From: a virus
DNA length: 44,005 nucleotides
Virus record (IMG/VR): IMGVR_UViG_3300036715_001102
Span: 1-44,005 of that record
Reading direction: 5' to 3' (one strand)
Position 1 is the stretch's first letter. Every line of letters starts with the position of its first letter. The notes beneath the pieces were generated by a model, which saw only the letters and a list, made by a program, of their open reading frames with translations, did no database searches and had not been told where the DNA came from. The position numbers and the translations under genes are program-made. Below, piece after piece: positions 1 through 44,005 of this stretch.

Positions 1-126
1 AAAAACGCAATGGCTGTGTATCTAAAAGCTGTTAGATGTGCCTGTAATGACTTCAAAAAACCATATATGCAGGTTTCTGATTTCAAATGGACGATTGATA
101 AGATAATCTTGGAGCAAGCAAAATGA
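1..126 (+). CDS. 3' end of a hypothetical phage protein (partial)
   Basis: Frame 1 is open from the first base of the window to a TGA at 124-126, giving 41 C-terminal residues with an aromatic and lysine-rich tail. The TGA overlaps the ATG of the next gene (ATGA at 123-126), the arrangement used by most plus-strand genes here, and this is the main reason for calling it real. The 5' end lies outside the window, unless the in-frame ATG at 10 is the start (38 residues). No function can be assigned. Confidence 0.55.
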   Translation, partial: KNAMAVYLKAVRCACNDFKKPYMQVSDFKWTIDKIILEQAK

Positions 127-311
127 AAACAGTAACTTTCGATGAAGCAACTCATGCGGTGGTGCCGATAAAACTGACTGACAATATGATACAAGTTTAT
201 AACCAGTCAGTTGCAAATTGGGAGGGATTTATTCCTGCTATCGAAAAGCTATTGCAGCAGCACCGCCATACCAATCTGTTGAAGTCAACGATATTGGTTG
301 GGTACTTATAA
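123..311 (+). CDS. Small hypothetical phage protein, probably frameshifted near its 3' end
   Basis: As read, the frame gives 62 residues. The N-terminal part (MKTVTFDEATHAVVPIKLT) resembles the small phage proteins that end in an 'Ala-Ala-Ala-Pro' segment. From about residue 41 the frame becomes His/Gln/Leu-rich. The -1 frame downstream of the A4 run at 244-247 reads AIAAAPPYQSVEVNDIGW and ends at a TGA (338-340) that overlaps the next gene's ATG at 337, restoring the usual ATGA junction. A missing A in the run, or a -1 frameshift, would give a natural product of about 72 residues ending at 340. Function unknown. Confidence 0.6.
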   Translation: MKTVTFDEATHAVVPIKLTDNMIQVYNQSVANWEGFIPAIEKLLQQHRHTNLLKSTILVGYL

Positions 312-336
312 GCGAGAGATTACCAAGGGAAAAATT

Positions 337-849
337 ATGAAACCTCTCATCCTCGCCACTCTACTCAGAATGCCTAATCTGATGGCGAAGGAAATTGCAC
401 ACCTTCTTGATCAGCCAGATGCAGTAATCTACGGTCTAATTGGTTCGCTCGTTCGATCCAAGAGCATCTATCCGTCAGGTGAGACGCTGATTGGTAAGAC
501 CTATACGCCGCGTTATTCAGTTGGCGCTGAAGGCCCATTCTGTATGGCACCCGAACGTTATGAAAAGAAGAAACGCCGCTCTCGTAGCGCAGAAGCTTTA
601 GCGCTGAACCCGATCGTGAAGCGCGTACCAAAAACAGATATATATCGTAGACTATGCCACGTGAATGACTGTCTGCCAGTCACTATACCGAGGCAGAACT
701 GGATGTCTATTTTAACTGACGACTATAAACCGCCTGCGCTGACTACCGCACAGCAGAGACAGGTCGTTAAAAGTAACACCACAACTATCCAATCCCCACA
801 GCTTTCAGCATGGAGCATCGAAGGCAGGAATTTACTACATAAGGAATAA
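337..849 (+). CDS. Hypothetical protein with winged-helix-like N-terminus
   Basis: 170 residues. The start at 337 is chosen because AAGGGA (325-330) lies six bases upstream and because of the ATGA overlap with the frameshifted end of the preceding gene; a longer start at 298 has no such support. Residues about 1-50 (MAKEIAHLLDQPDAVIYGL and what follows) look like a helix-turn-helix or winged-helix segment of the kind that monitors gene dosage or recruits to DNA. The middle is basic (KKKRRSRS near residue 80). It could be a small transcriptional regulator, but this rests on helix pattern only. Confidence 0.7.
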   Translation: MKPLILATLLRMPNLMAKEIAHLLDQPDAVIYGLIGSLVRSKSIYPSGETLIGKTYTPRYSVGAEGPFCMAPERYEKKKRRSRSAEALALNPIVKRVPKTDIYRRLCHVNDCLPVTIPRQNWMSILTDDYKPPALTTAQQRQVVKSNTTTIQSPQLSAWSIEGRNLLHKE

Positions 850-850
850 C

Positions 851-1012
851 ATGGACAGCGATAAATACATCATTATGACTATCTGCTTAACAGGGATCGC
901 TATCATCGTATACCTCGGCTACCGTAGCGAACAATCTATAATTAAGTGTGAAGCTGCCGGCGGTACTTACGTACACGCCAAATGTTTATCAACCAAGGAG
1001 ATAAAATTATGA
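851..1012 (+). CDS. Small single-pass membrane protein
   Basis: A 53-residue ORF. It has a hydrophobic segment at about residues 7-22 (IIMTICLTGIAIIVYLGY), then a soluble tail with two cysteines in a CEAAGGTYVHAKCL pattern, typical of small phage proteins that place a disulfide-capable tail outside the inner membrane. It starts one base after the preceding stop and its TGA overlaps the next ATG (1009). The preceding gene's end supplies AAGGA just upstream. The exact role is unknown; it could be an exclusion or lysis-accessory peptide. Confidence 0.65.
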   Translation: MDSDKYIIMTICLTGIAIIVYLGYRSEQSIIKCEAAGGTYVHAKCLSTKEIKL

Positions 1013-1293
1013 GAAACCAACTCCCTACCATCTACGCTTACAAGAGCTGGCTTGGCCGATGGAAGTTTAAATTTCTGGCAAATGGCTTACCTCGTGCAGA
1101 CAAACTGATCACTCTTTTCTACCAAAAGCCGATGGATTATGACGCCATGGCGATCAGCTGTGATGCGTGGCAGAAAGTCGCCCGCGAATCTATTCAGAAG
1201 ATTAGAGATTTAGAGCTGAAGCAGGCCGCCCTACTCGCTGAACTCGTTTACACTAAACAAGAACTGGAGCGTTTCTATGATGAAGAAACTTAA
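1009..1293 (+). CDS. Hypothetical protein
   Basis: 94 residues. The ATG at 1009 is chosen because AAGGAG (995-1000) sits eight bases upstream and it forms ATGA with the preceding stop; the longer frame from 982 has no such signal. The N-terminal half is basic and aromatic (YKSWLGRWKFKFLANGLPR). The C-terminal half, residues about 55-94, is a predicted amphipathic helix or coiled coil (ESIQKIRDLELKQAALLAEL). I do not recognise the family. Confidence 0.65.
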   Translation: MRNQLPTIYAYKSWLGRWKFKFLANGLPRADKLITLFYQKPMDYDAMAISCDAWQKVARESIQKIRDLELKQAALLAELVYTKQELERFYDEET

Positions 1294-1435
1294 GGTACTC
1301 TGGCTTAGCTACCAGCTTTACTCAGCGCGTAAGAATGCTGAGGTAGAAGAGTTCGCAGCAGTTGCTGCGAGCCACAACGCACGGTATTTTCATCTTCGAG
1401 CAATTGACTTGCAGTCTAAGTTAGATCTAAGATAG
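1277..1435 (+). CDS. Small hypothetical protein
   Basis: 52 residues starting at tandem ATG codons (1277/1280) that overlap the end of the preceding gene by 17 bases. The product is basic and helical (MMKKLKVLWLSYQLYSARKN) with an Ala-rich middle. GAACTGGAG just upstream can serve as a ribosome site. The last codons overlap the promoter-like sequence at 1404-1433. Function unknown. Confidence 0.5.
   Translation: MMKKLKVLWLSYQLYSARKNAEVEEFAAVAASHNARYFHLRAIDLQSKLDLR
1404..1433 (+). promoter_or_regulatory. Sigma70-like promoter with a CTAAGTTAG palindrome in the spacer
   Basis: TTGACT (1404-1409), an 18-base spacer and TAAGAT (1428-1433) match a host sigma70 promoter. The spacer contains CTAAGTTAG (1416-1424), part of the larger palindrome-rich CTAAGTTAGATCTAA, which recurs at three other promoter-like places in the window. 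It would drive the gene at 1565 through a structured leader of about 125 bases. Confidence 0.5.
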
Positions 1436-1451
1436 AATACCGATTCACTGC

Positions 1452-1544
1452 TTGGCCGCAGCTTTAGAGTAAGCCCTGATCTGCATACTGCTGGTACTCC
1501 CAGTCGGCCAACGTCTTCCCAGACGAGTATGCAGTTCAGGGCTT
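1452..1544 (+). ncRNA. Candidate structured leader RNA with a possible pseudoknot
   Basis: An 18-position outer stem (1472-1489 with 1526-1543, one mismatch at 1480/1535) encloses two small hairpins: CTGG/CCAG (1491-1494/1500-1503) and CGTCT/AGACG (1512-1516/1521-1525). TTGGCCG at 1452-1458, 5' of the stem, is exactly complementary to CGGCCAA at 1505-1511 between the two hairpins, so a three-way junction with a pseudoknot can form. TTTT follows the outer stem, and the Shine-Dalgarno of the next gene (AGGAGA, 1552-1557) comes right after. This looks like a cis-acting regulatory RNA or attenuator. No known family was recognised. Confidence 0.45.
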
Positions 1545-1564
1545 TTACATTAGGAGAAAGACAA

Positions 1565-2041
1565 ATGATGACGCAAGACGAACTTGAAAAAGTTAAGCAG
1601 TACTTAATGGGCGAGAAAGGATTTAGAGATCGTTTCCTGGGGCAGAATTCAGACAAAGATCGACGAATGGTTATCCATGATTACATCCAATACGAATTTG
1701 GAAGTGACGTACGCGAACGCAGTTTGGTTAGCGAGCGCGTTACCCTCGCCGAATACTTCCAGAACTACTTTTCAGACGCCACTCTCGGCACAGCAACACC
1801 AACCACCCAGGAGCAAGACATGAACCAATCACTACCAGCAATTGAAACAAAAACCTACATCTTCGGCACACTTGCCGCCAACGTTTCTGACGACCAAGTT
1901 TTCGGCATGGTCGCTGGTCTTGAACAGCAGATTGAACAGCTGAGCAAGACGCAAAATAAATCGAAGAAACTCGAAGCCAAGATTGCAGCGCTACAGGCTG
2001 ATGTCAAAGCACTGAACGACTTCGTCGACGCCCGTCCGTAA
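1565..2041 (+). CDS. Hypothetical protein with C-terminal coiled coil
   Basis: 158 residues from the tandem ATG at 1565/1568; AGGAGA at 1552-1557 fixes this start, and the upstream in-frame ATG at 1529 lies inside an RNA stem. Residues 1-60 are charged and helical (DELEKVKQYLMGEKGFRDRF). Residues about 108-150 form a predicted coiled coil (GLEQQIEQLSKTQNKSKKLE). It is the first gene after the promoter at 1404 and ends just before the structured region at 2042. Function unknown. Confidence 0.7.
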   Translation: MMTQDELEKVKQYLMGEKGFRDRFLGQNSDKDRRMVIHDYIQYEFGSDVRERSLVSERVTLAEYFQNYFSDATLGTATPTTQEQDMNQSLPAIETKTYIFGTLAANVSDDQVFGMVAGLEQQIEQLSKTQNKSKKLEAKIAALQADVKALNDFVDARP

Positions 2042-2304
2042 TACGTATCAAGCAGCTCTTAGGAGCTGCCACATCTATCGACACTTGCAATAAGTCTTAG
2101 CCGCTTATACCTAAAATCTCTTATGCGGGAGTTCGGGTAGAAGGGTGCTATATCCCAGCAAGTGTCGATAGATGTGACAAAGCGAATGCAGGGCTAATTA
2201 GGACATCACGGTTGCTGCAAGCGACACGAATGCATGAAGCAAGTGCATAACCTGTGCAGCGAGTAGCCACACCCAGCAATCTAATTTAACTCTAAGGATC
2301 TAAA
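2042..2304 (+). other. Gene-free structured region with a 19-bp perfect inverted repeat
   Basis: No convincing ORF in 263 bases. It starts with a GCAGCTC/GAGCTGC hairpin (2052-2058/2063-2069, 4-base loop). Then come two perfectly complementary 19-base arms, 2070-2088 (CACATCTATCGACACTTGC) and 2158-2176, separated by 69 bases that can fold further (ATAAG 2090-2094 with CTTAT 2104-2108; TACC/GGTA; GGG/CCC). The right part (2177-2290) has GC-rich partly self-complementary segments around TGCA motifs. No T-run follows the long stem, so it is not a standard terminator, and I could not fit a tRNA cloverleaf. It may encode a stable non-coding RNA or be a protein or RNA-processing site. Confidence 0.5.
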
Positions 2305-2604
2305 ATGAACGAAGACCAAATGCGATCGATAGCTGATCAAGCTGCTACCGATAGCCACGAAGTGCTGAATAATATCAAGGCAGTCAAGGGCGAGAACTAT
2401 GCTAGGTTAATCCACCACACGATTGGGCTGAATCTGATCATCGCATCGACAAACGACCCACTATTAGTCAAGATGCTACAGACTGCTACGATGACGATCA
2501 TGAGTGACTTAGCTAAAGCCTACGGCATCGATCTGCACGATAAAGAAGTTGCCGAGGAATTGCGCAGAAATTTTTTGGCAGCAATGCCAAAAGAACCGGT
2601 ATGA
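2305..2604 (+). CDS. Hypothetical protein
   Basis: 99 residues, predicted all-helical (IADQAATDSHEVLNNIKAVK at the N-terminus). AAGGA seven to eight bases upstream supports the ATG at 2305. The TGA overlaps the ATG of the nuclease gene at 2601, so the two are translationally coupled and the protein may be a partner of the nuclease. No family recognised. Confidence 0.7.
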   Translation: MNEDQMRSIADQAATDSHEVLNNIKAVKGENYARLIHHTIGLNLIIASTNDPLLVKMLQTATMTIMSDLAKAYGIDLHDKEVAEELRRNFLAAMPKEPV

Positions 2605-3323
2605 AGATCATACCGATTCACCAGTGGTCGCCGAGCAAGATCAAGACATTTAACGAATGCAAGTTCCGCTTCCAGCTTCAATATGGTCAGAAGATTCCGG
2701 AACCTGAGCGCCCTCTTCCACCGGGCAAGACCGAGCACGCTAACGATCGTGGTACCCGTATTCATGAATCAGCTGAAGCGTACGCGCGTGGCCTCGGCCC
2801 CTTCATCCCAGAGATGAAGAAGTTTCAGGTCGAGTTCGACTCTTTAAAGACTCTATTCTCTAATGGGATGGCCGAGTTCGAGGGAGAGTGGGCACACGAC
2901 AAAGACTGGAACCCAGTGCCATGGAAATCGAAAGAGGCATGGTTACGTCTGAAGATCGACGCACTGGTACACCTCTCGCCATACGAAGCAGTCGTCATTG
3001 ACTATAAGTCCGGCAAGAAGTTCGGTAATGAGATTAGTCATGCTGAGCAAACTCAAGCGTATCAGCTGGTCACACTGCTGCGCTACCCAAAGATAGAGAT
3101 CGTCCACACCGAACTATGGTATCTCGATCTTGATGAAATCACACAGACCACATTCACTCGCCAACAAGGCATGCGCTTCAAGCCTTCGTTCGATCGGAAA
3201 GGTCACGCTATTACTGACGCAACAGAGTTTCCTACCAATGCCAATGTTTTTTCCTGTCGCTTCTGTCCGTACAGCATGAAGCCGGGCGGAACTGGTCATT
3301 GTGAAAAAGGGGTCTGGAAATAG
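2601..3323 (+). CDS. Cas4/RecB-like PD-(D/E)XK exonuclease
   Basis: 240 residues. It opens with the WSPSKIKTFNECKFRF box typical of RecB/Cas4-family nucleases. The motifs are RGTRIHESAEAY (family His, about residue 55), LRLKIDALV (active-site Asp, about 115), VVIDYKSGK (D-x-K, about 132) and EQTQAYQL (QxxxY-type helix). Four cysteines (NEC near residue 19 and CRFC...HC near the C-terminus) fit an iron-sulfur cluster as in Cas4/AddB-type enzymes. The likely role is degrading or processing DNA ends for phage recombination and replication. Coupled by ATGA to the preceding gene and placed in the replication block. Confidence 0.85.
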   Translation: MKIIPIHQWSPSKIKTFNECKFRFQLQYGQKIPEPERPLPPGKTEHANDRGTRIHESAEAYARGLGPFIPEMKKFQVEFDSLKTLFSNGMAEFEGEWAHDKDWNPVPWKSKEAWLRLKIDALVHLSPYEAVVIDYKSGKKFGNEISHAEQTQAYQLVTLLRYPKIEIVHTELWYLDLDEITQTTFTRQQGMRFKPSFDRKGHAITDATEFPTNANVFSCRFCPYSMKPGGTGHCEKGVWK

Positions 3324-3356
3324 GACTATTTAGATAGAGAACACTAGGAGAAAGAC

Positions 3357-4907
3357 ATGAAAGAACCATGCCGACATGGCTGCGGCTGCACTTTGAACGA
3401 GCACGTTAAAAATATACAGAAAGCGATCATTATGTCCAATCGCTGGAATTGTAACCCTAACTATCAGCGTGGCTGGTACCGCAGAGAGTATGACCGCATT
3501 GGCTTGCACCCTGCTGTCATACAAGCGCTTGATGTCGCACACCCGAAAGACCTACACCAGCTGGTTCTTGAGCACCCACATATTAGTACTGAGGGTAAGC
3601 TTGCTTACACGCAGAATGACGAAAAAGGCTTCAAGGATATCCAGACTGTCACCACGGTCGGGCGTTACCTGACTCGGCATTTCCCGAACCTACCCGATCA
3701 TGAAGTACGCGGCTTAGCGCAGCTGAAAATGGGCTGCCGTATTGTCAGCACCATGGAAGAAATGCAGCACGCTCTGATGAATGGGCCGCACTCCTGCATG
3801 AAGTGGAAGACCACGGATAATCCATACCAGAGTTACTGCCCTAGCCTCGGCTGGGCGCTTGCCATCAACGAGGTCTGCGATGACATAGTCGGCCGCGCGC
3901 TAGTACATAAGCCGACGAAGACATTCGTGCGCACTTACGCCAAGGCCAGCAATGGCAGCACAACGAGCTGTAATACGCTCCAGCACTGGCTAGGCCAGCA
4001 GGGCTTTGCGCACGCTAATGATTGGGAAGACGGTACCAAACTCAAGCGTATCAAAGACAGAGCGCCTTACCTCGATGGGGATAAACACAAGGCAGATATG
4101 GAGGGCGATTTCTGGGTCACAAACACCGACGGTGAGTATACATTAAGCGGGCAGAACGGCGATTATGAAAGCGCAGAAGATGACAACATTGGATGCTGTC
4201 ACAGCTGTGGGCGTATACTCTATGATGGTGACGATTATGACTATGTTAACGATGATGAAGTAGTCTGCCAGAACTGCTTAGATGAGAACTATGTGTATGT
4301 TACTGGCGCACATGGCAATGACTATTACGTACATGGAAACGACGCCATCTACATCAACGATATGTGGTATCACAGCGATTATCTAGATGAGCAGAATGAG
4401 CTGCGCAGGCTGTACGATGGCGAGTATGCCCACGAAGATGACTGTTTCTATTGCGTCGTCGCCGAAGAATATTACCTCAACGACGAAGAAAACGAAGTTG
4501 AGTTAGCAAATGGTGAACGCGCCGCAGAATGTAATGCGTGGCAGTGCGCTGTTTCTGGTGATTGGTATGGCAACAATGAAGGCTGCGATGCAGCATACTT
4601 CATGAAGACAGGTGGCGAGACAGTTCATCCCGATAACGTAGAGCCGGACGACCCCGAAGATTTCGAGTTAGTCGCGTCGCCTATAAAGTCAGCCATACCT
4701 AAACCGGAAGTTGAAATACCTATGCCGAGCGAGGCAGAACTGTATGCCTATCACAACCAGATGGCGAAGCTACTTAACGATATACAACCTGAAAGAATAT
4801 ATGAACCATCTGAAGACAACACTAGAGATAGCACTAAGCTTGAAGAGGCCGCATTCGGGGAAACAGGTGCATACCCTAATCAATTACTTACTACAGTTGC
4901 TGCCTGA
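3357..4907 (+). CDS. Large Cys-rich, acidic hypothetical protein with zinc-ribbon-like motifs
   Basis: 516 residues; AGGAGA about eight bases upstream supports the ATG at 3357. The N-terminus has a CRHGCGC cluster. Residues about 60-230 are a conserved-looking domain (TVGRYLTRHFPNLPDHEVRG). Residues about 275-440 are very acidic and aromatic with CxxC pairs (CCHSCG, VCQNCL) that look like zinc ribbons, followed by tyrosine/aspartate-rich repeats. The last 36 codons overlap the start of the peptidase gene in another frame. Similar large proteins occur in phage early regions without known function; a zinc-dependent nucleic acid or protein interaction is an inference. Confidence 0.8.
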   Translation: MKEPCRHGCGCTLNEHVKNIQKAIIMSNRWNCNPNYQRGWYRREYDRIGLHPAVIQALDVAHPKDLHQLVLEHPHISTEGKLAYTQNDEKGFKDIQTVTTVGRYLTRHFPNLPDHEVRGLAQLKMGCRIVSTMEEMQHALMNGPHSCMKWKTTDNPYQSYCPSLGWALAINEVCDDIVGRALVHKPTKTFVRTYAKASNGSTTSCNTLQHWLGQQGFAHANDWEDGTKLKRIKDRAPYLDGDKHKADMEGDFWVTNTDGEYTLSGQNGDYESAEDDNIGCCHSCGRILYDGDDYDYVNDDEVVCQNCLDENYVYVTGAHGNDYYVHGNDAIYINDMWYHSDYLDEQNELRRLYDGEYAHEDDCFYCVVAEEYYLNDEENEVELANGERAAECNAWQCAVSGDWYGNNEGCDAAYFMKTGGETVHPDNVEPDDPEDFELVASPIKSAIPKPEVEIPMPSEAELYAYHNQMAKLLNDIQPERIYEPSEDNTRDSTKLEEAAFGETGAYPNQLLTTVAA

Positions 4908-5904
4908 TTCATATCTTGATAACCACGGTAATGTTCACTGCACAGTAGGCGAATCACGTACGCTATTCAGCTCCCATACCGACACAGTCCATCGTGAAGA
5001 CGGAGTGAACTGGTACACCCGCGCAACTGAGGTTTTAGTTAAGGGAATACTCGATGGCGGGACACGCACCATGTATCGTGCCAATGGTGCTCCGCTCGGT
5101 GCTGATTGCGGTGCCGGCGTAGCACTCATGGTCCACATGATCATGAACAACTTGCCTGGTCACTACGTGTTCCATGCAGCAGAAGAAGTCGGTGGTGTGG
5201 GCAGCAGTAAACTTGCCGACTCAGGTGTCCTTAAAGGTCATTTTGATCGTGCCATTGCGTTCGATCGCAAGGCGACACACTCGGTCATTACACACCAGGC
5301 ATGTGGTCAGTGCTGTTCAGATGAGTTCGCTGATGCGCTGTGCGATCAGTTAAATATTGCTGACAGCACCTTCATATTCGCCCCGGATGACACCGGTGTT
5401 TATACCGACACAGCTGAGTACATCGATCAGATACCTGAGTGTACAAATGTGAGCGTAGGTTACTACAGTGAGCACACCCCGAATGAATCGCTTGACTATA
5501 CTTTCCTTGAGCAGCTTGCTGCTGCCGTACTGTTAGTGAAGTGGGAAGAGTTGCCGGTCGGTGTAATCCCCGAACCATTACCAGCGAGCCTTGCGAAGTG
5601 GTCAACTTCGGGTGATATTCAGTGGAGCGGCGCCGTTATATATAACACCGATCATGCCGCAGCTGATCACCTCGACGAACTCTGGTACCTGGCAGATGTA
5701 TACCCAGAGATCTTTGACGAATTCACCTACGAAGCGATCATAGACATCGCCAACGTTCTCGGTGAAGACGGTGTCAACGCACTTCTCCACATGGTTAACT
5801 CAGGTCACTACACCATAGCAGATTTACAGGATGCACTTTGGGACCCGCAAGGGTTTATGAACTCAGTAGCAATAGATGAGAAACTATTTCAAGAGGGTAT
5901 GTAA
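4801..5904 (+). CDS. M20/M28-like zinc metallopeptidase (aminopeptidase or deacylase fold)
   Basis: 367 residues from ATG 4801 (MNHLKTTLEIALSLKRPHSG). Upstream ATGs in the frame lie deeper within the preceding gene and encode unlikely residues. All five ligands of a co-catalytic di-zinc site can be pointed to: His in SSHTDTVHR (about residue 60), Asp in LGADCGAGVAL, the Glu pair in FHAAEEVGGVG, Asp in IAFDRKA, and His in YYSEHTPNESL. The C-terminal 100 residues are an additional helical part. It probably hydrolyses a peptide or amide bond in the host cytoplasm; the substrate is unknown. The first 107 bases overlap the previous gene in another frame; the TAA overlaps the next ATG. Confidence 0.8.
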   Translation: MNHLKTTLEIALSLKRPHSGKQVHTLINYLLQLLPDSYLDNHGNVHCTVGESRTLFSSHTDTVHREDGVNWYTRATEVLVKGILDGGTRTMYRANGAPLGADCGAGVALMVHMIMNNLPGHYVFHAAEEVGGVGSSKLADSGVLKGHFDRAIAFDRKATHSVITHQACGQCCSDEFADALCDQLNIADSTFIFAPDDTGVYTDTAEYIDQIPECTNVSVGYYSEHTPNESLDYTFLEQLAAAVLLVKWEELPVGVIPEPLPASLAKWSTSGDIQWSGAVIYNTDHAAADHLDELWYLADVYPEIFDEFTYEAIIDIANVLGEDGVNALLHMVNSGHYTIADLQDALWDPQGFMNSVAIDEKLFQEGM

Positions 5905-6317
5905 TGGGCACTAGATCAAACACAACTGTCTACGAAGATGATGAAATTATTTTAAACATGTATCGCCAATTTGATGGATATTTAGAAGGCCACGGCAAAG
6001 AACTGGTCGAATTTTTGTCGCCTATCCGCATCATCAATGGTATCGGTTCAGTTACTTCCGATGTGGCAAATGGTATGGGCTGTTTAGCAGCCCAGCTCGT
6101 CGCCCATTTCAAAAAAAGAGTAGGTGCTTTCTACATCGTGTCGCCAACTAGTTTATGTGATAACGACTACACCTACGAGATCCGTAACTATCCCGGCACC
6201 AGCTCGATACACTTGAAAGTGTATGAATATGGCACCGAACTGTTCAGCGTAGATATTAGCGGGCCTGACGGTCTGGCTAATTTTGAGTTGTTCTCTAAAC
6301 AAGCAGCCGAAGAATGA
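5904..6317 (+). CDS. Conserved hypothetical phage protein (MGTRSN family)
   Basis: 137 residues. The opening MGTRSNTTVYEDDEIILNMY and RQFDGYLEGHG segments are a recognisable signature of a conserved family of small phage and bacterial proteins of unknown function. The start overlaps the peptidase stop by one base (TAATG). Predicted alpha/beta fold with a short hydrophobic strand at about residues 78-84. No catalytic motif is obvious. Confidence 0.75.
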   Translation: MGTRSNTTVYEDDEIILNMYRQFDGYLEGHGKELVEFLSPIRIINGIGSVTSDVANGMGCLAAQLVAHFKKRVGAFYIVSPTSLCDNDYTYEIRNYPGTSSIHLKVYEYGTELFSVDISGPDGLANFELFSKQAAEE

Positions 6318-6342
6318 GCCGTGAAGATTACTGGGAGATTAT

Positions 6343-7710
6343 ATGGCGACTAAGAAAACAGAAATAAAACCAATGGCGCATCAGGCTACATCCCTGAAGT
6401 TCATGGACAAGAATGACATTATGTTCGATATGTCTTGCCCTGGCACCGGAAAAACTTTCGTGCAGATTATGGCCTTCGCAAAGCGTTACAAGAAGACCAA
6501 AAAATCTGCACTGGTCTTAGCGCCAAAGTCCCTACTGAAAGCGGCATGGGGCAACGACATTACCAAGTTCGCGCCTGAGTTGACCTACTCACTAGCCTAC
6601 GCCGAGAATAGGGAAGAGGCGTTTGCAGTCGATGCGCATATCTATATCACAAATACTGATGCAGTGAATTGGCTCGTCAAGCAGCCTAAGAAATTCTTCG
6701 ATCGATTTGATACTCTAATAATCGACGAGGTTTCGAGCTTCAAGCATGCGACCAGCGGTAGATCTAAGGCGCTCAATAAGATCAAGAAGTACTTCAAGTA
6801 CCGCTCTGTTCTTTCTGGGACACCTAACAGCAATACCATCTGCGACATTTGGAACCCGGTCAACGTCCTCGATGATGGCAAGCGTTTAGGTGGCAGCTTC
6901 TTTGGCTTCCGCTCAGCGGTATGTACACCGAAACAGGTCGGGCCACGTACCGAGATGATCAAGTGGATAGACAAGGACGGTGCCGAGGAAGTCGTGTTTG
7001 GTCAGCTTTCGGATATCACAGTACGGCATAAGTTTACCGATTGTATCGACATCCCCGAGACACATGAGTACACGCTGAACTACACCATGCCACCTAAGCA
7101 GTTCAAGACATATTTGGCGATGCAGAAGACTGCCATTGCTGAATTGAACGCGCAAGCGAAAATCACAGCGATCAATGCAGCGGCGGTACGTACCAAGCTC
7201 TTGCAGATTGCTAGTGGCGCAGTGTACGAACACACAGAGAAATACCACCTCGTCGATTCAGGTCGATACGAAATGGTTATGGATCTGGTTGAGGAGCGCA
7301 AGCACCCTATCGTCTTCTTTCTCTGGAAGCATCAGCGTGATAACCTCGTCGCCATGGCCGAGAAGCGCGGTTTGAAGTACTGTGTATTCGACGGCGGCGC
7401 CAGCAGCAAGGAACGTGAAGAGATGGAACAGTATTACCAGAACGGTTGGTACGACGTGTTCTTCGCTCACCCGAAATCTGCGGCGCATGGCCTCACGCTC
7501 ACGCGTGGCACCACGATCATCTGGCCGTCGCCACCAGACGATGCCGAATGGTTCGCCCAAGCGAACAAACGGCAAGCGCGTGCCGGTCAGAAAGAAAAAA
7601 CCGAGATCATCACGATCCTTGCTGAAGGTACGGTCGAGATGAAAGCATTTGAGAACCTGTCGGTGAAGACCAGCAGGATGAATAACTTACTGGATTTATT
7701 TGCGCTATGA
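6343..7710 (+). CDS. SF2 (SNF2-like) DNA helicase/translocase
   Basis: 455 residues with the two-lobe SF2 core. Motifs: Q-like region APMAHQ-type (KPMAHQATSLKFM), Walker A SCPGTGKT (about 31-38), Ia LVLAPKSLL, Walker B LIIDEVSSF (DEVS, about 127), motif III LSGTPNS (about 158), motif V AAHGLTLTRG, motif VI QANKRQARAGQ (about 415). Length is typical for phage SNF2-type helicases without accessory domains. Lies upstream of the polymerase and probably remodels or unwinds DNA during phage replication. GGGAG about ten bases upstream supports the start. Confidence 0.88.
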   Translation: MATKKTEIKPMAHQATSLKFMDKNDIMFDMSCPGTGKTFVQIMAFAKRYKKTKKSALVLAPKSLLKAAWGNDITKFAPELTYSLAYAENREEAFAVDAHIYITNTDAVNWLVKQPKKFFDRFDTLIIDEVSSFKHATSGRSKALNKIKKYFKYRSVLSGTPNSNTICDIWNPVNVLDDGKRLGGSFFGFRSAVCTPKQVGPRTEMIKWIDKDGAEEVVFGQLSDITVRHKFTDCIDIPETHEYTLNYTMPPKQFKTYLAMQKTAIAELNAQAKITAINAAAVRTKLLQIASGAVYEHTEKYHLVDSGRYEMVMDLVEERKHPIVFFLWKHQRDNLVAMAEKRGLKYCVFDGGASSKEREEMEQYYQNGWYDVFFAHPKSAAHGLTLTRGTTIIWPSPPDDAEWFAQANKRQARAGQKEKTEIITILAEGTVEMKAFENLSVKTSRMNNLLDLFAL

Positions 7711-7961
7711 ACGCTCTACAAATTAGTGCCCTCACTTGCGCCTACGCAGATCTCGTTGGCGTATACCAATGTGCCATCCGAGATAGGAACGGTGGAGAGA
7801 ACAATGGTCATGACTGGGGGTCCCATCGGCAGTCCATTATTGAGCTGGAGCAGGCATTTCCTGATCTAATTGAACCCGCACCGCTCGGGGATAACGAACA
7901 GGACGAAGATTGGCCTCACCCACGCGGTTATATCCCGATGCCGCATCCTGGAGATGAATGA
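7707..7961 (+). CDS. Hypothetical protein
   Basis: 84 residues, acidic, with a Pro/His-rich C-terminus (WPHPRGYIPMPHPGDE). ATGA overlaps on both sides (7707-7710 and 7958-7961) tie it into the helicase-polymerase operon. No family recognised. Confidence 0.65.
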   Translation: MNALQISALTCAYADLVGVYQCAIRDRNGGENNGHDWGSHRQSIIELEQAFPDLIEPAPLGDNEQDEDWPHPRGYIPMPHPGDE

Positions 7962-8311
7962 TGGACTCTGATGCGATTATCGGTGCGTGTAGGCACGGCG
8001 CTGTGAAAGACGATTGCCTTATCTGCGAAGATCAAAGTGAACGAAGACGTACCGAGAAGATGCGCAAAGCTACCAAAATGAAGACCCTATACAAGATCAC
8101 CGCGTCTGATCTGGCTTTCGCCCAAACCTTTAGTTGTTTTAGTCAAGGGACAGGAGCGGAAACGACGATCGAAACAGTCTTACGAGATATAGAGCGATAT
8201 CAAGATAGCGACACGCAGATTAGTGAAGACATTATCTCTGACTATTGTGTCTGGAATGCAGGTGTCAAATACGGTAAGAACCTGCCTGATTCTAAGTTGG
8301 AGGAAAAGTGA
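7958..8311 (+). CDS. Hypothetical protein with N-terminal Cys/His motif
   Basis: 117 residues beginning at tandem ATGs (7958/7961). The N-terminus contains CRHGAVKDDCLIC, compatible with a small zinc site. The rest is helical (TIETVLRDIERYQDSDTQIS), ending in a Lys/Glu-rich tail. The stop overlaps a GTG start of the next gene. Function unknown. Confidence 0.65.
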   Translation: MMDSDAIIGACRHGAVKDDCLICEDQSERRRTEKMRKATKMKTLYKITASDLAFAQTFSCFSQGTGAETTIETVLRDIERYQDSDTQISEDIISDYCVWNAGVKYGKNLPDSKLEEK

Positions 8312-8463
8312 AAGTCTTTGTTCACCGCTACCGATGGTCGCACGAGAAACGCCGCAGACAATTGCGTCGCGCGTTAGCAGATGGCTTTGTGAGCCTACTT
8401 GCTAAGCTCGACGATGGTTTCCTGTATGAAGTACCAGCTAACTTTAAAGTGAGAAAAGGATGA
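8308..8463 (+). CDS. Small basic protein, GTG start
   Basis: 51 residues from GTG 8308, overlapping the previous TGA (GTGA). GGAGG at 8299-8303 is a strong Shine-Dalgarno at correct spacing, and the TGA at 8461-8463 overlaps the next ATG. The N-terminal half is very basic (HRYRWSHEKRRRQLRRAL), suggesting nucleic-acid binding; the C-terminal half is neutral. No family recognised. Confidence 0.6.
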   Translation: MKVFVHRYRWSHEKRRRQLRRALADGFVSLLAKLDDGFLYEVPANFKVRKG

Positions 8464-8855
8464 ACACCGATATCCTCCGCGCTGAGTTTGAGTCTCAGCA
8501 CAAAGGACGCAACCTCTCGAAGCACGGACTGAGAGGTACTTATGTATCAGCACCGATCGCGGCGCTGTGGAACCAACACCTGAGGACTGCGAGTTGGATA
8601 ATTCACTTAGCTAGCTCAGACCAGAATGAGACTCTATGCGTCGCGAACAAAGCCTTGCTTGAAAAGTATGAAGCTCTGAAATCCGAAAGGATAGAAACGT
8701 TGAATGGGGACATTATTCGCTACGCCGTCATAACTGGGAACGCGGTTGAAGGTATTCAGTTATGGGGTCCATTTATCACCCACGAAGAGGCCTTCGTGTG
8801 GGCCGAAGCTAAGTGCGACGATTCCCTAGTTACTATCATGACGGGATCGTTATGA
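8460..8855 (+). CDS. Hypothetical protein
   Basis: 131 residues. The C-terminal 45 residues (RYAVITGNAVEGIQLWGPF followed by THEEAFVWAE) resemble a small alpha/beta domain often seen in short phage proteins of unknown function. Coupled by ATGA to both neighbours. Confidence 0.65.
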   Translation: MNTDILRAEFESQHKGRNLSKHGLRGTYVSAPIAALWNQHLRTASWIIHLASSDQNETLCVANKALLEKYEALKSERIETLNGDIIRYAVITGNAVEGIQLWGPFITHEEAFVWAEAKCDDSLVTIMTGSL

Positions 8856-9061
8856 TCTTCGACTCCCAAATCGCAGGTATCCCCTGCCAGATCAATGTCA
8901 CCTATATGACGGAGTACATTCCTAAAACCTGGTATGACCCTGAATGTGGTGGTGACTTTGAATTTGAAGTGCTCGACCGCAAGGGCTACAAAGCCCCGTG
9001 GCTCGAGAAGAAATTAACCCCGGCTGATGAAGCTAGAATTTATGAAGAGGCGATAGCATGA
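8852..9061 (+). CDS. Small conserved hypothetical protein
   Basis: 69 residues from ATG 8852, chosen for the ATGA overlap with the upstream stop; the longer frame from 8813 lies wholly inside the previous gene. The sequence QINVTYMTEYIPKTWYDPEC and GGDFEFEVLDRKG suggests a beta-rich fold like the small phage proteins that describe a 'Y.P.....P.CGG..EFE..D' pattern. The TGA overlaps the polymerase ATG at 9058. Function unknown. Confidence 0.7.
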   Translation: MIFDSQIAGIPCQINVTYMTEYIPKTWYDPECGGDFEFEVLDRKGYKAPWLEKKLTPADEARIYEEAIA

Positions 9062-12057
9062 GTTGGTCCTCCGCCGTACGCAAAGCGGTCATCCAGGCAT
9101 TTAGCCCAATACCGGTAGTGCCGCGCGCAATCGAGTGGAACAAACTAGTTTCACTCGATTTTGAAACTTACTTCGATAAGGATTATACGCTCAGTAAATT
9201 GTCCACGTCTGAGTATATTCGTGACCTACGATTCAAAGCGCAGATGGTCGGGATCAAGATCGGACGCAAGAAAACAAAAGTAGTACCACATAAAAATATT
9301 GCTGCCGAACTCTCTAAAATTGACTGGGCGCAGTATGATCTTCTTTGTCACAATACGGCCTTTGATGGTCTTATACTTAGCCATCACTATGGCGTTATAC
9401 CACGCTTTTATTACGACACTCTCTCTATGGCGCGGGGTCTGTATAGTAATGATATTAATGCTGGTCTTGACGATGTTGCTCAGTATCTAGGCAAGGGTAG
9501 CAAGACACCTGATGTTCTCGAAAAGACACGTGGTGTTCTGAATTTCTCTCCTGCGCTCTATAAGGAATGCGCTGGCTACTGTGGCAATGACGTTGACTTG
9601 ACTTTCGATATTTTCGAAGCGATGGCGCCGCTCACACCTGAATCAGAAATGCGCCTGATCCACATGACCGTGCGCATGTTCTGTGACCCGGTGCTGCGCG
9701 TCGACATACCACGGGTTCAGGCCGAGCTGGTCAAAGAGCTGCAAATTAAGGAAGAGATGTTGATGTCGATCGATGTTAGCGGCTTTCCTGATAAAGAACT
9801 CAAGCTCGCTGAACGCAGTCTGCCAGAACATGAGAAGCGTCTGCTCAAGGCGAAGAAGATTATCGGTAGTAGTGAGAAGTTCGCTGACCTGCTGCGTGCC
9901 GAGGGCATCGAGCCACCGGTCAAGATCTCACCGTCATGGATCGCCAAGAAGCCGATCGATCGCGAAGACAGCAAGAAGTGGAGTTACGCCTTCGCTAAAG
10001 ATGACGCGGCGTTTATTGAGCTGCCCGGCCGTGTCGATGAATGGGCTAGTCACCTTGACCGGAATAAGGTCAAGGACATACCCAAGATCATGGCGCTACA
10101 AGAGCGCGTGCAGGCGCTGGTCGACGTACGTATCTCAGTCAAGAGTACGACGAATGTTACCCGCGCTCAACGGTTCTTGAATGCCTCAGCGAATGGTTGT
10201 GCCCTGCCTGTCGGTTATGCCTACGCACGTGCGCATACTTATCGCTGGGGAGGCAACAACAGCATGAACATGCAGAATCTCAAGCGCGGTGGAGAACTGC
10301 GCTTGTCGATCCTGGCACCGAAAGGCATGCAGTTGGTCGTGGTCGATTCGGGCCAGATTGAGTGCCGCGTTAATGGCTGGCTATGGGATCAGGATGATCT
10401 CATGGACGCATTCCGTAGCGCTGATGGTGGTACAGGTCGTGATGCTTACTGTAATTTCGCTGATCTGATCTATGGTTTCGAAGTAACCAAAGATAACAAG
10501 ATGGAACGCTTCGTCGGCAAGGTCGCAGTCCTTGGCTTAGGCTTTCAGATGGGCGCAGAGAAGTTTCAAGGCACACTAGCCAAGGGCGCTCTCGGCGGAC
10601 CGCCAGTATTCTTCGAGCTGGATAAGTGCAAGAGCATCGTCAATGCCTACCGCCGCAAGAACCACAAGATTGCCGGTGGCTGGGTTAAGTGTACCCAGAT
10701 CATCGAAGAGATGGCGAGTGGTGTTACTGGTTCATGGAAATGTCTGCACTGGGAAGAAGGCCGCATCTGGGGACCAGACGGTACCAGCCTGAAATACCCT
10801 GACCTCAAGAAATCGAGAAACGAGGACAAGGGATGGGACGAGTGGACGTATGACGCTAAAGGTCAGCGCAAGAAGATCTATGGCGGTCTACTCTGCCTTG
10901 GATCTAAAACAGATCTATTGACACTCGAAGGGTGGAAGCCTATTATTGACATAGTTCAATCAGACCTCTTATGGGATGGCGAATCGTGGGTCACTCACGA
11001 TGGACTTGTTTATAAAGGAGAGAAAGAAACTATCGATTTCGGCGGTGTACGCATTACACCTAAGCACGAAGTTCTCGTCAATGAAGTATGGACCCCAGCA
11101 AAGGATACAACCTATGATCAAGCTACATCATCGTGCGCGAGATATTACAGGACTCCGGTTCGGGAAAATGCTGGCAGTTTCGGCTATGGGGAGCGACGGG
11201 AGACGAACGATCTGGCATATCCAATGCGACTGTGGGGTAACGTCGTTCATTTCAGCCAGCGAATTTTTGAAAGGTCGTACGCGTTCATGTGGGTGTGCAA
11301 CTTCGCAAATGATCTCAGAGTCACGTACAACTCATGGGTTAAGCAGACATCCGGTATATGCAGTATGGCGAGGGGTAGTAGCAAGATGCACCAACCCGAA
11401 TCACGCTGCGTGGGAGAACTACGGTGGACGTGGGGTAACAGTATGTCCAGAGTGGCTTCAGTCATTCGAAGCGTTCTGGGCGGATGTCGGGCCTACCTAC
11501 GAGGAAGGCTTGACCTTGGACAGAATAGACAACGAAGGTTCGTACACACCGAACAACTTTCGGTGGGTTTCTTACCAAGTGCAGTGTTCCAACCGCAGAA
11601 GCAATGTCTATCTGGATACCCCGGACGGAAAGATGACAATGGCAAAGGCGAGTCGATTCTACGGTATAGGGAAAACAACTCTGTCGTACCGCATCAAGAT
11701 AGGCGTTCCAATAGCACAGATGTTCAACAGGCCGAAGCGGTCTACGACATATTAAACGCCGGACCTAATCGTAGGTTCACTATAAGGGGTAACGACGGCC
11801 AGCCGTTCATCGTGCACAACTGCGAGAATATCGTACAGTGGTTAGCACGTATGGTCGTGGCTGAGCAGATTCTAGAGATCGATAAGAAGCGCCGTGTCGT
11901 TATGATCACACATGATGAGAGTGTCGCTGTCGCCCCTACTCGCTCTGCCGAAGTCTGCTTTAGAGAGATGATAAAAGCGTTCAGAACGGCGCCAGCGTGG
12001 TGTAAAGATATCCCGCTTAATGCTGAGGGCGGTTTTGCTGAGAATTATTCGAAATAA
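9058..12057 (+). CDS. Family-A DNA polymerase with 3'-5' exonuclease, interrupted by an intein
   Basis: 999 codons; the mature protein after splicing would be about 690 residues, normal for phage PolA-type enzymes without a 5' nuclease. Exonuclease motifs: SLDFETYF (D34/E36), HNTAFDGLIL (about 95-104) and YCGNDVDLT (about 180). Polymerase motif A VVVDSGQIECRV (Asp about 430), motif B KVAVLGLGFQMGAEKF (about 488), motif C ITHDESVAV (His-Asp about 952). The intein occupies residues 613-921, exactly within the conserved YGGLL/CENIVQ segment between motifs B and C, so an unspliced product should be inactive. This is the replicative polymerase. Start set by ATGA with the previous gene. Confidence 0.92.
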   Translation: MSWSSAVRKAVIQAFSPIPVVPRAIEWNKLVSLDFETYFDKDYTLSKLSTSEYIRDLRFKAQMVGIKIGRKKTKVVPHKNIAAELSKIDWAQYDLLCHNTAFDGLILSHHYGVIPRFYYDTLSMARGLYSNDINAGLDDVAQYLGKGSKTPDVLEKTRGVLNFSPALYKECAGYCGNDVDLTFDIFEAMAPLTPESEMRLIHMTVRMFCDPVLRVDIPRVQAELVKELQIKEEMLMSIDVSGFPDKELKLAERSLPEHEKRLLKAKKIIGSSEKFADLLRAEGIEPPVKISPSWIAKKPIDREDSKKWSYAFAKDDAAFIELPGRVDEWASHLDRNKVKDIPKIMALQERVQALVDVRISVKSTTNVTRAQRFLNASANGCALPVGYAYARAHTYRWGGNNSMNMQNLKRGGELRLSILAPKGMQLVVVDSGQIECRVNGWLWDQDDLMDAFRSADGGTGRDAYCNFADLIYGFEVTKDNKMERFVGKVAVLGLGFQMGAEKFQGTLAKGALGGPPVFFELDKCKSIVNAYRRKNHKIAGGWVKCTQIIEEMASGVTGSWKCLHWEEGRIWGPDGTSLKYPDLKKSRNEDKGWDEWTYDAKGQRKKIYGGLLCLGSKTDLLTLEGWKPIIDIVQSDLLWDGESWVTHDGLVYKGEKETIDFGGVRITPKHEVLVNEVWTPAKDTTYDQATSSCARYYRTPVRENAGSFGYGERRETNDLAYPMRLWGNVVHFSQRIFERSYAFMWVCNFANDLRVTYNSWVKQTSGICSMARGSSKMHQPESRCVGELRWTWGNSMSRVASVIRSVLGGCRAYLRGRLDLGQNRQRRFVHTEQLSVGFLPSAVFQPQKQCLSGYPGRKDDNGKGESILRYRENNSVVPHQDRRSNSTDVQQAEAVYDILNAGPNRRFTIRGNDGQPFIVHNCENIVQWLARMVVAEQILEIDKKRRVVMITHDESVAVAPTRSAEVCFREMIKAFRTAPAWCKDIPLNAEGGFAENYSK
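10894..11820 (+). other. Intein in the DNA polymerase (splicing domain in the polymerase frame)
   Basis: 309 codons, polymerase residues 613-921. Block A begins at Cys613 (CLGSKTDLLTLEGWKPI). Block B is GVRITPKHEVLV with the conserved T-x-x-H. The C-terminal blocks F/G read VYDILNAGP...FTIRG...PFIVHN, followed by Cys922, giving the canonical His-Asn/Cys junction. Removing it joins GGLL to CENIVQWLARM, a continuous polymerase motif. About 70 N-terminal and 28 C-terminal residues look like intein. The roughly 210 residues between them have no recognisable domain in this frame, because the DNA there encodes an HNH protein in another frame. Confidence 0.88.
11114..11755 (+). CDS. HNH homing endonuclease nested out of frame inside the intein
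   Basis: 213 residues from ATG 11114, preceded by AAGGA (11101-11105) with an eight-base spacer. The family opening (RDITGLRFGKMLAVS) begins within the first residues. Order: DITGLRFG segment, zinc-ribbon CDCG...SCGC (about 38-62), the HPVYAVWRGVVARC and WENYGGRGVTVCPEW segments, the nuclease core LDRIDNEGSYTPNNFRW (about 145-160), QCSNRR, and a C-terminal helix-turn-helix-like DNA-binding region (MAKASRFYGIGKTTLSYRI). Its frame is +1 relative to the polymerase, and its TAA (11753-11755) lies in the intein block F codons. The frame extends upstream to 10976, but that part is a shadow of the intein. Expected to cut intein-less polymerase alleles. Confidence 0.85.
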   Translation: MIKLHHRARDITGLRFGKMLAVSAMGSDGRRTIWHIQCDCGVTSFISASEFLKGRTRSCGCATSQMISESRTTHGLSRHPVYAVWRGVVARCTNPNHAAWENYGGRGVTVCPEWLQSFEAFWADVGPTYEEGLTLDRIDNEGSYTPNNFRWVSYQVQCSNRRSNVYLDTPDGKMTMAKASRFYGIGKTTLSYRIKIGVPIAQMFNRPKRSTTY

Positions 12058-12066
12058 GGAGATTAG

Positions 12067-12246
12067 ATGATTGGTTTTACTGAGCACTCCCACGAACCCA
12101 AACGCACGATAAAGTGCGATCGGTTCTTTTGTAAGAATGATAGCACTCGTTGGTTCCAAAGCACGAGTGTACGTATTTGCGATGATCCAGAATGTAGGGA
12201 TCATTTCCTTGAAATGTGGAACAAACCAGAGGACGACCATGATTAA
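12067..12246 (+). CDS. Small Cys4 zinc-binding protein
   Basis: 59 residues; TAAGGAG just upstream (12055-12061 region) supports ATG 12067. Cysteines at residues 17, 22, 38 and 43 (CDRFFC and CDDPEC) form a likely zinc-binding site of the kind found in short phage proteins. It follows the polymerase immediately and overlaps the next gene by eight bases. Function unknown. Confidence 0.65.
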   Translation: MIGFTEHSHEPKRTIKCDRFFCKNDSTRWFQSTSVRICDDPECRDHFLEMWNKPEDDHD

Positions 12247-12559
12247 AATTAACTGCCCAGACGAGTTCATAAAAACCGTTGAGTTCGCTACCGCCCATAA
12301 CTGCCTCGCGCAGTTTATGAAGAGTATCGAACGTATCGCTGGGTTTGGCGATGGTGAGCTGCTTTACACCTGCGAGCTGTATGCCGACCGCGCACCACTC
12401 AGTTTTCAGTTCGCTATCATGCGCCCTGACAGCAGCCGCTGGATCAACGGCGGTCTTATCTATTCAGGCCCAGGTCAACCGCTCGACGGTTCTGGTCCTG
12501 CCTTTACTGTCGGCATTGGGCTGGACAGTATGAAACATCAATGGAGTATACACACATGA
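12239..12559 (+). CDS. Hypothetical protein
   Basis: 106 residues. ATG 12239 is chosen because GAGG lies seven bases upstream; the longer frame from 12137 is out of frame with, and inside, the Cys4 gene. Predicted alpha/beta: an N-terminal helix (EFIKTVEFATAHNCLAQFMK) followed by beta strands (ELLYTCELYADRAPLSFQFA). Ends with ATGA onto the next gene. No family recognised. Confidence 0.65.
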   Translation: MIKINCPDEFIKTVEFATAHNCLAQFMKSIERIAGFGDGELLYTCELYADRAPLSFQFAIMRPDSSRWINGGLIYSGPGQPLDGSGPAFTVGIGLDSMKHQWSIHT

Positions 12560-12954
12560 AAAATATAGGCGCAATGACCGAAGCAGTAGCAATGTCTGCC
12601 GGTGTCGAATGGGGTAAAGAAATATTTAAATATTGGGATCAAGGCGGCGTTGAACTGTACGCTGTCGTGGCTCAGCTCGCACAAATTTCTAGTGATCTGA
12701 TTGAAGATGTCCTTAGTGATCCGTTCAACTCATGCCCCGGCGTTTGGGCGTATGAGGTCTCTGAGACTTTTGGTCAGTGGGTAGCACCAGCGATGGCTAG
12801 GCACCGTAGTAACTTCGATGTCAACCTCGCTAAAGTGAAGCTAGGTGAAGTAGCGTGGGGTTTCTTTAAGGATAATCATCCCAGCCTAATCGACCACGCC
12901 ATGCCCTACATCACAAAACACACAGGGTTTGAAGAAAATTTCACACAAATCTAA
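12556..12954 (+). CDS. Hypothetical protein
   Basis: 132 residues starting MKNIGAMTEAVAMSAG. The ATG at 12556 forms ATGA with the previous stop; an alternative in-frame ATG at 12541 would add five residues. Predicted mostly helical with several Trp residues. It is the last gene before the promoter at 12951-12980. Function unknown. Confidence 0.65.
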   Translation: MKNIGAMTEAVAMSAGVEWGKEIFKYWDQGGVELYAVVAQLAQISSDLIEDVLSDPFNSCPGVWAYEVSETFGQWVAPAMARHRSNFDVNLAKVKLGEVAWGFFKDNHPSLIDHAMPYITKHTGFEENFTQI

Positions 12955-12980
12955 CTTAGATCTAATAATGCTCGTATAAT
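12951..12980 (+). promoter_or_regulatory. Promoter candidate: CTAACTTAG box with perfect TATAAT
   Basis: CTAACTTAG (12951-12959), continuing as CTAACTTAGATCTAA, occupies the -35 zone upstream of a perfect TATAAT (12975-12980). No TTGACA-like hexamer lies at normal spacing, which fits activator-dependent transcription from the box. The first downstream gene starts at 13027 with AAGGAA as ribosome site. Confidence 0.55.
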
Positions 12981-13026
12981 AGATCATAGATTCCAAATGT
13001 AACGATTCATAAATAAGGAAATCACG

Positions 13027-13446
13027 ATGGCAAACGCAAAACTTAAAGTCGTCCCGGAGAAGCCCCTCACCACAGGTGGCATTATCGACAAACTCTGGCA
13101 GCTTAGAGAAGACAAAAAAGAAGTCGCGAAGCAAGAACTCGCTCTCAACTCTAAGATCGCAGAGTTAGAGACGCAGCTCTACGAGCGCATGGACAAGGAA
13201 GAGAGCACCAAGGGCGCAGGCAGCAAGGCTAGCGTCTCGCTTGGTACCCAGAACGTTATCCAGTTCGCTCCGGGTGATGAGAGTCGTACAATGTTCGCTG
13301 CCTATGTCCTCAAGTCTAAACAGACTCATCTTTACGAACACCGCATCTCACAATTAGCAGCACAAGAGCTTTACCGTCTCAAAGGTGGCATCCCTGGCAC
13401 CGTCGTTTTCACCAAGCGCAAGATCAACCTCACCACTACCAACTGA
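13027..13446 (+). CDS. Hypothetical coiled-coil protein of the replication block
   Basis: 139 residues. Residues about 20-60 are a charged coiled coil (LREDKKEVAKQELALNSKIA). The C-terminal half is beta/alpha (TQNVIQFAPGDESRTMFAAY). Preceded by AAGGAAATCACG and by the promoter at 12951. It sits directly before the putative ssDNA-binding protein, so a role in replication is plausible, but no family was recognised. Confidence 0.7.
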   Translation: MANAKLKVVPEKPLTTGGIIDKLWQLREDKKEVAKQELALNSKIAELETQLYERMDKEESTKGAGSKASVSLGTQNVIQFAPGDESRTMFAAYVLKSKQTHLYEHRISQLAAQELYRLKGGIPGTVVFTKRKINLTTTN

Positions 13447-13455
13447 AAGTGAATC

Positions 13456-14232
13456 ATGGCAACTAAATCAGCCACATTAAAAAATATACCTCCTAGCAAG
13501 TCTACTTCGGTAGCTGTGAAGAAGCCTTCGTCGACTGCTCTGGTCTCGATTAAAGAACAGATGGCGAAAGACTTGGCACTGATCGCTGGCATGACAGCGC
13601 CAGCATCAGGCAACAGCATCCAAGTCGGCCAAGATAAGAAATTTACCTTGCCGAATGGTACCAAGACCGAAGGCCCGATCGATTTAATCATCGTTGACTT
13701 CTGTACTGCGCATATGCTGTATGCAGGCACATTCGACAAAAATAATATCACGCCGCCAATCTGTTTTGCGATCGGGTCTAATCCGACTGCGATGGTCCCA
13801 AGCAAGAACAGCCCTGAACTCCAGAACGATGCTTGTAGTGCCTGCCCAATGAACCAGTACGAAAGTGCTGCCACTGGCAAAGGCAAGGCCTGCAAGAACA
13901 GCCGCACTCTGGCCGTCTTACCACCAGATGCAGATGCTGACACACCACTATGGAAGCTGTCAGTTTCTGCAACGGCTCTAAAAGGTTTTGATAGCTTCGT
14001 TGCTGGTGTGGCCCGTCAGTTTACCGTGCCACCGTACGGCGTTGTTGTCAGTGTTAGTTTCAGTGATGCGCATGACTACCCATCGTTGGTGTTTAGCGAT
14101 CCACGTCCGAACGAGGATGTTGAAGTCGCCTATAGTCGTCGCGCCGAAGCAGCCGACATGCTCAAGACAGAACCAGATGTCTCTAAGTACGTACCACTGG
14201 TTAAGAAGCCGATGCCTAAACGCCGCTCGTAA
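13456..14232 (+). CDS. Putative phage single-stranded DNA-binding protein with Cys motif
   Basis: 258 residues. After a low-complexity Ser/Lys N-terminus, a conserved domain runs from about 50 to 215: KFTLPNGTKTEGPIDLIIVD, PPICFAIG, then a cysteine cluster CSACPMNQ and GKACKNSRTLAVLPPDA, then PLWKLSVSATALKGFDSFV. This pattern is frequent in phage genomes next to the polymerase and fits a zinc-containing OB-fold-like ssDNA-binding or replication accessory protein. The DNA-binding role is an inference from context and family. The C-terminus is basic (KKPMPKRRS). Confidence 0.65.
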   Translation: MATKSATLKNIPPSKSTSVAVKKPSSTALVSIKEQMAKDLALIAGMTAPASGNSIQVGQDKKFTLPNGTKTEGPIDLIIVDFCTAHMLYAGTFDKNNITPPICFAIGSNPTAMVPSKNSPELQNDACSACPMNQYESAATGKGKACKNSRTLAVLPPDADADTPLWKLSVSATALKGFDSFVAGVARQFTVPPYGVVVSVSFSDAHDYPSLVFSDPRPNEDVEVAYSRRAEAADMLKTEPDVSKYVPLVKKPMPKRRS

Positions 14233-14287
14233 AACAATAGTGAACGATTATTAATTGTTTCTTCGCAACATCCTGGAAAGGTTTCAC

Positions 14288-14515
14288 ATGATTCGTAAGT
14301 GGTACGTAAGCCAAGCACTCACTTCTGTTACGCGCTTGAATGAAGTACTGGCCGAATTAACAGCAGCAGAAGTAACGGCGTGCTTAGAGCTGGAAGCAGC
14401 GACAAGCCGCCGTAGGTCAATCCTTGACCGCCTCATTAGCCGGGCAGTCCGACTTAATGAAATTTCATATTCTCAATCCCTAAAAGGAAAATACCATGGC
14501 AACTCGTCAACCTAG
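14288..14515 (+). CDS. Small helical hypothetical protein
   Basis: 75 residues from ATG 14288, with GGAAAGG about eight bases upstream; a TTG at 14255 would lengthen it but has no ribosome site. Entirely helical, Ala/Glu/Arg-rich (RLNEVLAELTAAEVTACLEL), likely a coiled coil. Overlaps the start of the next gene by 20 bases in another frame. Function unknown. Confidence 0.55.
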   Translation: MIRKWYVSQALTSVTRLNEVLAELTAAEVTACLELEAATSRRRSILDRLISRAVRLNEISYSQSLKGKYHGNSST

Positions 14516-14828
14516 CAAAATCTTGTCCGTTTCTGAAATCAAAGCGGCCAAAACAGAAGCAGTCACCGCTGTTAAATCGGCACAGGCTTCAGCCAAAGAA
14601 GTCTCCGGTGCTTTAGCTACTCATCGTAAAGCGTTCGCTGCCACAAAAGCAGCTGCTGTAAAAGCGCATGACCTCGCCATGAAAGCGCTGGACAAAGACC
14701 ATGCAGCCAAAGACAAAGAATTGGTCAAGGCGCACTTGACAGCAACTAAAAGCGTCGAAGCCGCTCAGAAAGCGCTGGACAAAGTTGCGCCGCCAGTTGT
14801 CAAGGCGACTGTCGCTACGCCCGTTTAA
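14496..14828 (+). CDS. Ala/Lys-rich histone-like helical protein
   Basis: 110 residues, more than half Ala and Lys, with repeated AxxKAxx patterns (KAAAVKAHDLAMKALDKDHA) and a Pro/Val tail (VAPPVVKATVATPV). The composition recalls histone-H1-like nucleoid proteins and Ala-rich phage DNA-binding proteins. AAAAGGAAA upstream gives a strong start. It could compact or coat phage DNA or act as a coiled-coil scaffold; the assignment is compositional only. Confidence 0.65.
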   Translation: MATRQPSKILSVSEIKAAKTEAVTAVKSAQASAKEVSGALATHRKAFAATKAAAVKAHDLAMKALDKDHAAKDKELVKAHLTATKSVEAAQKALDKVAPPVVKATVATPV

Positions 14829-14844
14829 GTAGTAACCGTAATAC

Positions 14845-14866
14845 CCTCGGCTGATACCAGCCGAGG
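14845..14866 (+). terminator. Strong intergenic hairpin, no T-run
   Basis: CCTCGGCT / AGCCGAGG form a perfect 8-bp stem with loop GATACC just after the Ala/Lys-rich gene. There is no T-tract after it, so it is better seen as an mRNA-stabilising or processing hairpin than as an intrinsic terminator. Confidence 0.4.
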
Positions 14867-14887
14867 TAAATATACCAGGAAAAAGTC

Positions 14888-15445
14888 ATGCGCTTAAAGC
14901 ACATCATGTTGGACAATGAAACACTCTCTACTCGTACCTCAGCGGCTATTCTCAGTATTGGGGCCGTCCGATTTGATTTGCATACAGGCACTATTGACGA
15001 CAGCGGGTTCTACTCATCGGTCTCTATCGACAGTAATGTCGAAGCCGGTCGACACATCAGCGAGTCTACTATCGTATGGTGGATGGACCAAGGAGAGTCA
15101 GCGAAGAAACTCTTCACCGAGCCTAAAGTACCTCTACTCCAATCGCTACTCGCCCTGACCGAATTTATTGGTGATGATGATTGTCAGATCTGGAGCTGTG
15201 GTGCTGACTTTGATATTCCTATGCTGGCGCATGCCTACCATAGTTTCAATCTGGAAGCACCTTGGAAGTTCTACAACGCAAATTGTTACAGGACTTACAA
15301 AAAGTTGCCCGGTGCTCCGAAGATGGCAAAACAAGCAGTCGTTAAGCACAACGCGCTGCATGACGCTCATGCACAGGCAATTCATGTGTGCGAGATCCAC
15401 GCAGCACTCTTCTCACGTTCAAATATGAAAGCATCCAAAGTATGA
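14888..15445 (+). CDS. DnaQ/RNase T-like 3'-5' exonuclease
   Basis: 185 residues. Exo I motif HIMLDNETLST (Asp/Glu, about 8-11), exo II IWSCGADFDIPML (about 101), and exo III HNALHDAHAQA (His/Asp, about 155-160) give a DEDDh-type active site, as in the small Rv2179c-like RNase T-fold family common in phages. The likely role is trimming DNA or RNA ends during replication or degrading host nucleic acid. AGGAAAAAG upstream of the ATG; coupled to the next gene by ATGA. Confidence 0.85.
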   Translation: MRLKHIMLDNETLSTRTSAAILSIGAVRFDLHTGTIDDSGFYSSVSIDSNVEAGRHISESTIVWWMDQGESAKKLFTEPKVPLLQSLLALTEFIGDDDCQIWSCGADFDIPMLAHAYHSFNLEAPWKFYNANCYRTYKKLPGAPKMAKQAVVKHNALHDAHAQAIHVCEIHAALFSRSNMKASKV

Positions 15446-15822
15446 CTTCTATAGTTAAAGTAACAGCGCACTGTGCATCGACAAAGATGGTTCAGGTAAT
15501 GCTTAACGGCAAACCAGAACGCACTTTGTATGAAACCGAATCCGCCGAGTTTTATATCTACGATAGCCGCTCGATTTCAGTTAGTGAGGTTGAGGTAAAC
15601 ACAACTTCTGATGGTTATCTTCTTCCTCATCAACGCCGCGTCGTAGATGAGAAAGCCGAACTTGATGAAAAGATCAGTCTACTCGGTAACTTCACTCTGA
15701 CTACGACTTTTCTTGGCCTACACCTAGGCGAACAAAAACGTCTGCAAGACCAGCGTGCAGCGATGGGGCTGTATTCCGGCATCCTTGGTGAACGTATCGC
15801 CGCTTTTAGTACAGGAGTATAA
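15442..15822 (+). CDS. Conserved hypothetical protein (HQRRVVDEKAELDEK motif)
   Basis: 126 residues; ATG 15442 overlaps the exonuclease TGA, and the longer frame from 15388 is inside that gene. Two parts: an N-terminal beta region (KVTAHCASTKMVQVMLNGK) and a C-terminal helical region opening with LPHQRRVVDEKAELDEKI and ending MGLYSGILGERIAAF. The second part is a widespread small phage domain of unknown function, here probably fused to an extra beta domain. Confidence 0.7.
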   Translation: MTSIVKVTAHCASTKMVQVMLNGKPERTLYETESAEFYIYDSRSISVSEVEVNTTSDGYLLPHQRRVVDEKAELDEKISLLGNFTLTTTFLGLHLGEQKRLQDQRAAMGLYSGILGERIAAFSTGV

Positions 15823-15823
15823 A

Positions 15824-16024
15824 ATGAGATTTTATCAAACGACAGGCGATAATTCTGACGGCACATCGGTAAGCTGGAACGGCTCAGCAGCCGACGCTAG
15901 TAAGCAGCGCTCAGCGTTAAAGAAAGAAGGCTACAAAGGCGTCAGTACTGAAGAGTACGACATCCCTACCAACAAGACTGAGCTGTTGGCTTTCCTGAAC
16001 ACGAATAAGGTGGTGTTATCATGA
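15824..16024 (+). CDS. Small hypothetical protein
   Basis: 66 residues from ATG 15824, with GGAG about seven bases upstream; the longer frame from 15755 lies inside the preceding gene. Contains WNGSAADASKQRSALKKEGY and VSTEEYDIPTNKTELLAFLN, a pattern seen in small phage proteins. Coupled to the next gene by ATGA. Function unknown. Confidence 0.65.
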   Translation: MRFYQTTGDNSDGTSVSWNGSAADASKQRSALKKEGYKGVSTEEYDIPTNKTELLAFLNTNKVVLS

Positions 16025-16311
16025 CCATCGAAGCTACTCTTGCTGAACGTGGCAAGCGTTACGGTAAGTTTGCTGACCACGCTGCTATCGCACAAAACAT
16101 GCAAGATGTTATGCGCAATACTAGTGGCTGGGCAAAATTAGCCGCTGACCAGAAGCAGGCGTTGACCGTCATCGCTGATAAAGTTGCCCGTATGCTCAAT
16201 GGTGATCCTGCCTACCTCGACAACTGGCACGACATAATCGGTTATGCCAGGCTTGTCGAGACGCGCATGATCGAAAGCCAAACACCTGTTCTTTCCCCTA
16301 AGAAGAAGTAG
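16021..16311 (+). CDS. Conserved hypothetical protein (DUF6378-like)
   Basis: 96 residues with the recognisable series ERGKRYGKFADHAAIAQ, WAKLAADQKQAL and MLNGDPAYLDNWHDIIGYA, which belongs to a small all-helical family widespread in phages and possibly related in pattern to nucleotide-pyrophosphohydrolase-like proteins. Its biochemical role is not known to me. The next gene begins at the base after its stop. Confidence 0.75.
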   Translation: MTIEATLAERGKRYGKFADHAAIAQNMQDVMRNTSGWAKLAADQKQALTVIADKVARMLNGDPAYLDNWHDIIGYARLVETRMIESQTPVLSPKKK

Positions 16312-16713
16312 ATGGCTCAAAAACCTGAAACGACGTTCACCACGAGCGTCCACAAACATCTCCCTCAAAGCCTCTACCGCATGAAGACGCATAATCCTTA
16401 TATGGGAGGGATACCAGATGTTTGGTACTCAGGAAACAGTGACCTCTGGGTTGAGTATAAGTTTGAAGTGCTGCCAAAACGGGAGACTACACTTATTCCC
16501 GTCACGATCAGTGAGCTTCAAGCTGAATGGCTCAACAAGCGGTATAGCGAGGGTCGCAATGTCGCTGTCATCGTAGGGTGCAAGGAAGGTGGTGTCGTTC
16601 TTACCGACCGCGCCTGGAACTCCTCGCTCAACAAGCAAGACTTTTTAGGAAAGCTTATGAGCCGGCAACAAATAGCAAAGTGGATCATGGATAGGACGGG
16701 TGGCTCACCTTGA
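16312..16713 (+). CDS. VRR-NUC/PD-(D/E)XK-like nuclease
   Basis: 133 residues. The core YMGGIPDVWYSG (Asp about 36) and LWVEYKF (E-x-K, about 44-46), followed by an alpha/beta region (GRNVAVIVGCKEGGVVLTD), matches the compact VRR-NUC/Holliday-junction-resolvase-like nuclease fold. It would cut branched or damaged phage DNA. Begins directly after the previous stop, and its TGA overlaps a TTG start candidate. Confidence 0.72.
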   Translation: MAQKPETTFTTSVHKHLPQSLYRMKTHNPYMGGIPDVWYSGNSDLWVEYKFEVLPKRETTLIPVTISELQAEWLNKRYSEGRNVAVIVGCKEGGVVLTDRAWNSSLNKQDFLGKLMSRQQIAKWIMDRTGGSP

Positions 16714-16877
16714 ACTTCAATGCTTTATTCACCACTGCGCGTGTCATAACCGCAACATATCGAATAGTTTCGACGACCTTACTACTGTACTACATTACGA
16801 AGAGCTTATCGAATGGACGAGAAATACCTAGAAATGGCCGGCGATTTCGCGGCGCGCATAATCGAGAGTGGGATTGA
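16710..16877 (+). CDS. Possible small membrane protein with TTG start
   Basis: A 55-residue frame opening with TTG that overlaps the nuclease TGA (TTGA). Residues about 5-30 are hydrophobic with a transmembrane-like stretch (VSTTLLLYYITKSL); the C-terminus is basic. GGACGGGTGG upstream could serve as the ribosome site. It fills an otherwise empty 99-base gap but overlaps the zinc protein start by 65 bases. Tentative. Confidence 0.35.
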   Translation: MNFNALFTTARVITATYRIVSTTLLLYYITKSLSNGREIPRNGRRFRGAHNREWD

Positions 16878-17028
16878 ACGTTCTCGAAAAAGCGCCACAA
16901 TGCCCATCGATTTTGATGGGCATTGTAGTTGTGGGGAGGAAATACCCAAGATCCGTATAGATCATGGGTATTTTAACTGTGTTGATTGCCAGACTGCCAT
17001 AGAGCGAGCGGGCAAACATCTAAGATAA
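16813..17028 (+). CDS. DksA/TraR-type C4 zinc-finger protein
   Basis: 71 residues. CSCGEEIPKIR and CVDCQTAIER place four cysteines at about 38, 40, 56 and 59 in the spacing of the TraR/DksA zinc finger, after an N-terminal helix. Phage TraR-like proteins bind RNA polymerase in the secondary channel and change promoter choice without ppGpp, so it may modulate host transcription. The acidic tip residues typical of DksA are reduced, as in other short homologues. GAAGAGC upstream is a weak ribosome site. The gene contains two strong hairpins. Confidence 0.8.
   Translation: MDEKYLEMAGDFAARIIESGIERSRKSATMPIDFDGHCSCGEEIPKIRIDHGYFNCVDCQTAIERAGKHLR
16897..16926 (+). repeat. Intragenic 12-bp perfect hairpin
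   Basis: ACAATGCCCATC (16897-16908) and GATGGGCATTGT (16915-16926) are perfectly complementary with loop GATTTT. They lie inside the DksA/TraR-like coding sequence just upstream of the zinc-finger codons. Confidence 0.7.
16941..16972 (+). terminator. Intragenic hairpin followed by T-run
   Basis: AATACCCA (16941-16948) pairs with TGGGTATT (16965-16972), with GATC/GATC inside; TTTT overlaps and follows the 3' arm. It sits 15 bases after another hairpin in the same gene and resembles an attenuator, though it is within coding sequence. Confidence 0.4.
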
Positions 17029-17036
17029 TATCAACA

Positions 17037-17315
17037 ATGGGATTTACCACGATGGAATGGACAGAAGCCCTTAAAAACGACGCGGCCAGACAGGGCTGGG
17101 CGTTGACTGCATTTTGGGACCAAGCGAAGCAGCGCATTGAGATGCAGATATTCAAGGACGATACGTCCAATATATTTACTACGGACGAAGCAGCCCGAGG
17201 GTACGTAGCCGAACAGACAAAGCGCGGTGACAAATTAGCGGTACTGGCTACCCAGTCCGTATTTCAAAGCAAACTCGGCGCTGAAGATCGCCGGACAAAC
17301 AGGGGTAAGAAATGA
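17037..17315 (+). CDS. Hypothetical protein
   Basis: 92 residues from ATG 17037 (MGFTTMEWTEAL); an alternative ATG at 17052 would remove five residues, and neither has a strong ribosome site. Predicted alpha/beta (QGWALTAFWDQAKQRIEMQI, then a helix with TTDEAARGYVAEQTKRG), ending basic. Coupled to the next gene by ATGA. No family recognised. Confidence 0.6.
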   Translation: MGFTTMEWTEALKNDAARQGWALTAFWDQAKQRIEMQIFKDDTSNIFTTDEAARGYVAEQTKRGDKLAVLATQSVFQSKLGAEDRRTNRGKK

Positions 17316-17596
17316 TACAGCAAGAACCAGAAATGGGCGAGATGGTAGACACACCAATCGGTCGCAAGAGCATGTTGCTGATCGTGGCGGCGCTGGAGCA
17401 GTATTACAACCCATTCACTACAATCGCGCTGCTATGGGGCATTGACGATGTGAAGTCACGTAGAGAGAGTCTCACTGATGAGCAGGCGATGGACGTACTA
17501 AATGAGTGCAAGGATAACCACGATGCAGAGCAAGGTATGAGTTGGGGCACGATCGATTTCTGGATTGGTGAGCTGTTTGGGGACGAAGATGTTTAA
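17312..17596 (+). CDS. Hypothetical protein
   Basis: 94 residues, acidic, mainly helical (KSMLLIVAALEQYYNPFTTI and ESLTDEQAMDVLNECKDN). ATGA overlap with the preceding gene; its last eight bases overlap the ligase start. Function unknown. Confidence 0.65.
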   Translation: MIQQEPEMGEMVDTPIGRKSMLLIVAALEQYYNPFTTIALLWGIDDVKSRRESLTDEQAMDVLNECKDNHDAEQGMSWGTIDFWIGELFGDEDV

Positions 17597-18473
17597 GCCG
17601 ATGCTCGCCAAGGACTACGACCCAGCCAAATTAGTCTATCCAGTGTATGCCAGTCCGAAGCTTGACGGCATACGTTGCTCGATCCTGAATGGCAGGCCGG
17701 TATCGCGTACACTCAAAGACATACCGAATTTTTTTGTGCGCTCCTGCCTCACCTACGATATGTTTGATGGGATGGATGGCGAGCTGATCGTCGGCGATGT
17801 TACTGCCGACAACGTATTTAGCAATACGTCCTCACATGTTATGTCCCGCGATAAAATATTTTGCTTTACTTACTATGTGTTTGACCTGCACGACAGCGAG
17901 TTTCCTTTTGATTCGCGTTACCGAAAACTACTCGGGAGGATGGACAGGTTTCCGACGCTGCATTTTGAAATTCGCGCGCTTCCCCAAACTACTATTAACA
18001 ACGAAGATGAACTCGCTGTCTATGAGGCCGAACAAGTCAATGCTGGTTATGAAGGCGTGATTCTGCGTAAGATCGACGGTCACTACAAATACGGCCGCAG
18101 CACTGTCAATGAAGGTCTACTTCTGAAGGTTAAACGCTTTGAAGATAGTGAGTGCGAGATTCTTGAAATCGTCGAGCAGCTTAAGAACAATAACGAGAAG
18201 ACAGTAAACGAACTCGGCCGTAGCAAGCGCAGTTCGCACCAGGGGAACAAGACCGGTAAGGATACCACGGGTGCCCTGAAGGTTCGCGATCTCAAAACTG
18301 GCATGGAGTTCCATATCGGCACCGGTATGGATGATGCACTGCGTCAAGAAATATGGGACAACAAACATCTGTATATCGGGCGTATTGCCACGTACAAATT
18401 TTTCCCTGTCGGGGTTAAAGACCTACCCCGCCATCCAGTATTCAAGGGCTTTAGGTCTAAAGAGGATATGTGA
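17589..18473 (+). CDS. ATP-dependent DNA ligase
   Basis: 294 residues from ATG 17589 (MFKPMLAKDY), chosen because GGGACGA lies just upstream and the product begins in the family's usual way. Motif I SPKLDGIRC (Lys about 24), motif III DGMDGELIVG (about 62), motif IV EGVILRK (about 157), motif V LLKVKRF (about 176), then an OB-fold-like C-terminal domain (about 195-290). Length fits small phage ligases. It joins nicks during phage replication and recombination. Confidence 0.9.
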   Translation: MFKPMLAKDYDPAKLVYPVYASPKLDGIRCSILNGRPVSRTLKDIPNFFVRSCLTYDMFDGMDGELIVGDVTADNVFSNTSSHVMSRDKIFCFTYYVFDLHDSEFPFDSRYRKLLGRMDRFPTLHFEIRALPQTTINNEDELAVYEAEQVNAGYEGVILRKIDGHYKYGRSTVNEGLLLKVKRFEDSECEILEIVEQLKNNNEKTVNELGRSKRSSHQGNKTGKDTTGALKVRDLKTGMEFHIGTGMDDALRQEIWDNKHLYIGRIATYKFFPVGVKDLPRHPVFKGFRSKEDM

Positions 18474-18703
18474 TGAAAACTAAAGAACTTATTGCCCACA
18501 TAAAGCAACTAGCGAAAAGCTCCTGTTTTTACGAGTGCGCTCAAGGAATGCTTCGCATCGAATATTCATGCGACGACGATAATTTCAGTTGTATTGACGA
18601 GGATTCTGGGGAAATGTATCAGATCCATTTTGAGGAAGTAGACAAACTCAGAGATAAGTTTTATAAACTTGTCCCCGAAGGTATTTTAGAAAATCTTAGA
18701 TAG
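18473..18703 (+). CDS. Hypothetical protein
   Basis: 76 residues from ATG 18473, which shares its A with the ligase stop (TGATG). Acidic with four Cys (CFYECAQG and CDDDNFSC), alpha/beta pattern. No family recognised. Confidence 0.6.
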   Translation: MKTKELIAHIKQLAKSSCFYECAQGMLRIEYSCDDDNFSCIDEDSGEMYQIHFEEVDKLRDKFYKLVPEGILENLR

Positions 18704-18712
18704 GAAATAATC

Positions 18713-19546
18713 ATGCAACTCGCAACCCGATTCGGTAAGAACCGCAGATCAACTGTATCAGACATGCCACTTACCGACGATCAAATTCGTCGTGTAGCTC
18801 CTTCAATTTTCGCCGACGAGAAACATGCCAGTCGCTCCGCGCGCTACTCGTACATTCCTACCATCGATGTGTTGCGTGGTCTGCAAAAGGAGGGTTTCCA
18901 ACCCTTCATGGCTGGCCAGTCCGGTACGCGCATCGAAGGTAAAGAGGCACATACTAAACACATGCTGCGTCTGCGTCATGCTGATCAGATCGTCGGCAAG
19001 GAAGCCAACGAGATCATCCTGATCAATTCACATGACGGTACCAGCTCGTACCAGATGCTTGCTGGTTGTTTCCGCTTCGTCTGTATGAATGGCATGATCT
19101 GTGGTGAGACCACCAACGATATCCGCATCAAACACAGCGGTGATATTACTAACAACGTTATCGAAGGCGCGTTCCGTGTCCTTGATGATTTTGATCTGAT
19201 CAATGAGCAGCGTGATGGCATGAAGTCGCTCACGTTGAATCGCGGTGAACAGAACGCGTTCGCTCACGCCGCACTTGAACTGAAGTATGATGTGACGGAT
19301 TTGGTACCAGCACCGATCACTGAGGAGCAGATACTTCGCGCTCGCCGTACTGAAGACCGTACCGATGATATGTGGACCACGTTTAACCGTGTCCAGGAGA
19401 ATCTGATACGTGGCGGTCTGTCTTCACGTTCGGCAAATGGCCGTCGTACCTCAACCCGTGAAGTGACTGGCATTGATCAGAACACTAAACTTAACCGAGC
19501 GCTGTGGACTCTCGCTGAGTCGATGCGTGCACTGAAAGCTGCGTGA
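18713..19546 (+). CDS. DUF932 phage/plasmid-like protein
   Basis: 277 residues. The middle (SHDGTSSYQMLAGCFRFVCM followed by NGMICG, about 105-130) and HTKHMLRLRH are the signature of the DUF932/'phage-plasmid primase P4-associated' family often found in phage replication regions. Its biochemical activity is unknown. TAGGAAATAATC upstream gives a good ribosome site. The stop overlaps the following ATG (TGATG). Confidence 0.82.
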   Translation: MQLATRFGKNRRSTVSDMPLTDDQIRRVAPSIFADEKHASRSARYSYIPTIDVLRGLQKEGFQPFMAGQSGTRIEGKEAHTKHMLRLRHADQIVGKEANEIILINSHDGTSSYQMLAGCFRFVCMNGMICGETTNDIRIKHSGDITNNVIEGAFRVLDDFDLINEQRDGMKSLTLNRGEQNAFAHAALELKYDVTDLVPAPITEEQILRARRTEDRTDDMWTTFNRVQENLIRGGLSSRSANGRRTSTREVTGIDQNTKLNRALWTLAESMRALKAA

Positions 19547-19839
19547 TGAATCCGGGCGATTCCGATAAGCACATGGTCTGGATTTATCCGGACCAAGAGT
19601 CGCCACCGCGCGGCGTTAAAATCGCCCTGCTCACCATCGGTAACATTGAGGTGACAGGGAACTGGACCGACGACGGACGATACAAAGCATGGCAGCGTTT
19701 GTTTAGTCGGGACAAGGAGCACGAGAAGAACCTAAAGGCGTCACTATCCACTAGTCTACATGAGTGCGTCGGAACCAACGAAGGCGTGGACTTCGCTAAA
19801 CTGTTTGCACTCGGCGTTCTCGTTCGCGATACGCTATAA
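19546..19839 (+). CDS. Hypothetical protein
   Basis: 97 residues from ATG 19546 (MNPGDSDKHMVWIYPDQESP); a GTG one codon upstream is possible. N-terminal beta strands (RGVKIALLTIGNIEV) and helical C-terminus. It is the last gene before the intrinsic terminator at 19843. Function unknown. Confidence 0.65.
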   Translation: MNPGDSDKHMVWIYPDQESPPRGVKIALLTIGNIEVTGNWTDDGRYKAWQRLFSRDKEHEKNLKASLSTSLHECVGTNEGVDFAKLFALGVLVRDTL

Positions 19840-19842
19840 ACG

Positions 19843-19869
19843 AAGCCAGCTAACCACGCTGGCTTTTTT
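19843..19869 (+). terminator. Rho-independent terminator
   Basis: AAGCCAGC (19843-19850), loop TAACCAC, GCTGGCTT (19858-19865), followed by TTTT: an 8-bp GC-rich stem with a T-run. It lies three bases after the stop of the last large plus-strand gene and should end the replication-operon transcript. Confidence 0.85.
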
Positions 19870-19878
19870 GAGGACATT

Positions 19879-20043
19879 ATGATTATCTATGCAAATTTCA
19901 GTGTATCGATACATGGTACGGAGCTAAAAACAGAGGATGAGCTTAGCGACCTCGCCCTGAAAATACAAGCCCTTGTCGCCAAGACTTGCAAAAACACGGA
20001 GGTAGAAATCGAGATAACAGAACATGCTGGCGAAGAGGAGTAA
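19879..20043 (+). CDS. Small acidic hypothetical protein
   Basis: 54 residues (MIIYANFSVSIHGTELKTED onward), ending in an acidic tail (EHAGEEE). TGAGGA eight bases upstream is a good ribosome site, although the gene lies just behind the terminator at 19843, so it would need read-through. Last plus-strand gene before the convergence zone. Function unknown. Confidence 0.6.
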   Translation: MIIYANFSVSIHGTELKTEDELSDLALKIQALVAKTCKNTEVEIEITEHAGEEE

Positions 20044-20047
20044 ACCC

Positions 20048-20090
20048 TTAACGCGTCTTAACGCGTCTTAACGCGTCTTAACGCGTCTTA
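20048..20090. repeat. Four tandem 10-bp repeats (ACGCGTCTTA)
   Basis: Four identical consecutive copies of ACGCGTCTTA (20051-20090), with a leading TTA, each containing the ACGCGT palindrome. The 10-bp period puts all copies on about the same face of the helix. Confidence 0.9.
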
Positions 20091-20307
20091 TGATGACTTT
20101 TAAGTCAGAGCGTATAGCCCCGAAATATATTCACATGGTAGAACCCTACCATCCTGAAACACAGGCACTTGCTTAATAGCAACACATTCTGATACGCAAA
20201 AAGAGTTCCATTTAGGATTTTATTTACATATTCTATTTTATTTTACTTTACTACTTTTAAGAAAGAATAGAAGAATAGAAGGAATAGAGATAAGAGCATA
20301 TAAAACA

Positions 20308-20350
20308 AGGACTTAGGGCATTCCGAAATTCTTCCGAAACGCCCTATCCT
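20308..20350 (-). terminator. Hairpin terminator candidate for the late transcript
   Basis: TAGGGC (20314-20319) pairs with GCCCTA (20341-20346), extended by AGGA/TCCT (20308-20311/20347-20350). Read on the minus strand it follows the stop of the giant gene and is followed by TTGTTTTATA. The interior contains a TTCCGAAA direct repeat. Moderate support. Confidence 0.5.
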
Positions 20351-20359
20351 TCTGAAGTT

Positions 20360-23300
20360 TTATCTCGCTCTGGAGGCCTTTGCAGCATCCAGTTTCAGTA
20401 GGCTATCAAGTGGGGAAGTCGGTATCACGCTGTTGATAAATTGAGTGGCACCGCCCACCTTATTGATGCTACCTATTGTATGCTCCACGAAGCTCGCCGT
20501 AGGTCCGAGGGCGTTCAGGTAGTTGTGTGACGCTATGCCCTTGGCCTCATCAATTGCAAACTGCCCCGTCCCAGTGATGCCAGACTTCGTTATACCGCTC
20601 CATAAATAATCACCAAACCCCCACCCTTTCTGCCATTCCGGTACGTCACCGCCGCCGCCCTGTACCATGGACTTAGCCGCAGCTGCCGCTATAGCCAGCG
20701 GTACGTATGACAGCAGCGCATATGCTGGTCCGTAATTCCCATAGTCAGACTCATGCAGCACCTTCTTTAAAATAGTGTCATGGAACGCAAACGTGTAGGT
20801 CTTCATGTGCGCCACCAGCACCCACAATGGGTCGTTCATCCACAGTGCTTTTTTCGCTTGGTCTGGCCGCACGATAGCACCGTCAATCCAAGTGTTCAAC
20901 GCCATCTTCATTTTGGCTTCGTACGCCACGTCTCCGCCGACTTCATCACGGAACACCAGCAGCTTACCGTTGGCATCCAGTTTCACATCGTCTTTGGTTA
21001 ACCCTAATTCTGCCAGCCAACGTTCACTGTGTTTACCTGCACCCTCACCGACTTGCCTCGCAATAAACCTAGCCGCAGCCACTGATGCACCAGCGCGCAT
21101 ATTTTTCGTTTGCTGCTCCATCAGGTTGACTCTGAACAACGCATCGTTTACTGTCCGGGTTGCGCCCGTCACCGTGTTGTAGTTGTTCGCCGACATTGAA
21201 GCACTCACCAACGAAGCACGTTCGATCGCGCCGATGTCTTCAGCGAACTCGATAGCTGCGTTAGGGTTCGGGTTGCTCATCAGTCCACGGAGCATCTGAG
21301 ACACCCCTAGTTTATAAGCGTTTAGCGCGTCACTCCACTCGCCACCGTTGACCTTAATACCGCCAGCATCGAGCAGACTACTGAACCAGCCAAGTCCCAG
21401 CATCCGCACGTTGGAGAACACCATCGCCGTCGCCATGTATTTACGGGCATTGGGGGAGATGTCACTACCTAGAGAACCATCAACGCCCGCTATGTATTTA
21501 CGCAGCGTCGCCTCTTCCTCTTCTGTCGCGCCCTCTTTCTTACCACGCGCGATCAAGGCTTCCATCTTGGCACCGTCGTCGCCAAAACGATTTTTCCACT
21601 CGATACGGCGGGTAGACTGCCGTGCGTAACTAGTTATCGTGTGGAGGTAATCTTGATGCAGGAACGGCGCACGGTCAGCGTCATCAATATCGAGGAAGCG
21701 TGTTTTCAACTGCTGCATCCCCGGTGAGGCTTTTGATTTCGGGATTTTCGCGTCGATACCAATCTCAGCGCCGTCATCACTCATCAGCCTGGCCATGATT
21801 TCTTCCGGCGTACCGGCATCCACCAAGCGCCCCATACCCTTCGCCTTTTGCAGCATCGCGATGAACTCATCCTGGTGCCCTGCAATGTATCGTGGGTCCC
21901 ACAGCACAGGCACATAGTCCTCAATAAAACCGAGCGAGATCTTGGCAGCCTTTAACGCGTCCATACGCTCGTCGAAGAACTTACGCAGCACCGCTTTTAT
22001 CTCGGTGTACTCGCCTACGTCCGTCTTTGACTGCATCTGGTTAAACGCTGCTTTAATATCGTCCTCGTCAAACTTCTCCAGACCGGCCATGACATCATTC
22101 ATCAAGTTGCGCACCCCTACGCCGACGGCGTTTAGATAGCCACGGTCTTCGCCGGTGTCTGTCGTATGCCGGGAAATGAGGTCCACAATCTCGGTATATG
22201 AAGGGATGCCGAAGTCGCGTATGCGAGCGCTGCCAATACCTAACATCGCCTGCGTAACCTTAACGGCCATCTCCGTGCCCTTCCTCATGTGCTCGATTGT
22301 TCCATTGCGGCCTTTAGCAACAAGTGCACGATGGACAGCGCCACGGTCTTCAATGTTCGCAGCGTACTCACCAGAATTGAAATACTCCATGATCTTCTCG
22401 GCACGCTCACTAGCTGTCCAGATACCGAAGTAGCGCTGTAACACTTCCTTGATCTGGTTCAGTATGCCAGTAGGCTTAGCGGACAACTTCAGTACGCGGC
22501 TACCGTCTGCGTTGAGAGCGTTCCAAAACTGGAACGCGTACGCCGCCGCCTCTTCATGGTCTTCAGAAATCTGCTTAAGCGCCGCTGGCTCATCCTTCAG
22601 TAGCGTGCGCAATTGAGACATGATCTCAGGGGACCGAGCGAAGCTCAGAAACTCCTTAATAACTTTATGGTCGCCGTTCTTGCGCAGCGCAGCGAACCAC
22701 GCGTGAAGCGCCTCATGGTAGCGCACACCCGTAGGGTCTTTACTGTAGACGGACACGAGGATGGTGGCCTTCTGCATTTCTTTGCCGGTGACAGGATCGT
22801 TTAACGCTTCCTTAAAAGCTCCGGCAAAATCAGTATATTCACCGTGCTCCACTTTCGGTATGGAGTGGCCGAACACCTTAGCAAAATAGGCCAGGTTGTC
22901 GTCAATTTCTTTCTGTGTGATCCGCCCGTTGTCAGGAGTCGCCGCGAGTTCAGCTTCGGTCTTCTCTATTAGCTCCTCAAGCAGCTGGACGAATTTTTTC
23001 TTACCATCAATGGCCTCTTTCTGTCCGTTGTTTTTGTTCAGCTCGTCTAGTTCTGCATTCACCCTACCCAGCGCCGCTTTCTGTTTATCAACAGCCTGCT
23101 TGATAGCGTGGTACTTTTTCGCGTCGTTGTTTTTGGATTTGGAGAACGAGACATGGTTGGTATTGATCTTACTGTCGTCATAGATGACGAAGTTTGGGTG
23201 GGTATCGTCCTTGCCGCCTTCCGCAGCAAACCTATGCCCTAAGATACCGAGGCGCTGTAAAAACTCCGAAGCACCACGGTCGCCATTCTTCCCTTTTGGG

Positions 23301-26300
23301 AGGTGGTGGCTCAGGTATTTGTATATATCTTTGCCGGTGGGGTCGTCCAGCTTCTTTTTATATTTTAAATCCTTAAACATCGAACTTTTCTCAAGCGCTC
23401 TCTGCACGAGTTCACTCTGCTCGCTAAATGGTGTGTCCCAGTCCAGCAGCTCTTTGTTCTTTATGTCCACCGATAGATGGTACGTCGGGGATTTCTCAGG
23501 AATGAACTTATCAGCGACCTTGCCGGCTAAAGCGTCATTAAACTCGACCATAAACCGCCGGACATCGCCGGTGAATGTGTCGATATCTTCGGCAGAAAAT
23601 GGGCTCATTTTTGACTTCTCGACATACGCCTGCTCGTACGAATCGCCAAGCATTTTGCGTTCCGAGGGGATGGCTTTATTAAATGCAGTGATGAATGATT
23701 CGATCATCTTGTTTGTATTGCTGTCACCGATGTGGCTTCTAGCGTCGTCAAGGATATTAACTAAGTTATCGAGCATCTGCATATGTGGGTCGACCTTGTT
23801 GGCGTCTTCAATAAAATTACCAATGAAGCCAGTTTTTTTACTCTTGCCAGAAAACCCAGTCTTGTACCACCTATGAACACTATCGGACGTGGATAAGTAA
23901 GTCCCTGCGCCGTACACCATAGCACCCTCACCTCTCATAGCGTGTTTCCGCCAATCAAACTTACCGTCATGACGGATAGGCGAATCGTGGGTAGCGGCAA
24001 ACCCCCTCTGTTCCAAATCTTCATGGATGTTCGTCGACATCATCGAGAACTTCATACCGGACTTGTTCGGCGCGAAAGAACTGACGTAGTCCTCGAACGT
24101 CGTATCAGCGGCAAACACGGCACGAGCCACTTGATCGGCAGTATGTTTCATGTTTCCTCGTTTCGGTGCCAATGATTCCAGATCCCCTAAGTGACCAGTC
24201 ATCTGACTAAACAGTTTCGCTGCCTTGCCCATGTCTCCGTTACGAATTGCGTCCATCATTTTCGCTTCGGTTCTTTCACGCTCCATCATTATCTGGTTCG
24301 CGCGGTCCACCAGGTTCGCTAAGTAGATGCGGTTCTGTTCGGTCTTGGCTCTCTCCAGTACAGCACGCACGCGGTCGTTGATCTGGTGCGCACTCGCTAC
24401 TTCGTGGGCGAACTCAGTACGGCTAGTGTTCTCCTTCGTAACGGCTGCGGGGTCGTGGCGTTTTGATTTAGTGCGCTCGGCAAGGGCGGACTCCATCATC
24501 TTTTTATTGGTCGCGGCAGCGTGACTGGATTTCGAGATGGCCGGCTTAATTTTTGGTATAACTGACATTACAGCCGACGATACACGCTCTTCCTTCACGT
24601 ACTTCGTTTCCTTGGCGCGCTTAACGAATGAATTGACTACCTGCTCACCCTTGGCGCGCTTCGCTGCCTTTGTGGCGTAGCTGATTGCATTGCCCGAGCC
24701 GTCCATGTTTAGCTGCGGTACATCCTCGCCGTACTTTGCTTCGAGCAAATGGATCAACCCTTCTTTAGCCAAGTCGGTGACACCCATCATCTCCTGTACC
24801 AGCGTTGGGATGCCTTCACCTTCGTCTAGGCGAACCTCTAACGCGTCGAGCTGCTTCACCAGATCGTTTGTCTTTATATCCGCCTCGTCCAGCAACAGAA
24901 GCGCGTCCGACAGTTCCTTAAAATCCTTCAGCATCTGCGCGCGCGTGTCTGGTTCTTGATCCAGGCCATCCGTCAAGTCACTAAGGGCTTTCTCAAGCTT
25001 CGTTATATCTGCTTCGTGGTCAGCGATGATCTTTGCGCGCATAGCTTTGTGTGCCACCGTTTGTGCCGGGCTAAACCCTGTCGTATCGGTATCCGCATGA
25101 CGCCCTTTAGCAGCCGCATTTGATTTGATGTTACGCTCCATCTGGTTGTAGATGGCCTCGTTACCTTCCTCCATACCTTCATCTTTACGGATCTTCGCGA
25201 TCGCTCTTGTCGTCTTCAGTAGAGACCGAATTAGCGGCATCTTCTCACTGTAATCAAGGTCGTCTTTCAGCTCCCTGATAAGCGCGTCACGTTGTTCACG
25301 TAGCGGTGCCAATGTACGCTGCACTTCTGGGTTCTTCCCACCGTCAGTGAGGTAGTTTTTCAGTTCACCCCACGTTACGGCAGTTTTGCCCTCTTCCTTA
25401 TTCGCCTTCACCACAACCGTACTGTCCGGCACGTGCATGTACTCTTTACCGGCGACAGCTTTGTCACCGCTCATCAGTACGCCGACTTTCAGCTTCGCAG
25501 CAATGCCAGCAACACCGTCAGCGAATAATCGCGCTGTGCGGTACATGCTGCCGTTGACATCATCACCCTCGGTATATTCCTTAGCTTTACCGCCGCGCGA
25601 AGTACGCCCCATCCATGACACAATACGCGACGCGTCGAAGTGGTTGTCGCCCTTCTCCAGCCCGTCGACTTTGATCGCTGTGCCATCCTTCGGAACAACC
25701 GCTACAGCTTCACGCGTAAGGGTGCTCTTGCCGTTGGCAATGGTGTTCTTGTACCAGCCGGTCTTCATCATGTGCAGGTCGCCCTCACCGATGATCTCGC
25801 TATCGTTAGTCGCCTCCGACGCCACGATGCCATGTGTATCCGCCAGTTTCAGAACCGCGTCATTCACTTCTTTGACCGAGCCGCCTTTGGCGACAATCTC
25901 CTTACCCTTCTTCGTCGCTTTCAGCTCATCGAGCATGTCCGCCAAGGGCACGCCACGATGTTTAGCGATCTCGTGTGTGCTCATCCAGTTGACGGCGCGG
26001 TTATTGTCGTACGCCTCGGCAGATGCCATCTCACGTTTCACCCGGTCGTAGCCAGAGTGCTCGTCCTGCTCCAGCAGGCCTTCGCCATTCTTACCGTCGC
26101 CGAAGAACACCGGCTCATCAGCGATGGTCGTCATATTGCCGTCAGCATCATGTATGGCACGCAGGTCAAGCCCACCACCCTCTTCACCTTCGTTCGAGCC
26201 AGCTATAGAGTTACCGGACTCTTCTTTTTGCGTAGAGCTTTGGGCCGATTCAGACACCTTAGCTTCTTCCTTGAGCGTAGCTTCAGCCTCTGCCCGCTCA

Positions 26301-28267
26301 CGTGACGCATCAGCGTAGAACGCATCAAGCACTTTCTTGGACTTGCCAGGAAACACACGCTCCATGTGGTCGGCAAATACACCGGTCAGATATGTGTTCG
26401 ACTCCTTGTCGCCCCACAGAACATCTTTGTCTAACGCCTCGTTTGTATCGTTCGCCGTCAGCGCCCTAGCGTCTTTTGCGGTTAACGACGCGCTTTTACG
26501 CACGTACTTCTTAATGCCATCGACCAGTTCATTTAACTGGCTCTGGTCAACGCCTGCACCAGCATCCGGTAGCGCCTGCATAGTCACGTCGTCAAGCGCC
26601 TGGTTCTCTTTCTTGGTCTTGGCGATCTTGTTGATCATCTTGAAGAACTTCGCGTCGTCATTCATCTGGGCGCGCGTCTGGGTTTCTGGCGCGCCGCTTT
26701 TCGGCGGCGCACTCACTGTCGCCTTTGACTTCTCCAACAGGCCACGCAGTCTGACTAGCGACTGTGCTGAGTTCTTACCCAGCACTTTTATTATCCAGTT
26801 AGCGCTCTCTGCCGGGATCGACCCGGTCTTCTCACCGCGCTCGATTAACGACTGCATCACTTGCGCTTGGGAGTTCACCACACTATCGGGGAGTTGAACC
26901 GAGCTCAGGCCGCGCATAGCATCAGCCAGTGAGTGAGTGCCGTTACGCAGGCTCTGCTTGTTGAATTTCACGTCGCCGAGATCGGTGTCGTTTTCCCTAA
27001 TTTTTTCCAAGTCTTGCTTCGCCTCTGCCGTACCTTTCAGTCTGGCGTCAATCTCGTCGATCCGCGCCATCGTCTGTGGATCGTTCACGTTGAGGCCATT
27101 ACCTAAGAAGCTCTTGTCTTCTGCGGTGGCGTCCGGGTGGTCATACATCGCATCGACTCGGTTGACCAAGCTCAGCCCTGACCTGCGCGCGCCTTCTTCA
27201 TCAGCAGCAGCGATACTTTCCGGCGTTATGGTAGCCGGGTCTTGACTACGGATGATCTCGTCGGCGTGCTCGGCTGCGGTGGACGCGGGTTTAGCGGCAC
27301 CAATACCTGCACCAATGTTATGGATGTCCGCTACGACTTCCTCATGTGTCGCTGGTTCAGTTAGGTCGACTGTCTTAGGCTTGCCTTTCGCCGCTTTCGG
27401 CACACCTACTGGTTTGTCGTGTAGATAGTCAAGCGTGGAAGAAATGGCTGACGGACCGATGGACATACCGCCACCACCGACAAAACCGCCAACCGCGTTG
27501 TCAAGTATATCCTGCGTGTCATGTGATTTATCGCGTAACGGGTTTGCCAACGTATGCGCAACCTGCCCTACGTATTCCTGCGCGCCCTCTGTCGCACCCT
27601 CGGCCAGCATGCTGTGTCCTACTTCCTTACCAAAACCTCGGAAGGCTTTGCCAACTGTCGGCGCAGCAGCGCGGGTCATCAGGTGTGAACCAAGCATAAA
27701 CGGCACCACTTCCTCGGCGGCGGCGTTGACCGCACCTTTACCAGACGCGATACCAAACCGCTGAAGTGCAGTCGTGTTCTTCATCGCTTCCGGGTCTGCC
27801 TGTAGGGTCATGGCAGTTTCGCCGGCTTCTTGTGGCAACATCGCAGCAGCACCACCGGCGAAGCGTGCAGCAGCAGATTTATTTCGTAATAACAGTCCGG
27901 CGACAGCAGTAGGGATCGTTGAACCAGCTGCCTGCCCAACTTGTCCGGCGACGAAACGCGCGCCGTCATAGATGGGACGGTTGCTGTCGAGTACCTGTTG
28001 ATAATTCTGGATCTCTGGCGCGAACTCCTGTGCACGTGCCTGTGCTTCACGCGCCTGAGCATACTGACTCGCCGCCATATCCGTCGCACCGAGTGCGTCG
28101 AGGCCACTGGCTAGATAGGCCCGGCCGGTGATGCCGATGTTACGGATACTCTGGTTTAGGCTGCCAGAGAAAGCATCGCCAATGGTTTCAGGTGCCTGGT
28201 AATGCTCTTCAGTCGGTACTATTGCATCTGGATTGCGTAAACTGACTATGGGTGTGTAGCGTGGCAT
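20360..28267 (-). CDS. Giant polyvalent internal virion protein with ADP-ribosyltransferase-like and metallopeptidase domains
   Basis: 2635 residues. N-terminus (about 1-290) is Gly/Ala-rich with membrane-like helices (AAGSTIPTAVAGLLL). Long helical middle. About 1410-1700: ADP-ribosyltransferase-like domain of the polyvalent-protein type (GEGAMVYGAGTYLS, KNKELLDWDTPFSEQS, GASEFLQRLGILGHRF, NFVIYDDSKI). About 1850: zincin-like metallopeptidase with YHEALHAWF (HExxH) and a downstream EEAAAYAFQFW glutamate. C-terminus (about 2480) has LWVLVAHMKTYTFAFHD, a segment usual near the end of such proteins. Known polyvalent proteins are carried in the virion and enter the host with the DNA, where their enzyme domains counter defences; that role here is inferred. 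Last gene of the late operon. Confidence 0.85.
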   Translation of the reverse strand: MPRYTPIVSLRNPDAIVPTEEHYQAPETIGDAFSGSLNQSIRNIGITGRAYLASGLDALGATDMAASQYAQAREAQARAQEFAPEIQNYQQVLDSNRPIYDGARFVAGQVGQAAGSTIPTAVAGLLLRNKSAAARFAGGAAAMLPQEAGETAMTLQADPEAMKNTTALQRFGIASGKGAVNAAAEEVVPFMLGSHLMTRAAAPTVGKAFRGFGKEVGHSMLAEGATEGAQEYVGQVAHTLANPLRDKSHDTQDILDNAVGGFVGGGGMSIGPSAISSTLDYLHDKPVGVPKAAKGKPKTVDLTEPATHEEVVADIHNIGAGIGAAKPASTAAEHADEIIRSQDPATITPESIAAADEEGARRSGLSLVNRVDAMYDHPDATAEDKSFLGNGLNVNDPQTMARIDEIDARLKGTAEAKQDLEKIRENDTDLGDVKFNKQSLRNGTHSLADAMRGLSSVQLPDSVVNSQAQVMQSLIERGEKTGSIPAESANWIIKVLGKNSAQSLVRLRGLLEKSKATVSAPPKSGAPETQTRAQMNDDAKFFKMINKIAKTKKENQALDDVTMQALPDAGAGVDQSQLNELVDGIKKYVRKSASLTAKDARALTANDTNEALDKDVLWGDKESNTYLTGVFADHMERVFPGKSKKVLDAFYADASRERAEAEATLKEEAKVSESAQSSTQKEESGNSIAGSNEGEEGGGLDLRAIHDADGNMTTIADEPVFFGDGKNGEGLLEQDEHSGYDRVKREMASAEAYDNNRAVNWMSTHEIAKHRGVPLADMLDELKATKKGKEIVAKGGSVKEVNDAVLKLADTHGIVASEATNDSEIIGEGDLHMMKTGWYKNTIANGKSTLTREAVAVVPKDGTAIKVDGLEKGDNHFDASRIVSWMGRTSRGGKAKEYTEGDDVNGSMYRTARLFADGVAGIAAKLKVGVLMSGDKAVAGKEYMHVPDSTVVVKANKEEGKTAVTWGELKNYLTDGGKNPEVQRTLAPLREQRDALIRELKDDLDYSEKMPLIRSLLKTTRAIAKIRKDEGMEEGNEAIYNQMERNIKSNAAAKGRHADTDTTGFSPAQTVAHKAMRAKIIADHEADITKLEKALSDLTDGLDQEPDTRAQMLKDFKELSDALLLLDEADIKTNDLVKQLDALEVRLDEGEGIPTLVQEMMGVTDLAKEGLIHLLEAKYGEDVPQLNMDGSGNAISYATKAAKRAKGEQVVNSFVKRAKETKYVKEERVSSAVMSVIPKIKPAISKSSHAAATNKKMMESALAERTKSKRHDPAAVTKENTSRTEFAHEVASAHQINDRVRAVLERAKTEQNRIYLANLVDRANQIMMERERTEAKMMDAIRNGDMGKAAKLFSQMTGHLGDLESLAPKRGNMKHTADQVARAVFAADTTFEDYVSSFAPNKSGMKFSMMSTNIHEDLEQRGFAATHDSPIRHDGKFDWRKHAMRGEGAMVYGAGTYLSTSDSVHRWYKTGFSGKSKKTGFIGNFIEDANKVDPHMQMLDNLVNILDDARSHIGDSNTNKMIESFITAFNKAIPSERKMLGDSYEQAYVEKSKMSPFSAEDIDTFTGDVRRFMVEFNDALAGKVADKFIPEKSPTYHLSVDIKNKELLDWDTPFSEQSELVQRALEKSSMFKDLKYKKKLDDPTGKDIYKYLSHHLPKGKNGDRGASEFLQRLGILGHRFAAEGGKDDTHPNFVIYDDSKINTNHVSFSKSKNNDAKKYHAIKQAVDKQKAALGRVNAELDELNKNNGQKEAIDGKKKFVQLLEELIEKTEAELAATPDNGRITQKEIDDNLAYFAKVFGHSIPKVEHGEYTDFAGAFKEALNDPVTGKEMQKATILVSVYSKDPTGVRYHEALHAWFAALRKNGDHKVIKEFLSFARSPEIMSQLRTLLKDEPAALKQISEDHEEAAAYAFQFWNALNADGSRVLKLSAKPTGILNQIKEVLQRYFGIWTASERAEKIMEYFNSGEYAANIEDRGAVHRALVAKGRNGTIEHMRKGTEMAVKVTQAMLGIGSARIRDFGIPSYTEIVDLISRHTTDTGEDRGYLNAVGVGVRNLMNDVMAGLEKFDEDDIKAAFNQMQSKTDVGEYTEIKAVLRKFFDERMDALKAAKISLGFIEDYVPVLWDPRYIAGHQDEFIAMLQKAKGMGRLVDAGTPEEIMARLMSDDGAEIGIDAKIPKSKASPGMQQLKTRFLDIDDADRAPFLHQDYLHTITSYARQSTRRIEWKNRFGDDGAKMEALIARGKKEGATEEEEATLRKYIAGVDGSLGSDISPNARKYMATAMVFSNVRMLGLGWFSSLLDAGGIKVNGGEWSDALNAYKLGVSQMLRGLMSNPNPNAAIEFAEDIGAIERASLVSASMSANNYNTVTGATRTVNDALFRVNLMEQQTKNMRAGASVAAARFIARQVGEGAGKHSERWLAELGLTKDDVKLDANGKLLVFRDEVGGDVAYEAKMKMALNTWIDGAIVRPDQAKKALWMNDPLWVLVAHMKTYTFAFHDTILKKVLHESDYGNYGPAYALLSYVPLAIAAAAAKSMVQGGGGDVPEWQKGWGFGDYLWSGITKSGITGTGQFAIDEAKGIASHNYLNALGPTASFVEHTIGSINKVGGATQFINSVIPTSPLDSLLKLDAAKASRAR

Positions 28268-28275
28268 GTCATTCC

Positions 28276-31140
28276 TTATTTAACTAGTGTGTCGTCTGTA
28301 CTTCCGTACATAAAGTCAGGTAAGTAGCCAGTAACTGCGGTCCGGGCTAGATCTTTGGTCTTCATGCTGCGCGCATACACGCCATTAGAGTCTGGCTTAC
28401 CGAAATGGGTCATACCATCTTTTGTGTGCGTGAACTCGTCGAAGTCAATTGCATCCTGGCTTTGGGCACCTCTTGTACCACCAATAAGTTGTTTGTTGGC
28501 TTCGTTAAATCGCAACATGCGCTCTACACTTTTTACCATCCTTGACTTCTCTTCGGCGCTTATGTAGTGCAGCCCACCGTCTTCGAGCGTCGCAGCTTCT
28601 TTGTTGCCAGCCTTCGTACCGAGTGCCCTTTTCTCTGCTATCTTCTTCTCTAGCAAAGAATTTCCTGCTCTAGCCAGAAGCGCCACTCTTGGGTTAGCGA
28701 CACCATCTACATCAGGGAACATAGCTTTTGTGTTGTCGTTATATGATCTCTCGGCAGCGATCTTGCCAGCTTTGGCTTTCTCGCCCTGATCCGCATACTC
28801 CTTGTCAACGGCAAGGTTATGTGCGAGCGCATCCTTATTCTCCACCACGCCGTTGTGGCGCATCATCTCCTTGTACGTATCGTTGTGTTGCACTGCCGCA
28901 GCGTTGGCGATAGCTGCTTGGGTCTGATGGCCGTAGCGCTGTTCAGCGAGAGAACCTCTGCGGAACTCGGCAGTGTCAGCACGGATATCGCGCTGATTCT
29001 CAAGTTGGGCAGACTGCTGCTGCTGCTGCATTTTGTTCTGTGCCACAATTTGTGCCATTTGTATTCCGTCGGCGCGAGTGCGAGGGTCGTTGGAGCGCAT
29101 CATGTTCTGCATCCGTGTCTCTTGCATAGCGTTATTATGGTTAGCACGCAGGCTCTGCTCCATCGTCATACCGTCAGCAGACCGGATGGTCGATACACCC
29201 GGCGTGTTATAAGCCCTATCATTGAGGTCCCGCTGCGCTTCATTGACTTGACGCTGTAAATCTCCCGTTCTATTCATCGCGGCAATCTTGGTAGCGACTA
29301 ACTCGTCTTGAGTCGGGCCACCACGCAGACCATCGCCTGCGCCGGTACCAGTGAACGAGTTAATACGCTTGCTGCCGTTGATAGCCTGACCGTAGATGTC
29401 GGCGTTGGTGTCGTAGCCGTTGAGCTTGTATGTCGGGTTACGCATACTTGACCCTTGGGAGGATGAGAGGTGTTTGTTTGCTGCGTCTAACCCGTTGGCC
29501 TCGACTGCTCCGCGCTGATCCTCAATAGGAAGCCCACCGCGCATAGAGTTGCGTAACTCAGCTGGTGTCGGGTTGGCGATGTCGAGCTGTGGCGTATTGG
29601 TCGGCGCCACGGTCGCCGCTGCCGCGCCAATCGGTGCCTCTGATTTATAGTAAGAGTCTGGTCTTCCCGGCGTGTAAGTGTCCCCTGTCATGTGGGCAGA
29701 ACCTGCTTCTTGGCGTTTCAGGGTTCCGCCATTCCACCAGTTCCTTATTGAGTCAACCGGGTGCATAATCGCGTCGCCCAATTGTGGGTCGTTCTTATTA
29801 ATGTAATGCCCGAGAGCATTACCCGCGAGAGCCGAGCCACCCACCACGGCGGCAGGAGTTGCTACTGCACTAGCGCCGAGCGCGGTAGCTGCACCACTAA
29901 CACCAAGTGCTGAGTTCCCAGCAAGGTCAGTTACGTTATCTGTGGTTGCTCCGTTGTTATTGATGTCTCTAGTGGATTTAGCAGCTTGTGCCGTGGACCA
30001 AAGCCCACCAACTAAGCCTAAGCCTCTCCCACCTACGTCCATTCCGGTGCGAAGGAGCGATGGGCTTGGGGCCACTGCCTTTGCTATCTGTGTACCCTGC
30101 GCCGCCTTAGCGGCAGCGGCCTCGGCATCGCGTGCAGCAAATCCTTCCTTACTGAAGTTATCGGCACGAGGTGGCGTAGCGGGCTGAGGTGTAGGTGCAG
30201 CGGGCTGAGGTGTAGGTGCAGCGGGCTGAGGTGTAGCTGTCTCGCCTGTACCGATCTTGTCTGCTATCCAATTACGCGCACCCTGTATCGCGTCGCTGGC
30301 TGCGTCAACGAAGCCACGCTCAGCGAAGTGGTTCGCCGGGCGGCGTATTCCAGTCGGCGTATGCGTCGCATCTTTGATCTGGTCCAGGTTCTCTTTACCG
30401 ATGTGCTTCACTGTATCAGCTGGCAGAACGTATTCTCCATCCGACAACATAGCTGGGATGCTGTCGCTAGTGCCGGTGCCTGCGCCACGCATGTGACCAC
30501 CACCGCGCATGTCAGCTCGTCCGCCGTTGGCAAGCTTCTGTACCGGTTGGTTGTCTCGATTCATGTGGGCGACGGTCTTATCGTAAGCATCTATGAAAGG
30601 GGTAGTGACTGCTTCGATGCTAGGGCGAGGCGCACGCTCCTGGAGTCGGTTTACGATCGCGTCGTACCCGTCACGCAATGTATGCACCGGCCGCTCACTT
30701 GGCATCGGTGGGGATGGTGGCGTTAATGTCTGTGACATCTTCAATGCCATGCCGCCGTCCGCAAAACCCTGTGGTCTATGCCAGCGGTCGTTTGCGATTG
30801 CGGCCATGGCATTATTATGGTTTGTAACCATGTCTCCGCCGAAGGTTGTCGGGTAGGGCGTTGGAGTGGGTTTCGCTACGCGGGCAGTCGGGTTTTCGCC
30901 GAAGGTTGTCGGGTAGGGCATCGGAGCGGGTTTCGCTACAAAGGCAGTCTGGTTATTACGCATCGCGTTCGCATCGGCGGTCGCCTTTTGTGCTGCGTTG
31001 AAGTCGTCCCAAGGGCCTTTCACTATGGGGGCAGCCGCAGGCACGTTCGGCGCGGATGCAGCCGGGTCTACTACCCCGCCTTCTGCCATGCGGATACCGC
31101 ATTGTTTTTTTGCTGCGAAGTTCTTCTGTATGTTATTCAT
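28276..31140 (-). CDS. Large internal virion/ejection-type protein with repeats
   Basis: 954 residues. N-terminal 330 residues are low-complexity: two 20-residue repeats around VAKPTPTPYPTTFGG (60-bp DNA repeat, 30838-30957) and three PTPQPAA repeats (21-bp DNA repeat, 30181-30237). Then GTGTSDSIPAMLSDGEYVLP, a motif common in phage virion proteins with structural roles. About 355-450 is Gly/Ala-rich and membrane-like; about 600-800 is a long Gln/Asn/Arg-rich helical region (MQNMMRSNDPRTRADGIQMA). The position next to the giant polyvalent protein suggests that both are internal proteins ejected with the DNA. Downstream gene begins eight bases after its stop. Confidence 0.75.
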   Translation of the reverse strand: MNNIQKNFAAKKQCGIRMAEGGVVDPAASAPNVPAAAPIVKGPWDDFNAAQKATADANAMRNNQTAFVAKPAPMPYPTTFGENPTARVAKPTPTPYPTTFGGDMVTNHNNAMAAIANDRWHRPQGFADGGMALKMSQTLTPPSPPMPSERPVHTLRDGYDAIVNRLQERAPRPSIEAVTTPFIDAYDKTVAHMNRDNQPVQKLANGGRADMRGGGHMRGAGTGTSDSIPAMLSDGEYVLPADTVKHIGKENLDQIKDATHTPTGIRRPANHFAERGFVDAASDAIQGARNWIADKIGTGETATPQPAAPTPQPAAPTPQPATPPRADNFSKEGFAARDAEAAAAKAAQGTQIAKAVAPSPSLLRTGMDVGGRGLGLVGGLWSTAQAAKSTRDINNNGATTDNVTDLAGNSALGVSGAATALGASAVATPAAVVGGSALAGNALGHYINKNDPQLGDAIMHPVDSIRNWWNGGTLKRQEAGSAHMTGDTYTPGRPDSYYKSEAPIGAAAATVAPTNTPQLDIANPTPAELRNSMRGGLPIEDQRGAVEANGLDAANKHLSSSQGSSMRNPTYKLNGYDTNADIYGQAINGSKRINSFTGTGAGDGLRGGPTQDELVATKIAAMNRTGDLQRQVNEAQRDLNDRAYNTPGVSTIRSADGMTMEQSLRANHNNAMQETRMQNMMRSNDPRTRADGIQMAQIVAQNKMQQQQQSAQLENQRDIRADTAEFRRGSLAEQRYGHQTQAAIANAAAVQHNDTYKEMMRHNGVVENKDALAHNLAVDKEYADQGEKAKAGKIAAERSYNDNTKAMFPDVDGVANPRVALLARAGNSLLEKKIAEKRALGTKAGNKEAATLEDGGLHYISAEEKSRMVKSVERMLRFNEANKQLIGGTRGAQSQDAIDFDEFTHTKDGMTHFGKPDSNGVYARSMKTKDLARTAVTGYLPDFMYGSTDDTLVK
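30181..30237. repeat. Three 21-bp tandem repeats in coding sequence
   Basis: GGGCTGAGGTGTAGGTGCAG units at 30181, 30202 and 30223 (the last diverged), encoding repeated Pro/Gln/Ala on the minus strand. Copy number may vary between relatives. Confidence 0.85.
30838..30957. repeat. 60-bp tandem duplication in coding sequence
   Basis: GAAGGTTGTCGGGTAGGGC occurs at 30841 and again at 30901, and the flanking 60 bases are also similar. It encodes two Pro-rich 20-residue repeats in the 954-residue virion protein. Confidence 0.85.
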
Positions 31141-31276
31141 TTGTAGTTCCTCTAAGATAGAGCGATTTTAGACTGTTTTTAGGTTTAGGAGTAGTAGACG
31201 AAGAAAAGCAGCCCGTAGGCTGCTGGATTTGTTTAGTGATAAAACCGTCGAATATGTATCGAGCAAGAACATACAT
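31133..31276 (-). CDS. Possible small gene between two virion genes
   Basis: A 47-residue frame (MYVLARYIFDGFITKQ onward) with AGAGGCG six to ten bases upstream, starting right after the stop of the 327-residue gene and overlapping the start of the 954-residue gene by eight bases. However, an intrinsic terminator (31208-31223) lies inside it, so it may be chance. Low confidence. Confidence 0.25.
   Translation of the reverse strand: MYVLARYIFDGFITKQIQQPTGCFSSSTTPKPKNSLKSLYLRGTTNE
31208..31223 (-). terminator. Intrinsic terminator between virion genes
   Basis: On the minus strand GCAGCC-TACG-GGCTGC is followed by TTTTCTTC. A 6-bp GC stem with a tetraloop and T-rich tail is a good Rho-independent terminator. 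It would reduce transcription into the two internal-virion genes unless anti-terminated or re-initiated. Confidence 0.7.
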
Positions 31277-31287
31277 GATACGCCTCT

Positions 31288-32271
31288 TTAAATCGATTGA
31301 GAAGTTGAGTCATTTAGTGTCGCAGTAGCGCCAGTGTGCATGTTATTAAATAAGGAGGCCGCCATTTGCCCAATAGCGCTAGCTTCAGCGAGAACCATCT
31401 TCGATCTCTCTTCCATCGTATGAATGTCTTTCATCTGGTTGCTCTCAGCAGCTTTGAGTTTTAGTGAAGCATTGAACTGTGCCACAGAGTCTACTGCTTT
31501 CGCCGCCTCGATCCGAGCATCATAAAAACTTGATGCTGCCGAGATCATCTTGCTCTGTGCATCATATCCGATACCAATTACTTGGCTAGCGATTTGTGGT
31601 CCCGAAGCAATCGCCTTGATGTACTCCAGTGAAGCCGACATCGCCGCCGCTCTCGCCTCTGTCACTTTACTGACGGCGAACTTCAGCTGCTCGACCGAGA
31701 TCATCGTCAACTTCCTGCTTGACTCGGCGATTTCGTCCTGTGCTTTATTCTGGATCTGAATAATGGCACTGGCCGCCGCACCAGATGGAAGAGGAAATCT
31801 TCGTGCTGCAAAGGTCTGCATCACTGCATCGGATGCCCGTGCTGCATCCGATAGGATGCGTGCTTGATCATCAGCTAGCATCTGCGCCGATACGGTGGTA
31901 GGCAGGCCAACATCTGGGTTCGCTATCGCACTGATCAGGTAGTTCTCTGCCACACTATATGCCGAGTCGTCTGAAGGAAAATTAGTGGACTTAAACGTCG
32001 TAAATTTCTCCGCCAGTAGGGCGACAAGTTGCTCGTATTTGGCGTCGAACGTACTCATCACATCGGATGTCGATGTGTTGGAGATTGTTACCGACGGCTC
32101 GGTTACTATTGCGTGTGCTGGGCTATCAGCGGTCACTACCGGGATCGTCCCAAGGCCACCGATTGCCGCCTCCGAGCGGGCGGTAAAATCTGCCGCTTTC
32201 TCATTTCCCAGATTCCAGGTTTTAGTTAAAATATCGCGTACTAATAACCCGGTATATCTTTCTTCTGACAT
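31288..32271 (-). CDS. Helical virion structural protein
   Basis: 327 residues, Ala/Ser-rich, helical through most of its length (AQDEIAESSRKLTMISVEQL, ARAAAMSASLEYIKAIASGP). It lies between a beta-rich structural protein and the internal-virion proteins, and no enzyme motif is visible. A tail or internal-core protein is the likely role. It starts one base after the preceding stop (ACATG-TTA spacing), and AAGGAGAATAT upstream provides the ribosome site. Confidence 0.6.
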   Translation of the reverse strand: MSEERYTGLLVRDILTKTWNLGNEKAADFTARSEAAIGGLGTIPVVTADSPAHAIVTEPSVTISNTSTSDVMSTFDAKYEQLVALLAEKFTTFKSTNFPSDDSAYSVAENYLISAIANPDVGLPTTVSAQMLADDQARILSDAARASDAVMQTFAARRFPLPSGAAASAIIQIQNKAQDEIAESSRKLTMISVEQLKFAVSKVTEARAAAMSASLEYIKAIASGPQIASQVIGIGYDAQSKMISAASSFYDARIEAAKAVDSVAQFNASLKLKAAESNQMKDIHTMEERSKMVLAEASAIGQMAASLFNNMHTGATATLNDSTSQSI

Positions 32272-32272
32272 G

Positions 32273-33886
32273 TTATATTCTCCTTGTAGATGTTGTAGTG
32301 CCGAATGAGACAGAGGCCAGCGTAAAATCTGCGCCCTCTGTGTTCGTTAATGTCAGGTCAAACCAGTTAGCCCATAGCCCTTTACCTGGGTCGATACGCT
32401 GCATCTGCATCCCTGTACCTGAGTGTTTGGTGTTGTAGGTGTAGCTCACACCGACTGGAGTATCCACTGTAAGTACCATCAGGGAAACTGAGTCCATACC
32501 GATATACACCGCAGGGATATTCTTTTTCTGTTCAGTGCCAAAATTCTGTTTACCAAAACCTACCGACGCATCCACGGTGCCTGTTGTATCAGTTAGGTAG
32601 ACGCCGTCAGGCTTAGTGCCGTAGCAGCCGGAGACAGAGGAAAAGCCCCAGTCTGAATAGGTAGTCACTGCCCCGTTTGATAGGTTCATACAGTAGCCGC
32701 ACGACACTACGCGTCGGTACCCATCGCACTCATGTACGACGACTGTACCTAATGATGGTGGGGTAATATCGATGTTGTCGCTCATGCCTACGGTAACGAC
32801 ACCTTGCAGGTCGGCCATCACAAAGCCGCGAACACCGAACCAGCCTACTACCTCACGGTCGGAGGTTTTACTTGAGTTAGAGATCGCTGCCTTGTAGGGT
32901 ATGACGAAAGCGGTACCAGCTATCGCACCGTAGGGCAGCACATCGATAATGCTATTCTGAACATCACCCAAATCCCCCGACACGTAGTAGGTCTTATCAG
33001 CTGCGATAAACACACCTGTCTGATTTGGCACAATGATACTTACCGCAGAAGGGAAAGGGATATATCCCTCAGTCGGTAAGTAATAGCCTGGACGGAATGG
33101 TAGACCGACATACACCATAGATCCAGCATAAGAACACAATCGCCCGTTATATGAGAAGAGTGTGCCAGCAGGCAGAATATCTTCGTGCCGTTCGTTGGCT
33201 TCACGCCCAGTCGCATCAGTGATAATGTCATAAGTGCTGGTGCCTGTTGTTACGGCAGCGACAAACATTGGGATACCGCCGTTGGCAGTCGTCACATAGA
33301 TATTGATATGCGTCGCGCCTATCGTCGCAGTGGGGAGAGTGACACGGATACCGCCTACGCTATTTAAGATAATATTGCCGGTAAAAGAGACACCACCTTC
33401 CTCCCCTGTCACATTGTTGTAGTAGGCAGTGCCGACCTGATATGCTCCCGGTAGCAAATTGCCGCCGATGACTGTTAGCGCAGGCGAAGTAGGGGTCGGC
33501 AAACCCATCGGGTAAGCGACGCCAGAAGTCACGCGCCCTTTATCAGTACCGTTAGAGAAGTACCAGCTGTCGCCTAGTTGAGCGTAGCTCATGGTCGCAT
33601 CTGAAGTCAGGATTTTTAGCAGCACTTCCGAGTAAGGCGACATGACGACGGCGTATAGCGTCGAAGCGCGAACCATAAAGCCGTTCACACTGTCCGTTAA
33701 GTGCAGTGAGTGCGGATTCGACATCGCTTGATAAATTGCCGTACCACTACGCCGCCTGATTGCGAAAGAATCATCAATATCAACGTTATCTGCCGAGCGC
33801 AAGAAATGCCCCTCCTCAGTAGCCAGGGCAAAATCTGGTAAGCGATTATTAATACCTAAAAACTTCTTAAATGGGAGGGTATCCAT
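32273..33886 (-). CDS. Beta-rich virion protein (tail-associated, 'GINNRLP' family)
   Basis: 537 residues. The opening FKKFLGINNRLPDFAL with HFLRSADNVDIDDSFAIRRR is the recognisable start of a structural protein found in many podovirus-like phages, where the body is a beta-propeller-like series of strands (GVYLTDTTG, YYVSGDLGDV). Its exact place in the tail or head-tail joint is not established to my knowledge. Its ATG overlaps the preceding stop by one base (TAATG). Confidence 0.65.
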   Translation of the reverse strand: MDTLPFKKFLGINNRLPDFALATEEGHFLRSADNVDIDDSFAIRRRSGTAIYQAMSNPHSLHLTDSVNGFMVRASTLYAVVMSPYSEVLLKILTSDATMSYAQLGDSWYFSNGTDKGRVTSGVAYPMGLPTPTSPALTVIGGNLLPGAYQVGTAYYNNVTGEEGGVSFTGNIILNSVGGIRVTLPTATIGATHINIYVTTANGGIPMFVAAVTTGTSTYDIITDATGREANERHEDILPAGTLFSYNGRLCSYAGSMVYVGLPFRPGYYLPTEGYIPFPSAVSIIVPNQTGVFIAADKTYYVSGDLGDVQNSIIDVLPYGAIAGTAFVIPYKAAISNSSKTSDREVVGWFGVRGFVMADLQGVVTVGMSDNIDITPPSLGTVVVHECDGYRRVVSCGYCMNLSNGAVTTYSDWGFSSVSGCYGTKPDGVYLTDTTGTVDASVGFGKQNFGTEQKKNIPAVYIGMDSVSLMVLTVDTPVGVSYTYNTKHSGTGMQMQRIDPGKGLWANWFDLTLTNTEGADFTLASVSFGTTTSTRRI

Positions 33887-35820
33887 TATTTTCCGTCCTT
33901 CCCGATGTAGGGATCATAAAACCATTTGGCATCACCATCATAGGCGCCCATGTTGATAAGGGTAGCGCCAGAACGAGTACATAAGGCGTTAAAAGTAGAC
34001 AAGTCGGCAGAACTGTGCGTCGTGTCAAGGTAGAGCGCCGCCTTCCATGCGCCTATAATCGATACCAGCATTTCCCCCCTTCGGCTATATGCCTGACAGT
34101 AAGGGACGCAATAGTAGCGACAATATGTACATGCCTCTGTTGATAACTCACCCTTTGTTCTCGGTATGGCGAACTCGCTAATGATGTTATCTGGCTGCGA
34201 TCTCACCGAACTTACTATTTTTGTGTATTTACCGACCTCAACTACATGTGATACACCCCCAACTACATAAATCGCCTTATTGACGTAAGTCAGTGTTTCA
34301 GTGGACGTAATATCAAATGCAGCACCATTTTGTTTAGATGTGTCGTGTGCAGTATCATTCCTGATGTACTGCGCCAGCACATAATTACCAAACCGCAAAT
34401 CGATGTACAGCGGTTCGACGATGTTCGAGTTATACTCCATGAAATTGTCTTTATCGCTTCCGACTATACTGCCAGTCTCAGCAACAGTCGCACCACAGTC
34501 AAATACTGCCCCATCGAGATTAATAGAAGCGACAAGTGTTGTACTTAGGTTTGTATATGCGGCTCCACTAGTTGTTACAGATTGCGTCTTTTTTCCGTAA
34601 ACAATAGTGTCGCCGATATAATCGCAGGCAAGAGTCCCGACATAATTATCATACGTTCCTACCCCGGCTGGTCCATCATCGGTCACTGTACCATCTAACA
34701 TATTTATTCTTAGGATGCGCGGCGGTACACGTAAATCTCGATTGACGCAAAAGATACCTATCGCCTCAGTCGCACTGGAATTAATGAAAGGTACCTGCCA
34801 CATGAAAAAACAGTAATCTGGTAGTGCTACGGTTACGGCGAGTTTAACGCGACCACTGACTTCTAGGTGTTTAAGATACAGTACAATAGGGCTAACATTA
34901 AGCATTACTGTAGCGTTACCCGGTATAGACGCCATACCCAATATCCGGTAAATCGTCGATCCGTCCGATACGACAGCAGCAGCCGATATAATATGTAGGT
35001 CTAAAGGCGTCTGGGTGAATAATTTTACCTCGTCCTCGTAGAGTCCTGTAATTGCTAAATAGTCATTACGCATCACCGCCACGTTCGGGACGGAACAGTA
35101 GTCACTCTGCGTACCAAAGTACCAGTCTGTGTTTACGATGTTACTCGCTATACCAACCCCGACACGGACATTAGTTGAGGTATTGAATGTAAACGTCTGA
35201 GGTGACATCCCAGGTATCGCCTCTCCTACACGTAAGTCTGGCGCTATCGCTATTGGGATAGCATTATAATCGACGTTATCAGGGTCGCTCGAAGTTCTAT
35301 CTAAGAGTATCGGTACAGCCAAAGGTATCTGGGTATTGTTACTTCCGCCTCGTCCACCATAGGGGCAATCCCATGATATCGTCTTCGTGTACTTGCGCTC
35401 CGAACCAGTACGTGTATCCACCCATGTAGTTGAACCGGGGTGAAAATCGCGCCTAGAGTAAGTCTCAACAGCGGTCGCGTCCTTTTTTAGCTTGGCATAA
35501 GCTATCGTAGGCCATTTCTGGTACCTAGTTGGGTCGCTCTTGTCTGCGTAGTTAAAGCCGAGCATGAAGTCGTCAGAACAAGGAGCGAATGTGATGTTAT
35601 GTTCTGGTACCGCTTTATTAGTGATAGGGCTAGTCTCGAAGTTTGGCATGCCATCTCTGGTGACGCACATCGTCACACTTCCATCTGCATTCGTGATGAA
35701 AGATTTATGTATTCCAGTAGCACCAGTTTTATCGAGCATCTTTCTTTCCTGCGCCGACCCGACTACCGTACCATTTCTGGTCGGGAAGATCACGCCCGCT
35801 TTTTTATCTTTATATGCCAT
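33886..35820 (-). CDS. Large beta-rich virion structural protein
   Basis: 644 residues from ATG 35820 (MAYKDKKAGVIFPTRNG), which follows the upstream stop by two bases. The longer start at 35862 would overlap that gene and begin with unlikely residues. Strand-rich throughout, with many Tyr, Thr and Asp (YCRYYCVPYCQAYSRRGEML near the C-terminus is unusually Cys/Tyr-rich). Likely a tail protein; no domain recognised. Confidence 0.6.
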   Translation of the reverse strand: MAYKDKKAGVIFPTRNGTVVGSAQERKMLDKTGATGIHKSFITNADGSVTMCVTRDGMPNFETSPITNKAVPEHNITFAPCSDDFMLGFNYADKSDPTRYQKWPTIAYAKLKKDATAVETYSRRDFHPGSTTWVDTRTGSERKYTKTISWDCPYGGRGGSNNTQIPLAVPILLDRTSSDPDNVDYNAIPIAIAPDLRVGEAIPGMSPQTFTFNTSTNVRVGVGIASNIVNTDWYFGTQSDYCSVPNVAVMRNDYLAITGLYEDEVKLFTQTPLDLHIISAAAVVSDGSTIYRILGMASIPGNATVMLNVSPIVLYLKHLEVSGRVKLAVTVALPDYCFFMWQVPFINSSATEAIGIFCVNRDLRVPPRILRINMLDGTVTDDGPAGVGTYDNYVGTLACDYIGDTIVYGKKTQSVTTSGAAYTNLSTTLVASINLDGAVFDCGATVAETGSIVGSDKDNFMEYNSNIVEPLYIDLRFGNYVLAQYIRNDTAHDTSKQNGAAFDITSTETLTYVNKAIYVVGGVSHVVEVGKYTKIVSSVRSQPDNIISEFAIPRTKGELSTEACTYCRYYCVPYCQAYSRRGEMLVSIIGAWKAALYLDTTHSSADLSTFNALCTRSGATLINMGAYDGDAKWFYDPYIGKDGK

Positions 35821-35822
35821 GA

Positions 35823-36581
35823 TCAGGCGCAGGGATCGAAAACTGAGGCACCGAAAGAACATTGTGCGTAAGGTATAAATGGTACTATTGTATTGACAGT
35901 ACCGAGATAATTCATTGTCGTTGACGCAGCCACTGCTACATATACAAAAGAGGTATTTGCCGCAGTTCCTTTTATGCCATGCGTCCCGCTTGCTACACCC
36001 GCAGGAGCTAGTGAAAAAGATGCTGCACTAGTACGCCCAACAGAGGCGGTCGATATTACCGGGAACGCAATAGTGCAGGCCGAACTACCAATAAAACCTG
36101 TATTTGCAGCACCGTAGGCTACGATGTTTATTTCTGCCGAAGCGGTACTTTGCGCGACAATAGGAAGAAAACCCGTAGCAGTAAAAAGTATCTGAGCATC
36201 TACTGATGCAGTAACATATTCGACTGCATCTGCCGTGACATCAAATGAAATAGATGCATTTACAGTACCGGTATATGGCTGACTACCGATAGCAGTAGCA
36301 GTATGAATATCAGTAATGCGCCCTACCGACAGAACAGGGATAAATGCGATACCAGAGATGTTCACTAGCGAAGCTACAGCGGTAGCACTGGCTACACCAT
36401 GAACAGATGTAACGACCGTATTCAAGACTAAGTTAGTAACGGCATAACCTGATGCTGGTGTAATGACTATTAAATCAAATGTCGGGGCAAACGATATGTT
36501 TACTGCACCTTCTGGAATAACTACTGCTGTTCCAGAAGAGCCTATAGGCGAAGATGATATTGTGCTAAACCCAAAGGACAT
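35823..36581 (-). CDS. Beta-strand repeat virion protein
   Basis: 252 residues, almost wholly Ala/Thr/Ser/Val with alternating strand patterns (NISFAPTFDLIVITPASGYA; loosely repeated AxxIxFxxTA units). The composition is typical of tail-fibre or decoration beta-sandwich proteins. Two bases separate it from its downstream neighbour. No family recognised. Confidence 0.6.
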   Translation of the reverse strand: MSFGFSTISSSPIGSSGTAVVIPEGAVNISFAPTFDLIVITPASGYAVTNLVLNTVVTSVHGVASATAVASLVNISGIAFIPVLSVGRITDIHTATAIGSQPYTGTVNASISFDVTADAVEYVTASVDAQILFTATGFLPIVAQSTASAEINIVAYGAANTGFIGSSACTIAFPVISTASVGRTSAASFSLAPAGVASGTHGIKGTAANTSFVYVAVAASTTMNYLGTVNTIVPFIPYAQCSFGASVFDPCA

Positions 36582-36583
36582 GG

Positions 36584-37204
36584 CTATATTCCTTTAGGTG
36601 GTGGATCGTAGGCCAAAAAATCTGCGCGTAACGGATAAGTAAAAGGCTTCCTGCCGAAGTTCACATAGTTAGCAGCTGGCGCGTTTGACATATTCCCTAA
36701 GATATAAAGTGGACTCGGTAACTCGGTAATCGGGGAGCCGCCAGCGACGCCATTAATATAGAGCTGTAACGTTCTCGCGTCCATATCCAGCTCTAGCCCT
36801 AAAATGTCCGTACCTGAAAAAGTAGGTATGCTTAACCCTAAGTCAGCGCCGTTATTAATAGCTTGTCCTGCCGCATAAAACGACCACGAATAGGGGCTAG
36901 TAAGCATGGAACTTTGCAACTGGACAAACCGTAAGTCATACTGCCCTGTAGCCACGCCAAGAAGATTAGCTACACCGAAAAACTCAACGTACCATTTCCC
37001 TGTTGTTTTTCTTCTGGTCGATCTTAGCTGGATAACATTTGGTGATGAATTGATCAGATTTCCGTTGATGAGCTTGAGTTGTCCGCTAGTTCTACGGGAA
37101 GGGTCCCATCGTGTAGTTTCAAGCGCCGTGCTAAAACCGGCCATGTCGGATACAGGATCAACCTCCGATACAGAGATAGGAAAATTGGCAAAGTCTGTTG
37201 TCAT
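36584..37204 (-). CDS. SPRY-like tail-associated protein
   Basis: 206 residues. GKWYVEFFGVA (about 75), GTDILGLELDMDARTLQLYI (about 135-155), NGVAGG and the ending VNFGRKPFTYP match the SPRY/B30.2-type concanavalin-like fold that recurs in phage tail-fibre proteins, where it binds partners or surface glycans. Its start overlaps the stop of the preceding gene (37204). Confidence 0.65.
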   Translation of the reverse strand: MTTDFANFPISVSEVDPVSDMAGFSTALETTRWDPSRRTSGQLKLINGNLINSSPNVIQLRSTRRKTTGKWYVEFFGVANLLGVATGQYDLRFVQLQSSMLTSPYSWSFYAAGQAINNGADLGLSIPTFSGTDILGLELDMDARTLQLYINGVAGGSPITELPSPLYILGNMSNAPAANYVNFGRKPFTYPLRADFLAYDPPPKGI

Positions 37205-37629
37205 TAGTATTTACCGCCGACACCAGTGACAAATAGAAAAAAACTACCTATCGAATTACTTAGTGTAACAAACACTTTATATCCTGCTGGAAGCGCAAGG
37301 TTAAGCGGTACTTCTAGTTCATAATCAGCAGAGGTAAGACTATTGCTTCGTATATCTATAAACGCCTCTGTGTAAAGCGTATTGTTTGACGCAGTCGCGT
37401 TTGTCCCACCGTTATTAATGAAGACACGTAATACAGTAGTGACACCATTAGTATCATAGGCACGTATACGTACATGCGATATCCTGCCGCCGTTTGTTGC
37501 ATCCGCAGTAAAGACGGTATAGACCGTTCCAGTACCGGTCTTGGTGGTATTGACGGTCGATACTTTTGCCCACCCCAAGTTTGGTAAAGCACTATATATG
37601 GGCCGGGTGTTAAGTAGCGTATCGCCCAT
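37204..37629 (-). CDS. Small virion protein, paralogue of the neighbouring gene
   Basis: 141 residues. Shares TLLNTRPIYSA at the start, GTGTVYTVFTADATNGGR, VLRVFINNGGTN and VTGVGGKY at the end with the protein encoded at 37636-38055. Beta-sandwich-like pattern; probably a tail-fibre-associated or head-decoration protein. AUG preceded by GGGCGATA region. Confidence 0.65.
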   Translation of the reverse strand: MGDTLLNTRPIYSALPNLGWAKVSTVNTTKTGTGTVYTVFTADATNGGRISHVRIRAYDTNGVTTVLRVFINNGGTNATASNNTLYTEAFIDIRSNSLTSADYELEVPLNLALPAGYKVFVTLSNSIGSFFLFVTGVGGKY

Positions 37630-37635
37630 AGCAAC

Positions 37636-38055
37636 CTAGTATTTTCCGCCGACCGCTGTAACAGATAATGCCGCTGCAATTGTCGTTCCTACCGTCACAT
37701 TAATTTTGTATCCTGGCGGTAGCGACAAGTTTAATAATACTTCGATGTCGGATTGCGCTGTTGTCTCTGATACCGCACTAGCCGCAGCCGTTACTTCGTA
37801 GTAGAGTGAATTATTCGTCGCTGTGGTATTAGTACTGCCATTATTGATAAATATGCGTAACACAGTACCTACTGCGGTACCTTGGGCCCGTACTTTTAGC
37901 TTTTCCACCCGCCCACCATTAGTCGCATCAGCGGTAAATACAGTAACGACCGTTCCTGTGCCATCTTTGGCAGTGTTGGCAGTAGCTACTGTACCCCATG
38001 AAATGATAGGGGCGGCGCTATAGATAGGTCTTGTGTTAAGTACGGTATCGGTCAT
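37636..38055 (-). CDS. Small virion protein, paralogue of the neighbouring gene
   Basis: 139 residues; same architecture as the 37204-37629 product (TVLNTRPIYSA, GTGTVVTVFTADATNGGR, VLRIFINNGSTN, VTAVGGKY). The two genes are adjacent and in the same orientation, a tandem duplication. AAGGAG upstream (minus-strand GGAGTTAGC) supports the ATG at 38055. Confidence 0.65.
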   Translation of the reverse strand: MTDTVLNTRPIYSAAPIISWGTVATANTAKDGTGTVVTVFTADATNGGRVEKLKVRAQGTAVGTVLRIFINNGSTNTTATNNSLYYEVTAAASAVSETTAQSDIEVLLNLSLPPGYKINVTVGTTIAAALSVTAVGGKY

Positions 38056-38064
38056 GCTAACTCC

Positions 38065-38436
38065 TTATGCGAGTGTCGGTGTATTGGCGATGTCGAGAGT
38101 GACCCCCCGCGAAGAAACGCCGTTACGTATATCTTTGTAATCAGTAGCATTGACATCAATCCATACAGACTTGACGCCAGCAGAAAGGCTTACCAGCGCA
38201 TCACTATTGCTAGAGTGCGTGACGGTAGTTCGGGTTAATGTATTAGATGCGCTGTAAGTACCCAATCCACACTCCCATTCCGGGGACACGCCTTCAATCG
38301 TGTAGAAACACGTGTCACCTACCGCCATGCGCGAACCGAAAGAAGAAAACTGTGCCACTGCACCAACAAGGGCTAAATCCCCTATGCCTGTAGATGACGT
38401 AGTTTCCTTAACCCGTGGAACAATAATTAAACTCAT
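38065..38436 (-). CDS. Conserved small virion/tail protein ('VKETT' family)
   Basis: 123 residues. VPRVKETTSSTGIGDLALVG, EWECGLGTYSASNTLTRTTV and SAGVKSVWIDVNA follow a domain common in phage tail-fibre or decoration genes. The start overlaps the previous gene (38433-38436, ATGA). Confidence 0.65.
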   Translation of the reverse strand: MSLIIVPRVKETTSSTGIGDLALVGAVAQFSSFGSRMAVGDTCFYTIEGVSPEWECGLGTYSASNTLTRTTVTHSSNSDALVSLSAGVKSVWIDVNATDYKDIRNGVSSRGVTLDIANTPTLA

Positions 38437-38843
38437 GGCACCGAAACCACAAAAGAGGAACAGAGGATCGGTCCACCGATGACGATGTTCGTTGTGTTCA
38501 TCTGAAGCGTGCCGCCGCCGCCTGTGTTCGTGATATCGATATCAATGATAGTTGCGCCAGTCGAGTCAGTGATACGGGCAAACGAAGCCGTGCCTGAAGC
38601 ATCAGCAGAAGAGTCTTGTGTGATCGCGGACATCGTTAAGACATTTGATGCAACCACACCGCAAGGATCAGAATACGTTAATGTGCCTAAGAGAACTTGA
38701 ACGCCGATAGCTGTAGCACAATCGGTAGGAATCGTCCCTGAGTAAATCTCCATTTTGCCTGGGCCAGGACCAGCGTCGATTGCTGCCTGAATCGGTGTAA
38801 GGATAGAGTTTTTAAGTGCATTAGAAAAGTGAATAATAGCCAT
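38433..38843 (-). CDS. Conserved small virion structural protein
   Basis: 136 residues, beta-rich with Gly/Thr repeats (IHFSNALKNSILTPIQAAID; GGGGTLQMNTTNIVIGGPI). This type of protein is widespread among phages with similar tail gene arrays. TAGAGG seven bases upstream supports ATG 38843. It is the first gene downstream (minus strand) of the structured region 38844-39035. Confidence 0.65.
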   Translation of the reverse strand: MAIIHFSNALKNSILTPIQAAIDAGPGPGKMEIYSGTIPTDCATAIGVQVLLGTLTYSDPCGVVASNVLTMSAITQDSSADASGTASFARITDSTGATIIDIDITNTGGGGTLQMNTTNIVIGGPILCSSFVVSVP

Positions 38844-39035
38844 GATTTGACCTCTATAAAGTTATTCTCCGGAGTCTACTATTGTCTAAGTTAGATTACA
38901 ATAGATTTTAGAGTAAAGCCCTAAACTGACCGTCAGGAAGGATGGCCAGTTTAGGAGGCGAGGAGTTAGAAACGACAAGACAGGTCGCTGATGATCCCCA
39001 CCCCTCGCTAGGGAACGACCACCACTATTACTACT
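38844..39035. other. Structured intergenic region with promoter-like box
   Basis: 192 bases without a gene. CTAAGTTAG (38886-38894) lies within the imperfect inverted repeat CTATTGTCTAA...TTAGATTACAATAG (38880-38905), with TACAAT at 38897-38902 on the plus strand. Then TTTAGAGTAAAGCCCT (38908-38922), a 12-position hairpin (38920-38955, one mismatch), and further pairing GGTCG/CGACC with CCCT/AGGG inside (about 38985-39020). The plus-strand order matches the leader at 1416-1543. It may hold the promoter for the 38843 operon (minus strand), a plus-strand small RNA antisense to the lysis genes, or both. Confidence 0.45.
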
Positions 39036-39215
39036 TCAATTCTTGAGTGCGCTCGTAATAGCCAACACCACCCAGACAAAGAGACTAATTACGACGCCAA
39101 CTACCCCAGCAGCAAAAAATACGAAACAGATAAAAGACTGGTAGAAATTCTTCACTCGTGTTTCCCGCAAAGCTGAGAAAATAGAGATAAAGAAAAACAC
39201 CCAGAAATGAATCAT
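39036..39215 (-). CDS. Small two-transmembrane protein of the lysis cassette
   Basis: 59 residues with two hydrophobic segments (about 2-15 FWVFFFISIFSAL; about 28-53 ICFVFFAAGVVGVVISLFVW) separated by a basic loop (RETRVKN). The ATG overlaps the spanin stop (ATGA). It could be an additional holin or antiholin. Small but well supported by coupling and topology. Confidence 0.7.
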   Translation of the reverse strand: MIHFWVFFFISIFSALRETRVKNFYQSFICFVFFAAGVVGVVISLFVWVVLAITSALKN

Positions 39216-39757
39216 TCAGGGTACAGCCCGTTATTCCTAATCCACTCCTGGCAAGCACCTAACTGAATTATTTCTTGATCTCTATCGACTGCGAATTGGA
39301 GAAGACCATTTTCAATTTGTTCAGGGAGTCGGGTTGAACTGGCTTCATTATCGAGTCCGGTGCTTTCGGCATTGGCTTTGCTGGCAAATCCATGATAGAA
39401 GGACTCGGGCACTTTGAAGCGCAAGCCGCCAGCAGCACGCAGATCAGCAATATCCCTAGCATTGTCCCGATTCTGTAGTTCAATTCGTCGTTCGTATTCA
39501 CGGATATTCTCCTGGTTGCGTGCTTCGTAAAGTAACAGTTGTCGTGCGTTGTCTTCATTGCGTTTCTTGATCAGCTCTTGTTCCGCTGTGTGGCGAATCT
39601 GATCTGCCTTGTTCCACTCGGTACGAACTTCTATGCGGCCTTGTTCGCGCAAGTGTTCGCCTATTCTGTGACTTGCATATAGCACACCAGAAAACAAGGC
39701 AACTGCTGCGCCGATCTTGATAAATAGCAGATAAGGGTTCAGGAAAGAAAACATCAC
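39212..39757 (-). CDS. Rz-like i-spanin (inner membrane)
   Basis: 181 residues: N-terminal transmembrane segment (LLFIKIGAAVALFSGVLYA, about 9-28), then a long periplasmic coiled coil (AEQELIKKRNEDNARQLLLY ... ERRIELQNRDNARDIADLR), as in lambda Rz. It acts with the outer-membrane lipoprotein encoded inside it to fuse the membranes at lysis. Start codons at 39757 or 39754. Confidence 0.85.
   Translation of the reverse strand: MMFSFLNPYLLFIKIGAAVALFSGVLYASHRIGEHLREQGRIEVRTEWNKADQIRHTAEQELIKKRNEDNARQLLLYEARNQENIREYERRIELQNRDNARDIADLRAAGGLRFKVPESFYHGFASKANAESTGLDNEASSTRLPEQIENGLLQFAVDRDQEIIQLGACQEWIRNNGLYPE
39268..39462 (-). CDS. Rz1-like o-spanin lipoprotein, nested in Rz
   Basis: 64 residues from ATG 39462, wholly inside the Rz gene in another frame. 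Signal peptide with lipobox (LGILLICVLLAAC, Cys about 13-14), then a Pro-rich mature part (PSPSIMDLPAKPMPKAP), the standard Rz1 layout. The frame is open further upstream to 39558, but this Met gives a correct signal peptide. Confidence 0.85.
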   Translation of the reverse strand: MLGILLICVLLAACASKCPSPSIMDLPAKPMPKAPDSIMKPVQPDSLNKLKMVFSNSQSIEIKK

Positions 39758-40008
39758 TTCACCTCTTCTGGTTTTGGAGTTTCGGCTTTGTGCATACCGT
39801 AGATCGCTGCTGAGTGTGTTGTCGCCACAATCCCTAGAGCAGTCGCCATTGCTACCAGATCGACCTCATAGTTTGTCCATGCACGATGTACTGCAACCGC
39901 ACAGATCACTACCATTGATCCGGCCCAACTAAACTTAGCCATGTGAAAGCTTTCACCATCAACACCTGTGAAAAGGTTTTTGAGTATTTTTCTAAGTTGC
40001 TCAATCAT
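39754..40008 (-). CDS. Putative holin
   Basis: 84 residues with two hydrophobic segments (SWAGSMVVICAVAVHRAW; VDLVAMATALGIVATTHSAA) and a charged C-terminus. Located between the endolysin and the spanins with ATGA couplings, it matches a short holin-like family of Gram-negative phages, which form membrane lesions that release the endolysin. Confidence 0.7.
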   Translation of the reverse strand: MIEQLRKILKNLFTGVDGESFHMAKFSWAGSMVVICAVAVHRAWTNYEVDLVAMATALGIVATTHSAAIYGMHKAETPKPEEVK

Positions 40009-40526
40009 GCGACCACCTCTTTCGCTCTATTGAAGTATGCCATACGTTCGTGTAGTCCATTAACACCACCATTAATTTTCTTCGTTACACCTAGAAAGTC
40101 TTCGTTGTCAGCAAGCTCGTTACAGCTATGCGTCTTCCAGAACCATGCTGCACTACGGCAGGCATTTGTTGGTGTCTCCAATAGTTCTGGATAGTCCACG
40201 CAGGGAATTTGCAGAGCATCTTCCAGATTCTTGTAGTTGAAATATCCAGTGATCTGGATTAACCCTCTCCCCTTGTATTTTTTACCGTAACCGGCTACCG
40301 TGTTCCCTAAATCTTTGCGCCCCTCGTAGACTTCCCCTGTAGCGATTTCTAGTGTGTAGCGAAGTTCGGCAGATTCGTGTCCGATCTGAGCTAAGAACAT
40401 CTGAATGCGGGGGATTGTGTTAATTTCGAACTCTTCCATCGCAGCATTGATAGCATCTATAAATGCAGGGACGCGTTTTCTTCCGTATGGGAAAATCATA
40501 CAAAGCTGTTCGGTGGTGAGTTTCAT
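40005..40526 (-). CDS. Endolysin, glycoside hydrolase family 19-like
   Basis: 173 residues from ATG 40526 (MKLTTEQLCMIFPYGRK), with GGGGA five to six bases upstream; a longer start at 40562 lies inside the previous gene. QIGHESAELRYTLEIATGE, YEGRKDLGNT and GKKYKGRGLIQITGYFNY carry the catalytic Glu and substrate-binding motif of chitinase/lysozyme-type GH19 endolysins. No signal peptide, so it is holin-dependent. It degrades peptidoglycan at the end of infection. Confidence 0.9.
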   Translation of the reverse strand: MKLTTEQLCMIFPYGRKRVPAFIDAINAAMEEFEINTIPRIQMFLAQIGHESAELRYTLEIATGEVYEGRKDLGNTVAGYGKKYKGRGLIQITGYFNYKNLEDALQIPCVDYPELLETPTNACRSAAWFWKTHSCNELADNEDFLGVTKKINGGVNGLHERMAYFNRAKEVVA

Positions 40527-40900
40527 ATTTTCCCCGTTGCCTGTGCGACTTCCATTATCCATTTAATGACTAAGCCGATTGCAGTGAGTGTCCCAACTAC
40601 CATCGCTATCTTTGTGACCAACCCGTCGAGCTTTACTTCTACCACTTTCAAATCTGACTTCGTTGCAAAGTCTCTTTCGATTTCTTCTTTAAGTTCTTTA
40701 CGTGTGTGGTCTTCTTCAATAGACTGTTTCTCAATCATATTTATCACCTGTTTTATCTGCGTTTTGATTTCTGCAAGTGCGATAGAAGTCTTTGTGTCGT
40801 TGTCGCTAATTTTTCTCTCCATATCAGACATGCGTTGCTTGGCTACTTCACGCGCAACAAGGTGCATTGCTTCGTCTTCAGTGAACATTTTCTCAGCCAT
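40523..40900 (-). CDS. XhlA/holin-associated type coiled-coil membrane protein
   Basis: 125 residues: charged coiled coil (about 15-90, MSDMERKISDNDTKTSIALA, RKELKEEIERDFATKSD) followed by a C-terminal transmembrane segment (KIAMVVGTLTAIGLVIKWI). Similar tail-anchored proteins accompany holins in many phages. ATGA overlap with the endolysin gene. Confidence 0.65.
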   Translation of the reverse strand: MAEKMFTEDEAMHLVAREVAKQRMSDMERKISDNDTKTSIALAEIKTQIKQVINMIEKQSIEEDHTRKELKEEIERDFATKSDLKVVEVKLDGLVTKIAMVVGTLTAIGLVIKWIMEVAQATGKI

Positions 40901-40904
40901 GGTA

Positions 40905-41183
40905 TTACCTCAAACTCGGTGGCGCTTGCGTACGTAGCTTTTCATTTTCCATCGCTCTGACACAATGGCCCATGGACCAAGACTGCCAGTAAAACAAGAC
41001 ATCGATCAGTAATTTCCAAACTTTGTAAGGGTAACGATGGCCGAGCCGACCACAACGACTGCTTAATGTCTCATCTGCCCATGTTTCAGTGGAAAATGGG
41101 TTAGTTAAGACGTTGAATAACTGATCGAAGGCAATAAATAATTGAATATACCCATGAAGCAGTAATGCAAGGAATTTTTTCAT
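40905..41183 (-). CDS. Conserved small phage protein next to the lysis genes
   Basis: 92 residues. Hydrophobic N-terminus (KKFLALLLHGYIQLFIAFDQ), then DETLSSRCGRLG and a Trp-rich segment (VWKLLIDVLFYWQSW) with HCVRAMENEK. This is a recurrent short phage protein of unknown function, usually found beside lysis genes. First gene after the minus-strand promoter candidate at 41211-41240. Confidence 0.65.
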   Translation of the reverse strand: MKKFLALLLHGYIQLFIAFDQLFNVLTNPFSTETWADETLSSRCGRLGHRYPYKVWKLLIDVLFYWQSWSMGHCVRAMENEKLRTQAPPSLR

Positions 41184-41210
41184 GCTATATCCAGTTTGGT
41201 TATTTTCGCC

Positions 41211-41240
41211 ATTATAAAGCCTAGTCTAAGATTAGTCTAA
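41211..41240 (-). promoter_or_regulatory. Lysis-operon promoter candidate with CTAATCTTAG box
   Basis: On the minus strand a perfect TATAAT (positions 41216-41211) is preceded by TTTAGACTAATCTTAGACT, which includes the palindromic CTAATCTTAG (41235-41226). As at 12951, no good TTGACA is present. The first gene downstream starts at 41183. Confidence 0.5.
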
Positions 41241-42634
41241 AGATACTCTACGATTGAGTTAGAGAGGTCGTCGTCAAAAAATGTTGTGCCTTGGCTTAGG
41301 GCGACTACCGAACTGCTTACTTCAGTAAATGCCACTGAACCCCCACTCAACACTGAGGCAACAGAGGCATTATTATCAAATAAATAGACACTGCTCGCAG
41401 CGATTAATGACACTACAGACTCGTGCGGGGCAGTTAACACCGTACTCTGCTGAGACTTTCTAGCTGGTGCCGGTATGTTTACAGAGGCACTAATAATGCC
41501 TATGCCAGAGATCGACAGACCGCCTACCAGATAGACGGTGCCATCGCCTTTAGCAGAGACTATGCCCGTAGATGAAATGGTCAGCGCACCGATTAAGAAT
41601 GCCATACCACTAGGCGATGTGCCGTTAGCGGTAATCGCCCCGACAGAAGAGGACGAGCCGACGCCCAATAGCGCAACTGTACCATTACCCTTGGCAGCAA
41701 TAGTCCCAACACCAGAGGTAGAAGACGCACCTACCAATGTGGCTGCGCCTGAGATGCTGCCGACTATCGTACCGACGCCAGAAGTTGAACTTGCGCCGAC
41801 TAAAGACACCGTGCCATTACCTTTAGCAGCGATAACGCCAACGCCTGAAGTCGAACTTACACCTATCAATACCGCCGCAACAGAAATACCTGCAACGATA
41901 GTTCCTACCCCAGAGCTTGAACTTACTCCTGCCAAGGTGACAGTGCCGTTGCCTTTGGCAGTAATAGAGCCGATGCTTGACGTAGAAGAGATACCAGCAA
42001 GAGTTAGGTTAGCAGCACCTTTCGCAACCAATGCACCAACACTCGATGCGCTAGAGATGCCAGTCAATACCGCCGAACTAGCACCCCTAGCTGTTAGTGT
42101 ACCGATCCCTGAAGCGGAAGATACACCGCTTAACGCAACTGAACCATCGCCTTTTGCCGCAAGACTTCCAACGCTTGACGTACTAGCTATGCCTGTTAGC
42201 GTAACTGATGCCACGCCACTAGCAACGATACTACCAATGCCCGAAGTGGAAGATATTCCAGTGAGTGAAGCAGTGCCATTACCTGCCGAACTCGCTACGA
42301 TAGTGCCGACACCAGAGGTCGAAGATACGCCGACCAATGCAGTAGCGCCATCACCTTTAGCGGATAACGCACCGATACCAGAAGTGGAAGATTGTCCTGC
42401 TAAAGCAGCGATACCAGCGCCAGATGCAGCAATAGAGCCAGTGCCAGAAGTAGAGGATATACCTGTTAAACTTACTGCTCCATCACCTTTGGCGGTAATG
42501 GTTCCGACAGAGCTAGTTGAACTTGCTCCTATGAGTGTAGCCGTACCGCTTACACTTGCGCCTGCCGCAGCCGTGTCAAGTTGAAGCCAAGTTACCTTAG
42601 CGTCAACTTGACCGAGCAGTAGCAGCAGGGACAT
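41237..42634 (-). CDS. Repeat-built tail fibre-like protein
   Basis: 465 residues. About residues 25-375 consist of roughly 16 imperfect 21-23-residue repeats of the pattern L-x-G-x-SSTSGVGTI-x-AKGdG (DNA period about 66 bp), poor in aromatics, suggesting a stacked beta structure such as a beta-solenoid or fibre shaft. The C-terminal 90 residues are non-repetitive and may form a tip (FFDDDLSNSIVEYL at the end). GGGAGTAACTAG upstream provides the ribosome site, overlapping the previous stop. Confidence 0.7.
   Translation of the reverse strand: MSLLLLLGQVDAKVTWLQLDTAAAGASVSGTATLIGASSTSSVGTITAKGDGAVSLTGISSTSGTGSIAASGAGIAALAGQSSTSGIGALSAKGDGATALVGVSSTSGVGTIVASSAGNGTASLTGISSTSGIGSIVASGVASVTLTGIASTSSVGSLAAKGDGSVALSGVSSASGIGTLTARGASSAVLTGISSASSVGALVAKGAANLTLAGISSTSSIGSITAKGNGTVTLAGVSSSSGVGTIVAGISVAAVLIGVSSTSGVGVIAAKGNGTVSLVGASSTSGVGTIVGSISGAATLVGASSTSGVGTIAAKGNGTVALLGVGSSSSVGAITANGTSPSGMAFLIGALTISSTGIVSAKGDGTVYLVGGLSISGIGIISASVNIPAPARKSQQSTVLTAPHESVVSLIAASSVYLFDNNASVASVLSGGSVAFTEVSSSVVALSQGTTFFDDDLSNSIVEYL
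41500..42590. repeat. About 16 imperfect 66-bp tandem repeats (fibre shaft)
   Basis: Repeating coding units for G-x-SSTSGVG blocks in the 465-residue protein. The repeat composition also leaves the opposite strand free of stops over 1 kb. Confidence 0.75.
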
Positions 42635-42638
42635 CTAG

Positions 42639-43994
42639 TTACTCCCATCCGAATACAGGCGTAACCCTATGAACTACGGTTCCAGTTGTACCCGCAGTAC
42701 CTATGTGCCTAGTACAAAGTTGGATAAACTCGCCCGGATTAACGTATAAAGGTGCGTCACCAAGGTCTACAAATTGGGTAGGCTGATTCACAAACGTATT
42801 GACCGCTTGTGCCGCAGTGACTAGCTGAGTAATAGGTAGCGCCACGCGTCTAGGTGCTTTTGTCGCTGCTCCTTCTGTCGTAGCTAGTGAAACAGCTGTA
42901 TGACCAAAAGCTAGAAAGTATTCAGCCTGGTAGGGACCACCAACGATAACAGTCTGCACATAGCTAGACAAGTAGAGACCACGAAGCACTAACCGTTTGC
43001 CTGGAATATTTACTGTTCCGGCAGGCACTTGATACGACATAATGATCGCATCTGTATTGACTGCTAAAGAGACTGTTTCCCAGAATGTACCACCTAAGCC
43101 AGAACCTAGTGCAGCGGTAGTCGTGGTAGGTACAGCAGCGGTGACGTTGGCTTCGTTACCTGTCGTAATTGTACCAACTCTAGCTAAAGACCCTAGCGTA
43201 CCACCTTGCATACCCTGATAGCTTCCAAGTACACGATTACCTTGTGTGCTTGCCGTAGTTGAAATATTTGAACCTCCAAGCCGCACGTTGTACGCATTGA
43301 CTAGACATTGAAGTACACCACCAGCAGCACCACCTGTAATTCTATGTTTTATTGTAAGTGGTAGCGCTGAAGCCATACAGACACGCCCAACACCAGCAGG
43401 CAATGCAATAGAGCCTAGACAGTACGTGGTGAGTATCCCATCATTCACCCAAAAACGTGCCTCTGTAGCTGATGCATACACAATGAACTGATAACGCTTG
43501 GAATTCGTGTAAGCCCATGTACCAGTGCCTCCGGTAAGTGGGAATATACCTGTCGATACCTCAGTACCGTTGTTTGAAGCAATACCTTGCAAACCTGCGG
43601 AGCTTAACCGAAAGAACACTCCGTCAGTTGGCGCAGTAGTTGCTGTTCCCGGCAGGCATGGGCCAAATTCAATGAAACTATTAGCCTGTGGTTGAGCAGA
43701 GAAAGCTAGTTCAAAATCACAAGCCAATGTTTGCGTTCCCACGAGTGGAAAAAATGCATAGGTTTGTAAAAACGTTCCAGTGGTCGTGGTAGTAATCGAA
43801 GAACTGTTAGTTGTCATCTGCCCAGCTGTCCAACTGTTCGTCATTGTTGTAGTTATGTGCTGATGCTTACCTGTATCTTGTGCCGTGTAATTAAATACAA
43901 CGTCATCAAGCACTAAGTCTTGGCTTACGCGCTGGCGATAATCTGAGTCCGTCTCTGCTGATAGTAGCAACGGAATACCCGTAGCGTATCCCAT
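42639..43994 (-). CDS. Conserved virion/tail protein (may extend beyond the window)
   Basis: 451 residues as shown. YQAEYFLAFGHTAVSLATTE followed by APRRVALPI, and the C-terminal TVVHRVTPVFGWE, form a conserved ending seen in phage structural proteins of unclear role. The centre (LACDFELAFSAQPQANSFIE, RYQFIVYASATEARFWVNDG) is lectin-like in pattern. The frame stays open to the window edge and no ribosome site is visible in the last 11 bases, so the true start may lie outside. Confidence 0.65.
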   Translation of the reverse strand: MGYATGIPLLLSAETDSDYRQRVSQDLVLDDVVFNYTAQDTGKHQHITTTMTNSWTAGQMTTNSSSITTTTTGTFLQTYAFFPLVGTQTLACDFELAFSAQPQANSFIEFGPCLPGTATTAPTDGVFFRLSSAGLQGIASNNGTEVSTGIFPLTGGTGTWAYTNSKRYQFIVYASATEARFWVNDGILTTYCLGSIALPAGVGRVCMASALPLTIKHRITGGAAGGVLQCLVNAYNVRLGGSNISTTASTQGNRVLGSYQGMQGGTLGSLARVGTITTGNEANVTAAVPTTTTAALGSGLGGTFWETVSLAVNTDAIIMSYQVPAGTVNIPGKRLVLRGLYLSSYVQTVIVGGPYQAEYFLAFGHTAVSLATTEGAATKAPRRVALPITQLVTAAQAVNTFVNQPTQFVDLGDAPLYVNPGEFIQLCTRHIGTAGTTGTVVHRVTPVFGWE

Positions 43995-44005
43995 ATCGGA
44001 TTCCG

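What the first reader, a model, noticed from the sequence alone, without database searches (positions are those of the whole stretch)
2042..2304. 263-base gene-free region with 19-bp perfect inverted repeat
In a genome where genes overlap by a few bases, this gap is exceptional. The perfect 19-bp stem (2070-2088/2158-2176) closes a 69-base foldable loop and is preceded by another hairpin. No terminator T-run, tRNA or ORF explains it. It could be a stable non-coding RNA, a decoy for host RNA-based defence, or a DNA cruciform site.
Basis: partly seen in the sequence, partly recalled or inferred. Interest (0 to 1): 0.7.

Follow-up and report, generated by a model that had tools for sequence, protein, structure and literature searches.

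The report
Shape-conserved phage long-stem RNA
Between two early genes of an uncultivated phage lies a stretch that codes for no protein but folds into a 20-base-pair stem with a small cap; distant relatives of the phage carry the same kind of fold with completely different letters, which points to a working RNA of a sort not yet catalogued, whose job is unknown.

Summary
In detail: a 263-nt gap (2042-2304) holds a hairpin (2052-2069) abutting a perfect 19-bp stem (2070-2088/2158-2176). The next longest perfect inverted repeat in the window is 12 bp. RNA folding of 2050-2180 has z -8.7. Two details fail: the 69-nt cap folds no better than shuffles, and 2181-2304 is unstructured. It matches nothing in Rfam, ARAGORN or phage DNA. 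New here: it is not alone. A second element (E1, 1471-1544) follows a promoter/operator-like motif shared with two relatives, which carry one or two such elements after the same small gene. Across 80 related loci, long stems with 40-110-nt caps are about 13-fold in excess of resampled controls. About a dozen lie between early genes, with unrelated stem sequences (27% identity). Three to six share a covarying pseudoknot in the cap; the window's elements do not show it. I conclude this is a structured early-transcript RNA of a shape-conserved, sequence-free class in KPP25-related phages. A protein-bound RNA is my favourite; an operon-processing hairpin is the main rival; a DNA cruciform or origin is disfavoured. 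Decoy function is untested. Transcription itself is inferred, not shown.

The parts
1277..1435 (+). 52-aa gene; homologue precedes the RNA region in relatives L032 and L033
   Evidence: tblastn E 8e-4 against L032/L020; the L020 protein matches L033 at E 0.003; 33% identity in alignment
1408..1444 (+). conserved promoter/operator-like motif cTTGCAGTCTAnnTAnGATCTAAnnTAGAnTACCGAT (possible -35 TTGCAG, 18-nt spacer, -10 TAGAAT, with a palindrome between them)
   Evidence: 1 mismatch to the L020 sequence in 31 specified positions; a looser version stands at the start of the L033 region; in L020 and L033 it is outside genes
1448..1461 (+). E1 5' hairpin CTGC-TTGGCC-GCAG; its 6-nt loop is complementary to 1506-1511
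   Evidence: sequence; loop-to-junction 6-mer complement p = 0.007 by shuffling
1471..1544 (+). E1: 18 of 19 bp stem (1471-1489/1526-1544) closing a three-way junction with two hairpins
   Evidence: fold z -4.8; stem score 16.5
1565..2041 (+). 158-aa ORF between E1 and E2; its C-terminal half has relatives in L006, L018, L050 and L062
2052..2069 (+). E2 5' hairpin (7 bp, loop TTAG) abutting the long stem
   Evidence: sequence; shuffle p 0.01; fold
2070..2088 (+). E2 long stem, 5' arm (19 bp perfect)
2089..2157 (+). E2 cap domain, 69 nt; no significant fold of its own and no pseudoknot of the relatives' type
   Evidence: z -1.06; pseudoknot score matched by 51 of 100 shuffles
2158..2176 (+). 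E2 long stem, 3' arm
2177..2304 (+). unstructured remainder of the gap, ending in the leader of the next gene (AAGGA at 2294-2298)
   Evidence: z -0.04; sequence
2305..2604 (+). 99-aa downstream ORF without known relatives
   Evidence: no hit in phages, IMG/VR or Pfam

Best explanation
E2 (2052-2176) is a structured RNA made as part of the phage's early transcript, together with a second, similar element E1 (1448-1544). Both would be read from the promoter/operator-like site at 1408-1444. They belong to a class of about 100-nt 'long-stem' RNAs that recurs, often once or twice per genome, in KPP25-related phages: a stem of about 20 bp, often with one internal mismatch and often with a small 5' hairpin, capped by a folded domain of usually 45-73 nt. 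Shape is kept while sequence drifts freely, so I infer that what matters is recognition of the fold by a protein. The RNA is cut or trimmed out of the early mRNA and survives as a small stable RNA that binds a phage or host protein. Shown here: the structure, its rarity, its intergenic position, its recurrence with unrelated arm sequences, and in part of the class a covarying pseudoknot. Inferred: transcription, processing, a trans-acting role and the protein partner.
For: Stem beyond chance, fold z -8.7. Positional counterparts: L032/L020 and L033 have small gene, conserved promoter-like motif, gap with two long stems, AAA ATPase gene. Class-wide excess: 13 stems of score 17 or more in 80 loci against 0, 2, 1, 1 in resampled controls; 11 against 0, 1, 1, 0 at 18 or more; 5 against 0 at 20 or more. 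Elements lie between same-strand genes, several with a downstream start behind a Shine-Dalgarno-like sequence. The 5' arms of 12 elements share 27% identity yet pair at 209 of 216 positions, against 39% when arms are swapped between elements (the scan selected for arm pairing). Pseudoknot in the cap (6-nt strand pairing with the 6-nt loop of a downstream hairpin): scan leaders L033, L075, L076 and L084 have outer stems of 16.5-20 against 12.5 for the best chance candidate. A single-sequence model of L084 finds L095 (E 3e-11), L033 (1e-5) and L076 (0.001).
Against: E2 itself lacks the pseudoknot. With the L084 model, E1 and E2 are the top two places in the window, but mainly on stem pairing and at weak E-values (0.016 and 0.023), and E2 scores better on the minus strand. 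A model of E2 finds only itself. Stem mismatches show no clear G-U bias for either strand. No transcript data, no terminator, no dedicated promoter directly before E2, and no protein partner known. Only about 10 of 80 loci show elements, though the loci cover parts of genomes.
Confidence: 0.5

Rival explanations
1. Cis-acting operon element: the long duplex is an RNase III-type cleavage or mRNA-stability hairpin that separates the upstream from the downstream early messages, as in the T7 early region; no independent RNA function.
For: E2 sits between two same-strand early genes, with unrelated sequence and a conserved stem of about 20 bp, as expected if only a duplex is needed. E1 and E2 flank one gene. 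No own terminator.
Against: Other gene junctions of the same early region lack such elements. In relatives two elements sit side by side in one gap (L033, L054). A conserved pseudoknot in the cap is not needed for cleavage.
Confidence: 0.3
2. DNA-level structure: a cruciform or hairpin used for replication, recombination or packaging.
For: The arms pair equally well in DNA (z -8.1) and on both strands; phages do use hairpins in origins.
Against: A more origin-like site lies elsewhere: four 10-bp tandem repeats and a 25%-GC tract at about 20.05-20.3 kb, comparable to the repeat-rich gap of KPP25. Cap pseudoknots in relatives have one orientation relative to genes. Some phages carry two elements.
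Confidence: 0.1
3. Remnant of a mobile element (MITE-like, terminal inverted repeats around a short core).
For: Inverted arms of 22 nt; position of similar elements shifts between phages.
Against: The arm occurs in no viral contig and the element only once in the genome; every copy in relatives has different arms; I saw no obvious target duplication on reading the flanks.
Confidence: 0.04
4. Chance palindrome with no function.
For: The cap does not fold better than shuffles and no direct orthologue exists.
Against: 19 perfect bp in 44 kb and a 13-fold excess of such stems in relatives.
Confidence: 0.06

Closest known systems
phi29-type packaging RNA (pRNA), Rfam RF00044
   Same: About 120-nt phage RNA: a long stem made by the two ends, capped by a junction domain with loop pairing; fold kept while sequence varies widely (PMC12670572, abstract)
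   Different: No Rfam match; host phages are not phi29-like; one or two copies inside early operons at shifting positions; loop pairing here is drawn within one molecule
RNase III processing hairpins of T7-like early transcripts (from general knowledge)
   Same: Long duplex between early genes of one polycistronic message
   Different: Here a cap of usually 45-73 nt, in some relatives with a conserved pseudoknot, and two elements in one gap; cleavage untested
RNA anti-CRISPRs (Racr), PMC10651486 (abstract)
   Same: Small phage-encoded RNA of possible counter-defence use
   Different: Racrs are defined by likeness to CRISPR repeats; no repeat likeness was tested or is apparent here
GOLLD/ROOL ornate RNAs, PMC12286853 (abstract)
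   Same: Structured RNAs, in part from phages, without a clear function
   Different: They are several times larger (general knowledge) and are in Rfam; no match here

Membership tests
Long-stem RNA class of KPP25-related phages (defined here) | Stem of about 18-22 bp closing a 45-73-nt cap, between early genes | tested here: met
   E2: 19 bp, 69 nt, between genes. E1 has a 36-nt cap, below this range
Long-stem RNA class of KPP25-related phages (defined here) | 5' hairpin next to the stem (frequent, not universal) | tested here: met
   E2 shuffle p 0.01; also L033-2, L084, L090, L111; absent in L054-2, L058, L076 and L095 by this test
Pseudoknotted subset (L033-1, L075, L076, L084; L095 and L111 weaker) | 6-nt strand pairing with the 6-nt loop of a downstream hairpin inside the cap | tested here: not met
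   E2 score matched by 51 of 100 shuffles on + and 17 of 100 on -
Pseudoknotted subset | Covariance-model match to L084 | tested here: inconclusive
   E1 and E2 rank first and second in the window, E 0.016 and 0.023, mainly by stem pairing and for E2 on the minus strand
Any Rfam family, including phi29 pRNA, group I introns, tmRNA, riboswitches | Covariance-model match at the curated score | tested here: not met
   No match at gathering score in the window or four relatives; only BsrF at E 4.1 in the permissive search
tRNA or tmRNA | ARAGORN call | tested here: not met
   None in the window or nine related loci
Intrinsic terminator | GC-rich hairpin with loop 3-8 followed by a T run | tested here: not met
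   No site at 2042-2304
RNase III processing site | Cleavage within the duplex in vivo or in vitro | not testable with these tools
   Only the anatomy fits
RNA anti-CRISPR (Racr) | Likeness to a CRISPR repeat | not tested
   No repeat library at hand

The most novel reading that the evidence does not exclude
A new class of phage RNA, carried in one or two copies by KPP25-related phages, in which the three-dimensional fold is selected and the sequence is nearly free. It would be a trans-acting RNA that binds a phage or host protein, for example as a structural part of the phage machinery or as a counter-defence decoy, with E1 and E2 of the window as divergent members.
Probability: 0.35. Interest if true: 0.78.

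Novelty: new variant of a known kind. Interest (0 to 1): 0.55.

Why it matters
Phage 'dark matter' is usually discussed as unknown proteins. Here related phages keep a short non-coding element by shape rather than by sequence, which sequence searches and Rfam miss. If it is a trans-acting RNA, its partner could reveal a new phage-host contact. The cultured relatives found (KPP25-like Pseudomonas phages) and the class members listed give a concrete set for RNA-seq and deletion tests.

Tried and rejected
Nucleotide searches for the region in phage records and for the arm in viral contigs: nothing. Relatives by the two flanking ORFs: none in IMG/VR, only a weak ACP17 hit in named phages, so comparison had to go through the RecB-like gene 0.3 kb downstream. 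Rfam, also permissive: nothing useful. The E2 covariance model finds only itself. A joint MAFFT alignment of six relatives' elements failed because the arms share no sequence, so covariation was counted by hand alignment; the arms were chosen for pairing, so that count is descriptive. G-U versus A-C asymmetry as a test of RNA against DNA: inconclusive. Complementarity of the E2 hairpin loop to its cap: not significant (p 0.12; E1 p 0.007). The KPP25 676-nt gap looks like an origin with repeats, not this element. With default filters the L084 model finds no further member in 70 other sources, and with filters off it also gives one probably false hit in L075 at E 0.0018 while scoring the real L075 element poorly. 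The single genome-contig scan yielded mainly L110 and L111. Literature searches found no description of this class in the open library.

Full report
OBSERVATION. The region 2042-2304 lies between an ORF ending at 2041 and one starting at 2305 behind AAGGA. It holds GCAGCTC-TTAG-GAGCTGC (2052-2069), immediately followed by a perfect 19-bp inverted repeat (2070-2088/2158-2176) around 69 nt. No other perfect inverted repeat in the window exceeds 12 bp, and three resampled windows had maxima of 0, 14 and 0. RNA folding of 2050-2180 gives z -8.7; the cap alone -1.06; the remaining 124 nt -0.04. So the hairpin and stem are far beyond chance, while the cap and the 3' half are not. There is no terminator, tRNA, tmRNA or Rfam match.

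THE GENOME. The window is a 44-kb IMG/VR virus record. It carries a RecB-like exonuclease (2601-3323), a DNA helicase, an interrupted family-A DNA polymerase and an ATP-dependent ligase on the plus strand, and virion-type genes on the minus strand. Its closest named relatives are KPP25-like Pseudomonas phages, at 37-39% identity in RecB and polymerase. Nothing matches at DNA level in the phage collection.

A SECOND ELEMENT AND A SHARED UPSTREAM SITE. Upstream, 1436-1564 also folds strongly (z -3.6; 1448-1550 alone -4.8): E1, an 18-of-19-bp stem over a three-way junction. It begins after a 37-nt motif (1408-1444) that recurs almost unchanged in the phage of L001/L020/L032 and in looser form in L033, each time just after a homologue of the 52-aa gene 1277-1435. 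In those two phages the motif opens a gap of 385-530 nt with two long-stem structures, followed by an AAA ATPase gene. The palindrome inside the motif also stands before RecB in several relatives, so it is probably a general phage promoter/operator, not something special to the RNA. A promoter role is inferred from its TTGCAG-18-TAGAAT layout.

A CLASS OF ELEMENTS. A RecB profile fetched about 80 related loci. Scanning them for long imperfect stems with 40-110-nt caps gave 13 with score 17 or more, against 0, 2, 1, 1 in locally resampled controls; 11 against 0, 1, 1, 0 at 18 or more; and 5 against none at 20 or more. The elements I group as the class are window E2, L032A, L033 (two), L054 (two), L058, L075, L076, L084, L090, L095 and L111, plus window E1. 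Most lie between same-strand genes, several with a plausible ribosome-binding start downstream; weak or spurious ORFs overlap L054, L076, L084, L090, L095 and L111. L058 has only a 24-nt cap and L054-1 a 104-nt one. The scan also picked up GC-rich or repeat-like stems in coding DNA of other loci, so not every stem is a member. The 5' arms of the twelve elements compared share only 27% identity, yet 209 of 216 positions pair, against 39% when arms are swapped between elements; the scan selected for pairing, so the arm figure is descriptive.

A PSEUDOKNOT IN PART OF THE CLASS. Inside the cap of L033-1, L075, L076 and L084 a 6-nt strand is complementary to the 6-nt loop of a hairpin 9-11 nt downstream: CUGACA/UGUCAG, CUGCCA/UGGCAG and CGCGAA/UUCGCG, with hairpin stems that also change in step. 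In a scan of all loci these four had outer stems scoring 16.5-20; the best other candidate, apart from the antisense copy of L076, had 12.5. Within-cap shuffles reached the observed pseudoknot in 0, 0, 0 and 3 of 100 cases; for L111 and L095 in 12 and 15, and for window E2 in 51. L095 nevertheless shares CUGACA...UGUCAG with L084 and L033-1. An Infernal model of L084 alone, all filters off, finds L095 at E 3e-11, L033-1 at 1e-5 and L076 at 0.001, but the L075 element only at 1.1. On the window it ranks E1 and E2 first and second, mainly by stem pairing, and E2 on the minus strand. E2 is therefore a member of the long-stem class by anatomy, not of the pseudoknotted subset.

MECHANISM. I favour a structured RNA released from the early transcript and recognised by shape. 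Free drift of the arms with kept pairing, recurrence at different gene junctions, and a kept cap fold in part of the class fit recognition of a fold by a protein. The main rival is a cis-acting processing or stability hairpin in the early operon, which needs only a duplex and fits E2, whose cap has no significant fold, quite well. A DNA role is less likely: a repeat-rich, 25%-GC tract near 20.0-20.3 kb is the better origin candidate. Yet the stem itself is strand-neutral, so RNA is inferred from the subset's oriented pseudoknots and the intergenic setting.

KNOWN THINGS. The nearest analogue in style is the phi29 pRNA (a long end-to-end stem, a folded cap, sequence variable; PMC12670572), but there is no Rfam match and the host phages differ. 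No description of this class was found in the searchable literature, which covers open-licence papers only.

VERDICT. Observation confirmed; 'non-coding RNA' supported at moderate confidence; decoy function untested. A real, probably new RNA class in one phage clade, with unknown function.

Noticed in passing
window 9058-12057: The DNA polymerase ORF is interrupted by about 309 aa (residues about 613-921) compared with KPP25 polymerase; the insert starts with Cys and ends with His-Asn before Cys, and phrog_93 (endonuclease) matches weakly inside it: very likely an intein.
   Followed up: partly
window 1436-1564: Second structured gap (E1). Its 5' hairpin loop UUGGCC (1452-1457) is complementary to GGCCAA (1506-1511) inside the junction, p 0.007.
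   Followed up: yes
window 20045-20360: Four tandem ACGCGTCTTA repeats, a hairpin and a 25%-GC tract between convergent gene blocks: possible replication origin and terminator region.
   Followed up: partly
L032 9968, L034 9945, L035 2081, L050 9970, L095 9970: Palindrome TCTAnnnTnGATCnAnnnTAGA just upstream of the RecB gene in several relatives and at window 1415 (one mismatch at 31151): a likely clade-wide operator or promoter.
   Followed up: partly
L031 6219-6896 (KPP25 26219-26894): KPP25 gap of 676 nt with TGTTACGAAATTTTTT repeats and an AT-rich tract; looks like a replication origin.
   Followed up: no
G010 4354-4471 and G011 2536-2653: Two relatives share another long-stem element containing CTTCCATTCCAA with a 68-nt cap, which differs at paired positions.
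   Followed up: no
window 1565-2041: Only the C-terminal half of this ORF has relatives in other phages, and an internal ATG with ribosome-binding site (AGGAG, ATG at 1820) precedes it; possibly two genes or a fusion.
   Followed up: no
window 3357-5904: A 516-aa and an M20-peptidase-like gene lie between RecB and helicase, where most relatives have one small gene; only L111 carries homologues of both.
   Followed up: no

Follow-up and report, generated by a model that had tools for sequence, protein, structure and literature searches.

A phage DNA polymerase intein overprinted by a candidate HNH homing endonuclease gene in another reading frame

Described systems closest to the locus

In textbook inteins the endonuclease is fused in frame to the splicing domain. 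The locus analysed here shares with such canonical inteins a HINT domain, an endonuclease situated between the N- and C-terminal blocks and insertion at a conserved polymerase motif, but its endonuclease lies outside the intein polypeptide, in another frame and with its own start and stop. In the fractured genes reportedly described by Dassa et al. in 2009, said to be split inteins, a gene for the endonuclease likewise stands between N- and C-intein and is translated on its own. The present intein differs from these in being contiguous in one ORF.

Our literature searches for a two-frame intein layout found only papers on the ShiLan domain, which was described in mycobacteriophage DNA methylases (PMC11855218, 2025) and also from phage Applejack (PMC12613952). 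In both ShiLan and the present locus, a phage gene contains an insertion that keeps its frame free of stops while a complete HNH lies concealed out of frame; evidence of mobility is a further shared feature. However, ShiLan lacks a splicing domain and presumably stays in the protein; no Shine-Dalgarno (SD) sequence was found for it, and leaderless initiation was proposed. In the stretch studied here the HNH sits inside an entire HINT intein, and the class to which it belongs has starts enriched in SD sequences. An earlier note on this DNA knew of no described intein with such a layout, and this agrees with the literature searched, although the claim has to be qualified. For overlapping frames in actinobacteriophages PMC11855218 cites Gosselin, Arsenault and Gogarten ('Actinobacteriophage Inteins: ... 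Non-Canonical Architecture', bioRxiv 2025.01.02.630785) and Gorbalenya ('Non-canonical inteins', 1998), and these two works, to go by their titles and the context of their citation, may contain prior descriptions of out-of-frame intein endonucleases.

Among sequenced phages, the polymerase inteins of APSE and of Jerseyvirus SETP3 are related to the intein described here. Annotation places APSE-1 P46 and an HNH of Sodalis phage SO-1 within the polymerase gene, but most of the records examined go no further than the name 'DNA polymerase' or 'intein-containing DNA polymerase precursor'. In the APSE, SETP3 and SO-1 records examined an intein, a nested HNH or an 'intron' is noted, and a two-frame intein architecture is not described. 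Many phage polymerase records thus hide an unannotated putative nuclease gene. The SO-1 polymerase (NC_013600, our locus L116) is annotated with a type I self-splicing intron, an annotation that is called into question, as the evidence favours an overprinted intein.

The polymerase intein and the HNH gene within it

The window, by which we mean the whole stretch of DNA analysed, is the 44,005-base IMG/VR virus record IMGVR_UViG_3300036715_001102, a single metagenomic contig. Its plus strand carries a 999-aa ORF, open throughout (9058-12057), with similarity to DNA polymerase A and a 3'-5' exonuclease, which we read as a family A DNA polymerase precursor consisting of extein and intein. The N-extein (9058-10893, plus strand), comprising the 3'-5' exonuclease region and part of the polymerase and ending in ...YGGLL, was assigned by sequence similarity and by the intein-free homologue KPP25, and the C-extein (CENIVQWLAR... 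ITHDES...; 11821-12057, plus strand) matches PHROG 7766 DNA polymerase. Between the two, the splicing blocks delimit an intein of 309 residues (C1...HN, then Cys+1; 10894-11820, plus strand), residues 613-921 of the precursor, which read CLGSKT...GVRITPKHEVLV...(linker)...VYDILNAGPNRRFTIRGNDGQPFIVHN|C. Its computed removal leaves 690 aa and a junction, YGGLL|CENIVQ, that matches YGGLL|TENIVQ in the KPP25 polymerase. KPP25 therefore represents the empty site for the window, as SETP13 does for its relative SETP3, and the site lies in a core motif of the polymerase.

The N-terminal splicing blocks (C1 and block B, TPKHEVLV; 10894-11106, plus strand) match the splicing-block profile with an E-value of 2e-35 and are predicted to adopt a HINT fold. 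The C-terminal block (AEAVYDILNAGPNRRF...VHN; 11731-11820, plus strand) was recognised by the same type of profile, and its first part overlaps the end of the HNH gene together with its stop (TAA, 11753-11755). Across 28 aligned relatives the residues expected of a class 1 intein are conserved: the nucleophile C1 (Cys613), T55 and H58 of the block B motif TPKH, and N309 and C310 of the terminal VHN|C are invariant, and H308 is nearly so. An AlphaFold model built from the window sequence and 25 relatives has pLDDT values of 94-97 in the splicing parts and mostly below 50 in residues 87-273, which overlap the HNH. The best Foldseek matches of this model are mini-inteins and HINT domains, with a probability of 1.00 and E-values of about 1e-3 to 1e-2; these modest values are probably due to dilution of the model by the linker. 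The linker itself (residues 87-273; 11152-11712, plus strand) is a stop-free read-through of the host frame, and the model predicts it to be mostly disordered. By its sequence and predicted fold the window intein would be a class 1 HINT intein capable of splicing, and both its parts lie in the one ORF at 9058-12057, not on separate ORFs as in a split intein.

The same residues bear on the idea that the insert is translated and simply retained in the polymerase. The ShiLan domain lends this some plausibility, being an out-of-frame HNH insertion that persists without splicing domains (PMC11855218). It is nevertheless very unlikely here, given that the splicing signatures (C1, the block B T and H, the terminal N and C+1) do not vary among the 28 relatives and that the insertion point falls in a polymerase core motif.

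Within the intein, and offset by +1 from the polymerase frame rather than in frame with the splicing domain as a canonical fused endonuclease would be, lies an HNH endonuclease gene of 213 codons (11114-11755, plus strand). Its product belongs to the HNH family on the strength of its match to PHROG 374 HNH endonuclease (E 1.2e-58), other matches and conserved core residues, and it consists of a four-Cys, zinc-ribbon-like segment, the HNH core and a C-terminal HTH (HTH_psq). Other resources were less informative: Pfam did not name the HNH core and returned only the C-terminal HTH and a weak CapR match, NCBIfam gave no HNH match, and a sequence search of the PDB gave weak matches only (2cob LCoR, E 0.023; 1u3e HNH homing endonuclease, E 0.22). 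The AlphaFold model of the HNH frame has a pLDDT of 85, and Foldseek found no meaningful or confident structural match to it in the PDB. The HNH frame is open over 10955-11755 and contains further in-frame ATGs at 10976 and 11081. Homology begins at about residue 4 of the version starting at 11114, which makes 11114 the best start. It is preceded by an SD-like AAAGGA (11100-11105, plus strand), with an 8-nt spacer to the ATG, inside the end of the N-terminal splicing block. When residues and frames were recomputed, the positions given in the earlier note (10894-11820, Cys613, Asn921, Cys922, HNH 11114-11755) all proved correct, as did its description of a complete +1 HNH gene with SD, 8-base spacer, ATG and stop.

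Taken together, we consider it highly probable that the locus is a phage polymerase HINT mini-intein whose read-through linker is unconstrained in sequence and whose DNA also encodes, as an overprint, an independently translated HNH homing endonuclease. Ribosomes initiating at the polymerase start would stay in frame 0 across the HNH region and so make the precursor, from which the intein would excise itself by means of Cys1, the block B TxxH, the terminal His-Asn and Cys+1. Other ribosomes would start internally, at the SD in the end of the N-terminal splicing block, and produce free HNH protein. This protein would be expected to cut intein-free alleles at the insertion site, upon which the whole unit would be copied in. 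On this reading of sequence and predicted structure, in which splicing, synthesis of the HNH from 11114, cleavage and homing are all presumed, the layout would offer a selfish gene a route to expression that is independent of splicing.

Distribution of the layout and maintenance of the host frame

A tblastn search of phage records found the same layout in APSE phages, the Caulobacter phages GB2A, RW, RLK and KcrB and Shewanella phage SFCi1, with an HNH identity of about 45-48%. In APSE-1, GB2A and SFCi1, which were examined in full, the HNH lies at +1 inside an open polymerase frame. Single-protein searches of viral_contigs with the window HNH or polymerase gave no matches; an alignment of the splicing blocks only, with no endonuclease included, did find relatives when searched against IMG/VR and GTDB genomes. 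Each locus was scored by the positions of its N-block, C-block and HNH. There were 82 intein instances, 60 of them non-redundant at 90% nucleotide identity, in which both blocks lie in one open ORF and the HNH lies between them in another frame, at +1 in 68 and at +2 in 14; APSE-1, GB2A and SFCi1 are among them. The +2 form occurs in the Jerseyvirus SETP3, EP23 and others (examples are L101, L103, L104 and L102, from phages SETP3, MR14, EP23 and EBPR siphovirus 2); 166 phage records contain an HNH of the SETP3 type and 363 match the SETP3 polymerase N-extein. Of the 86 intein loci in which the blocks flank an HNH, none has it in frame with the splicing domain, and four have the blocks on separate ORFs with the HNH between them. 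A further 25 open intein instances have no HNH. They are mini-inteins whose blocks lie no more than 292 nt apart, a distance that leaves no room for a hidden in-frame endonuclease of some other family. Some mini-inteins (L005, L007, L011, L013) retain short out-of-frame remnants of an HNH, and in L065 the HNH carries a nonsense codon while the host frame is still open.

These searches are the comparison of splicing blocks and frames that the earlier note had proposed, and they dispose of the two findings it thought would tell against the layout, namely in-frame relatives and compensating indels. As the window is a single metagenomic contig, one might suspect an error of sequencing or assembly, or compensating indels in an in-frame endonuclease that has decayed. 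The same offset, however, recurs in independently sequenced isolates (APSE-1, GB2A and SFCi1; SETP3, EP23 and others have a layout of this kind in the +2 form) and in dozens of non-redundant instances, and the HNH frame is intact and under purifying selection. Error is refuted at the level of the class and has next to no probability for the window.

The earlier note gave about 4 in 100,000 as the chance of an open host frame across the HNH gene and took this as a sign that the frame is maintained. A uniform random-codon model gives 3.6e-5 for zero stops, in agreement with that figure, but a better null is provided by synonymous shuffling that preserves the HNH protein and its codon usage. In 20,000 such shuffles of the window HNH the mean number of host-frame stops was 8.3, and no shuffle was free of them. 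The 49 non-redundant +1 instances (9,875 codons) together have 0 host-frame stops against 313.9 expected, and their third frame contains 530 against 500.9; the 10 +2 instances have 0 against 32.9 in the host frame and 120 against 123.6 in the third. For the two classes combined the result is 0 against the 347 that synonymous shuffling of the HNH predicts, where openness of the host frame was a condition of inclusion, one failed by only 4 of the 86 HNH-containing loci. In 12 free-standing relatives of the HNH, the would-be host frame has 200 stops against 193.2 expected. Maintenance of the host frame is therefore upheld by the class as a whole.

The peptide encoded in that frame seems to be another matter. 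Substitutions were counted in 93 pairs of related HNHs. In the +1 set, changes that are nonsynonymous for the HNH occur at 0.22-0.25 per opportunity and synonymous ones at 0.76-0.81, and dividing the changes by their effect on the host frame makes hardly any difference to the rates (0.758 vs 0.813; 0.250 vs 0.224); as the pairs share common ancestry these rates are descriptive and not independent tests. They indicate purifying selection on the HNH, while in the host-frame peptide almost nothing is constrained beyond the avoidance of stops. The suggestion that another-frame translation of the HNH DNA serves as the intein linker thus holds as far as the open frame is concerned, with the refinement that the linker, by these sequence comparisons, is kept open without its sequence being conserved, and is predicted to be disordered. 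The two functions would share DNA but not protein, one frame being stop-free and the other encoding a conserved enzyme. This amounts to a naturally replicated test of overlapping-gene evolution in which one frame is constrained only against stops, and natural mini-inteins that tolerate some 190 residues of near-arbitrary linker may be of practical interest.

An open host frame also bears on whether the insert might be a group I intron that carries the HNH gene and is removed from the mRNA. Phage introns commonly carry HNH genes, and the record of Sodalis phage SO-1, which has a like layout, notes that it 'contains type I self-splicing intron'. Yet an intron does not require a host frame free of stops in dozens of lineages, nor would it account for conserved protein-splicing residues and a predicted HINT fold. 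Rfam found no intron family over 9000-12200, and for the window we rejected an intron, which has hardly any likelihood, on that ground.

Probable translation of the HNH, mobility and origins

The manner in which the HNH is expressed was approached through the sequences around its start, with the expectation for SDs built from the intein amino acids and codon usage. Compared with synonymous resampling the SD of the window ranks at 0.37 and is individually not significant. The +1 class as a whole has stronger SDs, with a mean score of -6.81 against -5.08 in resampled sequences (Wilcoxon p 1.5e-6, n=48), so the enrichment is a result at the level of this class and not of the window. In the +1 class the SDs are often placed in block B codons, as GAGGT from His-Glu-Val or AAGG(G/A) from Glu/Lys-Gly-Trp; the window has a third placement, AAAGGA...ATG, which is also seen in L055 and L056. 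The +2 class showed no SD enrichment at the starts tested, and it is possible that the mechanism of initiation differs there. In 9 of the 10 loci tested from this class, conserved Glu-Trp codons create the ATG or GTG with which the HNH frame opens. Across block B this frame has 0 stops against 15.5 expected (10 loci), compared with 81 against 63.1 for that frame in loci of the +1 layout, and the N-terminal part of the +2 HNH appears from the sequences to overlap splicing block B itself.

These observations are also relevant to programmed frameshifting from the polymerase frame, which would yield a fusion of N-extein, N-intein and HNH and no separate HNH protein. Such a fusion could be made in the window, whose +1 frame runs without a stop from 10955, upstream of the HNH start and within the intein, and the lack of SD enrichment at the +2 starts tested would be compatible with it. 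In most +1 relatives, however, the HNH frame is closed shortly upstream of the HNH start, the +1 start codons have SDs stronger than the amino acids predict, and the +2 frame opens at the Glu-Trp start codons. We regard frameshifting as unlikely, and internal initiation is the preferred route.

Mobility is suggested by the comparison of SETP3, which has the intein, with SETP13, which has none: their exteins are 96% identical over 733 aa, with one clean gap of 299 aa. Insertion sites differ among relatives. Overprinted inteins are hosted by polymerase A and by SNF2-type helicases (L034, L056), and the host protein of L083 is, from its sequence, perhaps terminase-like. In a tree of HNH proteins those of the +2 form make up one distinct clade (support 100/98). 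Free-standing HNHs branch off between this clade and the +1 proteins, so that at least two origins are likely.

Split versions of the intein, with N- and C-intein on separate ORFs, are present in the same family (L012, L060, L061, L080, L017, L074, L092), and most have an endonuclease-like ORF between the halves. In L012 (4025-5206) the N-half ends early and is followed by the HNH, whose stop overlaps the ATGA at which the C-half begins. The sequences suggest a path from overprinted to split intein, with its direction inferred, and overprinted inteins are a plausible origin of split ones. With somewhat less assurance than for the reading of the window itself, we think it rather probable that overprinted inteins form an old and widespread class of mobile, cis-splicing elements, with at least two HNH origins (+1 and +2), hosts that include polymerases, SNF2-type helicases and probably terminase, an occurrence in well over 100 sequenced phages, and a place as a step toward split inteins.

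Several further loci were noted in the course of the analysis. More than one such intein is found per gene in L051, L073, L065 and L083, and L051 and L073 each have two inteins in one polymerase, with one HNH placed at +1 and one at +2. In L083 (4158-6335) two overprinted inteins are followed by a further Hint/intein domain. L091, L094, L095, L099 and L100 (Bacillota/Actinomycetaceae) carry a more distant HNH at +1, with the insertion in the polymerase at K(V/I)A(E/V)LA|C, and possibly represent a third independent origin. Finally, in Salmonella phage MET_P1_122_58 (L111) a DNA polymerase gene is followed directly by a free-standing relative of the HNH, which may have given rise to the embedded form or been derived from it.
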